From Nitrospirales bacterium (GTDB taxonomy: Bacteria > Nitrospirota > Nitrospiria > Nitrospirales > UBA8639): a stretch of 51,771 nucleotides of DNA. This document shows, piece after piece, positions 1-51,771 of this stretch. A program made the translations under genes and the position numbers. The stretch spans positions 1 through 51,771 of the forward strand of contig BQIW01000026.1 in NCBI GenBank assembly GCA_021604105.1, in the 5' to 3' direction. The stretch's first letter is position 1. Each line of letters starts with the position of its first letter. The notes under the pieces are model-generated. The model searched no databases, was not told the origin of the DNA, and saw nothing but the letters and a program-made list of their open reading frames with translations.

Positions 1-729
1 TGTTCTGCTTAAGACCTGATTGATTCCATTATTAATAATCGTCGTCGTCGTTTCCCGTCTCCTCTGACGAAGATTTTCACGAATACGGTCGAACACAATC
101 ACCGTATCAGTCAAAGAATATCCTGCCAGAGTCAATAATGCCGTCACCACCAGTAGCGTAATTTCTGTATTCAACAGAAAATAAATCCCCAACACCGCAA
201 GGACGTCATGAAATGTGGCAATAGCCGCAGCCACGCCGAAACGAAACTCAAAACGAACGGCGACATAAAGGATAATGCCTGCAAGCGAAAGGATGATCGC
301 AATCAAGGCATCCTCTTGCAGTTTTTTTCCAATCGTGGGTCCTATTGAGGTACTGGAATCCACTACAAACCCATGATCAGGAAATTCCGTTTGAAACGCC
401 TGAATGATATTTTCACTCACTCTTTCTTCGATCGTGGTTTCTGTTTTGACACGAATCAAGAGCTTCTGGTCCTGGGTAAACTCCTGGAGTTCCGCCTCAC
501 CCAATCCATGCGCATCCAGGGCCTTCCTGGCCTCGGCAATCAAGAGCGGCTTATCAAACTTAAGCTGGACCGCCGTCCCCCCGGCAAAATCAATCCCCAG
601 ATTGGCCCATCCCACCAGAATCCCTATAATGGCCAAGAATCCCAAAGATGCCAGAAAGCCCGATACCATAAAGGCAATGTTCCGCCTGCCCATAAAATCA
701 ATATTAGTTTTCCCAACAATTTCCATCAT
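1..729 (-). CDS. secF: Protein translocase subunit SecF (3' end cut by window edge)
   Basis: SecF works with SecD and YajC at the SecYEG channel and uses the proton-motive force to pull exported proteins across the inner membrane. Only the first 243 codons are present; the usual length is about 300, so the last transmembrane segments lie outside the window. The N-terminus (MMEIVGKTNIDFMGRR) leads into TM1, then the periplasmic segment with GIDFAGGTAVQLKF, and then the membrane block with the family motif YSLTDTVIVFDRIREN. The frame is open from the ATG at 729 to the edge. A GGAGGAG sequence lies upstream of the start; a second ATG follows immediately. It follows secD by 172 bases, with no terminator between them, in the standard yajC-secD-secF order. 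Confidence 0.95.
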   Translation of the reverse strand, partial: MMEIVGKTNIDFMGRRNIAFMVSGFLASLGFLAIIGILVGWANLGIDFAGGTAVQLKFDKPLLIAEARKALDAHGLGEAELQEFTQDQKLLIRVKTETTIEERVSENIIQAFQTEFPDHGFVVDSSTSIGPTIGKKLQEDALIAIILSLAGIILYVAVRFEFRFGVAAAIATFHDVLAVLGIYFLLNTEITLLVVTALLTLAGYSLTDTVIVFDRIRENLRQRRRETTTTIINNGINQVLSRT

Positions 730-901
730 GACCAATAAATTCTCCTCCCCAATTCTCTTACCCCAAAGTATATTCCATGGCTAGGAGCATCCACGAACGG
801 CTTTTTTAACAGGCAAGCCTCGTTTTTGAAAATGCCGCCTGCCTTTTCCCAACCAGCAAGGTTGGCGATTCGACCAATCACGGCTCAAGCGGGGCAACCC
901 C

Positions 902-2536
902 TTAAATACTGAGCGAGTCCAGTTTTCGTCGGTTCAGGAAATCAAATACCACCTTCGTCCCGACCAACGCCGTAAACAAGTTAATAGCAATTCCCAGGCA
1001 CAAGGTCACCGCAAATCCCTTAATGGGTCCCGTTCCAAATAAAAACAGTGCCAACCCCGTGATCAGGGTCGTCACATGGGAATCTACGATCGTCAAAAAA
1101 GCTTTATTATAGCCACTATCCACGGCTAAACGAACAGGACGACCCTGGCGAAGCTCCTCTCTAATTCGTTCAAAGATCAACACATTGGAATCAACTCCCA
1201 TTCCAATGGTCAAAATAATTCCGGCAATGCCTGGTAAAGTTAAGGTGGCATTGAGCCCTGACAAAGCTCCCAGCAAACAGATTAAATTGAGAAACACAGC
1301 CATATTGGCGATGAGACCGGAGACTCGGTAATATACAATCATAAAAATAAGGACCAGCGTCCCGGCAATAAGAGTTGTTCGTAACCCCTTCTCGATTGAA
1401 TCCTGTCCCAGAGAAGGCCCAACGGTTAAATCCTGCAAGGTTTTCAACGGTGCGGGTAACGCACCAGCTCGGAGCACCACGGCCAGGTCATTCGCTTCTG
1501 CGGTGGAAAATGTGCCTTCAATGATCGCCCGCCCGCCGCTAATACGATCTCGAATGACGGGAGCCGAATACACCTTTCCATCCAGGACCACCGCCATCCG
1601 TTTTCCGATGTTGGCTGCGGTGAGCTCATCGAATTCTCGTGCCCCTTTGCTGTCAAAGGTAATACTGACAATCGGCTCATTGAAATCCCCAATCGTCACG
1701 CGCGCATCCTGCAAGACATCTCCGGTGAGAACGGCATCTTTCTTCACAAGATAGGGGATACTATATGCCGGCCCATCTGGTTCCGAGGTCGCCGTTTCAA
1801 AAAGAATTTCTGCCCCTTCAGGTATTTTATCTTCTAACGCCTTCCTCACTGTATCCTCTTGGCCTTTTTCCACTTGAGGCGGTAAATCCAATGCGGCCTT
1901 GGACTCCTCCAACAACTTAAATTCTAAGAGAGCCGTTTCTTGAATGAGATCTTTCGCCCGTTGAGGGTCTTTGACTCCAGGCAATTGAATCGCAATTTGA
2001 TTCAGCCCCAGACGTTGGATAAGAGGTTCGGCCACTCCAAATTCATCAATCCGGTTTCTGAGGGTTTCAAGGGCCTGGTTGATGGCTGAGGTTTTGATTC
2101 GATCCACCTCGGTAGAGCGGAGTTCGTATACCAAACGCGTTCCTGATGGATTTTCCGATTCAAAGTTCGGGAACGCCTCATCCAGCAGCGTTCGGACATT
2201 CTCCCCATCGGCTTCTTGTTGAAGGGTGATGACAATCATCTTCGCCCCCTCACGACGAACACCCTCCACCACGATCCCCTTGTCCTTCAGCAGATCCTCA
2301 ATAGCCTTACGGATTCGATCAACGGCAATCTCCACCGCTCGTTCCTCTTCGACTTCCAAAACCAGGTGAATGCCTCCCTGAAGATCGAGACCCAAGGAGA
2401 GCCCACGGTGACTCAATACCCGCTTGACCCCATCAGGCAACGACTGGAACAGCCCTGGGAACGAAGGAAGGGCCAGGACGACGGATACCACCGTGACCAT
2501 AAAAAGGAGCAACAACCTCCCACGAAGCTTTTTCAT
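902..2536 (-). CDS. secD: Protein translocase subunit SecD
   Basis: SecD is the larger partner of SecF in the proton-driven accessory complex of the Sec translocon. At 544 aa it has normal length for a separate (unfused) SecD. TM1 lies near residues 8-26, followed by the signature GLDLQGGIHLVLEV, the large P1 periplasmic head, and five C-terminal transmembrane helices carrying GMGVDSNVLIFERIREE, the conserved proton-path and RND-like motif. It lies 19 bases after yajC and is evidently co-transcribed with it. Nothing is unusual. Confidence 0.97.
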   Translation of the reverse strand: MKKLRGRLLLLFMVTVVSVVLALPSFPGLFQSLPDGVKRVLSHRGLSLGLDLQGGIHLVLEVEEERAVEIAVDRIRKAIEDLLKDKGIVVEGVRREGAKMIVITLQQEADGENVRTLLDEAFPNFESENPSGTRLVYELRSTEVDRIKTSAINQALETLRNRIDEFGVAEPLIQRLGLNQIAIQLPGVKDPQRAKDLIQETALLEFKLLEESKAALDLPPQVEKGQEDTVRKALEDKIPEGAEILFETATSEPDGPAYSIPYLVKKDAVLTGDVLQDARVTIGDFNEPIVSITFDSKGAREFDELTAANIGKRMAVVLDGKVYSAPVIRDRISGGRAIIEGTFSTAEANDLAVVLRAGALPAPLKTLQDLTVGPSLGQDSIEKGLRTTLIAGTLVLIFMIVYYRVSGLIANMAVFLNLICLLGALSGLNATLTLPGIAGIILTIGMGVDSNVLIFERIREELRQGRPVRLAVDSGYNKAFLTIVDSHVTTLITGLALFLFGTGPIKGFAVTLCLGIAINLFTALVGTKVVFDFLNRRKLDSLSI

Positions 2537-2555
2537 TCATCTACCCCTTGATCCA

Positions 2556-2879
2556 TCATGATTCATTCGACGTACGGATGCTCGCGATATGATCGCGTTG
2601 CAACCGAATTTTGGTATTATCCGCGATTTGCAGGGTAACCGTTTCCTTATCCAAATTGGTCACGGTTCCCCAAATTCCCGAAGACGTAATGACCTTATCG
2701 CCTTTTTTCAGGCTATCCAACAATTCCCGTAGTTTTTTTTGCCGACGTTGTTGCGGCAAAATTAGCAAAAAATAAAACACCACAAAAATCAGAAGAAAAG
2801 GAATGAGTGATAATAATCCGGCTGAGGAATCGGGACCGGCGCCTCCGGCTTGGGCCCAAGCATAGGAATGTAAGTTCAT
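2556..2879 (-). CDS. yajC: Preprotein translocase subunit YajC
   Basis: YajC is the small membrane component of the SecDF-YajC holotranslocon. The 107-aa protein has one transmembrane helix (about residues 24-43, rich in L, F, V) followed by the typical LPQQRRQKKLRELLDSLKKG segment and a small beta domain (GDKVITSSGIWGTV). A GAGGT box precedes the ATG by five bases. It sits between tgt and secD, the order found in many bacteria. Confidence 0.95.
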   Translation of the reverse strand: MNLHSYAWAQAGGAGPDSSAGLLSLIPFLLIFVVFYFLLILPQQRRQKKLRELLDSLKKGDKVITSSGIWGTVTNLDKETVTLQIADNTKIRLQRDHIASIRTSNES

Positions 2880-2920
2880 AAGTACCTCAATTTAAATGTG
2901 TCTGTGGCCAACCCATGCGA

Positions 2921-4096
2921 TCAGGTCGAAACTTCCTGAATGAGCGTTTCACTCGTGTCACGCTCGAGCCGGCGGTAAAAATCTTTCCGGTAGTCGTCAA
3001 ACTGATTCGCGCTGATTGCTTGTCGCAGCCCATTCATGAGCGAGCCATAATACCAAAGATTATGGATCGTATTCAGACGTACGCCTAACATTTCATGGGA
3101 TAGAAACAAGTGCCGCAAATACGCCCTTGAAAACCGTTGACAGACCGGACACCCACATTCGCCATCAATGGGATTGGGATCACGGGCATAGCGAGCCTGT
3201 TTAATCAACACCTTCCCCGTCGAGGTAAACAGCCAACCGGTGCGCCCATGCCGGGTCGGGATCACGCAATCAAATAAATCCAATCCCCGAGCCACCCCTT
3301 CCACAATATCTTCAGGAAGTCCAACGCCCATCAAGTAGCGCGGATGACTAGGAGGAAGCTGGTCGATCACGGTCTCGATCATCGCCAACATTGCAGGCTT
3401 TTCTTCTCCCAAGGATAATCCACCCAAGGCGTAGCCATCCAAATTCAATTTGACCAACTCCTGAGTCGAATCTTGTCTCAATTGGACAAAGACTCCGCCC
3501 TGAACAATCCCAAACAACCATTGATGCTCTTTTCTCGGTATCGCCGCACATCGTTGAGCCCACCTGGTCGTTCGCTGGACAGCCTCCCGGGCCTGCTGTT
3601 CGGTACAAGGAAAAGTCGGGCAATGGTCAAGAACCATCATAATATCGGATCCAAGTGCGACTTGGATGGCCATGCTTTTTTCCGGTGAGAGTAAATGCCA
3701 CGCACCGTCGATATGAGAACGAAAACCGACTCCCTCCTCCGTCACCTCACAAAGATCGGCCAGGCTCACCATCTGGTAGCCTCCACTATCCGTCAAAATC
3801 GCTCCTGGCCATTGCATGAAAGCATGAAGCCCTCCCAGAGATTCAATCAGTTCATGCCCAGGTCGCAAAAATAGATGATAGGCATTCGCCAAAACCATAT
3901 GAAACCCGCATTCGCGGACTTCATTCGGGTCCAGTCCCTTCACCGTCCCCTGTGAGCCAACCGGCATAAAAGCCGGGGTATCGATCTCGCCATGGGAGGT
4001 CGAAAGTCGTCCAACCCTCGCACGACCAGAAGCCAACGTATGCTGAATATGAAAACGATTGGGACCTGATTGTGAGGAGGATGGTTCGTTAGGCAT
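2921..4096 (-). CDS. tgt: Queuine tRNA-ribosyltransferase (tRNA-guanine transglycosylase)
   Basis: The enzyme exchanges guanine-34 in tRNAs with GUN anticodons for preQ1 in the queuosine pathway. The TIM-barrel family motifs are visible: TPAFMPVGSQGTVKG, the substrate-pocket DSGGYQMVSL with the catalytic-region Asp, GGLSLGEEK, and the C-terminal zinc site CGCPVC...H. Length (about 391 aa) is normal. I take the ATG at 4096 (MPNEPSSS); an in-frame GTG two codons earlier (4102) is possible, and neither has a clear ribosome binding site. It follows argS closely and precedes yajC. Confidence 0.95.
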   Translation of the reverse strand: MPNEPSSSQSGPNRFHIQHTLASGRARVGRLSTSHGEIDTPAFMPVGSQGTVKGLDPNEVRECGFHMVLANAYHLFLRPGHELIESLGGLHAFMQWPGAILTDSGGYQMVSLADLCEVTEEGVGFRSHIDGAWHLLSPEKSMAIQVALGSDIMMVLDHCPTFPCTEQQAREAVQRTTRWAQRCAAIPRKEHQWLFGIVQGGVFVQLRQDSTQELVKLNLDGYALGGLSLGEEKPAMLAMIETVIDQLPPSHPRYLMGVGLPEDIVEGVARGLDLFDCVIPTRHGRTGWLFTSTGKVLIKQARYARDPNPIDGECGCPVCQRFSRAYLRHLFLSHEMLGVRLNTIHNLWYYGSLMNGLRQAISANQFDDYRKDFYRRLERDTSETLIQEVST

Positions 4097-4127
4097 TATC
4101 ACTGCGTATACTTGACCTTCATGCGCG

Positions 4128-5909
4128 TTACATTTTATCGGGCGCGGAAATTCCCAAGAGTGTCAGGCCATTACCAATGACCGTCTGAACTTGCCGAAGC
4201 AGGGCTAAGCGAGCAGCAGTTAAGTCCGGCGAAATACTTTCGTAGATTCGCTCCTGACTCAATGCTGTAGTATTCGCACTTGCCCCCAATTTAATGGTGT
4301 CTCCCGTATGCCCGGCGTTCCACTCAGGATCCAACGAGGGAAGGACTCGATTTTTGTTGTAGTAGGCATGCAATTGAGCCGCAAGCTCTTGGAGATAAAA
4401 CGTGACCCGATGCGGCTCCAACGCCATCGCACTGCTTTCGACCACAAAAGGATACTGTGCCAATGTTTTAATCAACCCTAACTCTTCGTCCTGGATCAAC
4501 AAGGCCTGATCCACACCCTGGACCGTCGGAAGGGGTACTTGACGTTCCTGCGCCACTCGAAAAAGACTGGCCAATCGCGCATGCGCATACTGAACATAAT
4601 AGACGGGATTGTCCGACGACTGTTGTTTGGCTAATTCTAAATCAAAATCCAAATGCGTATCGGCCCTTCTCATCAGGAAAAAGAATTTGGCGGCATCTGG
4701 ACCGACCTCATCAATCACCTCGCGCAGGGTCACAAATTCACCGGCCCGCTTCGACATCTCAATTTTTTGACCACCACGTCGCAGGCTCACCATTTGGACC
4801 AAGACGATTCGCAAGGCCTCCTTGGCAAAGCCAAACGCTTGAACCGTCGCTTCCATCCTGGGAATATACCCATGATGGTCAGCTCCCCAAATATTTATTA
4901 ACGTATCAAAGCCACGTTCTAATTTTTGTCGATGGTAGGCTATATCGGCCGCTAAGTATGTATAGCTCCCATCCTGTTTTTGAGCCACGCGATCCTTTTC
5001 ATCCCCAAACTGAGATGAACGAAACCACCAGGCGCCATTCTCTTCTATGAGTAGCCTCTTTTGCCGAAGTTCGTCCAACGACTGCTGAATGAGGCCCGCC
5101 GTATGCAGGGATTTCTCACTAAACCAAGAATCAAATTCAACACCAAATGTAGCCAAATCTTCTTTAATTCGATCCAAAAGCATCTGACTGGCCAATTGGG
5201 CGCAAAGCGTTTCGGCTTCATCCGATGAGGCATCCAGTAAGGATGTCCCATGAGTCTTCGCCACCGACTCCGCCACAATTTTTATATAATCTCCATGATA
5301 GCCATCCTCGGGAAACGATGTCGGCTTTTCCCAATGCTCTCGATAGCGGGCATAGACGGACCGACCCAACAACTGTAATTGACGACCGGCATCGTTTATA
5401 TAAAATTCACGGGAAACCATAAATCCGACAGATGCCAATAACCTAGCCAAGGCCTGTCCCAATGCCGCACCTCGTCCATGTCCGACATGCAAGGGCCCGG
5501 TCGGATTGGCACTCACGAATTCCAGGAGAATACGTTTTCTTTTTCCAATAGTGCTGGTCCCATACAACGGGCCCCTGTCCTGAATCATCCGTAACACCTG
5601 AATCCACTTGAGGGGATGGAGAGTAAAATTCAAAAATCCCGGAGGGGCAACATTAACGGAGATGAATACATCTGCATACTGGACCCGAAGTTCTGTTGCC
5701 AACAGTTCGGCTACTTTCAAAGGCGGTTGTCGAACGTGTGAGGCCAATGTCATCGCGACACTGGAAGAAAAATCCCCCCATTCCGGTCGTTTTGGAGGTT
5801 CCACAACAACGGTTGGAATCGTGCCCAGACTTAATTCGCCAGATTCCTTGATCCTGTTCAGAATAACCGCGATGGCCTCAATGACTTGGTTTTGGAGATA
5901 TTTCTCCAC
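4128..5909 (-). CDS. argS: Arginyl-tRNA synthetase
   Basis: ArgRS is a class I aminoacyl-tRNA synthetase. Visible features are the N-terminal Add1-type tRNA-binding domain, the HIGH-equivalent in ANPTGPLHVGHGRGA, and the KMSKS-equivalent region EMSKRAGEFVTL, followed by the DALR anticodon-binding domain ending in LLGISAPDKM. The open frame extends upstream to 5990, into the glycosyltransferase gene, but that longer form adds 27 unusual residues. I place the start at GTG 5909 (VEKYLQNQ), because AGGATG lies eight bases upstream and the resulting 593 aa matches the family. Confidence 0.95.
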   Translation of the reverse strand: MEKYLQNQVIEAIAVILNRIKESGELSLGTIPTVVVEPPKRPEWGDFSSSVAMTLASHVRQPPLKVAELLATELRVQYADVFISVNVAPPGFLNFTLHPLKWIQVLRMIQDRGPLYGTSTIGKRKRILLEFVSANPTGPLHVGHGRGAALGQALARLLASVGFMVSREFYINDAGRQLQLLGRSVYARYREHWEKPTSFPEDGYHGDYIKIVAESVAKTHGTSLLDASSDEAETLCAQLASQMLLDRIKEDLATFGVEFDSWFSEKSLHTAGLIQQSLDELRQKRLLIEENGAWWFRSSQFGDEKDRVAQKQDGSYTYLAADIAYHRQKLERGFDTLINIWGADHHGYIPRMEATVQAFGFAKEALRIVLVQMVSLRRGGQKIEMSKRAGEFVTLREVIDEVGPDAAKFFFLMRRADTHLDFDLELAKQQSSDNPVYYVQYAHARLASLFRVAQERQVPLPTVQGVDQALLIQDEELGLIKTLAQYPFVVESSAMALEPHRVTFYLQELAAQLHAYYNKNRVLPSLDPEWNAGHTGDTIKLGASANTTALSQERIYESISPDLTAARLALLRQVQTVIGNGLTLLGISAPDKM

Positions 5910-5977
5910 GATTAAACATCCTATCTGCGCAGAATATATGGGTTTTTTAACAGCCGCGGCGAATGTAACACAGCATT

Positions 5978-7057
5978 CTAGCCAAGGCAAGGCACAGTGA
6001 ATGCTCCATCAATACACTCAAAGCTTGTGGAGGCCACGGCCCCCTTTACTCCGCCTAACACCTTGTCAACCTTTGCGAGAACTTCATCTTGTGAAAAAGA
6101 AAGACAGGGCATTTCCGAACAACGCGCAATGGGCACTTTTCCAAGGCAATGACAGAATTTGCGTAATACGGCTACATGTATTCCACGGGGCGCCCATTTT
6201 CCCGGATCAGTGGGACCAAACAACAACACCGAAGGCACACCCAAACTTGCAGCCAAATGCGACAACCCGGAATCATGCCCGATAAATAATTGGGCATGCT
6301 GCATATATTCTGCAATCTGAAGCAGATCCACTCCTTTCAGAATGGCATAATCCAAGTGAGTCAGTAGACCTTGCGTATTTCGAAGAGAATCATTATCTGC
6401 TGGTCCTCCCACAAGACAAACATTCCATTTCGGTTTCGCCAACATCAGACCCTTGACAATACTGGCCAATAACACCGGAGAGGTACATTTGTAAGGACTG
6501 CCACTTCCGGGATGGAGAACGATTAGTGGTTTCTTGATGGGATAAGGAGGCCTCCTCGAGGGTGATTTTGGGAAAACAAGTGGACCGGCAAGAGTCCTGT
6601 TTTGTTCTCGTTCACAAAGGGGGAGTGTCACCTGAACCCACGGTTGGAGTATTTCCGCATACCGATCAGCCATATGATAATTACACAAGGTCATGTCATG
6701 AGGTGACCGAAGAATGCAATCCAGAATTCCCGCAGTCTTCAACCAACTTCGCCAAATGCCCTCTGTGTCCTCCAACCAGCCTATGGCTTTATCGCAACGA
6801 CGGAAAATCGACAGGAACTTTTCTTGAGAAGAATCCTTCACCCCTTGATATGCCAAATAATTCAGGGTATCAAAGGAATAAGACTGATGAACTTCCCCCG
6901 CACTCACAAACACATCACCTAATTCCTTATGACCAAACCAAATCAGACGGTGCCCAGGAAATCTAGCCTTCAATACCCGAATAGCGGGCAGAGCCAACAA
7001 CCCATCCCCTAATGCGCCAGGATGAACAATCAATAAATTGTGAGGTGGAAGGGACAT
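5978..7057 (-). CDS. Glycosyltransferase family 9 (heptosyltransferase-like)
   Basis: GT9 enzymes transfer ADP-heptose or related sugars onto lipopolysaccharide core. The 359-aa protein opens with LLIVHPGALGDGLLALPAI, which is typical of WaaC/WaaF/WaaQ proteins. The donor-binding second half has IVLHPGSGSPYKC and the family signature FIGHDSGLSHLAASLGVPSVLLFGPTDPGKWAP. It starts five bases after mobA and overlaps the untranslated leader of argS. The acceptor sugar cannot be told from the sequence. Its role in envelope glycan synthesis is inferred from the family. Confidence 0.85.
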   Translation of the reverse strand: MSLPPHNLLIVHPGALGDGLLALPAIRVLKARFPGHRLIWFGHKELGDVFVSAGEVHQSYSFDTLNYLAYQGVKDSSQEKFLSIFRRCDKAIGWLEDTEGIWRSWLKTAGILDCILRSPHDMTLCNYHMADRYAEILQPWVQVTLPLCEREQNRTLAGPLVFPKSPSRRPPYPIKKPLIVLHPGSGSPYKCTSPVLLASIVKGLMLAKPKWNVCLVGGPADNDSLRNTQGLLTHLDYAILKGVDLLQIAEYMQHAQLFIGHDSGLSHLAASLGVPSVLLFGPTDPGKWAPRGIHVAVLRKFCHCLGKVPIARCSEMPCLSFSQDEVLAKVDKVLGGVKGAVASTSFECIDGAFTVPCLG

Positions 7058-7061
7058 ACCA

Positions 7062-7682
7062 TTACTTCAGATGAGGACCAGCTTTTCTGGCAAATTCATA
7101 ATCAGCGGGTGTATTGATATTCAAAAAAGAATACCCATGCGGATCAATGTCATGGAACAGAGCTTCCTCAACAAATTGAATGGAGAGAGATGGGTCCTGA
7201 ATCAGACTTTGAATTCGAAGATTCCCCTCCTGAATCATCTTCTCCATTATGAGGGAACATCTTTTGGAATATCGTGCGTGAAGAGGCTGATATCCAATCG
7301 AAAGCTTGGGCATTACCACATCATTTTCAGGCAGAGCACAAAGCCTTGAAATAACGAAAGGATTTAAAAATGGCATATCGCAAGCCACAACAAAAACGGA
7401 AGAATGAGAGGCCTCCTGGATTCCTGTAAACAATCCCCCCAATGAGCCTTTATTAGGGATTGCGTCAGTCACTAATCGTACAGGGAGATGTCCGCAAGGG
7501 TAATCGTCTGTTGCAGTCACCAGTATGATCTCATCAAATAATTCCTCAAGGGTGAGACAAACTTTGTCCAGAAATGTAGTTCCTCCCCATTCGAGGGTTC
7601 GTTTATCCTTTCCCATCCTCAGGCTTTTCCCGCCGGCTAAGACCACGCCAGAAATGTCTGTAAGTTTTTGTATATCGGTCAT
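7062..7682 (-). CDS. mobA: Molybdenum cofactor guanylyltransferase MobA
   Basis: MobA attaches GMP to molybdopterin to make the bis-MGD form of the cofactor used by DMSO-reductase-family enzymes such as nitrite oxidoreductase and nitrate reductases. The 206-aa protein has the nucleotidyltransferase signature VVLAGGKSLRMGKDK (residues 14-28) and the metal-binding CDMPFLNP motif. The ATG directly follows the T-tract of the upstream operon's terminator, and no in-frame alternative start gives a complete signature. It therefore lacks an ordinary leader; the only purine-rich stretch (GGGGGTGG) is inside the terminator stem. Expression by read-through or as a nearly leaderless message is inferred. 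Confidence 0.9.
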   Translation of the reverse strand: MTDIQKLTDISGVVLAGGKSLRMGKDKRTLEWGGTTFLDKVCLTLEELFDEIILVTATDDYPCGHLPVRLVTDAIPNKGSLGGLFTGIQEASHSSVFVVACDMPFLNPFVISRLCALPENDVVMPKLSIGYQPLHARYSKRCSLIMEKMIQEGNLRIQSLIQDPSLSIQFVEEALFHDIDPHGYSFLNINTPADYEFARKAGPHLK

Positions 7683-7713
7683 AAAAAAAGGGGGTGGTTG
7701 CCCACCCCCTTCA
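7683..7713 (-). terminator. Rho-independent terminator of oxidase module A
   Basis: On the minus strand a perfect 8-bp G+C-rich stem, GGGGGTGG / CCACCCCC with a GCAA tetraloop, is followed by seven T residues. It lies 33 bases beyond the stop codon of the cytochrome c/EB_dh gene. The last T directly touches the mobA start codon. Confidence 0.9.
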
Positions 7714-7746
7714 TTTTTTCGGAAAATTCCGAGTTGTACAACGTTG

Positions 7747-9618
7747 TTAGACTTTACCCTTGCGCCTATTGGCCCGCCTGGTCAAAATCCACCCTTCCAC
7801 AAGGACCAAACCAATGGCAGCTATGGTGGGATAAATATATGTTTCTTTTTCAATAGGTGGTTCTAATACCAGGTAATAGAAAGCGGAGACTGCCATCTTT
7901 CGCCCCACGTCCCCATTGTGACCATCCCAAACAAAGAAATTAATGGGGATATATTTCCCCAATTCAATGTAAGCATCTTCTTCATAGTCACCTTTGAGCG
8001 GTCTGGTCACGATAACCGTCCATCGTCCATTGGTCCATTCCGCTTTCACAACATTTAGTTCTTCGGTAAAATCATCACGATCATCGAAATCCACATCCCA
8101 GCCCGTGCCTTGATAGGCTTTCAATTCGCCATCAGCCGTCCATTTGGTAATATCCACAGGGAATCCCTCATCTCCCCAAAAATATCGTGGTTTCCGGGGT
8201 GCGGGCAATTCCTGCCATTTTATGGGAAATTGGAAGGCCAGCCCATCATTAAAAACCTGATAGGCGGTTTGTTTGGCGGCGATGGATTCAGGATGTTCAG
8301 GATCATCAGCGAACATCGATCCTCCAGGTGGCTGTTCTTCAATTCCATAATCAGCAAGATTCACTTCGTAGGGTTCCCAGTCTACCTCGTCTTCCTGCAC
8401 ACTCTTTGTCCGATCATCCCACCTGAACATAAACGAAATATGGGTGTCATTGTAAAGGGACTGAATCCAAACATCGTCAATTCTGGTAACGAAGTTTCTA
8501 GGCTTATGAGTGATCTGTCCACCCATGGCCACAATCCGTCGGTCAACCAGGTCCCACCGTTCATCATGTTCATCAGCGGGCAACTCTCCTTCAACGAACT
8601 TTGAAGGAACAACGAAATCAACTTTGGGCTTATCGGTTAAGGGATCAATTCCCCTAGGCTGAGCAGCAACTAATTCAGCTGCGATTTCATCGGTCACATT
8701 ACCACCGGCAATATCTACATCCTTATCGCGCTCGCACAAGGAGGCCACGTAATTGGCAATGTGCCACCGATCCTCAACTGTAGTATTATCGGCAAACGAA
8801 GGCATAGGCGTTCCGCTTACCCCAGTTGAAAATGTTCTGAAAATGTTCTTCACATTATAGGCATCCTGTCGACTACCTCTGAAATTCCAACACTTATGCC
8901 AGTCGGCTGGTTGTATGGAAAACCCCCAGTCATCCTTAAGGTTGAACGCGTTCCCATCACCGCGACCCTCCAAGCCATGACATTCAATACACTTCATTTC
9001 TTTTACAAGCTCAGATCCACGTTTCACCGACTCTGCCGTAGGAGGAACCGGTTCAATTTTTTCCAATTGCAATACATGGAATTCTTCAAATTCGGTATCT
9101 TGCCAGCTACGATCCTTGACCAATTCGCTGGTCACAAAGGCTAAGACATCCCTTCGTTGATCCTCAGTCAAAATACCTTCCCAGGAAGGCATGGCGGAAC
9201 CAGGCAATCCATGTGTCACCGTTTGAAATAAATCTACGTCAATGAGGGGCAATTCACCGCTGGCCGTATGACGTATTTTAAATGTACCCGCATTAAAATT
9301 ACGTGGTCTTGGCCATAGTCGGTCTGCCCCCGGCCCATCTCCGGCTCCGTCAACGCCATGGCACCACACGCACTTTGTGAAATACACTCGCTTCCCCGCT
9401 TCAATTTGTTCGGCAGATGGTGGAGCAGGGCGACTCCCCTCGGCAAATCCTTCCGCCATTTCCGCATGGGACGTGGTAGCAAAGCCTAGTCCGCCAATAA
9501 GGAGACCGCAACTCAGAAGCCAGGCTCCTAGGCCACGCCTACCATATCCGGGTGTAGTCGTTTCGTTCATGACCATCCTCTTTTCAAAGTGTCCAGTATC
9601 GAATTGAATTTCATTCAT
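7747..9618 (-). CDS. Di-haem cytochrome c fused to an ethylbenzene-dehydrogenase-type haem domain, membrane anchored
   Basis: This is a periplasmic electron-transfer protein. A signal peptide (...GAWLLSCGLLIGGLGFATTSHA) is followed by two class I cytochrome c domains with CVWCH and CIECH haem sites, and axial Met candidates in GSAMPSW and GTPMPSF. The second half is an EB_dh (DMSO-reductase gamma-type) domain: DDVWIQSLYNDTHISFMFRW, the GRWTVIVTRPL strand, and IPINFFVWDG...GRKMAVSAFYY. One C-terminal TM helix ends in RRANRRKGKV. EB_dh subunits bind haem b with Met/Lys ligands and serve as gamma subunits of molybdo-enzymes, including Nitrospira NXR. I use ATG 9618, with AAGGAGG eight bases upstream. 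ATG 9570, after AGAGGATGG, is an alternative that gives a shorter signal peptide. It is the last gene of module A. Confidence 0.85.
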   Translation of the reverse strand: MNEIQFDTGHFEKRMVMNETTTPGYGRRGLGAWLLSCGLLIGGLGFATTSHAEMAEGFAEGSRPAPPSAEQIEAGKRVYFTKCVWCHGVDGAGDGPGADRLWPRPRNFNAGTFKIRHTASGELPLIDVDLFQTVTHGLPGSAMPSWEGILTEDQRRDVLAFVTSELVKDRSWQDTEFEEFHVLQLEKIEPVPPTAESVKRGSELVKEMKCIECHGLEGRGDGNAFNLKDDWGFSIQPADWHKCWNFRGSRQDAYNVKNIFRTFSTGVSGTPMPSFADNTTVEDRWHIANYVASLCERDKDVDIAGGNVTDEIAAELVAAQPRGIDPLTDKPKVDFVVPSKFVEGELPADEHDERWDLVDRRIVAMGGQITHKPRNFVTRIDDVWIQSLYNDTHISFMFRWDDRTKSVQEDEVDWEPYEVNLADYGIEEQPPGGSMFADDPEHPESIAAKQTAYQVFNDGLAFQFPIKWQELPAPRKPRYFWGDEGFPVDITKWTADGELKAYQGTGWDVDFDDRDDFTEELNVVKAEWTNGRWTVIVTRPLKGDYEEDAYIELGKYIPINFFVWDGHNGDVGRKMAVSAFYYLVLEPPIEKETYIYPTIAAIGLVLVEGWILTRRANRRKGKV

Positions 9619-9631
9619 GTCCGCGTCCTCC

Positions 9632-10600
9632 TTATTCCCAAGTCCGCGGGTAATACCCGGTGTGCCAGTATTCAAACATGATGACTTTCCAAATTTCATC
9701 AACGGTTAAATGCTGTTCCCACGGTGGCATTACGGATGCCCAAGGGAAACCTTCACCAGGAAGCCCAATTCCTCCTTTAGCCACTCGCCAGAACACAAAA
9801 GTTTCTTGGAGCTGTGCGATGGTTCCTGCATCGGTAAAATTGGCAGGAATCGGATTAAAGGCAAACGCCCAGAGGCCGCGACCATTTAAATTATCCCCGT
9901 GACAGAAGTGGCAATTTTGGAAAAAAATCTCTCCCCCTTCCCGAACATGCTTAATGTACCCTTTAGCATTCGGATCCCAGGGGTTATCTTCAGGATTTTT
10001 TACATCCTTCATTAAACGTCCCATATCCTGGCTAACGATATGAGCGTTACTGTAGGCCTGATCGTATTTCCCCTCTGGATTAACTCGATACGGATTCGCG
10101 GCAGTTTGCAATACATACGTTTTCCCATGCACTTTAGTTGTGGCCGGTGGGGCCGGATGCACGGTTCTCAATTCAATGGGTTCATCAAAGCTGGGAAGAA
10201 AAGAATTGTAGGCAAAACCCCAGAGCCCGATTGGCAATAAAATCAACAAGGCTGTTCGAATGAACTTAGTCATTCCGGTTTTTGCATCCAAAACGTTGAT
10301 GATTGGACGTTTAAATTCTTCCCACTCCTGCTGCGATCCCGAAACCCACATAAAAATACCGCAAGCAGCAACCGTCCCATAAATGGCCCTCACACTAAAG
10401 GGAATGGGCGGATAGATTCGATACTTGAGGTAAAACAAATTCACAAAACACCAGACAAAGATTCCTGCCCAAAACTTGGGCAAACCCATTCCTGCTCTTT
10501 TGAGGGAATAGTTAATAATGGAAAACACAAGGATGCAGATAGCCAACTCTGTAATCATCTGCATCGGCATGTAGCCTTCAACTAGTTTAAGCCACGTCAT
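9632..10600 (-). CDS. Membrane-bound mono-haem cytochrome c (module A)
   Basis: The 322-aa protein has about four N-terminal transmembrane helices (residues 15-132), then a periplasmic cytochrome c domain with one haem site, CHFCH, at residues 230-234. An axial Met candidate is in WASVMPPWEQHLT. The domain keeps the class I pattern of a final helix (TVDEIWKVIMFEYWHTG). AAGGAGT precedes the ATG. The stop lies 13 bases before the next cytochrome gene, so the two are probably translated from one message. It presumably carries electrons between the soluble pool and the bd-like subunit; that role is inferred from the neighbours. Confidence 0.85.
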   Translation of the reverse strand: MTWLKLVEGYMPMQMITELAICILVFSIINYSLKRAGMGLPKFWAGIFVWCFVNLFYLKYRIYPPIPFSVRAIYGTVAACGIFMWVSGSQQEWEEFKRPIINVLDAKTGMTKFIRTALLILLPIGLWGFAYNSFLPSFDEPIELRTVHPAPPATTKVHGKTYVLQTAANPYRVNPEGKYDQAYSNAHIVSQDMGRLMKDVKNPEDNPWDPNAKGYIKHVREGGEIFFQNCHFCHGDNLNGRGLWAFAFNPIPANFTDAGTIAQLQETFVFWRVAKGGIGLPGEGFPWASVMPPWEQHLTVDEIWKVIMFEYWHTGYYPRTWE

Positions 10601-10645
10601 TCTTCCTTACTCCTTATAAAGGGTTATCCCCTAAATTAATATTTC

Positions 10646-11959
10646 TTATTCTTTTGGAGGTAAAGGTTGGCCTTCTTTTAATTGCGCCAAATAATCGACC
10701 ATTTTACTGAGAGCCCCGCCTGTCAGTCTTACGCCAAAATCCTTTGGCATCTGATTGTCGGGAAAATCCTTTACGACGTATGCACTTGGGTCTAATATCG
10801 ATTCAGTAATGTACTCCTTTGGTGATTTGGCTTTACCCTGATAGGCTGGATCCTTAATACGAATGGGAGCATTGCTTCCCTCCATGAGGAGAGGTCCAAC
10901 TTTTCCCGTCGCACCTTCAATCCCTGGAATCGTATGACAGGCCGGACAACCGGCTTTCATGAAGAGCTTGTCGTAAGGCTCACTTCCGTCGGCTAAAAGA
11001 TTTCCACCACCACCTTCAGCTTCTTCATCTCCACCTGCGGTGGGCCGATCGGCTTCAGGAATAAACTTTTCATATGAGGTAGCAATCACATCATAAGCCG
11101 GAGCTTCTTTCCCTTCCCTCGTATACATCCAGGTATCAACCGCCGCCATTTCGCCGATTGTTAAAGATATCGGTGGTTTATGAATCTTAGGCATTGGACT
11201 TACGGTATCATTTGATCCTTTGACCCCAAATCCCGTCACCACAAAACAACTCGGACATGCATGTGACTCAGCAATATATTCCTGAGCATTTGTAGCCGTT
11301 CCTGACCCTTCAAACGCTTCCTTTTGTTCAGTGGTTCGTGAGGCAGGATCATTCATATGGTAATTTGGCTCTTTTAATCTTTCTTCAGATCTATCAGGAA
11401 TTCCAAATAAATTAGGTGCCCGTTCACTTAAAAATCCCTGTTGGAATCCATGACACAACGGGCACTGGCCTTTCCCAATGGCTCCTTGGGTTTTACTTTG
11501 CCCAATCCCTCCAAAAATGATTTTTTCCCCTTCATCACCAAGTTGTTGCGGTGACATACTTTGGAAATCTAACTTCACAACAGGGGGAGGAAATCCGCCC
11601 TCGACCTGAGGCAGCCAATTCCCGTAGCCGGATAGCGCGGCCGCCACAAAAAACATAAAGCCTCCAATTTTCATTAGGGCACTGATATTTGGAAAATAGA
11701 GACCCATAATAAAAGACATGATTGTGATCATGACCAGAGAAACCGGCAATAAACGGCTTTCTCCTTCAAAATTATGCGTATAATTGGAAATGGCGATAAA
11801 GGCCAAAAATGCGCAGAAAATCCCAACTATCGTTTGGAAACTCGCCCTTTTCTTTTTTTCCGGATCAGAAATTGTTGCCTGGAAGTACAGCAACAACCCA
11901 ACCAGCATCAGCAATACTGGCCAACCCATCCCTATTGCCCGTCCCAATAACTCAACCAC
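10646..11959 (-). CDS. Membrane-anchored di-haem cytochrome c (module A)
   Basis: The N-terminus holds about four transmembrane helices (to residue 120), followed by two cytochrome c domains with CPLCH (about 166-170) and CPACH (about 338-342). Between them an acidic, glycine-rich linker (GGDEEAEGGGG) is visible. A further CPSC pair in the first domain lacks the haem His and sits where the second domain has LDPSA, so I do not count it as a haem site. The open frame begins with TTG at 11974, but I choose GTG 11959 because GGAGG lies eight bases upstream. It lies between the bd-like gene and the mono-haem cytochrome gene, with short gaps on both sides. Confidence 0.85.
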   Translation of the reverse strand: MVELLGRAIGMGWPVLLMLVGLLLYFQATISDPEKKKRASFQTIVGIFCAFLAFIAISNYTHNFEGESRLLPVSLVMITIMSFIMGLYFPNISALMKIGGFMFFVAAALSGYGNWLPQVEGGFPPPVVKLDFQSMSPQQLGDEGEKIIFGGIGQSKTQGAIGKGQCPLCHGFQQGFLSERAPNLFGIPDRSEERLKEPNYHMNDPASRTTEQKEAFEGSGTATNAQEYIAESHACPSCFVVTGFGVKGSNDTVSPMPKIHKPPISLTIGEMAAVDTWMYTREGKEAPAYDVIATSYEKFIPEADRPTAGGDEEAEGGGGNLLADGSEPYDKLFMKAGCPACHTIPGIEGATGKVGPLLMEGSNAPIRIKDPAYQGKAKSPKEYITESILDPSAYVVKDFPDNQMPKDFGVRLTGGALSKMVDYLAQLKEGQPLPPKE

Positions 11960-12026
11960 AGTGCAATCCTCCAACTTGGGGGCTGCCTATTGCAGCCCCA
12001 CGATTGTTTGTAATTGTATTTTTCGT

Positions 12027-13997
12027 TTAATGACCAGTTGCAGACTGAGGAGACGGAACTGGCTGCCCTGCCGGCGAAGGAACCGGTACTTTTTTCGCAC
12101 CAAGTGTGCCCAACCAAAAGACAAACATGATGCTGATCCAGAAAAATAACACGTTAAACGAAATAACGTTGGCCGCAAAACCAATGGTGTGGGTATAAGC
12201 CCACGGAGAGTTATCCCGCATGACTTCGTTGACGTGCCAGAACAATCTCACCGAAGAACGTATGTAGCCCATCAACCCCATCATCCATGTGAATGCTGTG
12301 GCCAACATGATGATGGCATATTGGGAACGTGGGGGAATTTGACCCCATCTAATCGGTCCCAGCTGCCTACCATTTTTTAACATCGCCAAATTAAGTGGCG
12401 TCATTAACAGCAGGCATGACAATGTTCCGGCAACCTGGGGCACCGACAACCCAATTCGCACGTTTGCAGGAATGAAATACCCATAACAAGCCAACCAAAT
12501 ATTGTTTAGCTGGCCTATGAGGAAAAAACATCCCATAAAAATATTGCCAAATTTGGCCCAGCTAACCGTTGGGACCCTGTTCCCCCGCTGATACCAAATA
12601 AAGCTTAAAACGGTCGTCATAATAATGGCGTTGATACCACCATTTTTTGCCGACATGACACCATAATTCCCTAGAACCGGATGCTGTTGACCACCCATAG
12701 CTTTCAACTCCGCCGGAGTCATGACAATCGTATGGGGTGTAATGAAAACCAGAAGACCAACCACTAAAATAAACACGAGATACTTAATATATTTTTGGAA
12801 TCGTTCACCACCGGTCATCCGTCCGAGGGCTTGCCACAAGTAATAATTTGTAGTCAGGAACAGGATTCCGATCATGGTGGCCTGAATAATAAACAACCAA
12901 GCCAACAATCCACCCATCAAGGTAATTCCCATTTGTTGACGGTAGGCATACACCTCACGCATCAACCAATATCCTGCAAAAGGCAATGGGATGAGAAATG
13001 CCACACCTAAACTCATTGCGATGTAGCCCATCCAGTCATAATGAGCCCGCTCTTCATCTGTTTTTGAAGAAAGGAATCGATAGGCCGCATAGGCTGCCAC
13101 CACACCACCACCAAAGGCCATGTTCCCGAGAATTCTATGAACATTCAAAGGATTCCACAGTGCTGTATGAAGCACGTGCCAAATATTTCCAAGATAACGT
13201 CCCTGCTCATCTACTCCGGCAGGAGACATCATGAACGCAATCCATGAATTGGCGAGGAACATCAACACCGTTCCAATTACATTTAAGATTACGGACATGC
13301 TGAGATGAACCCACTTCAGAACACCTTCCCTCATCTTGTCCCAACCGTAATAATAAATGTAAAGGGTTGCACTTTCCGCCACGAATGTTAAGGCATATAT
13401 GTGCATGACCGGCCGGAAAATACTAGACAAATACCCAAAGAAGGCCGGATAGAGCGTAAGGAAAGTAAAAATCAGAATCCCACCAAGAATCGCGGTTAAG
13501 GAATAAGCCGTTAGGCTGATCTTGATAAAGTCATAAGCCAATTGGTCATATTTCTTGGCCATTGCCTTATCTTTACTGACCATCCCGGCAAACTCGATAC
13601 ACATACAAAAGATTGGTACCGCCAACACAAAACTTCCATAATACAAATGCTGCTGGTTGGCCACCCAAAGAAGGACACGACTCTCAAAGTTATACCGAGG
13701 GTAAAAAGTTTCATTGTCTTCCGTCACCGGTGCTGGCATCCCAATGGCTGGGCCTTCGGTTTTGTAATAAACATCCCGGCCCATTTCCACTTTTTCCGCC
13801 TCGCCCTCCTCACCTTCGGCCTTTTGTGCGGCGACAACATCCGCTGGAGGTCCACCAGCCGGTGCCCCACCTCCAGCTGCCACGGCGGTGATTGACAGGA
13901 AAATCGGCAGCAACAGCAGACAACCCATCACCATCAATGCCGATACGGCGAACAACTTTTTCTTCCCCCGGGTCATTTGATTGAACAGGCGACCCAT
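12027..13997 (-). CDS. Cytochrome bd-like oxidase protein (module A)
   Basis: This is a polytopic 656-aa membrane protein distantly related to CydA. CydA-type landmarks are QQHLYYGSFVLAVP (H117), the EsxxxxxxxxGWDKM block (E208-D220), a long N-terminal helix set ending at NSWIAFMMSPAG, WNPLNVHR (H287, equivalent to CydA H186) and YRQQMG (M356, near CydA M393). There is no CydB and no quinol-oxidising loop. The extra C-terminal half adds conserved His in TPHT (H422) and GQQHPV (H439), and GRLFWH (H588). Proteins of this type in Nitrospira have been proposed as a novel terminal oxidase. A secretion-type N-terminus and an acidic stretch (AEGEEGEAEKVEMG) precede the core. The ribosome binding site is AAGGAGG before ATG. 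Cytochrome c genes follow directly, so cytochrome c is the likely donor. Confidence 0.85.
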   Translation of the reverse strand: MGRLFNQMTRGKKKLFAVSALMVMGCLLLLPIFLSITAVAAGGGAPAGGPPADVVAAQKAEGEEGEAEKVEMGRDVYYKTEGPAIGMPAPVTEDNETFYPRYNFESRVLLWVANQQHLYYGSFVLAVPIFCMCIEFAGMVSKDKAMAKKYDQLAYDFIKISLTAYSLTAILGGILIFTFLTLYPAFFGYLSSIFRPVMHIYALTFVAESATLYIYYYGWDKMREGVLKWVHLSMSVILNVIGTVLMFLANSWIAFMMSPAGVDEQGRYLGNIWHVLHTALWNPLNVHRILGNMAFGGGVVAAYAAYRFLSSKTDEERAHYDWMGYIAMSLGVAFLIPLPFAGYWLMREVYAYRQQMGITLMGGLLAWLFIIQATMIGILFLTTNYYLWQALGRMTGGERFQKYIKYLVFILVVGLLVFITPHTIVMTPAELKAMGGQQHPVLGNYGVMSAKNGGINAIIMTTVLSFIWYQRGNRVPTVSWAKFGNIFMGCFFLIGQLNNIWLACYGYFIPANVRIGLSVPQVAGTLSCLLLMTPLNLAMLKNGRQLGPIRWGQIPPRSQYAIIMLATAFTWMMGLMGYIRSSVRLFWHVNEVMRDNSPWAYTHTIGFAANVISFNVLFFWISIMFVFWLGTLGAKKVPVPSPAGQPVPSPQSATGH

Positions 13998-14103
13998 TGA
14001 CCTACCTCCTTGTGAAAACGTGTTGAGTTAAACCCATCAAAATTAACTAACAAATCGTCTAATATCATTAACCTTAAATTCCAAGCGCATAGCTTTTCAT
14101 AAA

Positions 14104-14220
14104 TTATCGGAACATATAGAAATAGTCGAGTCCCTGGGCATCCATCAAGACATAATCCAATGCCTGGAAATATACAAAACAAATGACCAATGAAACTATG
14201 ACATACAGAGCTGTCTGCAT
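14104..14220 (-). CDS. 38-aa single-helix membrane protein
   Basis: This is a very small gene below ordinary ORF cut-offs. It starts at ATG 14220 with AAGGAGG five bases upstream, one of the best ribosome binding sites in the window, and stops with TAA at 14104-14106. The product is one hydrophobic helix (MQTALYVIVSLVICFVYFQA) followed by a short polar tail with D and Y residues (ending YFYMFR). It lies between the 44-aa gene and the bd-like oxidase gene on the same strand. I infer a CydX/CcoQ-like small subunit or assembly factor by position and shape; there is no recognisable family motif. Confidence 0.75.
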   Translation of the reverse strand: MQTALYVIVSLVICFVYFQALDYVLMDAQGLDYFYMFR

Positions 14221-14282
14221 GCGCTCCTCCTTGGGGCTAAAAGAATTAAATGATTGATTACCTTATTAGAGGTCATGATTTT

Positions 14283-14417
14283 TTAGCAGGGACACTGAAT
14301 ACCGGCAAACCAATAAAAGAACCACAAACTTACTGCGCATGTCAGATAAAAAATAGCCTTGCCTATTTTGGTCTCTAGCTCCGTTGACTCTCTTATGTTA
14401 GCCGTCGAATCCCCCAT
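14283..14417 (-). CDS. 44-aa single-helix membrane protein ending in CPC
   Basis: ATG 14417 is preceded by GGGAGG seven bases upstream; an in-frame ATG two codons earlier is too close to that box. The product has a charged N-terminal half (RESTELETKIGK), then one transmembrane helix (AIFYLTCAVSLWFFYWFAGI), and ends with QCPC. It is the first gene of oxidase module A, 62 bases before the 38-aa gene. Aromatic residues and a terminal Cys pair suggest a small oxidase subunit or a metal-delivery tail, but this is inferred from position only. Confidence 0.75.
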   Translation of the reverse strand: MGDSTANIRESTELETKIGKAIFYLTCAVSLWFFYWFAGIQCPC

Positions 14418-14480
14418 CTTCATTCCTCCCTGTGCTTAATTCGCATCCAAAACTTAAACGATTTCACCTAATAAACTTCA

Positions 14481-14510
14481 TTGACACTTTATTATTTTTC
14501 GTGCTATTCA
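14481..14510 (+). promoter_or_regulatory. Sigma-70-type promoter for the 34-aa gene
   Basis: A perfect TTGACA (14481-14486), an 18-base spacer and TATTCA (14505-14510) would start a transcript near 14517, giving a leader of about 30 bases before the ATG at 14546. The spacer is very A+T-rich. It lies in the divergent gap upstream of module A. Confidence 0.45.
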
Positions 14511-14545
14511 AACATTTATTGATCACGTAAAACGAGGGATTACTC

Positions 14546-14650
14546 ATGCGTTCAAATGCAAAAGTGTTCGACATTATAGTTTTGGCCGGAATGGTTGTCA
14601 ATATTCTCCTTGCTGTCTTCCTCATCCTCTACTATTTTGATTTTCTTTAA
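14546..14650 (+). CDS. 34-aa single-helix membrane protein, divergent from module A
   Basis: This gene runs against the surrounding strand. ATG 14546 has GAGGG seven bases upstream and a consensus-like promoter before it; TAA ends at 14650. The product is a short charged start (MRSNAKVFD) and one long hydrophobic helix (GMVVNILLAVFLILYYF). I recognise no family. Its place next to two other micro-proteins and an oxidase operon suggests a respiratory small subunit or a regulator of the complex, but this is inferred. Confidence 0.65.
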   Translation: MRSNAKVFDIIVLAGMVVNILLAVFLILYYFDFL

Positions 14651-14694
14651 TTTTTTCACCTTTCCCCCACACAAAAATTTAACGGTTTTTGGTC

Positions 14695-15579
14695 TTAATC
14701 TGATCGCGCGCACCTGAAACCAATCGTCTCGTCCCGAAAATCGGGAACCATAAAACTCCTATTGGTGATTCTAATGTCGGATCCTTGACTCGTGTAGCCA
14801 CTGCCTCTCATTGTCTTGTAAGTTGAAGGAGGCCGACTATTCGACGACGCAACAGCATTTTCTTGAAGATAAAGATCCTCAACATACCAATTATCCGTCC
14901 ACTCCATAACATTCCCAGCGCCGTCATACACCCCAAATACACTTTGATCAAGGGGAAAAGCCCCAACCGGAGCTGACACAACATAACCATCGGCCTCTCC
15001 TGCAAAATTGGCAGGAAATCCGCTCAGACCCTCACCCCAAGGCCATGTACGACCATCTGTCCCTCGCATAGCCTTTTCCCATTCCTGTTCAGTAGGAAGA
15101 CGCTTGCCTCTCCATTGACAATAGTCATTCGCATCACTCCATGACACATAGGTAATCGGCTGATGAGGCCCTCGTAGCAATCCGAGCTTCTCGGCATAGC
15201 GAGAAGGTGGGCCAGGCTGCCGATGTCCGGTAGCTTCGACAAATTCCATATACCGTTGGTAGGTGACCTCATACCGATCAATCCAATATGCCTCTAGATA
15301 AGTAACGTGTGCTGGCTTTTCATTGAATCCGCCTTGATTACTCCCAAGAATGAATTCCCCAGCAGGAATCTCAACCATCTCATCTTCATTGGCTCGACCA
15401 GATTGCGCCAAATCCTTTGATGCCCCAGATGATCTCTCAGGGGTTGAAGAAGGCTGAGCTTGAACATCGCGATCAGGGGGAGTTGGAGGAGCATCGGTTC
15501 CCCTCAATATTCCCAACACCGGCAGCCCGGTCATAAATAACACTGCAATCAAAAAAATAAGTTTAAATCGACCGTCCAT
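14695..15579 (-). CDS. SUMF1/FGE-domain protein, membrane anchored (module B, last gene)
   Basis: This is a 294-aa protein with an N-terminal hydrophobic anchor (LIFLIAVLFMTGLPVLGIL), a Pro/Ser-rich linker, then an FGE-sulfatase domain: EMVEIPAGEFILGS, AYWIDRYEVTYQRYMEF, YCQWRGKRLPTEQEWEKAMRG, YDGAGNVMEWTDNW, and TIGFRCARSD. The copper-binding active-site Cys pair of true formylglycine-generating enzymes, expected after the RGSGY strand, is absent, so it should not make formylglycine. The family also includes EgtB/PvdO-like enzymes and non-catalytic binding proteins. It follows a paralogue by 86 bases and shares only the general domain with it. Confidence 0.8.
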   Translation of the reverse strand: MDGRFKLIFLIAVLFMTGLPVLGILRGTDAPPTPPDRDVQAQPSSTPERSSGASKDLAQSGRANEDEMVEIPAGEFILGSNQGGFNEKPAHVTYLEAYWIDRYEVTYQRYMEFVEATGHRQPGPPSRYAEKLGLLRGPHQPITYVSWSDANDYCQWRGKRLPTEQEWEKAMRGTDGRTWPWGEGLSGFPANFAGEADGYVVSAPVGAFPLDQSVFGVYDGAGNVMEWTDNWYVEDLYLQENAVASSNSRPPSTYKTMRGSGYTSQGSDIRITNRSFMVPDFRDETIGFRCARSD

Positions 15580-15665
15580 GTTCCCCTATTTCTGGTCCAT
15601 CTAAGGTTACCTATTCCGAGAAACTATGGGCAATTGATCTCGCCGATGAGGGGTTTGTTTATCGT

Positions 15666-16583
15666 TTATGAGGATTGAGGCATCTCAGTCGGAGGATCTT
15701 TTGCGCACCGAAACCCAACAGTGGCATCGTTTCTCCACATTTTCGCTGCAAAACGCTTTGTTACCCTCGCCCCTATACGAGATTCACGCCAGGAGCCTCC
15801 ACGAATGACTTTATTCTCATCCTCGTCTTTGGGGCCGTGGGGGTCCCGATAAGGAGCCTGCTGATAATAGTCAGGAGCATAACTATCCATAACCCACTCA
15901 GCCACATTGCCGGTGGCATCATAGAGTCCAAACGGGCTTCTCCCTACTTCAAAAGATCCCACGGGAGCTAAAAACTGAAAGCCATCCTCCTCCCCGTCCA
16001 CATTGGCAAACTGATAGTCAAACTTATCTCCCCAGGGATAACGGCGTTTTCCTTCTCCCCTTGCCGCTTTTTCCCACTCCGCCTCGGTCGGTAACCGCTT
16101 GCCAGCCCAACGACAATACCCAAACGCATCATTCCAGGTCACCGCTACCACCGGATAATCTGGCCCGCTCAACTTGGCGACATCATCTTCAAAGACCGGC
16201 ACCTTAGGCTTGTCACGTTTTGTCATCTTGACATACCGCTCATAATCTGCCTGCGTGACTTCTTTAAGATCCATATAAAATGTTTGGAGATAGACCGGAT
16301 GGGAAGGCCCTTCATCAGGGTCCCCATCGTCAATGCCCATGGTAAATGGCCCTTCAGGAATTTCGACCATTTCACGGTTATCATCCCCCACGAACGTCTT
16401 ATACATAGAAAAATCCTGTGTGGGCATTGGCTGCAACACCCGGACACTGGCCGGTTGACCGGCCGAGAGCTCATCCAGATTTTTTTTCCCATTGTAGGTC
16501 ATAAAAATCAACATCACGATCATCATGATGAAAGAGCCAAACACAAACAGAATGGCCCCGATGAGGACCCGTTGATTTTCCAT
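15666..16583 (-). CDS. SUMF1/FGE-domain protein, membrane anchored (module B)
   Basis: The 305-aa protein has one N-terminal TM helix (LIGAILFVFGSFIMMIVMLIF) and a periplasmic FGE-sulfatase domain with EMVEIPEGPFTMGID, EVTQADYERYVKM, YCRWAGKRLPTEAEWEKAARG, YDATGNVAEWVMDSY, KVIRGGSW and VGFRCAKD. After RGGSW the sequence is RESRIGARV, without the two catalytic Cys of FGE. It lies in the tight run after the second bd-like gene. Its function is unknown; a structural or cofactor-related role in the oxidase assembly is inferred from the linkage and from the recurrence of the domain in this window. Confidence 0.8.
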   Translation of the reverse strand: MENQRVLIGAILFVFGSFIMMIVMLIFMTYNGKKNLDELSAGQPASVRVLQPMPTQDFSMYKTFVGDDNREMVEIPEGPFTMGIDDGDPDEGPSHPVYLQTFYMDLKEVTQADYERYVKMTKRDKPKVPVFEDDVAKLSGPDYPVVAVTWNDAFGYCRWAGKRLPTEAEWEKAARGEGKRRYPWGDKFDYQFANVDGEEDGFQFLAPVGSFEVGRSPFGLYDATGNVAEWVMDSYAPDYYQQAPYRDPHGPKDEDENKVIRGGSWRESRIGARVTKRFAAKMWRNDATVGFRCAKDPPTEMPQSS

Positions 16584-16633
16584 GACTATTTTACCCCTTG
16601 CTTCGACCTAAACAGCACGATGCTTCAGTTTCG

Positions 16634-17011
16634 TTACGGTTGTATAGGACCATGATGGTTGACATTCGACTCAGGAAGGGACTGATTCCGTTGCTGCCAG
16701 GTTTCAATTAACATCGAAATCCAAATTCCCAAAAATCCACCCATCGCCGCACCTGACGCGGCACCAACAGTCATAGCCTCGGTTCCACTCAATCCGAATG
16801 CCAACAGTCCGCCTAAAATAGTTCCGATAACAATGCTCAAAAAGAACCCTCGGCCGCCTACTAAGCCTACACCGGCGCCAAGAAGGGCACCCGCTCCTAT
16901 TGCGACAGGAAGCCACCCTTCTCCCATAAATATCCCGATCAACAGGCCCACTGTCCCCAATCCCATGACACCCAAGAGGACATCAAATATTTTCGATGGA
17001 GTCATCTTCAC
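16634..17011 (-). CDS. Glycine-zipper membrane protein of unknown function
   Basis: The 125-aa product is almost wholly hydrophobic with about four helices and dense small-residue patterns (GAGALLGAGVGLVGGRG, GAASGAAMGG) typical of glycine-zipper helix packing. A short polar tail ends the protein. GTG 17011 with AGGA seven bases upstream, or ATG 17005, may be the start. It lies four bases after the DUF3047 gene and 50 before a SUMF1-like gene, so it belongs to the module B operon. I recognise no family. Confidence 0.7.
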   Translation of the reverse strand: MKMTPSKIFDVLLGVMGLGTVGLLIGIFMGEGWLPVAIGAGALLGAGVGLVGGRGFFLSIVIGTILGGLLAFGLSGTEAMTVGAASGAAMGGFLGIWISMLIETWQQRNQSLPESNVNHHGPIQP

Positions 17012-17014
17012 GTT

Positions 17015-17749
17015 TCATTCCTGCCGAAGATCATTGTTGGATGAGTCAGACTGAACCCGAATAGAACCAAAGTCCACCTCCACTCCCGGTCCCCCTAATA
17101 AAGATATACCCCAGGCATGTGGGGCTGGTTCATGGTCATGAATCTTCAGAAAATCCTCATACACATTAATCCGTTCCTCCACCCACTTCCCAAGGGATTC
17201 AGTCCCACTACGGATGACAATTTCTGTGGAGCTAAACATGCCACCCTCCTTGACTGATCCGACAGGAAGCGTTGCACTCCAGACATATTTGGTGTTCACG
17301 GGAATAAACATCAAATCAACATCCAAGGACGGATAGATTGCCGCCAGGAAATCAGCGTCATCGGGGACACTCTGTATTCTCCAACGCCAAATCAGAATAG
17401 GGTGTTCCTTTGGATCCCAGGTTATTTGCTTGGTATACACCCGTTGATTGGCGTTTTTCGCCGAAAGAAAAAAAGTCCCATCCTCTTCTTGAATCGAATA
17501 GGTTTCATGGGCTGTGACCGTACTCCGTTGCGCTTCCCATCCTTGAGGAAATCCTTTGGCATCAGGATGCTGAAAGTCTTCCAACACCATCGAACTACTG
17601 GAAGACCCTGAGCTCGGGATTTCTTGAGCCCACGCCGCACTACTTGCAACTCCCAGGAGGCCCACGACCAAACATGACCAAAAAGCCCGGCTTACTCGGC
17701 TTCGTTTTACACCCTCTGAATTATTATGTTGCCAAGAACAAATTCTCAT
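17015..17749 (-). CDS. DUF3047 family secreted protein
   Basis: The product has a signal peptide (FWSCLVVGLLGVASSAAWA|QE) and then a beta-rich domain with the DUF3047 pattern: DFQHPDAKGFPQGW, FFLSAKNANQRVYTKQI, HPILIWRWRIQSVPDDADF, and SLGKWVEERINVYEDF. The function of DUF3047 is unknown. Its start codon overlaps the stop of the bd-like gene by one base (TAATG), which indicates translational coupling with the oxidase protein and makes a joint role likely. Confidence 0.8.
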   Translation of the reverse strand: MRICSWQHNNSEGVKRSRVSRAFWSCLVVGLLGVASSAAWAQEIPSSGSSSSSMVLEDFQHPDAKGFPQGWEAQRSTVTAHETYSIQEEDGTFFLSAKNANQRVYTKQITWDPKEHPILIWRWRIQSVPDDADFLAAIYPSLDVDLMFIPVNTKYVWSATLPVGSVKEGGMFSSTEIVIRSGTESLGKWVEERINVYEDFLKIHDHEPAPHAWGISLLGGPGVEVDFGSIRVQSDSSNNDLRQE

Positions 17750-19620
17750 TACGCGGATTCCTCTTTTGAAATGACCTGAATCACCGGAGAAGGCCTCGCA
17801 AATTCAGCCGTTCGCCTCTCTACTACTCGCTGATCCCATCTGCTAAGCCAAAACACGAAAAAGACTGACGACCAAAAAACAATCATATTGAGAGTAACCA
17901 TTTTCGCAGCAAATCCCAGGGAAGGCGTAAATGCCCAGGAGGATTGATCCGGCATTAATTCGGAAATATGCCACCCCAATCGGCCAGCAGATCTGATATA
18001 CCCCATTAACCCCATTACCCATGTAAATGCGGCAGCGACGACAAATAGTGCCACAATCCCACGCGGAGCAATTCGGCCCCAATGCACAGGCCCATTAATA
18101 TGGGCGCCCCGCAACATGAACCGGTTTAATAATATCCCTCCAACAACCACTGTTGCGGTTGTCATCCCTTGAGGCGAAGAAAGACCAACCCGAACATTTG
18201 CCGGAATGTAGAACCCGTAAATGGCTAACCACACGATATTGGCAATCCCCATGAGAAATAACATCAATAAGAAAACATTTCCCTTTGTTCCCCACTTGAC
18301 TGTCATCACATAATTGGCTCGCCGATACAGAATGTAACTCAGCGCGGTTAAACAAATCATGACGTTAACTGCACCATTCTTCGCAGACATCACACCAAAT
18401 TGACCAATGACCGGATGCTGGGCCGCGCCCATCGCTTTCATTTCACTGCCACTCATGGCAATGGTGTGCGGAGTAAACCACACGAGAAAACACACCATCA
18501 ACGCAAAAATGATCGCCTTAAAATGAGGATGAAAGCGCTCGCCACCTTGAAGGCGCGCCAAGGATTGCCAGATGTAATAGTTAATTCCTAAAAACAAGAC
18601 CCCGACCATAATCGCTTGGAGGACGAAGAGCCAGGACAACATCCCTCCCATCATCGCCATGCCCATCGTTTGCCTGAACTCAAAGACGGCCCGCATCAAC
18701 CAGTAGCCTGCAAGCGGCATGGGGAGAAGCGCACATACCACCACCACAATAAAAACATGCCCGACCCAATCGTAATATGCTCGGTCCTCCGCAGTTTTTG
18801 ACATGAAATACCGGTAGGTCGCATAGGCGACGACCACAGCCCCACCGGACATAATATCCGCCAAAAAACGGTGCGCATTCAGTGGATTCCATAGTGGAGA
18901 GTGCAGAAGATGCCACACATTGCCTAAAAAGTGCCCTTGGGCATCAACTCCGGCGGGAGCCATCATAAATGAAGCCCATGAATTCGCTAATAACAATAAA
19001 AGGACTCCGATGGCATTTGAGAGTACACCAAGAGTCATATGCACCCACTTCAGCGCCGGCGTGTTAAAGAAATCCCAGGTGTAATAATAGAGTGCCAAGA
19101 GAAAGGCTTCACTCACAAACACCATGGCATACACCGGCATAACCGGCTTAAACGTCGACCCCATGTAATTCATAAACCCCGGGTAAAGCGTCACAAAGGT
19201 CATGAGCATAACACAGCCTAATAAGGCCGTTAGGGACAACGACAACAGGGCCACACGCAGAATATCACGAGCCAGTCCATCCAATTTCTGTTGGGTTGCC
19301 CGCTGTTTTCGGGTAATCCCTAAGAATTCTAACAATAGACAAAACAAGGGAATCGATAAGACAAAGCCTCCAAAATAGGTGTGTTGTTGAGTCACAAACC
19401 ACACCACTAACCGGTTATCCACGAAAGGATAGGTGGAATAATCCTGGTGAGTCATTGCAACAGATGGGCTGGAGATAGACCCGGAAGTTTGGTAAAAAAT
19501 ATCCGTACTTGTCTGCTCTTCAGTCGAGGGCAAAGCGTAACTATCCATGCTCACTGCGATCCCGGTCTGCAGCAGAAAAAAAACCAGCACAATGACCGAG
19601 GTTTTAAAAATTATTTGCAA
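17749..19620 (-). CDS. Cytochrome bd-like oxidase protein (module B paralogue)
   Basis: This 623-aa polytopic membrane protein is a clear paralogue of the module A protein. Shared blocks include QQHTYFGGFVLSIP, the NSWASFMMAPAGVDAQG loop, GNVWHLLH, WNPLNAHR, FRQTMGMAMMGG, FTPHTIAM, AAQHPVIGQFGVMSAKNG, IPANVRVGLSSPQ and GRLGWH. Differences include Pro instead of His in the VMPVYAMVF segment (VMHIYALTF in A) and TWD instead of GWD. It lacks the acidic N-terminal insert of A. It has a signal-like first helix. The two-base gap from the gene before it and the one-base overlap with the next gene show tight coupling in the operon. No cytochrome c gene is nearby, so its electron donor is unclear. Confidence 0.85.
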   Translation of the reverse strand: MQIIFKTSVIVLVFFLLQTGIAVSMDSYALPSTEEQTSTDIFYQTSGSISSPSVAMTHQDYSTYPFVDNRLVVWFVTQQHTYFGGFVLSIPLFCLLLEFLGITRKQRATQQKLDGLARDILRVALLSLSLTALLGCVMLMTFVTLYPGFMNYMGSTFKPVMPVYAMVFVSEAFLLALYYYTWDFFNTPALKWVHMTLGVLSNAIGVLLLLLANSWASFMMAPAGVDAQGHFLGNVWHLLHSPLWNPLNAHRFLADIMSGGAVVVAYATYRYFMSKTAEDRAYYDWVGHVFIVVVVCALLPMPLAGYWLMRAVFEFRQTMGMAMMGGMLSWLFVLQAIMVGVLFLGINYYIWQSLARLQGGERFHPHFKAIIFALMVCFLVWFTPHTIAMSGSEMKAMGAAQHPVIGQFGVMSAKNGAVNVMICLTALSYILYRRANYVMTVKWGTKGNVFLLMLFLMGIANIVWLAIYGFYIPANVRVGLSSPQGMTTATVVVGGILLNRFMLRGAHINGPVHWGRIAPRGIVALFVVAAAFTWVMGLMGYIRSAGRLGWHISELMPDQSSWAFTPSLGFAAKMVTLNMIVFWSSVFFVFWLSRWDQRVVERRTAEFARPSPVIQVISKEESA

Positions 19621-19621
19621 T

Positions 19622-20695
19622 TTAATTCACCAGATTGCCATGCCCGACTTTGGCATCAGCAAGAGAAGGAAGAGGTTCAGGAGATTTAGAATTTTGGAGC
19701 ATCCCCATCACAAAGGGACATCGTTGTATGGATTCAGGAATGCCGACGAGCTGTTCTTCATAGGATTTACGCCAACCCAGGAAGAGGGTATACAGTGCCA
19801 TCAACATAGCGGTACAGGCGGTTATCACCATAAAACCTCCTTGAGGGATCTGCTCAATCCGTAATACAAAAGCAGCTACCCCCATGAGAACCAGAAAATA
19901 CGTCGCTGAAAAAGTCAGATTTGGCCACATCCAAAACCAAAGAGATGACAGCCAGGTTCGTGGCTGGCCTTCCTGTGTTTTTTGAGCATATAACGATTCT
20001 CCGCAGAAAAACGTCTTCATTCCGATTGAGGCAATCAAAACGGGAACGAACAGCGCTTGAAGAATGGGTTGCAATTCAATCGACCCTACAGTGAACAGAA
20101 GCCATGAACCAGCCACCCCCACCATGGTCGCCAATGCTCCCCATTTCACAATGCTTCCTACTTCTTGTGGAATCCATTTTCGTAACGCCTCTCCGTCAGG
20201 AAAGGTTGGCACGACCACCCCTTGTTTTCTCATGCATTGCACATGACCGATTTCAAAGGCATCGCGGGTCACGGACGTGCATGAAATGATCGTCGCCATC
20301 ATGGCTGGACCTTCCGGATGGAGCAAAAAATCATAGGCCACAAATACTTGAAGAATGGCCAGAACCAAGAGGGATAATTGAATTCCATAAACCAGACCAA
20401 TCCACCCCACCAACCACACCCACTGCTGAGCCCCGTCTTCGCGCCAGGATTCCACGAGAGAAACCCCACGTCCCTGTCGATAGGACCAGATGGCAGTAAG
20501 CATACAAAGACACCCGGTGAATGTCAGAAGAATAATTGGGTCGGAAAGCGGCAAGACCGGCTTAAGAAGATGGTAGATCCCAAACGCCACGAGGCCGGGT
20601 GCCAACATCACCAATCGTTTCCGCTTGCGAACGGGTGGATCAGTCACCAGGGCATTCAACTGTGGAAGGACACGAAGGGAAAGTCGATGCAACAT
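19622..20695 (-). CDS. Polytopic membrane protein of unknown family
   Basis: The 357-aa protein has about eight hydrophobic segments. A central loop carries a possible metal or redox motif, DAFEIGHVQCMRKQG, preceded by ISCTSVTR, and another Cys lies in KTFFCGESLYA. The N-terminus is basic (PPVRKRKRL). I do not recognise the family. Only two bases separate its stop from the bd-like start, so its product is probably made together with the module B oxidase protein. It could be an additional subunit or an assembly permease; this is inference from position. Confidence 0.75.
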   Translation of the reverse strand: MLHRLSLRVLPQLNALVTDPPVRKRKRLVMLAPGLVAFGIYHLLKPVLPLSDPIILLTFTGCLCMLTAIWSYRQGRGVSLVESWREDGAQQWVWLVGWIGLVYGIQLSLLVLAILQVFVAYDFLLHPEGPAMMATIISCTSVTRDAFEIGHVQCMRKQGVVVPTFPDGEALRKWIPQEVGSIVKWGALATMVGVAGSWLLFTVGSIELQPILQALFVPVLIASIGMKTFFCGESLYAQKTQEGQPRTWLSSLWFWMWPNLTFSATYFLVLMGVAAFVLRIEQIPQGGFMVITACTAMLMALYTLFLGWRKSYEEQLVGIPESIQRCPFVMGMLQNSKSPEPLPSLADAKVGHGNLVN

Positions 20696-20761
20696 ATTCT
20701 TACTCGCTTCAAAGGGATTTTCAGAGATTTACTGTTTGCGCCAATTCGCTCACCAGGCGTT

Positions 20762-21241
20762 TCATGCGCGCCCTGCCGCCATACCAAAATAACGGGCTTT
20801 CACCTCTTCCATGAGTGCAACCGTGACCGCAGGCATCCCGCGATCCAACGCCGTTCGCTCCAACTCAATCTTCGCCATTGCCCGAATTCCTAACGGAACA
20901 TTATTGATTCGACGCTCAGCGTCCGGGTTCCACTCCACCATCCCCTTATTCCGCGCCGACCCAACTCGGGCAACCGTCACAACCTTTTGCCCCCTGGTAG
21001 AGGCAAACTTTTCCACCTCTTCCCGAACAAGAGGAAGTAAATAGGGAGGAAGCCGGCTCATTTGATATAAGGCCTCGTCCGTCCATTCGACGTGGGAAAC
21101 CACCGCATCCAATTCTTTAGCATTCCCTTCTGCTCCAAGGGAAAATCCACACCGATCGCAATGAAATTTGGCAAACACAGAATCAGACGGTAACTCTTCA
21201 ACCTCCACAATTCGTAAAAAATATTCGCAACCACATTGCAT
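20762..21241 (-). CDS. Zinc-ribbon plus two PCP_red-like domains
   Basis: The N-terminus has a probable zinc ribbon (MQCGCE ... HCDRCG). Two copies of a PCP_red-like domain follow: EWTDEALYQMSRLPPYLLPLVREEVEKFAS and EWNPDAERRINNVPLGIRAMAKIELERTALDRG, the second ending with the ARYFG element. PCP_red is the C-terminal helical domain of light-independent protochlorophyllide reductase subunit B and also occurs alone in non-photosynthetic bacteria. The frame is open from TTG 21256, inside the DUF420 gene; I choose ATG 21241, with GGGTAGG upstream. Its neighbours are the DUF420 gene and an unknown membrane protein gene. The function is unknown. Confidence 0.7.
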   Translation of the reverse strand: MQCGCEYFLRIVEVEELPSDSVFAKFHCDRCGFSLGAEGNAKELDAVVSHVEWTDEALYQMSRLPPYLLPLVREEVEKFASTRGQKVVTVARVGSARNKGMVEWNPDAERRINNVPLGIRAMAKIELERTALDRGMPAVTVALMEEVKARYFGMAAGRA

Positions 21242-21248
21242 GAACGGC

Positions 21249-21974
21249 CTACCCAATTTTTCCCGGATAGAGAATATAGAGCATCGTGTAGGTAAACGTT
21301 CCCGTTACGAACAATACACAGTAAATCACCATGGTGAATCGTCCAAGCACTCGATGCCGTCTGGCCCCATTTGGCCAAATCCGCTGGATAGATATTTCAA
21401 TTCCAAACACTAATGCAATGAGAAGAATAAGACCAAGATATACACTGAATTTCCCCATGGAAAATCCAGAGGTCATTACCCGTGACAGGAAAAATAGGAG
21501 GACAATGGTGGTCACCCCTCCCAGGATCATCACAATCCGTCTCCAGGAAGTCTTTAACATCGCATCCTTTAAGACCCGCTTCCCTTCCACGAAAGTCTGT
21601 GCCCGGAACCCCAACACCATCATATAAATGGCCATTACAAGGCCGATCACGACCAGGAGAATATGCAGCGTCAAGACAGGCACAAACACTTGATCGTATA
21701 ACCATTGAGGTCCACCAAATCCTTCCTTGCCCTCAAAAGCCAGGACCCCAAGACTGCGAAACAAATAATAACTGATAAAGAAGGCGAGCATGGCAATCAT
21801 CCCACCGAACATCAGCCAATGATGCTGATCATTCTTATGTTGTCTCGCCTGAATCCATCCGACAATAAACAATATCGTAAAGAACGTCGCCATGAGTTGG
21901 CTCACATCCGCTCCAACCGTGGCATGGGTGCCGAAAAACCCCGGTTCTCTCAGCCATATCGCCATTTCATCCAT
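21249..21974 (-). CDS. DUF420-like membrane protein (oxidase assembly type)
   Basis: The 241-aa protein has about seven hydrophobic stretches. A DUF420 pattern is visible: short soluble start, ATFFTILFIVGWIQAR, HHWLMFGGMIAMLAFFISYYLFRSLG, then VFVPVLTLHILLVVIGLVMAIYMM, with conserved His residues near helix ends. DUF420 includes CtaM of Bacillus, which is needed for activity of caa3 oxidase, and such genes are usually linked to haem-copper oxidases. Its presence beside a bd-like gene is therefore informative. It lies 22 bases after the methyltransferase gene. Confidence 0.75.
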   Translation of the reverse strand: MDEMAIWLREPGFFGTHATVGADVSQLMATFFTILFIVGWIQARQHKNDQHHWLMFGGMIAMLAFFISYYLFRSLGVLAFEGKEGFGGPQWLYDQVFVPVLTLHILLVVIGLVMAIYMMVLGFRAQTFVEGKRVLKDAMLKTSWRRIVMILGGVTTIVLLFFLSRVMTSGFSMGKFSVYLGLILLIALVFGIEISIQRIWPNGARRHRVLGRFTMVIYCVLFVTGTFTYTMLYILYPGKIG

Positions 21975-21996
21975 AATTTCGCGCCATGTCCTTCTG

Positions 21997-23052
21997 TTAT
22001 TTCGTGCCTTGAATCATGGCACGCGGTTCTAACTCTTCCACAATTCGAAAGCCGGCTTGCTCCATCCATTGATAACTTTCTTGAATTGTAAAGCACTCGC
22101 CACATTCGGTGTTCACCAGGATATGGACCGCAAAGGCTGTCGTCCACGCAGGACTGGTTTTACCTGGATCCAAAAATCTGTCTTTAATGATCAATCGTCC
22201 ACCTTCATTCAAACAGGCATATACCTTCTTCACCAATGCGGCATTGGTTTTGCCATCCTGATAATGCAGAATATCCGACATGAGGGCAAGATCATACGGC
22301 CCCTGAAACGCATCAACATGGAAGTTGCCGCCTTGCAAATGGATTCGATCGCCTAACCCCGCACGCTCGACATGTTGCTGAGTCACACGTAGGGTTTGAG
22401 GGAGATCAAAAACCGTGGCAGATAGCTCGGGATTTTCCTGGCAAAAGGCAATGGCATTGGTTCCGGCCCCCCCACCTATATCTAGAATTCGCCCCGATCC
22501 ATGAATGGGGACACGTTTTGCCAATCCCTGCCCACTTCCTTGCCCGATTCGATCCAAGACGGTAAGCACATGAGCTCCCAGTTCCGGATTCGTTTCAAAA
22601 ACATGCTGCGTCACAGGTGACCGTCCGGTTTTTACGGTCTGTTCCAACTGTCCCCAATGGCTCCATTCAGCGTCATGCAACAATAATAAATGGCCTACAT
22701 ATTCTGGGCTCGATTGCACCAGATGTCGTTCAGCCACAGGAGTATTGGTAAACAGTTTCTCTTCCTTCGTTAACACACGCATTGCAACTAAGGCGTTCAT
22801 AACCAATTCTAAGGCCCGTAGGTTGAGCTTCCGAGCATCGGCAACTTCAATGACCGTAAGGGACCGCCCCTTGAGTGCGGTAAAGAGATCAAGCTTAACA
22901 GCAGTGAGCAAGATCTTAGTTTCCCAGTAATATCCTATCTGGAAAATATCTGCGAGTGATGATTCACGAGTCACACGGGGCCTCAAACTCAACTTACAAC
23001 ATGAAAAATTATTTTCGATGTCGATCTTAACGGGGTCATTTTGCGAGGTCAA
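21997..23052 (-). CDS. SAM-dependent O-methyltransferase (hydroxyindole/BchU-like family)
   Basis: The 351-aa protein has the two-domain build of this family: an N-terminal winged-helix dimerisation domain (ALKGRSLTVIEVADARKLN...LVMNALVAM) and a Rossmann methyltransferase domain with the SAM motif ILDIGGGAGTNA, VFDLPQT, GGNFHVDAFQGPYDLALMSDILHY and GGRLIIKDRF. The family includes acetylserotonin O-methyltransferase, BchU (C-20 methylation of bacteriochlorophyllide) and CrtF. The substrate is unknown. The longest frame begins at TTG 23052. A GTG at 22974 with GAGG six bases upstream would give a protein beginning TRESSLADIF and may be the real start. It is the first gene of the module B run. 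Confidence 0.8.
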   Translation of the reverse strand: MTSQNDPVKIDIENNFSCCKLSLRPRVTRESSLADIFQIGYYWETKILLTAVKLDLFTALKGRSLTVIEVADARKLNLRALELVMNALVAMRVLTKEEKLFTNTPVAERHLVQSSPEYVGHLLLLHDAEWSHWGQLEQTVKTGRSPVTQHVFETNPELGAHVLTVLDRIGQGSGQGLAKRVPIHGSGRILDIGGGAGTNAIAFCQENPELSATVFDLPQTLRVTQQHVERAGLGDRIHLQGGNFHVDAFQGPYDLALMSDILHYQDGKTNAALVKKVYACLNEGGRLIIKDRFLDPGKTSPAWTTAFAVHILVNTECGECFTIQESYQWMEQAGFRIVEELEPRAMIQGTK

Positions 23053-23058
23053 ATGCTG

Positions 23059-23077
23059 AACGATTAGAAAAATCGTT
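23059..23077 (-). promoter_or_regulatory. Small hairpin in the leader of the methyltransferase gene
   Basis: AACGATT and AATCGTT form a perfect 7-bp stem around a 5-base loop. It lies between the upstream terminator and the methyltransferase start and is not followed by a T-tract, so it is not a terminator. It could affect initiation at TTG 23052 or be part of a leader if translation starts at GTG 22974. Confidence 0.35.
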
Positions 23078-23091
23078 TAAGCTTCTCCACA

Positions 23092-23130
23092 AAAAACAAG
23101 GGCAACTAGCTGGTGGCTAGTTGCCCTTGA
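23092..23130 (-). terminator. Rho-independent terminator after the 264-aa cupredoxin gene
   Basis: A perfect 13-bp stem (AAGGGCAACTAGC with its complement, 23099-23129, 5-base loop) is followed on the minus strand by a G and then six T residues. It lies 31 bases past the cupredoxin stop and about 40 bases before the next open frame. Confidence 0.9.
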
Positions 23131-23160
23131 CAGAACGGCTATCCCTTAATCGAAAGAGAC

Positions 23161-23955
23161 TTATTTAATTTCAAAATTGGCTTCGACGGTTCCCCCGTCC
23201 TTCACATCCACATCGGCTTCCACTTTGCCGGCAAGAGGATGCCAGGCCACCACTTTATGCTTGCCGGCAGGCACGTCCTTAATTTCGAAAGTTCCATCCG
23301 CACCAGCCACACCATAATGAGGATTGGTCACAGGCAAATACCAGCCTTGCATAAATTCATGCTGGTCACATTGCAACCGCAACACAGACCCCTTTCTTGA
23401 CATTTTCAATTTGACCTTTTTCTCTAAAGAATCACCTTTTTTAGCCAGACCGATATTGAACTCGGTGCTGGACTTGGCACCCAATTGATCAAAACTATGC
23501 GGGTTGTGCAACACACCTTCAGCCGATTTGGGGTCGCTGGGATCGGCATCGTTGTTGACCACCTTAAACAGACCCTTGCTCACGGCCACTCCGGTATAGG
23601 GCTTAAATTCACACAAATCCGCCTCCACCAATTGGGGAGCCTCTTTACCGGCTTTGCCTAAAAAGTCTTTGTCCTTAATATCAGTAACAGCGACGACCGC
23701 GTGCTTTAACCCCTTGCTATCGTCTACTTCCACTTCTTTGAGAAGCCGAGTTTCACCATCCGCACTTTTGCTCTCATTTTTTTTGCAAAACTCTACATTG
23801 GGAAATTTTGAGAAGGCAAATTCTTTCGGGGGAGGAACTTTTCCGGTAAATGTGACTTTCCCCTTAATTGTTCCCCCGGCTTGGGCGACTAATGGGGCCG
23901 CAATCAGCATGCAGCCAACCAAAAATGACATAGTCAACGACTGACGGTTCCTCAT
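23161..23955 (-). CDS. Secreted cupredoxin / carboxypeptidase-regulatory-like protein
   Basis: The 264-aa product has a signal peptide ending LVAQAGG, a beta domain beginning GTIKGKVTFTGKVPPPKEF with a conserved Cys (EFCKKN) and a second Cys (LCEFKPY), and then amicyanin-type copper ligands: a His in VLHNPHSFD, and Cys, His and Met in LQCDQHEFMQGW (C-x2-H-x2-M). It ends with a carboxypeptidase-regulatory-like repeat (GTFEIKDVPAGKHKVVAWHP). It is probably a periplasmic blue-copper electron carrier. It is related to the two larger proteins at 28397-30250. The ribosome binding site GGAGG lies seven bases before the ATG. A strong promoter and terminator flank it, so it is probably well expressed. 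Confidence 0.85.
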   Translation of the reverse strand: MRNRQSLTMSFLVGCMLIAAPLVAQAGGTIKGKVTFTGKVPPPKEFAFSKFPNVEFCKKNESKSADGETRLLKEVEVDDSKGLKHAVVAVTDIKDKDFLGKAGKEAPQLVEADLCEFKPYTGVAVSKGLFKVVNNDADPSDPKSAEGVLHNPHSFDQLGAKSSTEFNIGLAKKGDSLEKKVKLKMSRKGSVLRLQCDQHEFMQGWYLPVTNPHYGVAGADGTFEIKDVPAGKHKVVAWHPLAGKVEADVDVKDGGTVEANFEIK

Positions 23956-24092
23956 GATTCTTCCTCCTAGTTAAGAATAAAATTGAGTTGACGTGGGAAA
24001 ACAACCTAACGTGATAGAATCAACCCGTTCCACCCCGGCCAGGTAAAAAGGAGCTGATCTTGGTATGAATCGTCCGACAGCACCCACTTCCG

Positions 24093-24122
24093 TATATATC
24101 AGGAATAAAAAAATCGTGTCAA
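24093..24122 (-). promoter_or_regulatory. Sigma-70-type promoter of the 264-aa cupredoxin gene
   Basis: TTGACA (24122-24117), an 18-base spacer with a T7 run, and TATATA (24098-24093). The predicted start near 24086 gives a leader of about 130 bases before the ATG at 23955. Confidence 0.55.
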
Positions 24123-24138
24123 GAAAACCAACAAGAAC

Positions 24139-24169
24139 TAGGCCTTTTGCGCTAATCATTAGGCCTTTT
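24139..24169 (-). promoter_or_regulatory. Two direct repeats upstream of the promoter (possible activator site)
   Basis: The ten-base sequence TAGGCCTTTT (plus-strand reading) occurs at 24139-24148 and 24160-24169. The repeats are 21 bases start to start, i.e. two helical turns, and begin 17 bases upstream of the -35 box. Same-face tandem sites at about -55 and -78 are the classical arrangement for an activator or response regulator. Confidence 0.45.
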
Positions 24170-24247
24170 AGTTCGCGGAAATCTGAAAAGATTTGAGCAG
24201 ACGAAAGTGCCCGTAAAGTCAACAAAATGGACACCGGACAGCGTCGC

Positions 24248-26257
24248 TCATTTTTGAACAGGATCCCTAAGTACGGCCATCATGTCAGCCACACTCTTTT
24301 TCATGTCCTCTGCTTGAAAGACCGGGGCTGAACACATCCGGTCAGTACAAACAAACGCGACGGGTCGTTCGTCATAGGGAAAAGTAATGTCACCCCATTT
24401 CGGCGGTCCTTCATCGGGGTCAAACCTTTTCACAATTTTTCCAGGGCAAAACATTCGCTGGCCTTCCACCAATAGGATTTTGGTCATGGCATCATCAAAA
24501 TTTCCCACCACCGCAATATGAATAGGAATTCGGAACCATTGATCAATAGCCAATCCCGACAATGCAAGGGGAAGAGGTTGCCGGGACATGACCATGACCT
24601 TCAAGGTGTTCTCAGCAATGAAACGATACCTAGGCTCCTCGGTCAAATGGAAAAGGTCAAGGTACCAGAGGACAGCTTGAAAATTCTCCTTTACCGGTTT
24701 GGTTGGGAAGTTCAGAAGACCCAATGTCCCTGGCATTTGTGGATGATCAAAAAATCCCCCATTCGCCGAATCGTGCAATAACCGCTGACTCACTTCGGCA
24801 AGGATTTCAGATTTTTGCAAAAATTGAGACTTTCCCGTCACTCTATAGGCTTCAAGTAACGCTTGACCAAAAAATATGTGATCCGATAATAAACCAGAAA
24901 GGTTGGGCTCGTTCCCCGCCCCGCCATGAGCAAGTCCCTTGTCCACGTCAAACCGTTGGTCAAACAACCGGCTCAATATCTGAAGGGCCCTTTCCCCTAT
25001 CTCGACGTTGTCCAACACCACGGAGGCATGCAAATAGGCCCAGGCCATCAACGCATTACTTCCTGTGAAAATCCGTCGGTCCACATACGGGATACCGATG
25101 GCCAATCGCTTGCTCTCATTGAGAGCATAGTACTCGGCCCCTGACATGGACAATCTCCCTTCAGTGCCTCTGACGTCGGCGTCTTGACTTTCATACAACA
25201 ACCCCGTTTGCGGGTCGGTTAAAAACCGCGAAACATATTCAATGATCGCCAAGGCTATGCGTTGGAACTGAAAATCTCCCGTCAGTTGGAAGGCTTCCAC
25301 ATAATTGCGAAGATTCAAAGCTTGAATCGACAACATTTTTTCAAAATGCGGTTGGCTCCAATCGGCCTGTTCAGCATAGCGGTAAAACCCGCCCCAAACG
25401 GGATCATGTAAGCCCACTTGTTTTTTTAATGTATCCAATCCTATCGTGAGTAATCCTGGATCATCCTCAAAAAAACCATGGGCCAAAACCATCTGGATGG
25501 CTTCGGGTTCAAAAAATTTTGGGGCATCCCTAAATCCTCCATTAATTGGGTCAAATTGGACTCTCATCATCTCCACACTTTGCTTGACCATAACGGGCTG
25601 AAGCACATTCTCTCTGGAAGGATCGGCTTCCACCTTCTCTTTTACCCGCTCCCAAAACTGAGAGGCTTCCTCGAGCAACACAGCCTTGTCGGTTACATAG
25701 ATAGACTGCACCTCAAGAAGCATGGATTCCATTTCCTCAGAATTCAAGGCATTGGCTTGAAAAAGAATTTCTCCAGTCGGTAAGAGGACATTGGTCGTCG
25801 GCCATCCTCCCGCTCGGTAGCGAGCATCTAAATCTGGACGCTGATCAGTATCCACCCGAACAGGAATAAATTTGGTATTGAGCAATTGTACGATACGAGG
25901 GTTGATGTAAGTTGTCTGGTCCATCACATGGCAAGCATGGCACCATACCGCGGTGAGATCCAAAATTATTAATTTATCTTCGGCCTGCGCACGTTCAAAT
26001 GCATCAGGTCCCCATTCATGCCATTGAACAATTGGATGGTCGACAGATTCACCATGAGGCCGTATTTCCGCATGAAGGGGACTGATGAGAAGCAACACGC
26101 TGAGTCCAGCCCCCATCCACAATCTGCAACCTCCCCGGACACGACGCGAGTCAGTCCTACCCACAGTCCTTAGGACAAATGCCAACTTGATGGTCGTGAA
26201 ACTGAATAGGTCGAGAGTGGAGCTGTGCCTAAAACACTGCACAATTTGGTGAAACAT
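24248..26257 (-). CDS. DUF255 thioredoxin-domain protein (YyaL/SSP411 family), exported
   Basis: The 669-aa product begins with an export signal (WMGAGLSVLLLISPLHAEI) after a basic stretch. The thioredoxin-like domain follows: WHEWGPDAFERA, LTAVWCHACHVMDQTTY with a CHAC site, then VRVDTDQRPDLDARY and GGWPTTNVLLPTGE. The rest is an (alpha/alpha)6 barrel with PHFEKMLSIQALNL and LLYESQDADV, as in YyaL/SSP411. Most YyaL proteins are cytoplasmic, so a signal peptide is notable. The function of the family is unknown; a role in periplasmic Cys or cofactor handling is inferred. Start 26257 has AAGGGTG upstream. TTG 26122, after GGAGG, would give a more compact signal peptide. Confidence 0.8.
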   Translation of the reverse strand: MFHQIVQCFRHSSTLDLFSFTTIKLAFVLRTVGRTDSRRVRGGCRLWMGAGLSVLLLISPLHAEIRPHGESVDHPIVQWHEWGPDAFERAQAEDKLIILDLTAVWCHACHVMDQTTYINPRIVQLLNTKFIPVRVDTDQRPDLDARYRAGGWPTTNVLLPTGEILFQANALNSEEMESMLLEVQSIYVTDKAVLLEEASQFWERVKEKVEADPSRENVLQPVMVKQSVEMMRVQFDPINGGFRDAPKFFEPEAIQMVLAHGFFEDDPGLLTIGLDTLKKQVGLHDPVWGGFYRYAEQADWSQPHFEKMLSIQALNLRNYVEAFQLTGDFQFQRIALAIIEYVSRFLTDPQTGLLYESQDADVRGTEGRLSMSGAEYYALNESKRLAIGIPYVDRRIFTGSNALMAWAYLHASVVLDNVEIGERALQILSRLFDQRFDVDKGLAHGGAGNEPNLSGLLSDHIFFGQALLEAYRVTGKSQFLQKSEILAEVSQRLLHDSANGGFFDHPQMPGTLGLLNFPTKPVKENFQAVLWYLDLFHLTEEPRYRFIAENTLKVMVMSRQPLPLALSGLAIDQWFRIPIHIAVVGNFDDAMTKILLVEGQRMFCPGKIVKRFDPDEGPPKWGDITFPYDERPVAFVCTDRMCSAPVFQAEDMKKSVADMMAVLRDPVQK

Positions 26258-26329
26258 GTTTACACCCTTTTTCTGGTCCTATCCTGTCCATCTTCAGGAA
26301 GACCTCTTTTAGGGCCGCAAACAAAACGG

Positions 26330-27685
26330 TTAAAGACCGATCTCCTTATCCAAAATCCTCACAATGGCTGCAGCGGCAGTCACCCGCACCGCCTCATCAG
26401 TGTCCCGAAGGATGCGCTTTAACGTCGGGAGGAGCGTACGATCACCAATACGACCCAGTGCGCGGGAGGCCCCAATTCTCGGACGAGGCAATGGATCATT
26501 GAGAGCGAAGATAAGAACATTTAGGACGTCAGGACCTTTTCCATTTCCAAGCGCCTTGACCGCACCCGACCGAATGGCTGGATTTTGGTCATTGAGGAGA
26601 TGCCGAACGGTATCCTTGACCGCTGAATAAGGCGCTCCAGATCGTAGCAATGACGCTACGGCCGCCGCCTGCACACCGGAATTCGAATCGGCCAACGCCC
26701 TGGTTAACGGGGTTAACACTTGATGTTGTTCGTAATACCCCATGCTGAAAGCTGCGACACTCCGCACCGCAGGAATACGATCAAATAAAACTGCCTTCAG
26801 TGTCGGCAAAGATTCAGGCGCTTGCAATTTCCCCAAGGCTGCAATGGCTGCGGCACGGATAGAGGGCTGAGAATCGGAAATGGTCTTTTCCAATATCGGT
26901 ATCGCACGAGGATCCCCTAATTCACCAAATGCACGGATAGCCGCGCCCCTTTCATAACCTTCCTTACTTGTCGCCCCTTGCTCCAAACGAGCCCAGTATT
27001 CCTTGTGACCCAGCTCATATAATGCCCTTGCTGCCGCGATTTGGACAAGATGCTGCTCATCATCCAACGATGGCCTGATGAGGGGCACGAGGCTCCTATC
27101 GCCAGATTTTCCAAGCCCAATTAAAACCGTTGCCCGCACCAAACCGGCTCCGTCTTTCAAGGCTTCACGAAATACCTTGGAACGCTGCCCGGCTTTTCTT
27201 TGTCCTAAGGCTTCTGCCACCAAGGCTCTAATCATGCCGGTTTCATCAGTTAAGCCTTTTTCTAAATATTCCACAATCTTATCAGATTCGATTTCCTTTA
27301 ATGCCGTATAGGCCGCACCTCGCATTTGTTCCCGCATATCGGAACGGACAGGCAATATACTGGCAATGGCGACCTGCCGTAACAACGGTTCATCTTCCCG
27401 CTTTGTCCCTGCAATGATTTTCTCATAGACCTCAATGGCTTCGGGGGTCTTTCCCAGGCTAGCTAACGCAAGGATATATAGACGTGAAGCCTGCGAGACG
27501 GGAGCGTTCTCTTTGTGTAAAGGCTTAACAAGGTCGACGACCTGTTGAAATTGTCCCTGGTCGTAAGCTTGTTGCGCCTGAACAAGAGTTGAATCATGTG
27601 ACTCTTTCGCCAAATCTTTCGCCCAAACCACACCTGAGTAAACCCACAGAACACTGAGAATAAGCATAACAGTGAAACGATTCAT
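26330..27685 (-). CDS. Exported TPR and HEAT-repeat protein
   Basis: The 451-aa product has a signal peptide (LILSVLWVYSGVVWA|KD), a TPR-like pair of helices (AYDQGQFQQVVDLV...KTPEAIEVYEKI), and then about a dozen PBS-lyase-type HEAT repeats with the recurring pattern of AxxALGxxGDxxxxPxLxxxLxDxxxxVRxxA, for example VRATVLIGLGKSGDRSLVPLI and PRIGASRALGRIGDRTLLP. It forms a helical solenoid for protein binding, likely in the periplasm. It lies in the operon of the cupredoxins and the DUF255 protein, so it may be a scaffold for their maturation; this is inference. Confidence 0.85.
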   Translation of the reverse strand: MNRFTVMLILSVLWVYSGVVWAKDLAKESHDSTLVQAQQAYDQGQFQQVVDLVKPLHKENAPVSQASRLYILALASLGKTPEAIEVYEKIIAGTKREDEPLLRQVAIASILPVRSDMREQMRGAAYTALKEIESDKIVEYLEKGLTDETGMIRALVAEALGQRKAGQRSKVFREALKDGAGLVRATVLIGLGKSGDRSLVPLIRPSLDDEQHLVQIAAARALYELGHKEYWARLEQGATSKEGYERGAAIRAFGELGDPRAIPILEKTISDSQPSIRAAAIAALGKLQAPESLPTLKAVLFDRIPAVRSVAAFSMGYYEQHQVLTPLTRALADSNSGVQAAAVASLLRSGAPYSAVKDTVRHLLNDQNPAIRSGAVKALGNGKGPDVLNVLIFALNDPLPRPRIGASRALGRIGDRTLLPTLKRILRDTDEAVRVTAAAAIVRILDKEIGL

Positions 27686-27725
27686 TCTTTATTGTTTACC
27701 CCCATCTCCTAGCCATACCATGTTT

Positions 27726-28400
27726 CTACCCTCTCGGAACCGGCACTTCCTGGGCCTCAATAATTCGATAGCCCAAAGGCGCTTCAAAATAATAATCTGG
27801 TTGCGAAGAAAGTACCACATGATGATATTCCACAAACCAATCCCGATCCTGACTTAAGACCTTCAGGAGAATCTCTCGTTGAGGATCCACCCATTCGAAA
27901 TATCGTTCCATTTGGCCGGACCGATCTTTGACCTCCACATCATAAAGCAGGGCTGGTTGATCGCCTACCACCGAATCCCCAATAACCGTCCGACTCGTCT
28001 CTCCCTCCAACCGTATTGAAAATGGTAACAAATAATCCAAAGTTAAGGGAACGCTCACAATCATTCGGCGTTGCGAAAACACATACCAGGTTTTTTGTTC
28101 ATCCAATCGAATAATGAGGACACTCGCATAGCCTAACTCTGTTCGAATTCCCCCTGCCGGTTCAATGCGATACCGGTCCTTTTTCACAAACAACTGGGCA
28201 TTGGAAAGACGTCCTCCTGTTTTCCACATCAATTTCGCCGAAAACTCTTGGGGACCCTGGCGGTCGAAATGGGGAGAGCCGGGAAAGCCCCATGCCAACG
28301 GAAACCAAGGCACCATTCCAACAATGGCACAAACGACCAGGCCCGACAATTTCTTATCACAAGTTCGGAAGAGAAGAAGGGAAAAGTCTATCCATTTCAT
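27726..28400 (-). CDS. LolA-like outer-membrane-lipoprotein-sorting fold protein
   Basis: The 224-aa product has an N-terminal hydrophobic segment (LVVCAIVGMVPWFPLAWG) and then a beta-rich domain: FSAKLMWKTGGRLSNAQLFVKKDRYRIE, KTWYVFSQRRMIVSV, and SGQMERYFEWVDPQREILLKVLSQDRDW. This resembles the LolA/LppX/DUF4412 fold, which holds lipids or hydrophobic ligands in the periplasm. It starts within the last codons of the upstream cupredoxin gene (ATGA overlap), so the two are translated together. No specific function can be given. Confidence 0.65.
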   Translation of the reverse strand: MKWIDFSLLLFRTCDKKLSGLVVCAIVGMVPWFPLAWGFPGSPHFDRQGPQEFSAKLMWKTGGRLSNAQLFVKKDRYRIEPAGGIRTELGYASVLIIRLDEQKTWYVFSQRRMIVSVPLTLDYLLPFSIRLEGETSRTVIGDSVVGDQPALLYDVEVKDRSGQMERYFEWVDPQREILLKVLSQDRDWFVEYHHVVLSSQPDYYFEAPLGYRIIEAQEVPVPRG

Positions 28401-29317
28401 GGCCTTTGGTGTTCAACCAGAGGCTCTATCAGAACAGGGTGGCCTAGGGCGCCGGCGGTAAACCGAGGCGGGGTCTGTAGGGTATGCGCTGTCCAACGAC
28501 CCACGGGGGATTCCAAGGAAAAATCCCTACGCACGGTCTGGTTTGGTTTCACGGAAACATCATGAACCAACTCCTGTTTTACACTGGGATGCCAGGCCCG
28601 AATACGATAATCTCCAGGCGGGAGGGACGAAATAACATAATCACCACTTTCATTGGTAAAGCTGAAATAGGGGTTATCCACCGCAATCGCCCAGCTTTCC
28701 ATGTAGGCGTGAAACCCGCACTGCATCACAAAGGTTTTACGTCCTTTGCTCAATTGAAATTGATGAACCAGAGATTGCCCCGGTTGATGCTCATGCGTCG
28801 CATGAATGTTCTCGCGTTGGTGTCGAGGATTAAATGGCAGAGGAGAATTAAATAACACCCGTGTCCCTTGGCTCAATGACGTCTCATAAGCTTGAATATC
28901 ATGCATGACCGGATCCATATTTACCACTTCAATCCCATGTCCATCACGCACCACCGTCGTAAAAGGGAGAAATTGACAATCCCGGGCTTCCACCTTCGGA
29001 ATAGAAAGGGAAAAAGGTTTTCCGGCACTCACGCCTTCAACCACGATCACGACCCCTTGCAATTGATTATCATCATTTACCACAAAATCCTTAAGGAGCC
29101 GCCAGCCCTGCCCATCAGAAATCCTGCCACAATACTCTGGATCAGGGAACGTCACCAGGTTATAGGCCTTAGGAGAAGGCGGAATGCCCTTGAGGGTCAC
29201 CGTTCCGACAATGGTTGCCCCGTCCGTAACGTCAATTACTTCATAAGCGAAAGCGGTCGAACTGGTGACCCAGAGGAGACCGAACACGATAATTTTTACA
29301 ACTCGATTGATGTTCAT
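28397..29317 (-). CDS. Secreted cupredoxin / carboxypeptidase-regulatory-like protein
   Basis: The 306-aa product has a signal peptide ending VTSSTAFAYE, a first beta domain (GTVTLKGIPPSPKAYNLVTF) with conserved YCGRIS and DCQFLPF Cys residues, and a blue-copper set: His in NMDPVMHDIQAYE and MQCGFHAYMESW (C-x2-H-x2-M). A carboxypeptidase-regulatory-like repeat (GDYVISSLPPGDYRIRAWHP) follows. The insert between the first His and the Cys is long and His-rich (HQRENIHATHEHQPG), which might bind extra metal. It is a close paralogue of the next gene upstream and a more distant one of the 264-aa protein. Confidence 0.85.
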   Translation of the reverse strand: MNINRVVKIIVFGLLWVTSSTAFAYEVIDVTDGATIVGTVTLKGIPPSPKAYNLVTFPDPEYCGRISDGQGWRLLKDFVVNDDNQLQGVVIVVEGVSAGKPFSLSIPKVEARDCQFLPFTTVVRDGHGIEVVNMDPVMHDIQAYETSLSQGTRVLFNSPLPFNPRHQRENIHATHEHQPGQSLVHQFQLSKGRKTFVMQCGFHAYMESWAIAVDNPYFSFTNESGDYVISSLPPGDYRIRAWHPSVKQELVHDVSVKPNQTVRRDFSLESPVGRWTAHTLQTPPRFTAGALGHPVLIEPLVEHQRP

Positions 29318-29332
29318 GATTATCCCATTTTC

Positions 29333-30250
29333 TCAGGGAACTTGGCGTCGTAACGATGGTACAATCTCAACACCCTCTCCCAGCATCTCAAGGCCAAAAT
29401 GCGGATTCTCCTGCATTTCATGCACGCTTCGCCGACCTTGGGGAGCCTCATATTGAAAATCTAATGTCAGCGTTTTCCCCGATTCCACATGAACCGTTTT
29501 TTTCAAATAGGTTTTCATACCAGGATGCCAGACAGCCACTTCATATTCTCCTGCAGGAATATCCCCAATTTCATAAGCTCCATCCTCTTTGGTAATCGAA
29601 TAATAGGGATTTTCCACCACTACTCCCCATGAAAACATATAGGGATGAAAACCACACTGCATGACAAACACATTTCGCCCCTTCCGCAAATGGATTTTTT
29701 CAATCATCGGTTTTCCAGGCAGATGGGTATGGACATTTTTTCCAAACATACCAACCACATCATGAAAGGGGTTCATGGGTAATGGACGATTAAATAATAC
29801 CCTGGCCCCTCGCTCTCTCGCAGTTTCATATCCCTGAATATCATGTTCTACCGGATCCATATTAATCACGGTTATTTCATCCTGATCACGTAGCACATTG
29901 ACGAATGGCAAAAAATCACAATCAATTGCCTCTACCTCTACCTTTGGCAAAGAAAACGGTTTCCCCTTTTCTACCCCTTTCACCATCACTACTGCATCCT
30001 TTAACGACCCCTGGGACCCAATAATAAAATCCTCAACAATGCGCCACCCTGTTCCGGTGGAAATTCTTCCACAATATACGGCATCCGGGATGGTGACGAG
30101 ATTAAACGCCATCGGTCTTGGGCTTTCCCCAAGAATGCGAACATGCCCTTGAATTGTCCCTCCATTACTGACCGGGCTCTCCTGATAAGCCAACCCCATG
30201 GATGACACATTCATCAGGGATATCACGATCACCATAACCCTCATCCTCAT
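29333..30250 (-). CDS. Secreted cupredoxin / carboxypeptidase-regulatory-like protein
   Basis: This is a paralogue of the 306-aa protein. I place the start at ATG 30250 because AAGGAGG precedes it and a signal peptide follows directly (MRMRVMVIVISLMNVSSMGLAYQ); the open frame extends 39 codons further upstream without a ribosome binding site. Key residues are YCGRIS and DCDFLPF Cys, His in NMDPVEHDIQGYE, and MQCGFHPYMFSW (C-x2-H-x2-M). A carboxypeptidase-regulatory-like repeat (GAYEIGDIPAGEYEVAVWHP) closes the domain. Tandem paralogues like these suggest electron carriers with different potentials or partners. It is the first gene of the 24248-30250 operon. Confidence 0.85.
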   Translation of the reverse strand: MRMRVMVIVISLMNVSSMGLAYQESPVSNGGTIQGHVRILGESPRPMAFNLVTIPDAVYCGRISTGTGWRIVEDFIIGSQGSLKDAVVMVKGVEKGKPFSLPKVEVEAIDCDFLPFVNVLRDQDEITVINMDPVEHDIQGYETARERGARVLFNRPLPMNPFHDVVGMFGKNVHTHLPGKPMIEKIHLRKGRNVFVMQCGFHPYMFSWGVVVENPYYSITKEDGAYEIGDIPAGEYEVAVWHPGMKTYLKKTVHVESGKTLTLDFQYEAPQGRRSVHEMQENPHFGLEMLGEGVEIVPSLRRQVP

Positions 30251-30619
30251 TCCAACTCCCTCCTTCCTATCACTGCCCGCCAATAAATAGCTTTGTATGT
30301 GTGATCTCTGTCTGCTTTCCCAAAATACTATAAGGTCGAATAACCCCGACCTCATGGGACGACACACTCACGCCTCTGAACCGTTCATCCGAACGCCTCC
30401 TTAGAGTATACCGGACTCTCCTTTTGGACCTCCCTCCTCTCACATCACCCTACCCGATTCCGATCATCGCACATTCAAGTCTAAGACTTTTGGATAACGC
30501 AAACCCTCTGAAGTTAGTACAGTGCACGACATTCAGGAAAAAGAGTTTTTGGGAATAAAAAGATTTGTGAGAGGGAACGGACTCCAGCTCGGTAACGAGA
30601 AAACATCCACTTCTCACCT
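30251..30619 (-). promoter_or_regulatory. Intergenic region with the likely promoter of the cupredoxin operon
   Basis: No gene is visible. On the minus strand a -10 candidate TATAGT occupies 30332-30327. Directly upstream is an inverted repeat, GGTCG-8-CGACC (30334-30351), in the place where a -35 box would be, and no good -35 sequence is present. That arrangement fits an activator- or repressor-controlled promoter. The stretch 30420-30619 shows nothing further. Confidence 0.35.
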
Positions 30620-31561
30620 TCAAGGAGTGGAGATCGAATGGGTAAGATCATCGTTCAACCCAGCAGCACACCGAAAGCCAAGCCAGTTGGCCTGTGTTTC
30701 GGGAGCTGTTCCATTGCGTTGGGCTGTCCGCACGGTCGGAGTACTATCCATCCAACCACCTCCACGAAATACTCTATGGTCACCGGTAGACGGTCCTTGA
30801 GGATTCCGGTCCGGAGCCGTCTGATAATAGGCCGGATCATACCAATCACTCACCCATTCTGCGACATTCCCGGCCATTTGAAAAACGTTATAGGGACTCT
30901 TCCCGATTTCATACTTATCAACAGAAATAATAGGAGGATACAGAAGTAACCGTTCGGGACGATCACGGACAGGACCGGATATGCCCGATCTTCCGAAATT
31001 GGCTCGTGTCAGACCTGCAGGCGTATTTCCCCACGGATAAATTCGTGCATCCGTTCCCCTGGCTGCTTTTTCCCACTCTGCTTCCGTAGGGAGTCGTTTC
31101 CCTGCCCACCGGCAATAGGCATCAGCTTCATACCAAGTCACATGCATCACGGGATGATGGGCCATACTCTCCTGAAAGTTTCCCCCGTCAAATTTCCAGT
31201 CCGGCAATGGCGGACGGCCCGTATCCACGACAAAACGCAAATATGCCAATGCGGTGACTTCATAGGCATCAATTTCAAAAGCATCCAGATACACCTGGTG
31301 TTGAGGCATCTCAGGCCGATAAGCCTTCCTATCAATTTTCTTGTTACTTCCCATGGTGAACCATCCGGCAGGAACCACCACTCTCTTTTCTTTGATAGGC
31401 CATTGGGCCCGCTCCAAAGCCAATTTTTTGCCCTCCTCCGTCCACTCCGGCCGAATGTCGGACACGTCCAGTGCCCATGCCATCAGCCCGGACATCAGGG
31501 TAAAGCCAGCCACCAACAAGCCCATTGTAACAAGGCACTTTCTACTTCGTCTTTCACGCAT
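30620..31561 (-). CDS. SUMF1/FGE-domain protein, secreted
   Basis: The 313-aa product has a signal peptide (LVTMGLLVAGFTLMSGLMAWALD), a Trp-containing helical segment and a full FGE-sulfatase domain: VVVPAGWFTMGSNK, EIDAYEVTALAYLRFV, VTWYEADAYCRWAGKRLPTE, MAGNVAEWVSDWYDP, FRGGGWMDSTPTVRT and LGFRCAAG. The catalytic Cys pair of FGE is absent after the RGGGW strand, as in the other two paralogues here. GGAGGGAG lies before the ATG. It is isolated between the cupredoxin operon and the repeat element. Its function is unknown; a ligand-binding or ergothioneine-synthase-like iron role is possible. Confidence 0.8.
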   Translation of the reverse strand: MRERRSRKCLVTMGLLVAGFTLMSGLMAWALDVSDIRPEWTEEGKKLALERAQWPIKEKRVVVPAGWFTMGSNKKIDRKAYRPEMPQHQVYLDAFEIDAYEVTALAYLRFVVDTGRPPLPDWKFDGGNFQESMAHHPVMHVTWYEADAYCRWAGKRLPTEAEWEKAARGTDARIYPWGNTPAGLTRANFGRSGISGPVRDRPERLLLYPPIISVDKYEIGKSPYNVFQMAGNVAEWVSDWYDPAYYQTAPDRNPQGPSTGDHRVFRGGGWMDSTPTVRTAQRNGTAPETQANWLGFRCAAGLNDDLTHSISTP

Positions 31562-31938
31562 AGACTCCCTCCAAATTCATCCAACGACTAAGACGCCACT
31601 GATGGAAAAATTGGAGAATTCACCATCCCCAAGACGACCACTGATCTTTCCATGTCGTTCGAGGAAGAAGGCATTTGCTGGGACCCCCAATATTTTTATG
31701 TCAGCATGGTCCGTTCTTTTTTTTGGACCAAATCGTAGCTTCACCTTATAGTGAGGTCAAGCCGTCTGAGACGACGATCCTCATCGTCTTGCCCTCAAAG
31801 CCTAAATCGGTTTCATCCAAAGTCGGCTGGATTCAAAAAAGGAAAAGTGAAATAGATTTTAGAAATATCTTATACATCAGAAAGGTTTCCGATATGAACA
31901 TTATAACAATTGATTTGATGGCATTTTCAAATTTCCTT
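31562..31938. other. Intergenic region upstream of the SUMF1-like gene
   Basis: I see no supported gene. The part nearest 31562 must hold the promoter of the minus-strand SUMF1-like gene, but no convincing -35/-10 pair stands out. A small hairpin (GACGAT/ATCGTC) is present near 31775. The last 100 bases are A+T-rich. Confidence 0.4.
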
Positions 31939-32145
31939 TAATGGGAGTGTTGAAAAATGCCGCCAGCGGCGTTCTCGCCCCTAGGCCGTGCTCACGTACT
32001 CCTCCGTACGCTCCGCTCGTCCAAGCGGCTGCGGCCTTGCTGGAACCGCCTTTTTGAACACTCCACTATTTTTCTCGGGTGAACATCCGTGACTCAGAAG
32101 CGAATGTAACGGCTAAAATTTTACAATATTCAACAGTCCCTTAAT
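31939..32145. repeat. Nested inverted-repeat element (MITE/REP-like)
   Basis: The left end (TAATGGGAGTGTTGAAAAATG, from 31940) is matched by two inverted right ends: an inner one at about 32045-32065 (CGCCTTTTTGAACACTCCA) and an outer one at about 32122-32145 (CAATATTCAACAGTCCCTTAA). Inside is a G+C-rich core with local palindromes (GTACTCCTCCGTAC). A+T-rich TTTAAT/TTAATTTAA sequence lies at both outer borders. There is no ORF, so it would be non-autonomous. Elements with GTTGAAAAA ends and a similar core are, as I recall, common between genes in Nitrospira genomes; I cannot verify this here. Confidence 0.65.
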
Positions 32146-32205
32146 TTAAATGGAATTGTGATTAGCTTGACTTGAGAGAATCAAAGACGCTCGTTTTAAT
32201 GACCA

Positions 32206-32248
32206 TAAAAAAAATAAAAAAATGGGGGATTCTTGCGAATCCCCCATT
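32206..32248 (-). terminator. Rho-independent terminator of the multicopper oxidase gene
   Basis: A perfect 12-bp stem (AATGGGGGATTC and complement, 32221-32248) with a 4-base loop is followed on the minus strand by T7-A-T8. It lies 30 bases past the oxidase stop codon. Confidence 0.92.
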
Positions 32249-32277
32249 CGTGAAACCTCAAAATAATGAAAATGGTT

Positions 32278-35200
32278 TTATTTGACTGCCACGGGCAACA
32301 CACTGCCCGTCTTCCCCCTGTCGATGGACGCTTGCTTGACCTCGCCAGCACCTCGTTCCAGGGGCAGGATCCGTTGGTCATTTTTAGGGAGAACCCTTAA
32401 ATAACCCCATTGCCCGGATTGGGAGTAAGGTAGTCGCTGATTATTCCAGACATAATCTGCTGGAAGCATATCCCGGCCTCCAGCTGACGGAATAAATACA
32501 TCAATGGTTTCGGATCCGGCGTATTCGACCACACTGATTTGGTCGGCCCCCGGCATGAAGGGTTCGATCGGCCATTCATGCTTTTCGACACTGAACATCC
32601 CATTTTGTTCGCTACTGGCACCAAACACATGAATCCTTACAGGATCCCCTGCATGTGCCATGATAATCGGAGTAACTGGATCCTGTGGGTCATCTACCTC
32701 ACAAGGCTGGAACATGCGTCCAAGAGTACATCCAACCTCTTCACGATAGAGATAGGGTTCAGACCGATAATTGACCCCGGTAAGTCCAGCAACATTCTGA
32801 ACATACGGCATAAAGCTGGTACCAATGATGTTGTCTTCATCTTGGAAAAGTAAAGCTACATCACGATAATTTTGGCGGTGCTCTTGACCAGGAATGGTTC
32901 GATCAACAATCACATCCGCTTCCCAGCTATTTTTAAGTGAAATATCCGCACCGGTCTTTGGATCGCGGTATTGTGACCCTTTCGGCCCGATAATAACCGC
33001 GCCGAACAATCCGTTTCGCGGGTTTAACATCACATTTCCCCAGTCCCATACCAAGGATGAAATCTCCCCGTTAAAAGGATCAGCATAATAGGTATAGGTC
33101 TTCGACTCTCCTGGGGCAATCGTTTGATCCCCTGGATTATTCCCAACGTTGGCCCCCAATGAATCTTGCGGATTAAAGGCCAGTGAGATTGCGGAGAAGG
33201 ATGCGCGGCTCTCCTTCATTTTATTTTTGAGATTCACTTTGAGGCAATCTCCCACGTTTGCTCGAATAGTCAATGGCATCGGATGGTAATCCCCTGCCAC
33301 TTTAGTGACCTCATCCTCAAGGACATAGATTTTGCCCTCAGGGTTTCTCAACTCGATTGTCCTCTCAAAGTCGATCTCAATAGATTCCGGAGCACTCGGA
33401 TTAAAACTCATCCCAGGAAAGTCCATGGCGACTACATTAAATGTCTTCACCGGAGCCTCTTCAGGACAAACAGGAAGGGGCTTTGGAATCTCATTCCGAC
33501 CTGAATATCCTGCTGGAAGCGGTTTTAGATCCTCCGTCATCTTATCCAGAACTCGGAGAATTCCCCAACCTCCCTCGGAGAATTTGGAGGAACGTCCATT
33601 AAAATGAATATAGTCTCCAGGTTGCAGACGAGGACCGCCTGCCTTTGGAACGACTAAATCATATCGCTCGGCAATTCCAATATGCATGGAATTTTTTCTA
33701 TTGGCATCACCGGCATATCGTTCGCTCAAAAACGTGTGCCCTGATATCGTCCAGGTCATCGTTTCATTCATCAGAGTGTGCAAAAGACGGATCACCACCG
33801 TATCTCCCAGGTATGCCCGCAATAAGGGCGTATCCGGATCCCCGTGTTCAGTGCTACTGAATATTTTTGAAGCATCGGGGTTCACCGCTAAACGTTGGGC
33901 AATGGGTTCGGCTCTGAAATTGAATCCGCTTCCCGTCGTATGTGTCCCTCCGTTGAGGAAGGGCATTGGGGTCATGAGGATATTATCAGGCATCATAAAT
34001 GACACCGTTTTCCCCGCTTCCAAGGCAACCTCGACCGGCTGCCCAGGGGGGTTGCCCGCCGTCACGATGTTGACCGTGTGAGGAACCGTATCATGAACCT
34101 GGACCACCATTTCCCGGAAGCTATTATCCACACCGTAGCCAACCGGTTCCACCGTATGGATATCCGCGATGGGTCCGCTCCTGACGAGTTTCCCGGTCGT
34201 AGGATCATGGTAGGTTGATCCCACGGGTTCCACCACTAATGTACCGAATCCACCATGTGGCCAAGTGGTGGCCCCAAAGGCATGGTCATGCCAAAACACC
34301 GTTCCCACGTCAGCATCCGCCCAGAGTCGTGATCGCACAAATTCCACAGTCACGATATCCCCTACGGGATGATCATGTTGCAAGGGCCGAACAAAGGAAA
34401 TGGTATCTCCCTTGATGGATTTGATTCGACGGATCTCGTTCCCTTTGACATTATCGGCACCAACCAGCAATTCCGTATTGACATGGTATTGCGCTGCATT
34501 TTTAACCTTAATACTGGAATCGCCCTTTTTTGCCTTGCCCGTCATCACGGTATTCATTGGCACGGGTAGGCCCTTTTTAGTCTTTTTCTCCAGCATGGTA
34601 AACGGACGGACAGACTGTTCGTAGGAAAAACCGGTAATCACCCCATCCGATGCCTGGTTGTCAAATTGAAGGAAATGAGGATGAATGTTAATTTTTGAGG
34701 ATTGAAAGTTGGTAAAATCGTCATCCAACCATTCGCTGGTCAGCGTATAGTCCACACAATCATAAATATTGGCACGAAACACCAACGGCAATTTTAAGTC
34801 GTTATTTTTTCGTATTTCCTCTTCCTCTTCATGGAGGACATAAATCAACCCATAGGGGTCAATGACAGGAGCTTCATCACCCTGGGCCCCGGCCATTTCA
34901 ATGGGAGTATTGATGAAATGAATATTGTAATATTTACGTCCGGCATTTTCCGGACACAAACTCCACCTTCCGTTTTCTCCCGGTTTGGCCGGCTCGGATG
35001 TCCGTAGACCATTTTCATCCTGATGAATCATTTCCAACCATGGGGCTGGATTATGATTTGGTGGGAACATGACCCGTTTGCCGAAATGCGGAGTCAGATG
35101 CGGCCATGAAACCTTCCCTGTCCTCGGCTCAAACAGAATCGGGCGCCGTTTGCCCGGGGTAGCCGATTGGTATTTGGGGTTCTCGATTGTGCTCTCTTTC

Positions 35201-37155
35201 TCGGACAAGGCTTTATTACCATCCCAAGCCCAATCCAATACCGTTGCATCATAGGAAAGAATTTGACCCTTTTCGTCATCTTTATGACCAGGCTTCCCTT
35301 GGGCCGGCAACTGAATTTCTACCCATTCTTTAATATTAACGACAGCTGGGTTGGTGTTCCAATTGCTTTTTCCCTTTTCAACTATCTTGAAGGTTTTCCC
35401 AAACCAATCGACCGTTTTACCAATCAATTGATCGGAAGTGACTCCCACCTTCATTCGACCTTTTCTATCCGGCAACTCTCTGAGGTTTGGCATGACATCC
35501 GTACGGTTGTCGTCTGTCTGCAAGGTATTATATACACGCCAATACCCCCACATTCCTGCAACGTAATGATGAGCAACATGGCAATGGAACAAGAAGTCAC
35601 CCGCCAGTTGCTGGCATAAGCCAGACCCACATTCCGTCTCCAAATCCAACGCTTCGGATGGCCCGATCACCTCGACATCAACCCGGTCAGTTTTTGTCCT
35701 GATAACCGGATATTTAACCGGACCGTTTTTCGCGGCATGCCACATCGGCATTTGATCGATCGCCCGTGGGCTTCTTGGCCATCGAATCGTCCCGCCGTGG
35801 GGATGGTGGGAATGGAATACTTCAGACCCTCCGTGAACCAACCTGAACTTGGCAGGATCCCCAAGATAGGATCGAGGAATCGTCGTTGGGGCATCCCCAA
35901 AGGTGTAAGAACTATATCCCATAGACTCGTCTTCAAATCCGAAGTATTCGTGCTGCACATGCATATTATTGATGCCAAATGGCTCACTCCGATAATTTAG
36001 AGCCCGAGCCCCAGGTCGGTAGGCATCGGTGAGAGGATCACGTTGGGGCAAAAAATCCCCATGTTTGTTCACCGGACGAAACGCTTCGTCACCCACCTCA
36101 TGGTAAATCAACACAAACTCACGAAAATCGGGACCCGTTCCATTTTTGATAATCGCCTGCCATCCACTGGCCAGGGGTGTTGCATCTCCGTTTCCCAAAG
36201 GATCCAAATATTCGGAGCCATGCGGTTCAACCACAAATGTCCCCATAAGGCCCATGACCGTCAATTCTCGGTCATTACTGAATGTATGAAATTGTCGGCC
36301 ACCCTCCTGGGTGTCCGGATGGATATACCACTCCATCTCTATAACTTCTCCTTCTTCAGCCACGCTATCGCGATTGGTTGTCGTCGCAGGCTGCCCGGTC
36401 TCGCTGATAACCATATTCGATCCATGGATATGAAGACTGACCGCCTCACCAAACTCCAGTTGGTTTCGGAGGGTGAATTTCACACAATCGCCTTGATTTC
36501 CCCTGATCACCAGAGGTTGAATCCATTGATCCTGAAGACCGTTGGTGACCGCGCCAGGGTCGCCATGGCCATCCGACTCTCTCGCCTCAGCATTCTTGGC
36601 TTCCTCTTCACGAACCTTTTCGATGTTTTCCGTCAGGACATACATGTACCCAGGGTAGTAATCAAGCCATTGATTGAGAGTAATCTCGGCATCAATGGCT
36701 GAAATATCATATTCCCTGACAGGGGCAGATGAAGGACAGGTTCCACCACTCGCTGCAACCGGCTCCACATTACGATCAGATGCCAACAGTAAATCCTGGC
36801 CTCCTGCGCCATATTGATGCATATTGGTCATCGTGTTGTAAAAACCGGTCGCTGTATGGTCGGCATGTTGAGCGCCTGACTCGTTTTCCATTCTCAGCAT
36901 GATCCGATCATGTTGGCGTTCCACCATGGCAGCTCGGTTCGGACGGCCTTCCTTACTGTCTTCCAAAATGGTCTGACCCTTTAATCGCTCTGCCCATTCA
37001 GGTGATTCTTGATGAGTCATCCCCGTTTTTTGATGGGTAGCGTGATCATGAACTTCTTCAGCCAGGAGTGTCCCCCCGGACAAAAAACTGGACCCCCCGA
37101 CTAATAATCCAATGGAAAGTGTGGTGATGGCTTTCCTAGATTTCATGTGAAACAT
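32278..37155 (-). CDS. Giant triplicated multicopper oxidase, secreted (MofA-size)
   Basis: The 1625-aa product has a signal peptide (LSIGLLVGGSSFLSGGTLLAEE). Three tandem cupredoxin units are visible at about 145-545, 740-1205 and 1235-1595. Each has an acidic/aromatic start with YVL, an NYRSEP or NFRAEP junction and an end like GYWRVYN, GILRVLD or GYLRVLP. Unit 1 carries HIHG (242-244), only one His in QFHTF (290), HSHHPH (448-453) and the type 1 site HCHVAHHYVAGM (524-535). Unit 2 has HPH (825-827) and HDH (956-958) but no motifs 3 and 4. Unit 3 has lost all copper motifs. Size and type recall the Mn-oxidising MofA; the substrate (Mn(II), Fe(II), Cu(I) or organics) is not determinable. AAGGAGG lies seven bases before the ATG. 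Confidence 0.9.
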   Translation of the reverse strand: MFHMKSRKAITTLSIGLLVGGSSFLSGGTLLAEEVHDHATHQKTGMTHQESPEWAERLKGQTILEDSKEGRPNRAAMVERQHDRIMLRMENESGAQHADHTATGFYNTMTNMHQYGAGGQDLLLASDRNVEPVAASGGTCPSSAPVREYDISAIDAEITLNQWLDYYPGYMYVLTENIEKVREEEAKNAEARESDGHGDPGAVTNGLQDQWIQPLVIRGNQGDCVKFTLRNQLEFGEAVSLHIHGSNMVISETGQPATTTNRDSVAEEGEVIEMEWYIHPDTQEGGRQFHTFSNDRELTVMGLMGTFVVEPHGSEYLDPLGNGDATPLASGWQAIIKNGTGPDFREFVLIYHEVGDEAFRPVNKHGDFLPQRDPLTDAYRPGARALNYRSEPFGINNMHVQHEYFGFEDESMGYSSYTFGDAPTTIPRSYLGDPAKFRLVHGGSEVFHSHHPHGGTIRWPRSPRAIDQMPMWHAAKNGPVKYPVIRTKTDRVDVEVIGPSEALDLETECGSGLCQQLAGDFLFHCHVAHHYVAGMWGYWRVYNTLQTDDNRTDVMPNLRELPDRKGRMKVGVTSDQLIGKTVDWFGKTFKIVEKGKSNWNTNPAVVNIKEWVEIQLPAQGKPGHKDDEKGQILSYDATVLDWAWDGNKALSEKESTIENPKYQSATPGKRRPILFEPRTGKVSWPHLTPHFGKRVMFPPNHNPAPWLEMIHQDENGLRTSEPAKPGENGRWSLCPENAGRKYYNIHFINTPIEMAGAQGDEAPVIDPYGLIYVLHEEEEEIRKNNDLKLPLVFRANIYDCVDYTLTSEWLDDDFTNFQSSKINIHPHFLQFDNQASDGVITGFSYEQSVRPFTMLEKKTKKGLPVPMNTVMTGKAKKGDSSIKVKNAAQYHVNTELLVGADNVKGNEIRRIKSIKGDTISFVRPLQHDHPVGDIVTVEFVRSRLWADADVGTVFWHDHAFGATTWPHGGFGTLVVEPVGSTYHDPTTGKLVRSGPIADIHTVEPVGYGVDNSFREMVVQVHDTVPHTVNIVTAGNPPGQPVEVALEAGKTVSFMMPDNILMTPMPFLNGGTHTTGSGFNFRAEPIAQRLAVNPDASKIFSSTEHGDPDTPLLRAYLGDTVVIRLLHTLMNETMTWTISGHTFLSERYAGDANRKNSMHIGIAERYDLVVPKAGGPRLQPGDYIHFNGRSSKFSEGGWGILRVLDKMTEDLKPLPAGYSGRNEIPKPLPVCPEEAPVKTFNVVAMDFPGMSFNPSAPESIEIDFERTIELRNPEGKIYVLEDEVTKVAGDYHPMPLTIRANVGDCLKVNLKNKMKESRASFSAISLAFNPQDSLGANVGNNPGDQTIAPGESKTYTYYADPFNGEISSLVWDWGNVMLNPRNGLFGAVIIGPKGSQYRDPKTGADISLKNSWEADVIVDRTIPGQEHRQNYRDVALLFQDEDNIIGTSFMPYVQNVAGLTGVNYRSEPYLYREEVGCTLGRMFQPCEVDDPQDPVTPIIMAHAGDPVRIHVFGASSEQNGMFSVEKHEWPIEPFMPGADQISVVEYAGSETIDVFIPSAGGRDMLPADYVWNNQRLPYSQSGQWGYLRVLPKNDQRILPLERGAGEVKQASIDRGKTGSVLPVAVK

Positions 37156-37432
37156 GGACCGGCCTCCTTAATGTGAAATAAACTGACAAACCGAAGACGT
37201 ATTCTACAAATTAAACAATCGATAATATTCCTTTAAAATTGTGGGAAGCGCAAAAGGTAATCCAATCGATTCAGGCTGTCAAGTCCGAACGGTATGAGTT
37301 TGATTTCATTGTATTTACAACTACTACAATTTAAAAATAGTTTAGTCCCTAACCCCAAAAGGAATATTTGAAAATAGCCATTTAAGGCCAGTGATTCATC
37401 GCCGGCTATTAAAAGCACGACCCCAAAAAAAT

Positions 37433-38287
37433 CTACGAGAGGGTGAGGCCTGCAAGGTACGAGGAAAAACTCTGCTGCAGAGCTATAGAAATGGGACCCG
37501 GCTTTCCATCCTGTATAGGTTGTCCATTCACTTGAATGACTGGCAAAACTTCAATTGTTGTGCCCACCAGAAAGACTTCATCGGATTGCAGAAGCTCCGA
37601 TAAACGAATTGGTCGAAATTGGACCTCCCAGCCTTTTTCCTGCGCTAAGATCACCACCTGTTGTTGCGTCACACCAGCCAGGACTAAATGATTTCGTTCC
37701 GGCGTGATAAGCACGCCATTTTTCACCGCAAAGATATTACTCGTGGCCCCCTCAGTCACCTGTCCGTCTCTTAAAAAAATCCCCTCAAAGGCCTTGGCCT
37801 CACGGGCTTGTTGCTTGGCCAATACATTGGGAAGCAAATTAAGGCTTTTGATATCACAGCGGTGCCATCGAGTATCCGGTAGGGTAATGACACTTACCCC
37901 TTGTTGGCACACTTCTACTGCCAAGGCAACCATCTGCCGGAAGGCTAAAAAAACCGTAGGGGCCCCATTGGAAGGGAAAGCATGCTCCCGCGGAGCGACT
38001 CCCCTGGTCACTTGGATATAAATTTTTCCTTCTTGGTATCCACTCTGCCGAAGTCCGGAAAGGAGGAGGCCCAGAAATTGGAGTGGCTCTATAGAAAAGT
38101 GAATCTTGATTTCTTTGGCACTCCTAATCAGCCTATTGAAATGTTCACTCCAAAAAGCAGGAACCCCATGGTAAGCACGAATCACCTCATAGACGCCATC
38201 CCCAAATAAAAATCCACGGTCATCTGGAGAGATCGAAATCTCTTCCAATGGTGAAAAATGCCCATTGAGATACCCAATATCCGGCAT
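37433..38287 (-). CDS. dat: D-amino-acid transaminase (PLP fold type IV)
   Basis: The enzyme exchanges amino groups between D-amino acids and 2-oxo acids, for example supplying D-glutamate or D-alanine for peptidoglycan. At 284 aa it has the family length. Motifs are YLNGHFSPLEEISISPDDRGFLFGDGVYEVIR, the PLP-lysine in TRWHRCDIKSLNLLPNVLAKQ (K147), VTEGATSNIFAVKNG, and LAGVTQQQVV. The RCDIKSLNLL context is typical of D-amino-acid transaminases rather than branched-chain transaminase or aminodeoxychorismate lyase, but the subfamily assignment is not absolute. It is the last gene of a four-gene minus-strand run. Confidence 0.85.
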   Translation of the reverse strand: MPDIGYLNGHFSPLEEISISPDDRGFLFGDGVYEVIRAYHGVPAFWSEHFNRLIRSAKEIKIHFSIEPLQFLGLLLSGLRQSGYQEGKIYIQVTRGVAPREHAFPSNGAPTVFLAFRQMVALAVEVCQQGVSVITLPDTRWHRCDIKSLNLLPNVLAKQQAREAKAFEGIFLRDGQVTEGATSNIFAVKNGVLITPERNHLVLAGVTQQQVVILAQEKGWEVQFRPIRLSELLQSDEVFLVGTTIEVLPVIQVNGQPIQDGKPGPISIALQQSFSSYLAGLTLS

Positions 38288-38300
38288 GTCCTGGTTTCAT

Positions 38301-38618
38301 TCAGGAAGACAACGGGGGGAGGACGGTGACATTAAACATCCGTCGATCTTCTGCTGTAAACTTCCATGCCATCCTTTTACTAAACTCCAAATGATGGGTT
38401 CCGGGTTCTAACGCCCGAAATTCAAATGATCGCCGGCCTGAATCTACCGCATTATTACTGACCGTTCGAAGAAACTCATCTCCCACTAATCCCAGTACTT
38501 TGGGGTCATAACTTGGGACCCATTGTTCCCCACGGGTCCGATCTTCCCATAAATGCACAAGAAACGTATTCGATTGGAAAACCTGAATCGCCTTTGCCTG
38601 AACCTGATCTGTTTCCAT
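38301..38618 (-). CDS. Chagasin-like (I42) protease-inhibitor-fold protein
   Basis: The 105-aa product has the chagasin pattern: an initial FLVHLWEDRTRGEQW (in place of the NPTTGY loop), FLRTVSNNAVDSGRRSFEFRAL (GxxG-like loop) and HHLEFSKRMAWKF (in place of the RPW loop), then the final strand MFNVTVLPP. The three inhibitor loops are only partly conserved, so inhibition of cysteine peptidases is not assured. No signal peptide is visible, unlike most bacterial I42 proteins. It lies 13 bases before dat in the same operon. Confidence 0.6.
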   Translation of the reverse strand: METDQVQAKAIQVFQSNTFLVHLWEDRTRGEQWVPSYDPKVLGLVGDEFLRTVSNNAVDSGRRSFEFRALEPGTHHLEFSKRMAWKFTAEDRRMFNVTVLPPLSS

Positions 38619-38666
38619 TCCCTCACCTTGACTAGACCGAAACTCATGCTACGTCTGTTGAGTCCG

Positions 38667-39059
38667 CTATTCTCCTGTTAGCCAATCACGTTTTTTTAAG
38701 CAAACAAACACATTTCCCTTATCAACCATCACATCATAATTCACCACACAATACCCTCCACCATCTGGTCCAAATCCAGAGCGAATGTCAAATTGCTGGT
38801 GATGCCACGGGCAAGAAACTAAAAAACCTTTTAATCGACCCTTGCCCAAAGAGGCTCCCTGGTGCGGACAGATATCATTAATCGCAAAACACCGATCACC
38901 AACGCGAAAAACAGCCACACTTTTGCCGTCGACCTTATATACACGCCCCTTTCCTTTTGGGATATCGTCCAGCTTCCCGACATACACAAATCCCTCTTTA
39001 GGACTCAGCGGTTCATAGGTTCGGCAGTCCATTCCATGCTCAAAATCTGAATCATTCAT
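38667..39059 (-). CDS. Rieske [2Fe-2S] ferredoxin-like protein
   Basis: The 130-aa protein has a single Rieske domain: FVYVGKLDDIPKGKGRVYKVDGKSVAVFRVGDRCFAI with the cluster ligands in CPHQGASLG and CPWHH (C-x-H ... C-x2-H). There is no membrane anchor or catalytic domain, so it resembles NirD-type or dioxygenase ferredoxins. The acidic N-terminus (MNDSDFEHGMD) might be shortened if ATG at residue 10 is used. It lies ten bases after the DUF192 gene. The partner enzyme is unknown. Confidence 0.85.
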   Translation of the reverse strand: MNDSDFEHGMDCRTYEPLSPKEGFVYVGKLDDIPKGKGRVYKVDGKSVAVFRVGDRCFAINDICPHQGASLGKGRLKGFLVSCPWHHQQFDIRSGFGPDGGGYCVVNYDVMVDKGNVFVCLKKRDWLTGE

Positions 39060-39068
39060 AACCGGTTG

Positions 39069-39566
39069 CTAAGAGACAAGCAAGGTAAACGTGACTTGGG
39101 CCCCTAACTGAACTTTGGCTTGGTCCACAAAACCAGCATTGGCCTCAACAATATAACGTGCATCTTGAGGCGGGGGCCCATACCAGGGGCATTGACTTTC
39201 ATTGCATGGAGGAGCCCTTTCGACTATATGCACGACTATTTTACTCTCATCAACCCAAATCACATCAACAGGAAATTGAAATTCTTTTGTCCAGACCCGA
39301 TGAAGACCTGAATCTTCAAAAATATAGATCATTCCCTCATCGGGAGGGAGAACATTTCTAAATGCCAATCCGAATAAAAGTTTTTCCGGTGTATCAGCAA
39401 CCTCCGCTTTCAACACCCCTCCGCTGGGAAAATTTACATTGATGACCTGAGTCTGTTCCGGGGCATTAAACAATAGGGCACCGGAAATCAGGAATAACGC
39501 CATTACCAGAAGAAAGACGATTCGCTTTTTACTAGGGCCCCCTTTACTTTGTAAAAAAGACAACAT
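39069..39566 (-). CDS. DUF192 family membrane-anchored protein
   Basis: I choose ATG 39566, with AGGGAG six bases upstream; the longer open frame to 39674 adds an unlikely N-terminus. The product has one TM helix (IVFLLVMALFLISGALLF) and the DUF192 domain: VEVADTPEKLLFGLAFR-type start, DEGMIYIFEDSGLHRVWTKE, FPVDVIWVDESKIVVHI, and ARYIVEANAGFVDQAKVQLG. A small Cys-containing insert (ERAPPCNESQCPWYG) is typical of part of the family. The function of DUF192 is unknown. It is the first gene of the run to dat. Confidence 0.85.
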   Translation of the reverse strand: MLSFLQSKGGPSKKRIVFLLVMALFLISGALLFNAPEQTQVINVNFPSGGVLKAEVADTPEKLLFGLAFRNVLPPDEGMIYIFEDSGLHRVWTKEFQFPVDVIWVDESKIVVHIVERAPPCNESQCPWYGPPPQDARYIVEANAGFVDQAKVQLGAQVTFTLLVS

Positions 39567-39790
39567 TGTTCTCCCTCTATCCTTATTTTCTAAAACCCCT
39601 TTTTCCTCAAGCCCTGCGCCGTTGCTCCAGACAAGCTCTTTTCTATAATTTCGAGATTTGCTCAAATACCACACCCACGATAAGATATCATGTAAGCTGA
39701 TATGATTTCAGCCAAAGCGAAGGATGGGCAACAACCCTTCGCATCACTTCCCCCAAGGAACAACATTACCTCATACCATGGAGGCCTCGT

Positions 39791-40123
39791 ATGCGCTACC
39801 TCCCAAATTTAATTCTTGCGCTTTCCCTAGTTTTCTTTTCCTCTACCAGCACCTCCGCTTCTCCATCGATTTCCACCGCCATCGACCGGTTTGTCTCTTC
39901 CCTCTACCCCAAGGGCAGCCATTACTTCTGGGTGATTAATAACACCACAACCGAGTCTCCGGAAGAAATGATTGTCGACCTCAACACCAGTGTCAGAAAT
40001 TTACCAGAGGATGAACCGACGGAGAGTCGGTTTTTATTATTGGTTGTCGAAGGAGAACTGCGTGCGGTTCAGAAAATTCCGTTGAACGCTAACGTGGATT
40101 GTCAGAGTGACGAAGAAGTGTAG
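39791..40123 (+). CDS. Small secreted protein of unknown function
   Basis: The 110-aa product begins with a signal peptide (MRYLPNLILALSLVFFSSTSTSA|SPS). The mature part of about 85 residues is acidic, has IDRFVSSLYPKGSHYFWVINNTTTESPEEMIVDLNT, and one Cys near the end (VDCQSDEEV). GGAGG lies six bases before the ATG. It is one of few plus-strand genes and stands alone, between a divergent DUF192 gene and a shared terminator. A leader hairpin (GCGAAGG/CCTTCGC, 39717-39742) lies upstream. No family recognised. Confidence 0.75.
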   Translation: MRYLPNLILALSLVFFSSTSTSASPSISTAIDRFVSSLYPKGSHYFWVINNTTTESPEEMIVDLNTSVRNLPEDEPTESRFLLLVVEGELRAVQKIPLNANVDCQSDEEV

Positions 40124-40145
40124 TTAATATACGCAATCAGGTAAT

Positions 40146-40181
40146 AAAAAAGCCCCATCCCTTGAATAGGATGGGGCTTTT
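40146..40181. terminator. Bidirectional rho-independent terminator
   Basis: AAAAGCCCCATCC pairs with GGATGGGGCTTTT around an 8-base loop. The A-run on the left and T-run on the right give T-tracts on both strands, so it can end both the 110-aa gene (plus) and the 165-aa cupredoxin gene (minus). Confidence 0.92.
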
Positions 40182-40209
40182 CTTACAAAATTAGGTCCAA
40201 GCAATGGCG

Positions 40210-40707
40210 CTACTTGGTCAAGATCAATAATTGTCCACCCAGGTGGGCTTCATGTAATTGACACTTGTAGTTCAATAAATTGTTCGATGTCACATATGTG
40301 AGATCACTCATGGGAATACCGATATATTTGGTTTCCCCAGGGGCCAAAACAAGCTTAATATGCATCGACGTTGGAGCGGCAAAAGCTGAATCAGCGGAAA
40401 GCTCAAAACCATGTTCCTTGTCCATATTGTTGGTTACTTTGAACAAAATAGGTCTTCCTGCCCTCCCACCTGTCCCAGTGGCCACAAGACTCAAAATAGA
40501 TGTCGCGGGATACCAGACTTTCTTTCCACCAATTTCCATGGCATTAAACTCAAGATCTACAGGCAGCTTTGTAAATGGCTGGCCCACGACAGACCCTGTT
40601 TCAAGGTCACCAATTTCCACACCACCGGACTGTAACGCAAATGCCCCCGTACTACCGGCCAAAACGAACACCACACTTAAAAGGACGGATAGAAGCACTC
40701 TGTGCAT
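40210..40707 (-). CDS. Small secreted cupredoxin with an unusual axial position
   Basis: The 165-aa product has a signal peptide (LSVVFVLAGSTGAFA|LQ) and a cupredoxin domain: RPILFKVTNNMDKEHGFELS (first His), APTSMHIKLVLAPGETKYIGIPM, and the C-terminal loop YKCQLHEAHLGGQLLI. Cys and His have amicyanin spacing (C-x2-H), but the residue where amicyanin has its axial Met (C-x2-H-x2-M) is His. A long N-terminal insert (residues 28-70, with KKVWYPATSIL) precedes the core. GAGGAGG lies before the ATG. It is probably periplasmic; a copper carrier or a high-coordination (red or green) copper site is inferred. Confidence 0.8.
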   Translation of the reverse strand: MHRVLLSVLLSVVFVLAGSTGAFALQSGGVEIGDLETGSVVGQPFTKLPVDLEFNAMEIGGKKVWYPATSILSLVATGTGGRAGRPILFKVTNNMDKEHGFELSADSAFAAPTSMHIKLVLAPGETKYIGIPMSDLTYVTSNNLLNYKCQLHEAHLGGQLLILTK

Positions 40708-41331
40708 CGCCTACCTCCTCATGAGAAGCTGTTGATAATGAAGGATTTACCTAAAAACGCAAGCCAATTTTCTGATTTATATAGTTTAAGTTTCAACAAG
40801 AGGGTTGGTTATAGCATATGGCATTCTTCGACGCAAGAAGGTTTTTATTATTACGATTCCTAGCGAATAAAAACAAGAACGTGGTTTACCAAGGAGAGAA
40901 TTCAGGAATATTCCAACATTCTTTAAATAATTTCCTAGGGATTATAGGACTTTTTCTCCATGATGGATGAATTCTTGAGTACCATTTCCTCTTATTTCCC
41001 CTTCATCTCAATTTATTTTTCGTTCTCATCCAAAACAGTCCCATGACATTTGGATACACTTGTAATACAGTTTTGAAACAGGAGAAATTGTGGAAATGAA
41101 TGGTAAGGGCCATCACATCTAAAATCAGATGGCAGAAACTTTCAAACCTCCAGGAGGACTCCAGGGTAGCAACCGATCCTCAAATTTTTCCATTAACCTT
41201 ATCAGGCAATAGCCCCATATGAATAAATGTCCCCTGCCCAGGTAAGACCGATGGCCATCTCAATAATCCAATGAGATGGATAGTATCTCCTCGGTATTCT
41301 CCTGCGACAGCCCCCAATGCATCGAAAATGA
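40708..41331. other. Intergenic region, mostly A+T-rich, without a supported gene
   Basis: The left third holds the promoter of the cupredoxin gene. The right part is downstream of the MBL-hydrolase gene and has a weak hairpin (CATCT/AGATG near 41116) and a CCTCC-A-GGAGG palindrome near 41150. A 28-codon plus-strand frame at 40960 lacks a ribosome binding site. Confidence 0.4.
40808..40836 (-). promoter_or_regulatory. Candidate promoter of the 165-aa cupredoxin gene
   Basis: TATAAC (40813-40808) is a five-of-six match to the -10 box. TTGCGT (40836-40831) lies 17 bases upstream. The start would be near 40801, giving a leader of about 95 bases. Confidence 0.4.
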
Positions 41332-41970
41332 TTATCCGTGCACAAACATATTATGTTCACGCTCCCATCCAATGGACGACTCAGGTCCATGTCCGGGTAT
41401 GACGAGTGTACTTTCTTTGAGGGTGTACAAGCGTTCACGAATAGATCGCTCAATTACCAGGTCATCTCCACCCCACAGGTCGGTTCTGCCTATTCCGCCC
41501 CGAAACAAGGTGTCTCCGGAAAACACCAGATTCTGGTTTTCAAAGAAAAAACATACCGAGCCGGGAGTATGGCCAGGAGTATGGATCACGGTTCCTGTAT
41601 AGGAACCCACTCGCACCTCTGATTCATCTTTAATCCAACGGTCCGGCGGAGGGGCAGGCACATAGGGAATGCGGAACATTTGGCATTGAATTTCCAGCAT
41701 GTCCCAAAGTTCTTGATCCTGAGAATGCAAACACAGAGGAGCCCCGGTCGCTTGTTTAATATGACCGGAGGCTAAAAAATGGTCAAAATGAGCATGCGTA
41801 TGCAAAATGGCCGTAACGGTGTACCCCCGGCTATCAATTTCCCCGAGTATGCGCTCAGGATTTCCTCCCGGATCCACCACAATGGCCTGCTTCGTTTCAT
41901 TGTCACCGATAACCGAACAATTACATGAAAGTGGAGGGACGGGGAAAGTTATTCGAATGAGCTGATCCAT
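41332..41970 (-). CDS. MBL-fold metallo-hydrolase (glyoxalase II-like)
   Basis: This is a 212-aa single-domain metallo-beta-lactamase-fold protein. The binuclear metal motif is THAHFDH (about residues 57-63); other ligands are in TPGHTPGS (about 132-139), FSGDTLF and VIPGHGPES. Proteins of this length and pattern hydrolyse thioesters such as S-lactoylglutathione or related small substrates. The exact substrate is not evident. It stands alone with a C-terminus ending EREHNMFVHG. Confidence 0.85.
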   Translation of the reverse strand: MDQLIRITFPVPPLSCNCSVIGDNETKQAIVVDPGGNPERILGEIDSRGYTVTAILHTHAHFDHFLASGHIKQATGAPLCLHSQDQELWDMLEIQCQMFRIPYVPAPPPDRWIKDESEVRVGSYTGTVIHTPGHTPGSVCFFFENQNLVFSGDTLFRGGIGRTDLWGGDDLVIERSIRERLYTLKESTLVIPGHGPESSIGWEREHNMFVHG

Positions 41971-42201
41971 CGCAATCTCCTTAAACGACCATGGTAAGGC
42001 AGTGAATTAAAGTTGAATGAACTCATACTCTGAAACAAATTTACACAATTTCTCATAGGCATGATAGAAAATTCCCCTTCTAAATATCCGCTTCAATATC
42101 AAAGTTTGAAATAAGAACAGTTTAAGCCTAAAATACCTAATAAAAGGTACCCATTTGAACCAACCACAACACCATCTTCCCTACACGGAAATGCTGAGCC
42201 G

Positions 42202-43068
42202 GTGAAAACTCAAGCATTCCAGCGCTGCCCAACATCCAAGCAGAGGCCAGATACTCTCCCCTGCTCAAGAGGCAAAGCCCTATCCCTTGGCGCGGGGATG
42301 CTCCTCTTCATTCTGACTGGTTGTCCCCAAAATAATTCTGGACTTGAAGAAGAAAATATTCAGCTCAAAAAGCAGGCCACTAAATTAGAGTCGGTAATTC
42401 ATTCTCTCCAAGAGGGAAACAAAGTCATGCAACAACAAATCGACTTGCTGAATCAAGAATCCAGAAAAACCGCAGAATCCTATGAATCGCAGCTACGAGA
42501 CGCAGAAGTCACACACCAGGAACAACTTCGAGACACACAGGCTCAAATGGCCGAACTGGCGAATAGCCCCAAAAAAGATGGAGCCAGAATTAAAGCTTTA
42601 GAACAAAAACATCGGAAGTTGGAGGGAGAAAACAAATGGCTCAGGAGCCAACGGGACCAGATGAGGAAGAACCTTACAATTCATCAACTTGGTGGTCAAA
42701 GTCAGGAGTTGCCGTTTCCCTTTTCCTCGGCTTTAGAAGTGATAGAAGACGCATTCACGAAAAATGGCTATTCAATACTTTCCAGCATGCAAACAGACCA
42801 AAAGGCTGTCTTTATTACTGATCGAAAAACGTCACTTCCTCCCTCATTGGAACTATCAGGTTTTCGCAATCAATACCTCCTCTCAATTGAAAAAGGCCCT
42901 TCCGATCATACCATCATCTGGGTCCGTGCCGAATTTGAAAAACTGTCCAAAAACGGGCAGATGTTCTCCGCCCCGCAATCTGAAATCACCGACATCGAAT
43001 TGCGCCTTATTCAGGAAATCCATCAAGCTCTCTCTACCGGAGCGGCAGCTCAGGCCAAGAATTTTTAA
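42202..43068 (+). CDS. Coiled-coil lipoprotein of unknown function
   Basis: The 288-aa product has a long N-region, a hydrophobic stretch and a lipobox LTGC at about residues 37-40 (LLFILTGCPQNN). Residues 48-165 form a long coiled coil (EEENIQLKKQATKLESVIHS, KALEQKHRKLEGENKWL). The C-terminal 120 residues form a globular domain (FSSALEVIEDAFTKNGYSIL ... LRLIQEIHQAL), which resembles small sensor-like or DUF4136-like folds, but I do not recognise a family. The start is GTG with a weak ribosome binding site; a later start at ATG 42298 (MLLFILTGC) would give too short a signal. Confidence 0.7.
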   Translation: MKTQAFQRCPTSKQRPDTLPCSRGKALSLGAGMLLFILTGCPQNNSGLEEENIQLKKQATKLESVIHSLQEGNKVMQQQIDLLNQESRKTAESYESQLRDAEVTHQEQLRDTQAQMAELANSPKKDGARIKALEQKHRKLEGENKWLRSQRDQMRKNLTIHQLGGQSQELPFPFSSALEVIEDAFTKNGYSILSSMQTDQKAVFITDRKTSLPPSLELSGFRNQYLLSIEKGPSDHTIIWVRAEFEKLSKNGQMFSAPQSEITDIELRLIQEIHQALSTGAAAQAKNF

Positions 43069-43162
43069 TTTCCTGACAAGCAGAAGCTCTCAACCCAGCA
43101 TTCAATCGATCTGTTAAAACTCCGTTTACGCATCAGGTCACAGACAGAGCCAACTTTTATAG

Positions 43163-44680
43163 TTACAGTCTCGATTTCATCAATGGCTCTCGAGACGCAA
43201 GGAGATAGCCTTGAGCAAGAAGTTCGGCTTCCTGTTTGACAAGTGAGCCCGCCCCAGGAAATACCTGTCCAATAAATTCCACAAAAACATCAATTTTACG
43301 AAGGAAGAAATCATACTCAGAACCAGATGTTCGAGGGTGGGCAAACCAAAATTCCACGAATTGTTTCAAGGAAATCCCATATTGATCCAACATAGCACAC
43401 ACATTGGGAAACATTACCCTCACATCTCCACCCCATGAGACAATTTCATATGGTAAATACTGCGTCGCATACACATGAAGACCCGTATTCATGTCAACAT
43501 CCCATTGGTTAGGGACATCCAGCCGGCCACTCAGGACTTCACTGACCAATGCCATGTATTCTCTGTATTGGCAGGTTAATACTTCACGAGTCTCCCGAGA
43601 GGGCTCGACATTTTCTAACAGTAAGGTTTCGACCTTTTGAGCATTGGAGGCGGGCGAAGGCATCCGGGCAGGGACTTGCACGAATGGCTCCATCATCGTC
43701 AATACCGTCTTCATTTCCCCACATATAAGCGGGATTGGCTTATTATCGACTTCTAAGGCAATGCCTTTGAGATTGAGTAGACGAGGCTCCCTTATCACCC
43801 GAGCCAGTAGCATAAGTAATTCGTCCGGAATGGGAGCTTCATGGGCGTCAATCCAATACGGAGGATGATCATATAGTCCTGACCCCACTTGTGCGGGAAT
43901 ATGCGGATGGCAATCCAGACCTGCGATATGAATTTGGATCACTCTCTCCAGGGGAAATTGCTCAAGAAAATCTTCGAAAAAAGATTCCAGGCATTGGCTC
44001 CGCCAAGCGCCCGAATATCGATAGACCGTCCAAACATGCCCGAGATCCAAGACCAACCCACAGGGCGCCATGGCGGTAATGTTCGAGAAAAATTCTGCAT
44101 ACGGCATTTCACCTATCAAAAAATAAGTTAAGGGTGGACTCTCCAACAGCAGCAATGGCGAGTTAGCCCGTAGCCCCCAAGCACACTCATCAAGCTGCAA
44201 CTGAGCGTTCCACGCCTGGTACGCCGTAATGTCAGCAGAAGCGCTGGTAAAGACAGGAGGCAAATAGGTCCCAAATGAAAAACCGGCTATTTCTTTGGCC
44301 GCACATTCTTGATTGACCCAATGAGCCTGTAACATTCGAAGATTGAAGGCGATAGCCCGTAATCGCTCTTGAGAATTGTATGCGGTATCCCAATCCGGTT
44401 GCGTGACCCATACCCCCTCGGCATGGTAGGCCAAAGGTATGTCAGGAAGCCGGGCTCGAACCATCTCCAAAGCTTCAGAAGCCGCATGAAAAATTTCAAG
44501 ATAACCTATAGGGATTTGCTCCCGTCGAAGTTCCTGATATAAATCAAAGACATCAGGAGAATACACATCCACGGATAAGCCAAAGCCCAGATATGGAATC
44601 CTGCCTGCGCGCCGAAGAAACTCTTCATGAATAGCCTCTCGACGTGATGGGTCTGTTGAATAACTCAAACGTTTCTTCAT
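43163..44680 (-). CDS. DUF692-like (multinuclear iron oxygenase family) protein with extra C-terminal domain
   Basis: The first 330 residues align by pattern with DUF692 TIM barrels: YLGFGL near the start, YLEIFHAA (H65), LAYHAEGVW (H86), VNQECAAKEIAGFSFGTYLPP (E125), LLLLESPPLTYF (E180), CGLVLDLGHVW (D212, H215), VIQIHIAGL (H251), YWIDAHEAPIPDELL (D278, H280) and ALEVDNKPIP (E310). These correspond to metal-ligand positions in MbnB-type enzymes that modify Cys in peptides, though N in the typical ENxS and DVNN motifs is replaced. The C-terminal 150 residues (YREYMALVSEVLSGRL ... GISLKQFVEFWFAHP) are of unknown type and may be a partner-like domain. No candidate precursor peptide is visible next to it. 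Confidence 0.65.
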   Translation of the reverse strand: MKKRLSYSTDPSRREAIHEEFLRRAGRIPYLGFGLSVDVYSPDVFDLYQELRREQIPIGYLEIFHAASEALEMVRARLPDIPLAYHAEGVWVTQPDWDTAYNSQERLRAIAFNLRMLQAHWVNQECAAKEIAGFSFGTYLPPVFTSASADITAYQAWNAQLQLDECAWGLRANSPLLLLESPPLTYFLIGEMPYAEFFSNITAMAPCGLVLDLGHVWTVYRYSGAWRSQCLESFFEDFLEQFPLERVIQIHIAGLDCHPHIPAQVGSGLYDHPPYWIDAHEAPIPDELLMLLARVIREPRLLNLKGIALEVDNKPIPLICGEMKTVLTMMEPFVQVPARMPSPASNAQKVETLLLENVEPSRETREVLTCQYREYMALVSEVLSGRLDVPNQWDVDMNTGLHVYATQYLPYEIVSWGGDVRVMFPNVCAMLDQYGISLKQFVEFWFAHPRTSGSEYDFFLRKIDVFVEFIGQVFPGAGSLVKQEAELLAQGYLLASREPLMKSRL

Positions 44681-44925
44681 TTCAGAGACGTAAGAAGCGA
44701 GGAAGGAATAAATTCCGAGGGGACATTCAAATAATGCCCGTCCGGCAAGCTCAAAATTTCCGGAACGGATAGGTACAGGAAGGAGGCGTGATCACAGCCG
44801 CATGGCGAACGCGTCCTACTTTTTCTTTAATTGTCGGTGGCAGAACACTCACACCCATCGGTGACGTTCCACAAGAGCCTTCTACGATCCGACGAAGGCG
44901 CAAAACATTCAGGAAGGGAATGAAA

Positions 44926-46356
44926 TTAGGAGGCTCGAAGGGATTGTCCGGCTTGGAGATACCGGTGAATGCCGGCCGCAGACTTTCTTCCTTCTGCAAT
45001 TGCCCAGACAATCAGGGATGCACCCCGCTTCGTGTCTCCGGTTGCAAAGACTCCATCCACACTAGTCATGAAGTGGGCATCAACACTTACATTCCCTCGG
45101 GGATCATATTGAAGGCCAAGAGAATCCAGCAGGCCGTTCTTCACAGGCCCCACAAACCCCATCGCCAACAACACCAGGTCAACATCCATCTTGATCTCGG
45201 ACCCCGGCACAGGAACCACCTGTCCATTCTCAAAATTCACACGGGTCGCATGCAAACCGGTCAGCTGTCCGTTTTCCCCTGAAAATTTTGTGGTGGCAAT
45301 ACTCCATTCACGATCACACCCTTCTTCGTGGGCATGAGACGTTCGTAATTGCATCGGCCATAAGGGCCATGGTGTCGACACAGCCCGTGTCGGTGGCGGT
45401 TGAGGTAACAACTCGAATTGATGGGCTTCCAGGCACCCTTGACGATGAGCTGTTCCCAGACAATCTGAACCGGTATCACCACCACCAATAATGACCACCC
45501 GTTTGCCCTGAGCCGATATGCGTTCCCCAGGAACGGTATCCCCAGCCACCAGCTTATTCTGCTGGCTCAGATAGTCCATGGCGAGATGAACGCCTTTGAG
45601 ATCTCTCCCTGGAACCGGCAATTCTCTCGGTTGCTCAGCTCCCATTGCAAGTAACACCGCATCATAGTCATGACGGAGGTCCTGAACCGTAACGTCCACA
45701 CCCACACACACGCCGGTCTGAAACGTCACACCCTCTTTTCGCATTTGCTCCAATCGACGGTCTAATACCCACTTCTCCATTTTAAAATCTGGGATACCAT
45801 AGCGAAGCAAGCCGCCAATCCGATCAGCCTTCTCCAAAACTGTCACTTCATGACCCGTCCGGGCTAATTGTTGTGCCGCCGCCAATCCTGCTGGACCCGA
45901 CCCGATAATCGCCACGCGCTTCCCGGAAGAGCCAACCGGTAACACCGGTTCGACCCAACCTTCCTCAAATCCTTTATCAATAATATTCCATTCAATGACA
46001 CGGATGGAGACCGGATCGTTATTAATGCCTAACACGCATGCCGATTCGCAAGGGGCCGGGCATAGACGCCCGGTGAACTCAGGAAAGTTATTGGTCGCAT
46101 GAAGTGCTTTGAGGGCATCTTTCCATCGTCCTCGATGCACGAGATCATTCCATTCCGGGATCAAATTCTCCACAGGACAGCCGGCAGGACTTTGGCAAAA
46201 CGGCACACCACAGTCCATACAGCGAGCCCCTTGAACTTTTAATTTTTCGTCGGGAAATGGGTCATACAATTCCTTCCAATCAAGAATCCGCTGCGGAACT
46301 GGCCGTCGCTGAGGCCCTTCCCGTTTATATTTCAAAAAACCACGAGGATCAGCCAC
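44926..46356 (-). CDS. gltD: Glutamate synthase small subunit
   Basis: GltD passes electrons from NAD(P)H via FAD and [4Fe-4S] clusters to GltB. The 476-aa protein has the cluster Cys in CMDCGVPFC and CPAPCESAC, the FAD motif [33 protein letters not shown], the NAD(P)H-binding [15 protein letters not shown], and the final FAD motif [20 protein letters not shown]. Its start overlaps the end of gltB by eight bases. Confidence 0.95.
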
Positions 46357-49300
46357 GGCTCACCGCCTCATGTTTGCGTTGTGCATGCTCTTTTGCCAAG
46401 GCTGTTTTCCGCTCCTGCAGCACTCGCTTGTAATCACTCGGCATGACTTTGACAAATTTCGGCAACATCATTTCCCATGATTCCAGAACCCGCCTGGCAT
46501 TGACACTTTGGGTGTAACGATAATGGGCCTCAACCATCACACGAAGGGTCTGTTGATCTTCAGAGGACACCACAGGCTCTAATTCCACCATGCCCATATT
46601 GCAACGTGCAGGAAATTGTCCATCCTCATCCAAGACATACGCGTCCCCTCCGGACATCCCAGCGGCAAAATTTCGCCCCGTTTTCCCCAGAACCACCACC
46701 ACCCCCCCGGTCATATATTCACACCCATGATCGCCGGTTCCTTCGATGACAGCCCGTGCGCCACTATTCCGAACAGCAAACCGTTCCCCCGCAATGCCAT
46801 AAAAATACCCTTCACCACCAGTCGCCCCATATAAAGACGTGTTCCCGATCAGAATCGTGTCTTCCGGCAAATACGTCACCCCCGTCGGGGGAACGACAAT
46901 AATGGTCCCACCAGAGAGCCCCTTTCCCAAATAGTCATTCGATTCACCTTCCAGAATCAGTGTAATACCCTTCGACAAAAATGCTCCAAAGGATTGTCCG
47001 GCCGATCCGGTAAATTTGATCCGAATCGTGTCGGGAGGAAGACCTTCCGGCCCATACTGGCGGGCAATGTGACTTGACAGAACAGTGCCGGTGGTCCGGT
47101 TCACATTTCGTATAGGCAGATCCAGTGAAACAGGTGCACCCCCGTCAATGGCCGATTGACACAATTCCACCAATTGATTATCCAAAATTTCTTTCAGACC
47201 ATGATCTTGGGCTTGCACGCAGGAGGTGGCCACTTCAGGACCGACATTCGGCTTCACCAATAACGGGGATAAATCCAATCCTTTGGCTTTCCAATGGTCC
47301 ACGGCTTTTTGCACTTTAAGCTTATCCACACGTCCGATCATCTCCCGCATGGTCCTGAATCCGAGCTTGGCCATCAGGGAACGGATCTCTTCTGCCACAA
47401 ACATAAAGAAGTTCACAACATGCTCTGGTTTTCCCGTAAATTGTTTTCGTAACTCCCCGTCTTGTGTGGCCACTCCCACCGGACAGGTGTTGAGATGGCA
47501 TTTCCTCATCATGATGCATCCCTCAACAATGAGGGGGGCTGTGGAAAATCCAAACTCTTCCGCCCCCAAAAGGGTTGCAATAACCACATCACGGCCCGTT
47601 TTCATTTGGCCGTCGGTTTCCACTCGAATTCGACCACGCAGGTTATTGAGCACGAGCGTCTGATGGGTTTCCGCCAGACCTAATTCCCAGGGTACTCCCG
47701 CGTATTTAATGGATGACAGGGGAGACGCTCCCGTTCCTCCTGAATCTCCACTTATAAGAACCTTATCGGCATGCGCCTTTGCCACACCCGCAGCCACGGT
47801 TCCTACTCCGACTTCGGCCACAAGTTTCACGGAAATCGCCGCTTCAGGATTGGAATTTTTGAGGTCGAAAATAAGTTGTTTCAGATCTTCAATAGAATAA
47901 ATATCATGATGAGGAGGGGGGGAGATCAGTTGCACTCCCGGCGTGGAATAGCGAAGTTTGGCAATACCTTCATCGACTTTGTGTCCCGGCAATTGCCCGC
48001 CTTCGCCGGGCTTGGCACCCTGGGCCATTTTAATTTGCAACTCCTTGGCATTCACCAGATAATGCGCCGTCACCCCAAAACGACCCGATGCCACTTGCTT
48101 AATATAGGAATTTTTGGAATCCCCATTTGGCAAAGGTGTAAATCGTTCAGGATCCTCACCACCTTCGCCGGTATTGCTTTTGGCACCGATGCGATTCATG
48201 GCAATAGCCAACGTCTCATGCGCTTCTTTACTGATTGCCCCAAACGACATGGCACCGGTAGTAAATCGCTTCACAATTTCGCTGGCGGGTTCCACGTCTT
48301 CAAGAGGGACCGGGTCGCCGGCCCAGTTAAACTCAAACAGCCCGCGAAGGTTCGAACGCTGTTGATCCTCCTTATTCACCAGGGCTGAAAATTCCCCATA
48401 GGTTTTGGCATCATTCGCACGTGAGGCATGCTGAAGTTTGTAAATAGTCTCAGGATTCCAATTATGGTGTTCTCCCTGAATCCTGTAATGAATTTCTCCA
48501 CCAAAATCCAATTGCCGCATGGGAACCGGACGATAAGCCAGCGCATGTCGGCGCAAGATTTCTTCCCCCACGTCATTGAGACCAATTCCCTCGATCCGTG
48601 AGGCCGTTCCTGTGAAGAACCGATCAATCAGCCGGGTATTCAGGCCAATGGCTTCAAAAATTTGAGCTCCACAATATGACTGGACCGTGGAGATCCCCAT
48701 CTTGGAGAATATCTTCAGCAATCCTTTATTGACAGCCTTAATGAATTTTGCCTCCGCCGTGGCCGCATCCACGCTTTCAGGAAAATACCCTTCCCGTTCC
48801 ATATCCACGAGGGACTCAAACACCAAATACGGATTGATGGCCCCGGCTCCATAACCGATGAGGCAGGCAAAATGATGCACATCACGCGGTTCACCTGTTT
48901 CCAGAATCAACCCCACCTCCGTTCGGGTTTCTTCTCGAACCAAATGATGATGAACAGCCGAAACGCCTAAGAGACTGGGAATGGGCGCCCACTCGGCATT
49001 GACGCCTCTATCACTCAATATGAGAAACTTTTCGCCATCCTTAATGGCTTTCGAGGCTTGCTGGCATAATTGATCAAGAGCGGCTGCCATGCCCTCAGGT
49101 CCTTCCGAAACCTTAAAAAGCAAGGACAGTGCCTTACTTTTAAAGTGAGGATCCCCAATCATCCGAATCTTTTGCAGATCGGCATTGCTCAGGATCGGTT
49201 GTTGCAATTTGATCCTTCGGCATGCCTCTGGGATCTCTGCAATGACGTTCGGTTTTGGCCCGATGTTGGTCACGAGGGACATCACCAGATGCTCACGGAT

Positions 49301-50929
49301 CGGGTCGATAGGAGGATTCGTCACTTGCGCAAACAATTGTTTGAAGTATTTAAAAAGCAATTGCGGCCGGTCGGACAACACAGCTAAAGGGGTATCGGTT
49401 CCCATTGAAGAAATAGGCTCTTCCCCTGTAACAGCCATAGGGATCAACACCATTTTCAGCTCTTCCACGGTGTACCCGAAGGCTTGTTGACGTTGGCGCA
49501 GCGTCGGGTGATCGGGTTGCGGCACATTGAGTGGCTCAGGGAGTTCATCCAAGGATACCCGATATTGTGTGAGCCATTGTCGATAAGGCTTACGTTTGGT
49601 GATGTCGGCTTTAATTTCCTCGTCGTCAAGAATACGTCCCTGGACAGTATCCACGACAAACATCCGGCCCGGTTGCAGACGTCCCTTCATACGAATGGTT
49701 TTAGGATCGGCCGGAAGCACTCCCGCTTCTGAAGCCAACACCACCACATCATCCTTGGTGATTTGGTAGCGACAGGGACGCAGACCATTCCGATCCAACG
49801 TTGCACCAACAAGCTTTCCATCGGTAAAGCACACAGCCGCAGGTCCATCCCACGGTTCCATGACCGCCGCGTGATATTCATAAAACCCTCGCCGGTCAAA
49901 ATCCATTTGCGGATTTCCCACCCACGGTTCCGGAATCAGCATCATCATGGCATGAGGCAATGACCGGCCGGCCAACACCAAAAACTCTATGGCGTTATCC
50001 AAGCAGGCCGAGTCGCTTTGTGTGGAATCATCAATAATGGGAAATAATTTTTTGAGATCATCCCCAAACAGATCTGAGGCAAGCCTCCCCTGCCGGGCAC
50101 GCATCCAATTGACGTTTCCTTTCAAGGTATTGATTTCGCCGTTATGGACGGAATAGCGGTAGGGATGGGCTAAGGCCCAGGTCGGAAACGTGTTGGTACT
50201 AAAGCGAGAATGCACGAGGGCTAATGCTGACGTAAATGTGGGATCCGCAAGATCGGGATAAAACAGTGAAACTTGTTCCGGCAACAACATGCCCTTATAG
50301 ACAATCGTGTTTCCGGACAGACTGGATATATAGACCCATTCTTTTCCAGGAAGAGCGGATTCGCGAATGGCACGGGTTATTCGCTTACGAATAACATACA
50401 GCTTGCGTTCAAACTGCATGGGATTCAGTAGTTCACGTGCAATAAAAAACTGTCGAATGGCAGGCATCGTTTTTCGGGCTTGATCCCCGATTTGATCCTC
50501 TTTGGCCGGCACATCCCGCCACCCTAAAAAATGTTGACCCTCTTCACGTACGATCGTTTCAAAGATGGCTTCGCACTGTTGCCTCGTCTTGGCATCCTGC
50601 GGCAAAAACACCATGCCGACCCCATAGGCTCCAGCGACAGGAAGGTCGACACCGGTTTCCGAGGCAACCTGGTGAAAAAACTCATGCGGTATTTGAGAGA
50701 GAATTCCTGCCCCATCACCGGTACAGGGGTCACACCCTTGTGCTCCCCGATGAGTGAGATTTTTATTGACCTCCAAGGCCTTTTCTATGATGTCATGGGA
50801 TTTTTGCCCCTTCATATGGGCCACAAACCCGATTCCACAGCCATCATGCTCATTTCCGGGGTGGTAGAGGCCTTGAACTGGAGGCAATCCCGGGTAATTC
50901 CACACTGGTTGCTTAGTCACCTGTTTCAC
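46349..50929 (-). CDS. gltB: Glutamate synthase large subunit
   Basis: GltB makes two glutamates from glutamine and 2-oxoglutarate, the main nitrogen-assimilation step together with glutamine synthetase. The 1526-aa protein has the N-terminal amidotransferase nucleophile in [14 protein letters not shown] (the residues before the Cys form the propeptide), the central domain, the FMN-binding synthase domain ([43 protein letters not shown]), the [3Fe-4S] Cys loop [17 protein letters not shown], and the GXGXG beta-helix at the C-terminus ([20 protein letters not shown]). Length is normal. Confidence 0.97.
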
Positions 50930-51229
50930 GTTTCACCTAAAATGTTATTGGCCATCATTTAAAAAGAGATAAAGGCACGCTACCCTTAATAGAGTCTCTA
51001 TGGGCCATGGTGTCGTTGTGTGGTCCCGGAGAGCGACGGAAGAAAAGGGAAGTATAAACCAAAATTGTAAACGACAACATTAATGGATGGTCAAAAAATC
51101 TGTCAAGACGATCCATTTTCCTTTACACAATTTTTCCCTCACATGGGTGGGGTTTTAAAAAAATGTCTATGGGTTTCCAAGCGATGGTTCAGCTTGACAA
51201 TCCACAGACGACCCCCTAGTATCGCCGCC
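50930..51229. other. Divergent intergenic region gltB / polyprenyl synthase
   Basis: This region must hold promoters for both genes. On the minus strand TTGACA (51106-51101) with TTAATG 17 bases downstream is a possible gltB promoter; TATACT near 51050 is another -10 candidate. No gene or strong hairpin is seen. Confidence 0.35.
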
Positions 51230-51771
51230 ATGCATCAGGAACCAGCCCTTAGAGATCTGGAGTCCATGGAGGATGTGTGGGAGGCCTTTCGGCCGGACCT
51301 CATTGAGGTTGAAAGCCAAATTACCACACACCTTGAATCGCATGCCCCGCTCATCAATACCGTCGCTGGTCACATCTTTGCCAGCGGAGGAAAACGCATC
51401 CGCCCCCTGCTCCTGATTCTCTGTGCTCGACTCTGTGGATATCTTCAAAAGGAATTTTTGTTGCTGGGCAGTCTCGTCGAATTTATCCATACGGCCACGT
51501 TACTGCATGACGATGTGCTGGATGAAGCCGATCTGAGGCGGGGACAACCAACCGCGAGAAAAATCTGGGGCAACCAAGCCAGTATTCTGGTAGGTGATTA
51601 TTTATATTCCCAGGCCATGGCCCTGATTGCCACCTTTCACAACCATGGCATCAACGAAGCCTTAGCCGATGCCTGCCGAAAGATGGCAGAGGGGGAAGTC
51701 CTCCAACTCTGCGCCAACAGTCAACCGCACCTGTCGGAGGCCGCCTATCTCAAAATTGTTGAATATAAAAC
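51230..51771 (+). CDS. Polyprenyl diphosphate synthase (3' end cut by window edge)
   Basis: Trans-prenyltransferases extend farnesyl diphosphate to the C40-C50 side chain of quinones. Only 180 codons are present. Visible motifs are SGGKRIRPLLLIL (IPP binding), the first Asp-rich motif in LLHDDVLDEADLRRGQPTAR, and VGDYLYSQAMAL, in the style of IspB/HepT. Start ATG 51230 gives a normal N-terminus; ATG 51266 with GGAG just before it is an alternative. It continues beyond the window. Confidence 0.9.
   Translation, partial: MHQEPALRDLESMEDVWEAFRPDLIEVESQITTHLESHAPLINTVAGHIFASGGKRIRPLLLILCARLCGYLQKEFLLLGSLVEFIHTATLLHDDVLDEADLRRGQPTARKIWGNQASILVGDYLYSQAMALIATFHNHGINEALADACRKMAEGEVLQLCANSQPHLSEAAYLKIVEYK

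Follow-up and report, generated by a model that had tools for sequence, protein, structure and literature searches.

Three short open reading frames at the head of a bd-like gene cluster of a Nitrospirales bacterium (p46, p38, and p34) are, judged by their conservation in relatives, real protein-coding genes under purifying selection. Their products are most likely single-helix accessory (or dedicated assembly) subunits of a redox complex composed of the bd-like protein bdA, two c-type cytochromes, and an NxrC-like protein, a reading to which we assign a probability of about 0.75. Since relatives of the trio are also found with this cluster in distant bacteria, the three peptides are very probably parts of the bd-like complex. 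We also lean, with less confidence, toward a wider proposal. The trio would belong to an ancient and unrecognised multi-subunit respiratory complex, present in several phyla and built of a CydA-like core, three mini-subunits, two membrane c cytochromes, and an NxrC-like protein. In the Nitrospirales, the gene of one subunit would additionally provide, on its other strand, the promoter of the complex itself, a double use maintained through codon choice throughout the order.

Gene order and the bd-like cluster

The window, that is the whole analysed stretch of 51,771 nucleotides, is a part of a 4.9-Mb genome, whose assignment to Nitrospira agrees with the genes present. On the minus strand, the genes follow in the order bdB, DUF3047, p125, two FGE-sulfatase-domain proteins, p46, p38, bdA, a di-haem c cytochrome, a mono-haem c cytochrome, and the NxrC-like protein (Table 1). 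The p34 gene is located between the first FGE-sulfatase-domain gene (FGE1) and p46, on the other strand. The search of positions 13500-16000 against Rfam gave no match.

Table 1. Positions of the small genes, the predicted promoters, and the neighbouring genes in the window
Feature	Position	Strand	Description
p38	14104-14220	-	38 aa, single helix; family core F..LD..LM..QGL
p46	14283-14417	-	44 aa, single helix, Cys-Pro-Cys end; family core G..LF...FF.WF; alternative in-frame ATG at 14423
p34	14546-14650	+	34 aa, single helix; family core D..I..G...N; strand opposite to the operon
Predicted sigma-70 promoter of the p46-p38-bdA operon	14573-14601	-	TTGACA-17-TATAAT, antisense within p34
Candidate p34 promoter	14481-14510	+	TTGACA then TGCTATTCA; weak, picked by eye
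bdA	12027-13997	-	656-aa CydA-like (bd-like) membrane protein; Pfam PF01654, predicted CydA fold
cytc442	10646-11974	-	Membrane c-type cytochrome, two CxxCH; Cytochrom_C at the cut-off; syntenic
c1_322	9632-10600	-	Membrane c-type cytochrome, one CxxCH; Cytochrome_CBB3; syntenic
c651	7747-9702	-	NxrC-like, two cytochrome c domains and an EB_dh domain (Pfam); syntenic
bdB	17749-19620	-	Second bd-like protein of the cluster; Pfam PF01654; syntenic within the order
Tandem FGE-sulfatase-domain proteins	14695-15579, 15666-16583; also 30620-31561	-	In synteny with the bd-like cluster throughout the order
Multicopper-oxidase-domain protein	32278-37155	-	1625 aa; same cluster

The bdA protein matches the Pfam family Cyt_bd_oxida_I above the cut-off (E 2e-14). 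Because p46, p38, and bdA stand in one frame at nine loci, a single natural read-through, that of locus L074, could be folded. The AlphaFold model of this p46-p38-bdA chain, with the stops read as Gly, was built on 90 alignment rows, from which rows of a short peptide alone were left out, as MAFFT smeared them in a trial. The model has a mean pLDDT of 79.7 and contains helices at residues 7-30 and 49-74. Its bdA part matches ten CydA-type chains with Z of 28-33 over 341-357 residues. Alternative complex III membrane subunits were also listed by VIA, with Z of 17-19, far under the bd rows. In the predicted model, bdA has the CydA fold. The alignment of bdA (90 sequences) contains invariant His and Glu columns, which are candidate haem ligands.

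According to the account on N. moscoviensis, the proposed terminal oxidase is bd-like_2, another gene than bd-like_3, and the bd-like_3 cluster is among the most transcribed genes (PMC6606698). The work on Nitrospina describes such bd-like proteins as devoid of the quinol-binding residues and calls their function enigmatic (PMC3578206). The cluster of the window fits the published bd-like_3/alt_NxrC_2 cluster, by gene content and not by sequence comparison with that strain. As it fits bd-like_3 rather than the proposed terminal oxidase bd-like_2, the term oxidase is used for bdA as a family name only. The original prediction placed the small genes directly before a bd-like oxidase operon. A CydA-like gene does adjoin them, but the designation as an oxidase is not supported as it stands, the cluster being the enigmatic, NxrC-linked one.

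Coding potential of the three reading frames

The places and lengths of the three predicted frames (44 and 38 aa on the minus strand, 34 aa on the plus strand) were confirmed, with the start of the 44-aa protein taken at 14417. This start is favoured over the ATG at 14423 because of its better Shine-Dalgarno spacing and its use by relatives. The predicted ribosome binding sites and single transmembrane helices were found as well: an SD-like site accompanies each frame, and every product contains a single hydrophobic stretch of helix length.

In the tblastn search with p38 alone, the peptide was detected in 16 of 20 genomes of the genus, with E down to 1e-20. The bdA loci of relatives were collected, with four families of the order represented. 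Loci cut by contig ends aside, about 52 orthologous loci carry p34, p46, and p38 intact, in frame, and with their order unchanged, and the starts, SD-like sites, and stops of the trio are retained in most of them. The pairwise pN/pS ratio over the order loci is 0.18 for p34, 0.30 for p38, and 0.16 for p46; the synonymous sites of p46 and p38 are nearly saturated. Within the order, p34 is the best conserved of the trio, and its synonymous divergence is lower because of the embedded promoter element discussed below. Its five other frames show ratios from 0.4 to 5, and between 27 and 51 of the 51 sequences have them interrupted by stops. Chance reading frames, considered as an explanation, are excluded by the in-frame and in-position recurrence at about 52 loci together with the low pN/pS.

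Loss of the frames in relatives with the same operon, or substitution ratios typical of non-coding DNA, would have spoken against the original prediction. It escaped both, since frame and position beside the bd-like gene are kept in the relatives and the ratios (0.16-0.30) are not like those of non-coding DNA. The stretch had also been described as otherwise empty. This needs correction, as p34 also holds the likely promoter of the operon on the other strand.

Distribution beyond the order

With profile searches, p34 and p46 were also detected across further families of the class, and weak matches extended to the remainder of the phylum. In the regions fetched from other Nitrospirota, the trio again adjoins bdA. 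In the basal Nitrospirota (L187, L190), one strand throughout carries p34, p46, p38, bdA, two c cytochromes, and the NxrC-like gene. The scan of genome contigs with bdA yielded 80 loci, mostly from metagenome-assembled genomes, whose labels (Nitrospirae, Nitrospinae, Delta-, Alpha-, Beta-, and Gammaproteobacteria) are the names given by the depositors. Peptide relatives are located upstream of bdA in most of these loci, the gene order being p34, p46, p38, bdA, two c cytochromes, and the NxrC-like cytochrome. Among the 63 distant loci with at least 1.3 kb of upstream sequence, p38 was found in 60, p46 in 47, and p34 in 39. The p34 gene was missing or undetected in 24 and p46 in 16 of the 63, and the whole trio is missing in three (L206, L207, L209).

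The specificity of the profiles was considered at E<=0.05. In the 1.3-kb slot upstream of bdA, p46 gave 52 and p38 gave 67 matches, and neither profile had a match in the remainder of the 1.04 Mb. The p34 profile gave 39 matches in the slot (26 antisense and 13 on the same strand) and 11 elsewhere, which makes p34 the least certain member at long range. The co-directional orientation of p34 with the operon occurs in the basal Nitrospirota and in some Proteobacteria. The genome of the window contains eight bdA matches, but p34, p38, and p46 are each present in a single copy; eight loci of bdA paralogues (L093-L098, L101, L103) are without the trio. By these searches, the trio goes with a single type of bd-like gene, also among bacteria that are only distantly related.

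The bdA paralogue of this genome is followed at two loci (L094, G000:C25:571-15493, 133-6124; L101) by a gene for a one-helix protein of 63-68 aa, which is another possible mini-subunit beside a bd-like gene. In L094 and L093, a molybdopterin oxidoreductase with a TAT signal comes after the paralogue; its length of about 1150 aa is like that of NxrA/NarG. Many distant loci (L219, L222, L223, L225, L227, and others), alphaproteobacterial ones among them, have a second bd-like/cytochrome/NxrC-like set about 3-6 kb upstream of bdA, directly before the trio. In four genomes of the order (L196, L197, L198, L200), another p46 gene with a strong match and an end of WFFYWLNGIQCPC or similar lies amid unrelated genes with no bdA nearby.

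The p46 peptide and its Cys-Pro-Cys tail

At two loci (L233 and L242), the product of the gene in the p46 slot continues from a p46-like helix into a cytochrome c domain (Cytochrome_CBB3, E 1e-11). A degenerate form of this fusion is present at L241, and the fusion is absent elsewhere. The fusions seen in some lineages suggest that p46 corresponds to the part by which a c-type cytochrome is anchored in the membrane, with a periplasmic C-terminus. The haem domain was either lost in most lineages or gained in those of L233, L242, and L241. Sub-threshold matches of p46 to the Pfam family FixP_N (E 0.012, best 15.8 bits versus the cut-off of 24.9; found at E up to 1 in 2 of 22 p46 members) are consistent with a link between p46 and CcoP.

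The fusion also bears on the possibility that the peptides are assembly or haem-insertion factors, which leave once the bd-like complex is built. Genes beside enzyme operons often encode assembly factors, and such a helper role would suit the absence of the trio from some loci and the independent strand of p34. It is nevertheless unlikely, as p46 and p38 stand immediately before bdA in almost all lineages, and the fusion of p46 with a cytochrome c domain suits a resident subunit. The reading as accessory subunits of the complex is preferred.

The Cys-Pro-Cys tail, for which copper or haem binding had been proposed, is present in 47 p46 sequences, every one from a Nitrospirales locus. At L108 and L109, which belong to the divergent family f4 of the same order, p46 ends in Val-His-His, and outside the order a His end occurs in many outgroups. 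These ends, together with the multicopper-oxidase gene nearby, would agree with p46 as a small copper- or haem-binding subunit. However, the tails of 28 p46 relatives contain no Cys and no His, so metal binding cannot be the general function of the family, and this reading of p46 is quite unlikely. As a family-wide property, the metal role of the tail was rejected, Cys-Pro-Cys being confined to the order and replaced elsewhere by His or by no ligand. Within the order, the tail may have such a role. The predicted tail is thus real, while its copper or haem role is not supported. The preferred reading of p46 is that of a cytochrome anchor within the bd-like complex.

A predicted promoter embedded in p34

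The consensus scan detected a perfect TTGACA-17-TATAAT (12/12 positions) within p34, aimed at p46. The scan gave two promoter-like sites versus 3.7 in shuffles; as this count is not unusual, the support for the embedded promoter comes from its conservation. Of the 51 sequences of the order, 48 keep the 12/12 match in register, and one more has an 11/12 match. These sequences are related by descent and do not represent 48 independent events, but the synonymous sites of p46 and p38 are nearly saturated. Recoding of p34 by the codon usage of the order produces the 12/12 match with a probability of 0.0015 per sequence. Codon 11 of p34 is ATA in 48 of 48 Ile cases; in the neighbouring genes, ATA makes up 6% of the Ile codons. 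The embedded sequence is likely to be the promoter of the operon, a prediction from sequence, and p34 looks like an apparently clean natural case of overlap between coding and promoter functions, preserved through synonymous codon choice.

As a family-wide feature, the embedded promoter was ruled out. It is confined to the order and is lost even there at L108 and L109, where p34 is altered at the promoter codons. Outside the order, p34 contains no such promoter, and several class relatives have an 11-12/12 site between p34 and p46. The candidate promoter of p34 itself was not picked up by the consensus scan; the DNA around it has about 0.87-0.92 identity among near relatives versus 0.34-0.6 in other gaps.

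The conservation of p34 could also be explained by the promoter only, with p34 untranslated. The codons within the promoter elements are nearly frozen, and identity in near relatives is high there at all three codon positions. This explanation is scarcely credible, since conservation at the protein level extends across the whole reading frame, synonymous positions vary beyond the elements, the alternative frames are interrupted, and distant homologues keep the peptide without the embedded promoter. In another scenario, p34 would be a type I toxin-like hydrophobic peptide, repressed by the antisense operon leader, and not a subunit. The peptide is short and hydrophobic, and its start region would be covered by the antisense transcript from the embedded promoter. 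Yet in the basal Nitrospirota and in 13 distant loci p34 lies on the same strand with no overlap and is still located beside bdA, which renders a toxin-like role highly improbable. The reading of p34 as a translated subunit of the bd-like complex is retained.

Proposed role and significance

The original prediction compared the three peptides with the small subunits of known oxidases. What stands is that they are genuine, conserved, one-helix proteins, linked to a bd-like gene as CydX is; the oxidase label and the metal role are not supported as proposed, and it is from the genomic association that we infer the physical presence of the trio in the complex. They are three new families of the CydX-like kind, and the best reading by analogy is that they are CydX-like in role, not in sequence. 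In the proposed arrangement, p46, p38, and p34 would pack on the helices of bdA in the manner of CydX and CydS in canonical bd oxidases, where they would stabilise the haem sites and dock the cytochromes. The p46 peptide would represent a c-type cytochrome anchor, which in most lineages is without its haem domain and ends in a short periplasmic tail (Cys-Pro-Cys here). In the Nitrospirales, the p34 coding sequence would double as the promoter of p46-p38-bdA. The operon leader would start near 14566, antisense to the start region of p34, and the two transcripts would be coupled.

In Nitrospira, the bd-like_3/NxrC cluster shows high transcription and is suspected to link nitrite oxidation to the quinone pool. 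The three new conserved families provide a parts list for the purification, cryo-EM, and reconstitution of the complex, and the trio offers a genomic marker for it in many other bacteria. Small reading frames in apparent gaps are easily overlooked, and the trio is an example of such genes.

Comparison with known systems

None of p34, p38, and p46 has a Pfam or NCBIfam match above the cut-off. Seven peptides, and then 82 members of the three alignments, matched no curated small-subunit family above the cut-off, short models being insensitive; one CydS-like match, at L242, has E 0.19. This agrees with the earlier statement that the motifs of CydX, CcoQ, and CbdX are absent. The search of solved structures with the three profiles gave chance-level matches only, and the best one for p34 (residues 17-35 of an alternative complex III cytochrome, 6f0k_A, E 0.086) was not relied on. 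No earlier description of the three peptides was found in the accessible literature.

The cluster resembles the bd-like_3/alt_NxrC_2 cluster of Nitrospira, Nitrospina, and anammox bacteria, which comprises a bd-like gene with a second one nearby, two c cytochromes, an NxrC-like protein, and a multicopper oxidase (PMC6606698, PMC3578206). The consulted passages of the published accounts make no mention of small subunits or of an embedded promoter.

CydA proteins carry one-helix subunits of this sort; CydX and CydS pack on CydA and are required for assembly and stability (PMC8951039). The trio shares with CydX, CydS, and AppX the length of 30-50 aa, the single helix, and a gene that adjoins a CydA-type gene. 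In contrast to these systems, there are three different peptides instead of one or two, they precede the bd-like gene of an NxrC-linked cluster, and p34, encoded on the other strand, contains the predicted operon promoter. CydY/CydH, the second one-helix subunit of E. coli bd-I, is likewise a tiny single-helix peptide tied to a CydA-type protein. The E. coli gene for CydH is an orphan at a separate genomic position (PMC8951039), whereas all three genes described here are located at the operon head; the sequences were compared through the family libraries. The third comparison concerns the N-terminal anchor of CcoP/FixP in cbb3 oxidases. Although p46 is without a haem domain in most lineages and its match stays under the Pfam cut-off, it resembles this anchor at L233 and L242, where the p46 helix is followed by a CBB3-type cytochrome c domain.

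Follow-up and report, generated by a model that had tools for sequence, protein, structure and literature searches.

The window analysed in this study is a stretch of DNA of 51,771 nucleotides from a lineage-IV-like (UBA8639) member of the Nitrospirales, and it carries a run of nine genes (module B) directly upstream of a cluster for a bd-like protein, cytochromes c and an alternative NxrC (module A). The explanation which we favour, and to which we give about an even chance, is that these nine genes extend the nitrite-oxidation-linked bd-like/cytochrome c/alternative-NxrC complex with a second bd-like subunit, other subunits and a cassette for the loading of cofactors. Gene content, conservation, the sequence-predicted layout of the transcription unit, the haem-ligand histidines and the modularity of the set in relatives are established here, and the strict synteny of module B with module A, which the literature ties to NXR, argues for a joint role in one complex.

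Under this explanation BDB would be the second bd-like subunit and would probably pair with BDA of module A; the DUF3047 protein, GZ125, FGE1 and FGE2 would be membrane or periplasmic subunits; and the methyltransferase (MT), the DUF420 protein, the PCP_red protein and the membrane protein MP357 would form a maturation cassette, in which DUF420 may act in the manner of CtaM and which would load or protect haem b and/or copper as metal cofactors in the bd-like subunits. The BDA-BDB partnership, the maturation role and the cargo of each factor are what we infer from the evidence given below.

Layout and conservation of the nine genes

All nine open reading frames of module B were confirmed at 14695-23052, on the minus strand throughout. 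The intergenic gaps, in the order of transcription, are 22, -8, 66, 1, -1, 3, 50 and 86 bp, so that the gaps of a few bases described in the first-pass annotation are roughly right only. Pfam confirmed Methyltransf_2 with its dimerisation domain, DUF420 and the double PCP_red, along with two FGE-sulfatase proteins, DUF3047 and, over the N-terminal half alone, Cyt_bd_oxida_I. The annotated run of methyltransferase, double PCP_red, DUF420, bd-like and unknown membrane protein stands.

A terminator-like hairpin (23097..23129, minus strand) with a 14-pair stem and a T tail lies between the upstream gene and MT, and a sigma-70-like promoter TTGACA-17-TATAAT (14573..14601, minus strand; 12/12 match) lies after the ninth gene and before module A. 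The promoter is near-identical in 79 distinct segments, in single copy per genome. Read in the direction of transcription, the hairpin (23129-23097) and the promoter (14601-14573) fit one predicted transcription unit of exactly these nine genes. Three unannotated microproteins are encoded just downstream of module B, one of them overlapped by the promoter. The Rfam search of the window gave zero matches.

The same gene order was found again in loci of more than 25 genera and is retained in almost all nitrite-oxidising Nitrospirales, and the run is thus not a product of chance. MT and MP357 are absent from the four genomes of the sister family, which show no NXR-type NxrA and which retain module A, and this joint absence speaks for the explanation favoured here. 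The gene set is modular. In Manganitrophus/Troglogloeales, MT and DUF420 stand as a pair, and in 14/14 loci outside Nitrospirales the pair has no bd-like gene adjoining; their neighbours in Troglogloeales are unrelated genes, which gave no substrate clue. As assembled, one 99% complete genome (G101) is without the two bd-like genes as well as MT, PCP_red and MP357, and one locus (L102) has four of the genes only. The scan of genome contigs showed no other phylum among the best 80 loci. Conservation as a unit, proposed earlier as a check, was found, with the order fixed across nitrite-oxidising Nitrospirales; separate occurrence in relatives, named as grounds for refutation, was seen in part, as MT-DUF420 alone in Troglogloeales and as DUF420 without MT in other families.

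The solitary MT-DUF420 pairs among unrelated genes would suit a self-standing pair with a different function, captured by the operon. We consider such a capture rather improbable, since the order of module B is fixed throughout Nitrospirales, the linkage of DUF420 with PCP_red extends to other families, and MP357-like genes lie close to MT-DUF420 in several Manganitrophus/Troglogloeales loci. Within the complex-and-cassette explanation, the absence of a neighbouring bd-like gene in Troglogloeales means that some of the cassette genes may act on something else.

The bd-like subunits, module A and further candidate subunits

BDB (17749..19620, minus strand; PF01654, N-terminal half) is 50% identical to BDA (12027..13997, minus strand; PF01654, synteny). 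It shares with CydA the N-terminal half and a pair of axial histidines: in alignment its H80 and H250 correspond to H21 and H186 of CydA (5doq) and are conserved in 36/36 sequences, and these invariant haem-ligand histidines speak for the favoured explanation. Unlike CydA, its C-terminal half is unalignable and CydA E101 is replaced by Tyr164; the Pfam match stops at profile position 251 of 418, short of a full-length match with quinol loop and C-terminal haem ligands. The bd-like proteins were reported to be without a quinol site (PMC3578206). The earlier label of oxidase is hence doubtful, for although BDB retains the haem-ligand histidines, its resemblance to cytochrome bd is confined to the N-terminal half and the quinol site is reported missing (PMC3578206).

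In module A, BDA is followed by two cytochromes c (10646-11974 and 9632-10600, minus strand; Pfam, synteny) and the alternative NxrC (7747-9702, minus strand; Pfam, TIGR03477 match, synteny), which is the order of the NXR-linked cluster. This type of cluster was tied to NXR and reported as highly transcribed, and for the NXR-associated bd-like_3/bd-like_4 cluster a second bd-like copy was described as lying within a few genes of it in every Nitrospira (PMC6606698, PMC3578206). The window and N. moscoviensis match the published cluster, with BDA, two c-type cytochromes and the alternative NxrC in order and the second bd-like copy nearby. The published accounts cover the bd-like, cytochrome and NxrC genes, whereas MT, DUF420, PCP_red, MP357, DUF3047 and FGE are not described there as one unit (PMC6606698, PMC3578206).

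The candidate subunits of module B on the minus strand include the DUF3047 protein (17015..17749; PF11249), which has a signal-like N-terminus and, by alignment, invariant H204 and H206, and GZ125 (16634..17011), a small glycine-rich hydrophobic membrane protein of 125 aa without a Pfam or NCBIfam family, recognised by synteny. Two FGE-fold proteins (PF03781) follow on the same strand, FGE1 (15666..16583), which is membrane-anchored, and FGE2 (14695..15579). FGE2 adjoins BDA in relatives without module B, and judged by gene order it is a member of module A by ancestry. The only cysteines present and conserved are C157/C293 in FGE1 and C154/C290 in FGE2, none of them at what we take to be the active-site segment of known formylglycine-generating enzymes; with the active-site cysteine pair missing, formylglycine chemistry was rejected for both.

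The putative maturation cassette and its possible cargo

The DUF420 membrane protein (21249..21974, minus strand; PF04238), a long form of about 245 aa, belongs to the DUF420/CtaM family (64.1 bits against a cut-off of 30.5). Like CtaM of S. aureus and B. subtilis, its gene lies beside that of a respiratory subunit; unlike in those systems, the genomes here are without haem A synthase and mostly without a haem-copper oxidase. DUF420 was found in 19/20 Nitrospiria genomes tested, and in a nearly identical set of 20 Nitrospiria genomes the haem A synthase CtaA was found in none and COX1 in seven. Service to a haem-copper oxidase, of haem A type in the known CtaM cases, is therefore not the general case in Nitrospiria, and the target of DUF420 must differ from that of CtaM. 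In Firmicutes the family is needed for active oxidase and dispensable for haem A synthesis, and a connection with copper export has since been drawn (PMC8239418, PMC13344008); this oxidase role and copper tie speak for a maturation function. In three other Nitrospiria families DUF420 adjoins PCP_red and genes for an Fe-S carrier ATPase and a thioredoxin-fold protein, neighbours of the sort expected for an assembly factor, which points the same way.

The PCP_red protein (20762..21256, minus strand) is small and soluble, with a CxC...CxxC N-terminus seen in the alignment and two PCP_red domains (PF08369, two stretches). In the PDB this domain is the C-terminal domain of DPOR subunit B. The protein resembles that subunit of protochlorophyllide reductase in the small domain, here in two copies, but it has the cysteine-bearing N-terminus in place of a nitrogenase-like catalytic part and scores 41 bits against 490 for the subunit model TIGR01278, outside its membership. 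Elsewhere in these genomes PCP_red partners an Fe-S carrier ATPase, universal stress protein, rubredoxin domains and radical SAM. It was accordingly rejected as proof of a tetrapyrrole link, although a PCP_red-radical SAM fusion in the same genome, nearest to NirJ2/AhbD, keeps that link alive.

MP357 (19622..20695, minus strand) is a polytopic membrane protein of 357 aa with an RDAFExG motif and without a Pfam or NCBIfam family. Its AlphaFold2 model (pLDDT 85) gave no match in the PDB fold search at E<=0.001, and its kinship with DUF420 by profile comparison was unconvincing (probability 16.5%).

MT (21997..23052, minus strand) is a SAM-dependent methyltransferase of the Methyltransf_2 type, with PF00891 (74.1 bits) and PF08100 (47.1 bits) above the Pfam cut-off. 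The SAM motif LDxGGGxGT is invariant in Nitrospirales, as is the SDxLHYQ histidine in the orthologues. Most orthologues align only from residue 25-28, and the true start is probably at about 22974. MT shares the fold family, SAM motif and dimerisation domain with BchU and other Methyltransf_2 enzymes, but it scores 65.8 bits against a cut-off of 276 for the BchU equivalog model of NCBIfam, outside BchU membership, and its nearest structures are RedM, 22ow, 5i2h, MTHB/DSYB and 3mcz, with BchU well behind. The name BchU-like was thus rejected as a functional clue. Clustering with quinone or small-phenol enzymes, the other ground for refutation, holds to the extent that small-molecule methyltransferases are nearest, and the substrate is most likely a small molecule or a cofactor ligand.

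A small-molecule methyltransferase with the catalytic His of its family could methylate the precursor of a quinone on which the complex draws, and the quinones of Nitrospira are methyl-plastoquinones only (PMC12324825). We regard such quinone tailoring as very unlikely: mPQ is made by the known enzymes MpqA-E, which are homologous to UbiA-E, and the assigned mPQ methyltransferase is accordingly UbiE-like (PMC13386864); the partner of MT is DUF420 and not prenyltransferase or decarboxylase genes; and the bd-like proteins are without the known quinol site (PMC3578206).

The first-pass annotation had proposed that the operon makes or inserts an altered haem. In such a scheme DUF420 would bind or oxidise haem b, MT would methylate it (e.g. 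by O- or C-methylation), and PCP_red and MP357 would pass the product into the bd-like pair. DUF420 was proposed as the ancestor of CtaA (PMC8239418), MT retains a catalytic-type His, and the NirJ2/AhbD-like fusion lies in the same genome. DUF420 gave no match in the PDB by sequence; the quality of its structure model is modest (pLDDT 72). The top structural neighbours of the model are four-helix membrane proteins with haem b, namely cytochrome b561 (Z 9.9; 142 aligned, 4.0 A) and STEAP1 (Z 9.0), with scores which are within the chance range for helical bundles. Against the proposal stand the distance of MT from BchU, the varied partners of PCP_red, the dispensability of CtaM for haem A synthesis (PMC8239418) and the occurrence of DUF420 without MT, as in one family (f4), where its neighbours are genes for sulfate assimilation and ATP synthase, and in others. 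The claim is not supported and we hold it quite improbable; if true, it would mean that a core complex of nitrifiers carries a haem of a kind not known before.

Delivery of copper alone, in which DUF420 would export or pass copper, MT would make a ligand for copper or modify one, and the PCP_red protein with its CxC/CxxC cysteines would be a metal-handling chaperone, is unlikely. The gene immediately upstream of MT (23161-23955) is cupredoxin-like, with an invariant His and Cys-x2-His-x2-Met set resembling type-1 copper ligands, which also supports the broader maturation role; a multicopper-oxidase-like protein of 1625 aa is encoded at 32278-37155, and copper sites were suggested for another bd-like oxidase of Nitrospira (PMC6606698). 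No copper site, however, is established in BDB or BDA, and genomes that have few haem-copper oxidases, or none, still carry DUF420.

Significance of the accessory gene set

The explanation by subunits and a cofactor-loading cassette has against it the missing fold relative of MP357, the modest DUF420 model and the genes missing from G101 and L102 as assembled. An assembly or maturation role, as suggested earlier, is reasonable, since the set is kept together and a bd-like subunit accompanies DUF420, PCP_red and MT. A CtaM-family protein is near-universal in Nitrospiria, a class in which haem A synthase was not detected, and the role of this family is therefore probably wider than oxidases of the haem A type. 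The bd-like complex beside NXR has been a long-standing enigma of nitrite oxidation, and its fixed accessory gene set in Nitrospirales points to definite genes as candidate subunits and assembly factors.

Transcription units and gene order in Nitrospirales

The nine ORFs of module B (14695-23052, minus strand) encode, in order of transcription, a Methyltransf_2 protein (MT), DUF420, PCP_red, the membrane protein MP357, the bd-like subunit BDB, DUF3047, the membrane protein GZ125 and the FGE-fold proteins FGE1 and FGE2; the family assignments of the first-pass annotation agree with the domain search. The intergenic gaps are 22, -8, 66, 1, -1, 3, 50 and 86 bp, a terminator-like hairpin (23129-23097, minus strand; 14-pair stem and T tail) precedes MT and a perfectly matching sigma-70-like promoter (14601-14573, minus strand) follows FGE2, so module B is probably one operon, as predicted from sequence, and BDA with the downstream cytochromes a second one.

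The 51.8-kb contig lies within a 4.9-Mb genome, and the isolate UBA8639 belongs to lineage IV of Nitrospirales (PMC12342949). In 35 loci from about 30 genera the genes run CPD264-MT-DUF420-PCP-MP357-BDB-DUF3047-GZ-FGE1-FGE2-BDA-C442-C322-NxrC-MobA as far as each contig extends, with one clear exception, L102, in which only DUF420-PCP-MP357-BDB were found. This order was likewise kept in the 66 Nitrospirales loci of an independent collection, including N. moscoviensis (L213) and N. defluvii (L218), and for Nitrospirales the gene set is thus conserved as a unit. Of the 196 genomes searched in the order, 185 have MP357; all four genomes of the sister family f4 lack it, and these also have no MT orthologue (best match 29-31%). 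These four gave no NxrA-like match of the size found in the other genomes searched; two nitrite-oxidiser genomes also had no long match, as is expected for a multicopy, fragmented NXR (PMC12342949). We infer that f4 is family UBA2166, reported as non-nitrite-oxidising (PMC12342949). G101 (99% complete, of a nitrite-oxidiser family) is without MT, the full-length PCP_red protein, MP357 and both bd-like genes, by loss or missing contigs.

The bd-like proteins, module A and microproteins

Downstream of module B are BDA, two c-type cytochromes (C442, 10646-11974; C322, 9632-10600), an NxrC-like protein that carries an ethylbenzene-dehydrogenase gamma domain, and a MobA-like gene. This module A corresponds to the published bd-like_3/alternative NxrC/cytochrome c cluster, which is reported to be NXR-linked, highly transcribed and common to Nitrospina and Kuenenia too (PMC6606698, PMC3578206); every Nitrospira has a second bd-like copy close by (PMC6606698). 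A third copy (77% identity to BDA) adjoins an NxrA gene on contig 25 of the 4.9-Mb genome (L180:4520-6697).

BDB matches cytochrome bd subunit I in its N-terminal half only. Its haem-ligand histidines H80 and H250 align with cytochrome bd and are invariant, CydA E101 is replaced by Tyr164, and E171, a glutamate of the E107/E108 type, is conserved in 31/36 BDB versus 36/36 BDA. The quinol site is reported to be missing from BDB-type proteins (PMC3578206), and to label BDB an oxidase is an assumption. In OR-N-type CydAA' oxidases two subunits of this kind come together (PMC12342949, PMC10839748); by analogy, BDA and BDB would form a CydAA'-like pair of this type.

Three conserved single-TM microproteins lie between FGE2 and BDA. 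The 34-aa MRSNAKVFDIIVLAGMVVNILLAVFLILYYFDFL (14546-14650, plus strand, opposite to the operons) is near-identical over nitrite-oxidising Nitrospirales, with one copy per genome, and the perfect sigma-70 promoter of the second operon (14573-14601, minus strand) lies antisense within its gene. Among 79 distinct segments its wobble positions are invariant in the -35/-10 hexamers and at one or two spacer sites while most others vary, as expected if one DNA stretch is both coding and promoter. The 44-aa microprotein (14283-14417, minus strand; C-terminus IQCPC-COOH) is conserved 5′ of BDA in nitrite oxidisers; its possible counterpart in relatives without module B terminates in His residues, not IQCPC. 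The 38-aa microprotein (14104-14220, minus strand; tail LMDxQGLDYxYxFR), directly 5′ of BDA and found in f4 as well, is possibly a CydX-like small subunit.

In the flanking sequence, the CarboxypepD_reg-like CPD264 (23161-23955, minus strand), 5′ of MT, has invariant His150 and Cys196-x2-His199-x2-Met202, the type-1 copper ligand pattern, and fits the 'cupredoxin-like' genes of PMC3578206. A giant 1625-aa protein (32278-37155, minus strand) has weak multicopper-oxidase matches close to its N-terminus.

Methyltransferase, DUF420 and PCP_red

The first-pass annotation proposed that module B makes or inserts an altered haem, which we consider decidedly unlikely. The SAM motif of MT is intact, and its SDxLHYQ histidine, which is invariant, aligns with a histidine of the O-methyltransferase family 2 structure 5i2h, so MT is probably active. 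Its BchU-like clue did not survive: the BchU equivalog model scored 65.8 bits (cut-off 276), and in the profile search of PDB BchU (84 bits) ranked behind RedM (172), 3mcz (165) and MTHB/DSYB (159), as it did with the single sequence (48) behind 22ow (101). Quinone tailoring is highly improbable; that the known mPQ enzymes MpqA-E are UbiA-E homologues (PMC13386864) speaks against it.

The most suggestive sign of a connection to tetrapyrroles is a radical SAM/SPASM protein with C-terminal PCP_red, nearest NirJ2/AhbD (L263:5075-6502, contig 34 of the 4.9-Mb genome); its gene adjoins a universal-stress-protein/PCP_red/rubredoxin-like fusion. Against altered haem, PCP_red in Nitrospiria also turns up in tandem copies and alongside domains of the NUBPL, universal stress protein and rubredoxin-like types. 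DUF420 proteins, proposed to be ancestral to CtaA, would favour it, but haem A synthesis does not need the DUF420-family factor CtaM (PMC8239418). The AlphaFold2 model of DUF420 (pLDDT 72) is topped by cytochrome b561 (Z 9.9) and STEAP1 (Z 9.0), a suggestive likeness within the range of unrelated helical bundles. CtaM is now tied to copper export (PMC13344008), which speaks for copper delivery by the module, an unlikely reading. MP357 was modelled well (pLDDT 85) and had no PDB match at E<=0.001.

Modularity in relatives

Family f4 and six further Nitrospiria genomes (L169-L175, L181) carry FGE2-BDA-C442-C322-NxrC without the remaining module B; by ancestry FGE2 is therefore a module A gene, and what was inserted is MT-DUF420-PCP-MP357-BDB-DUF3047-GZ-FGE1. 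L171 and L174 also have FGE1 by itself close to module A. All 14 loci from Manganitrophus and other Troglogloeales (L182-L195) have MT with DUF420 after it among unrelated neighbours, with no bd-like gene nearby in any, so the gene run noted in the first-pass annotation keeps its order in Nitrospirales and comes apart in relatives. That MT-DUF420 is an unrelated pair captured by the operon is quite unlikely; MP357-like genes (25-29% identity) lie near it in several of these loci.

In three other families DUF420 stands beside a thioredoxin-fold gene, a NUBPL-type Fe-S carrier ATPase, a two-PCP_red protein and a haem-oxygenase-fold protein, and in G297 the DUF420/PCP_red/NUBPL-type cluster directly abuts module A (L170). 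DUF420 is thus the hub, recurring with MT in Troglogloeales and with PCP_red/NUBPL-type partners in these families. It is present in 19/20 Nitrospiria genomes, although in a nearly identical set of 20 none has a haem A synthase and only seven have any COX1 match.

The reading we favour, at about an even chance, is a subunit-plus-maturation operon, in which module B would supply subunits and maturation factors to a bd-like complex linked to nitrite oxidation.
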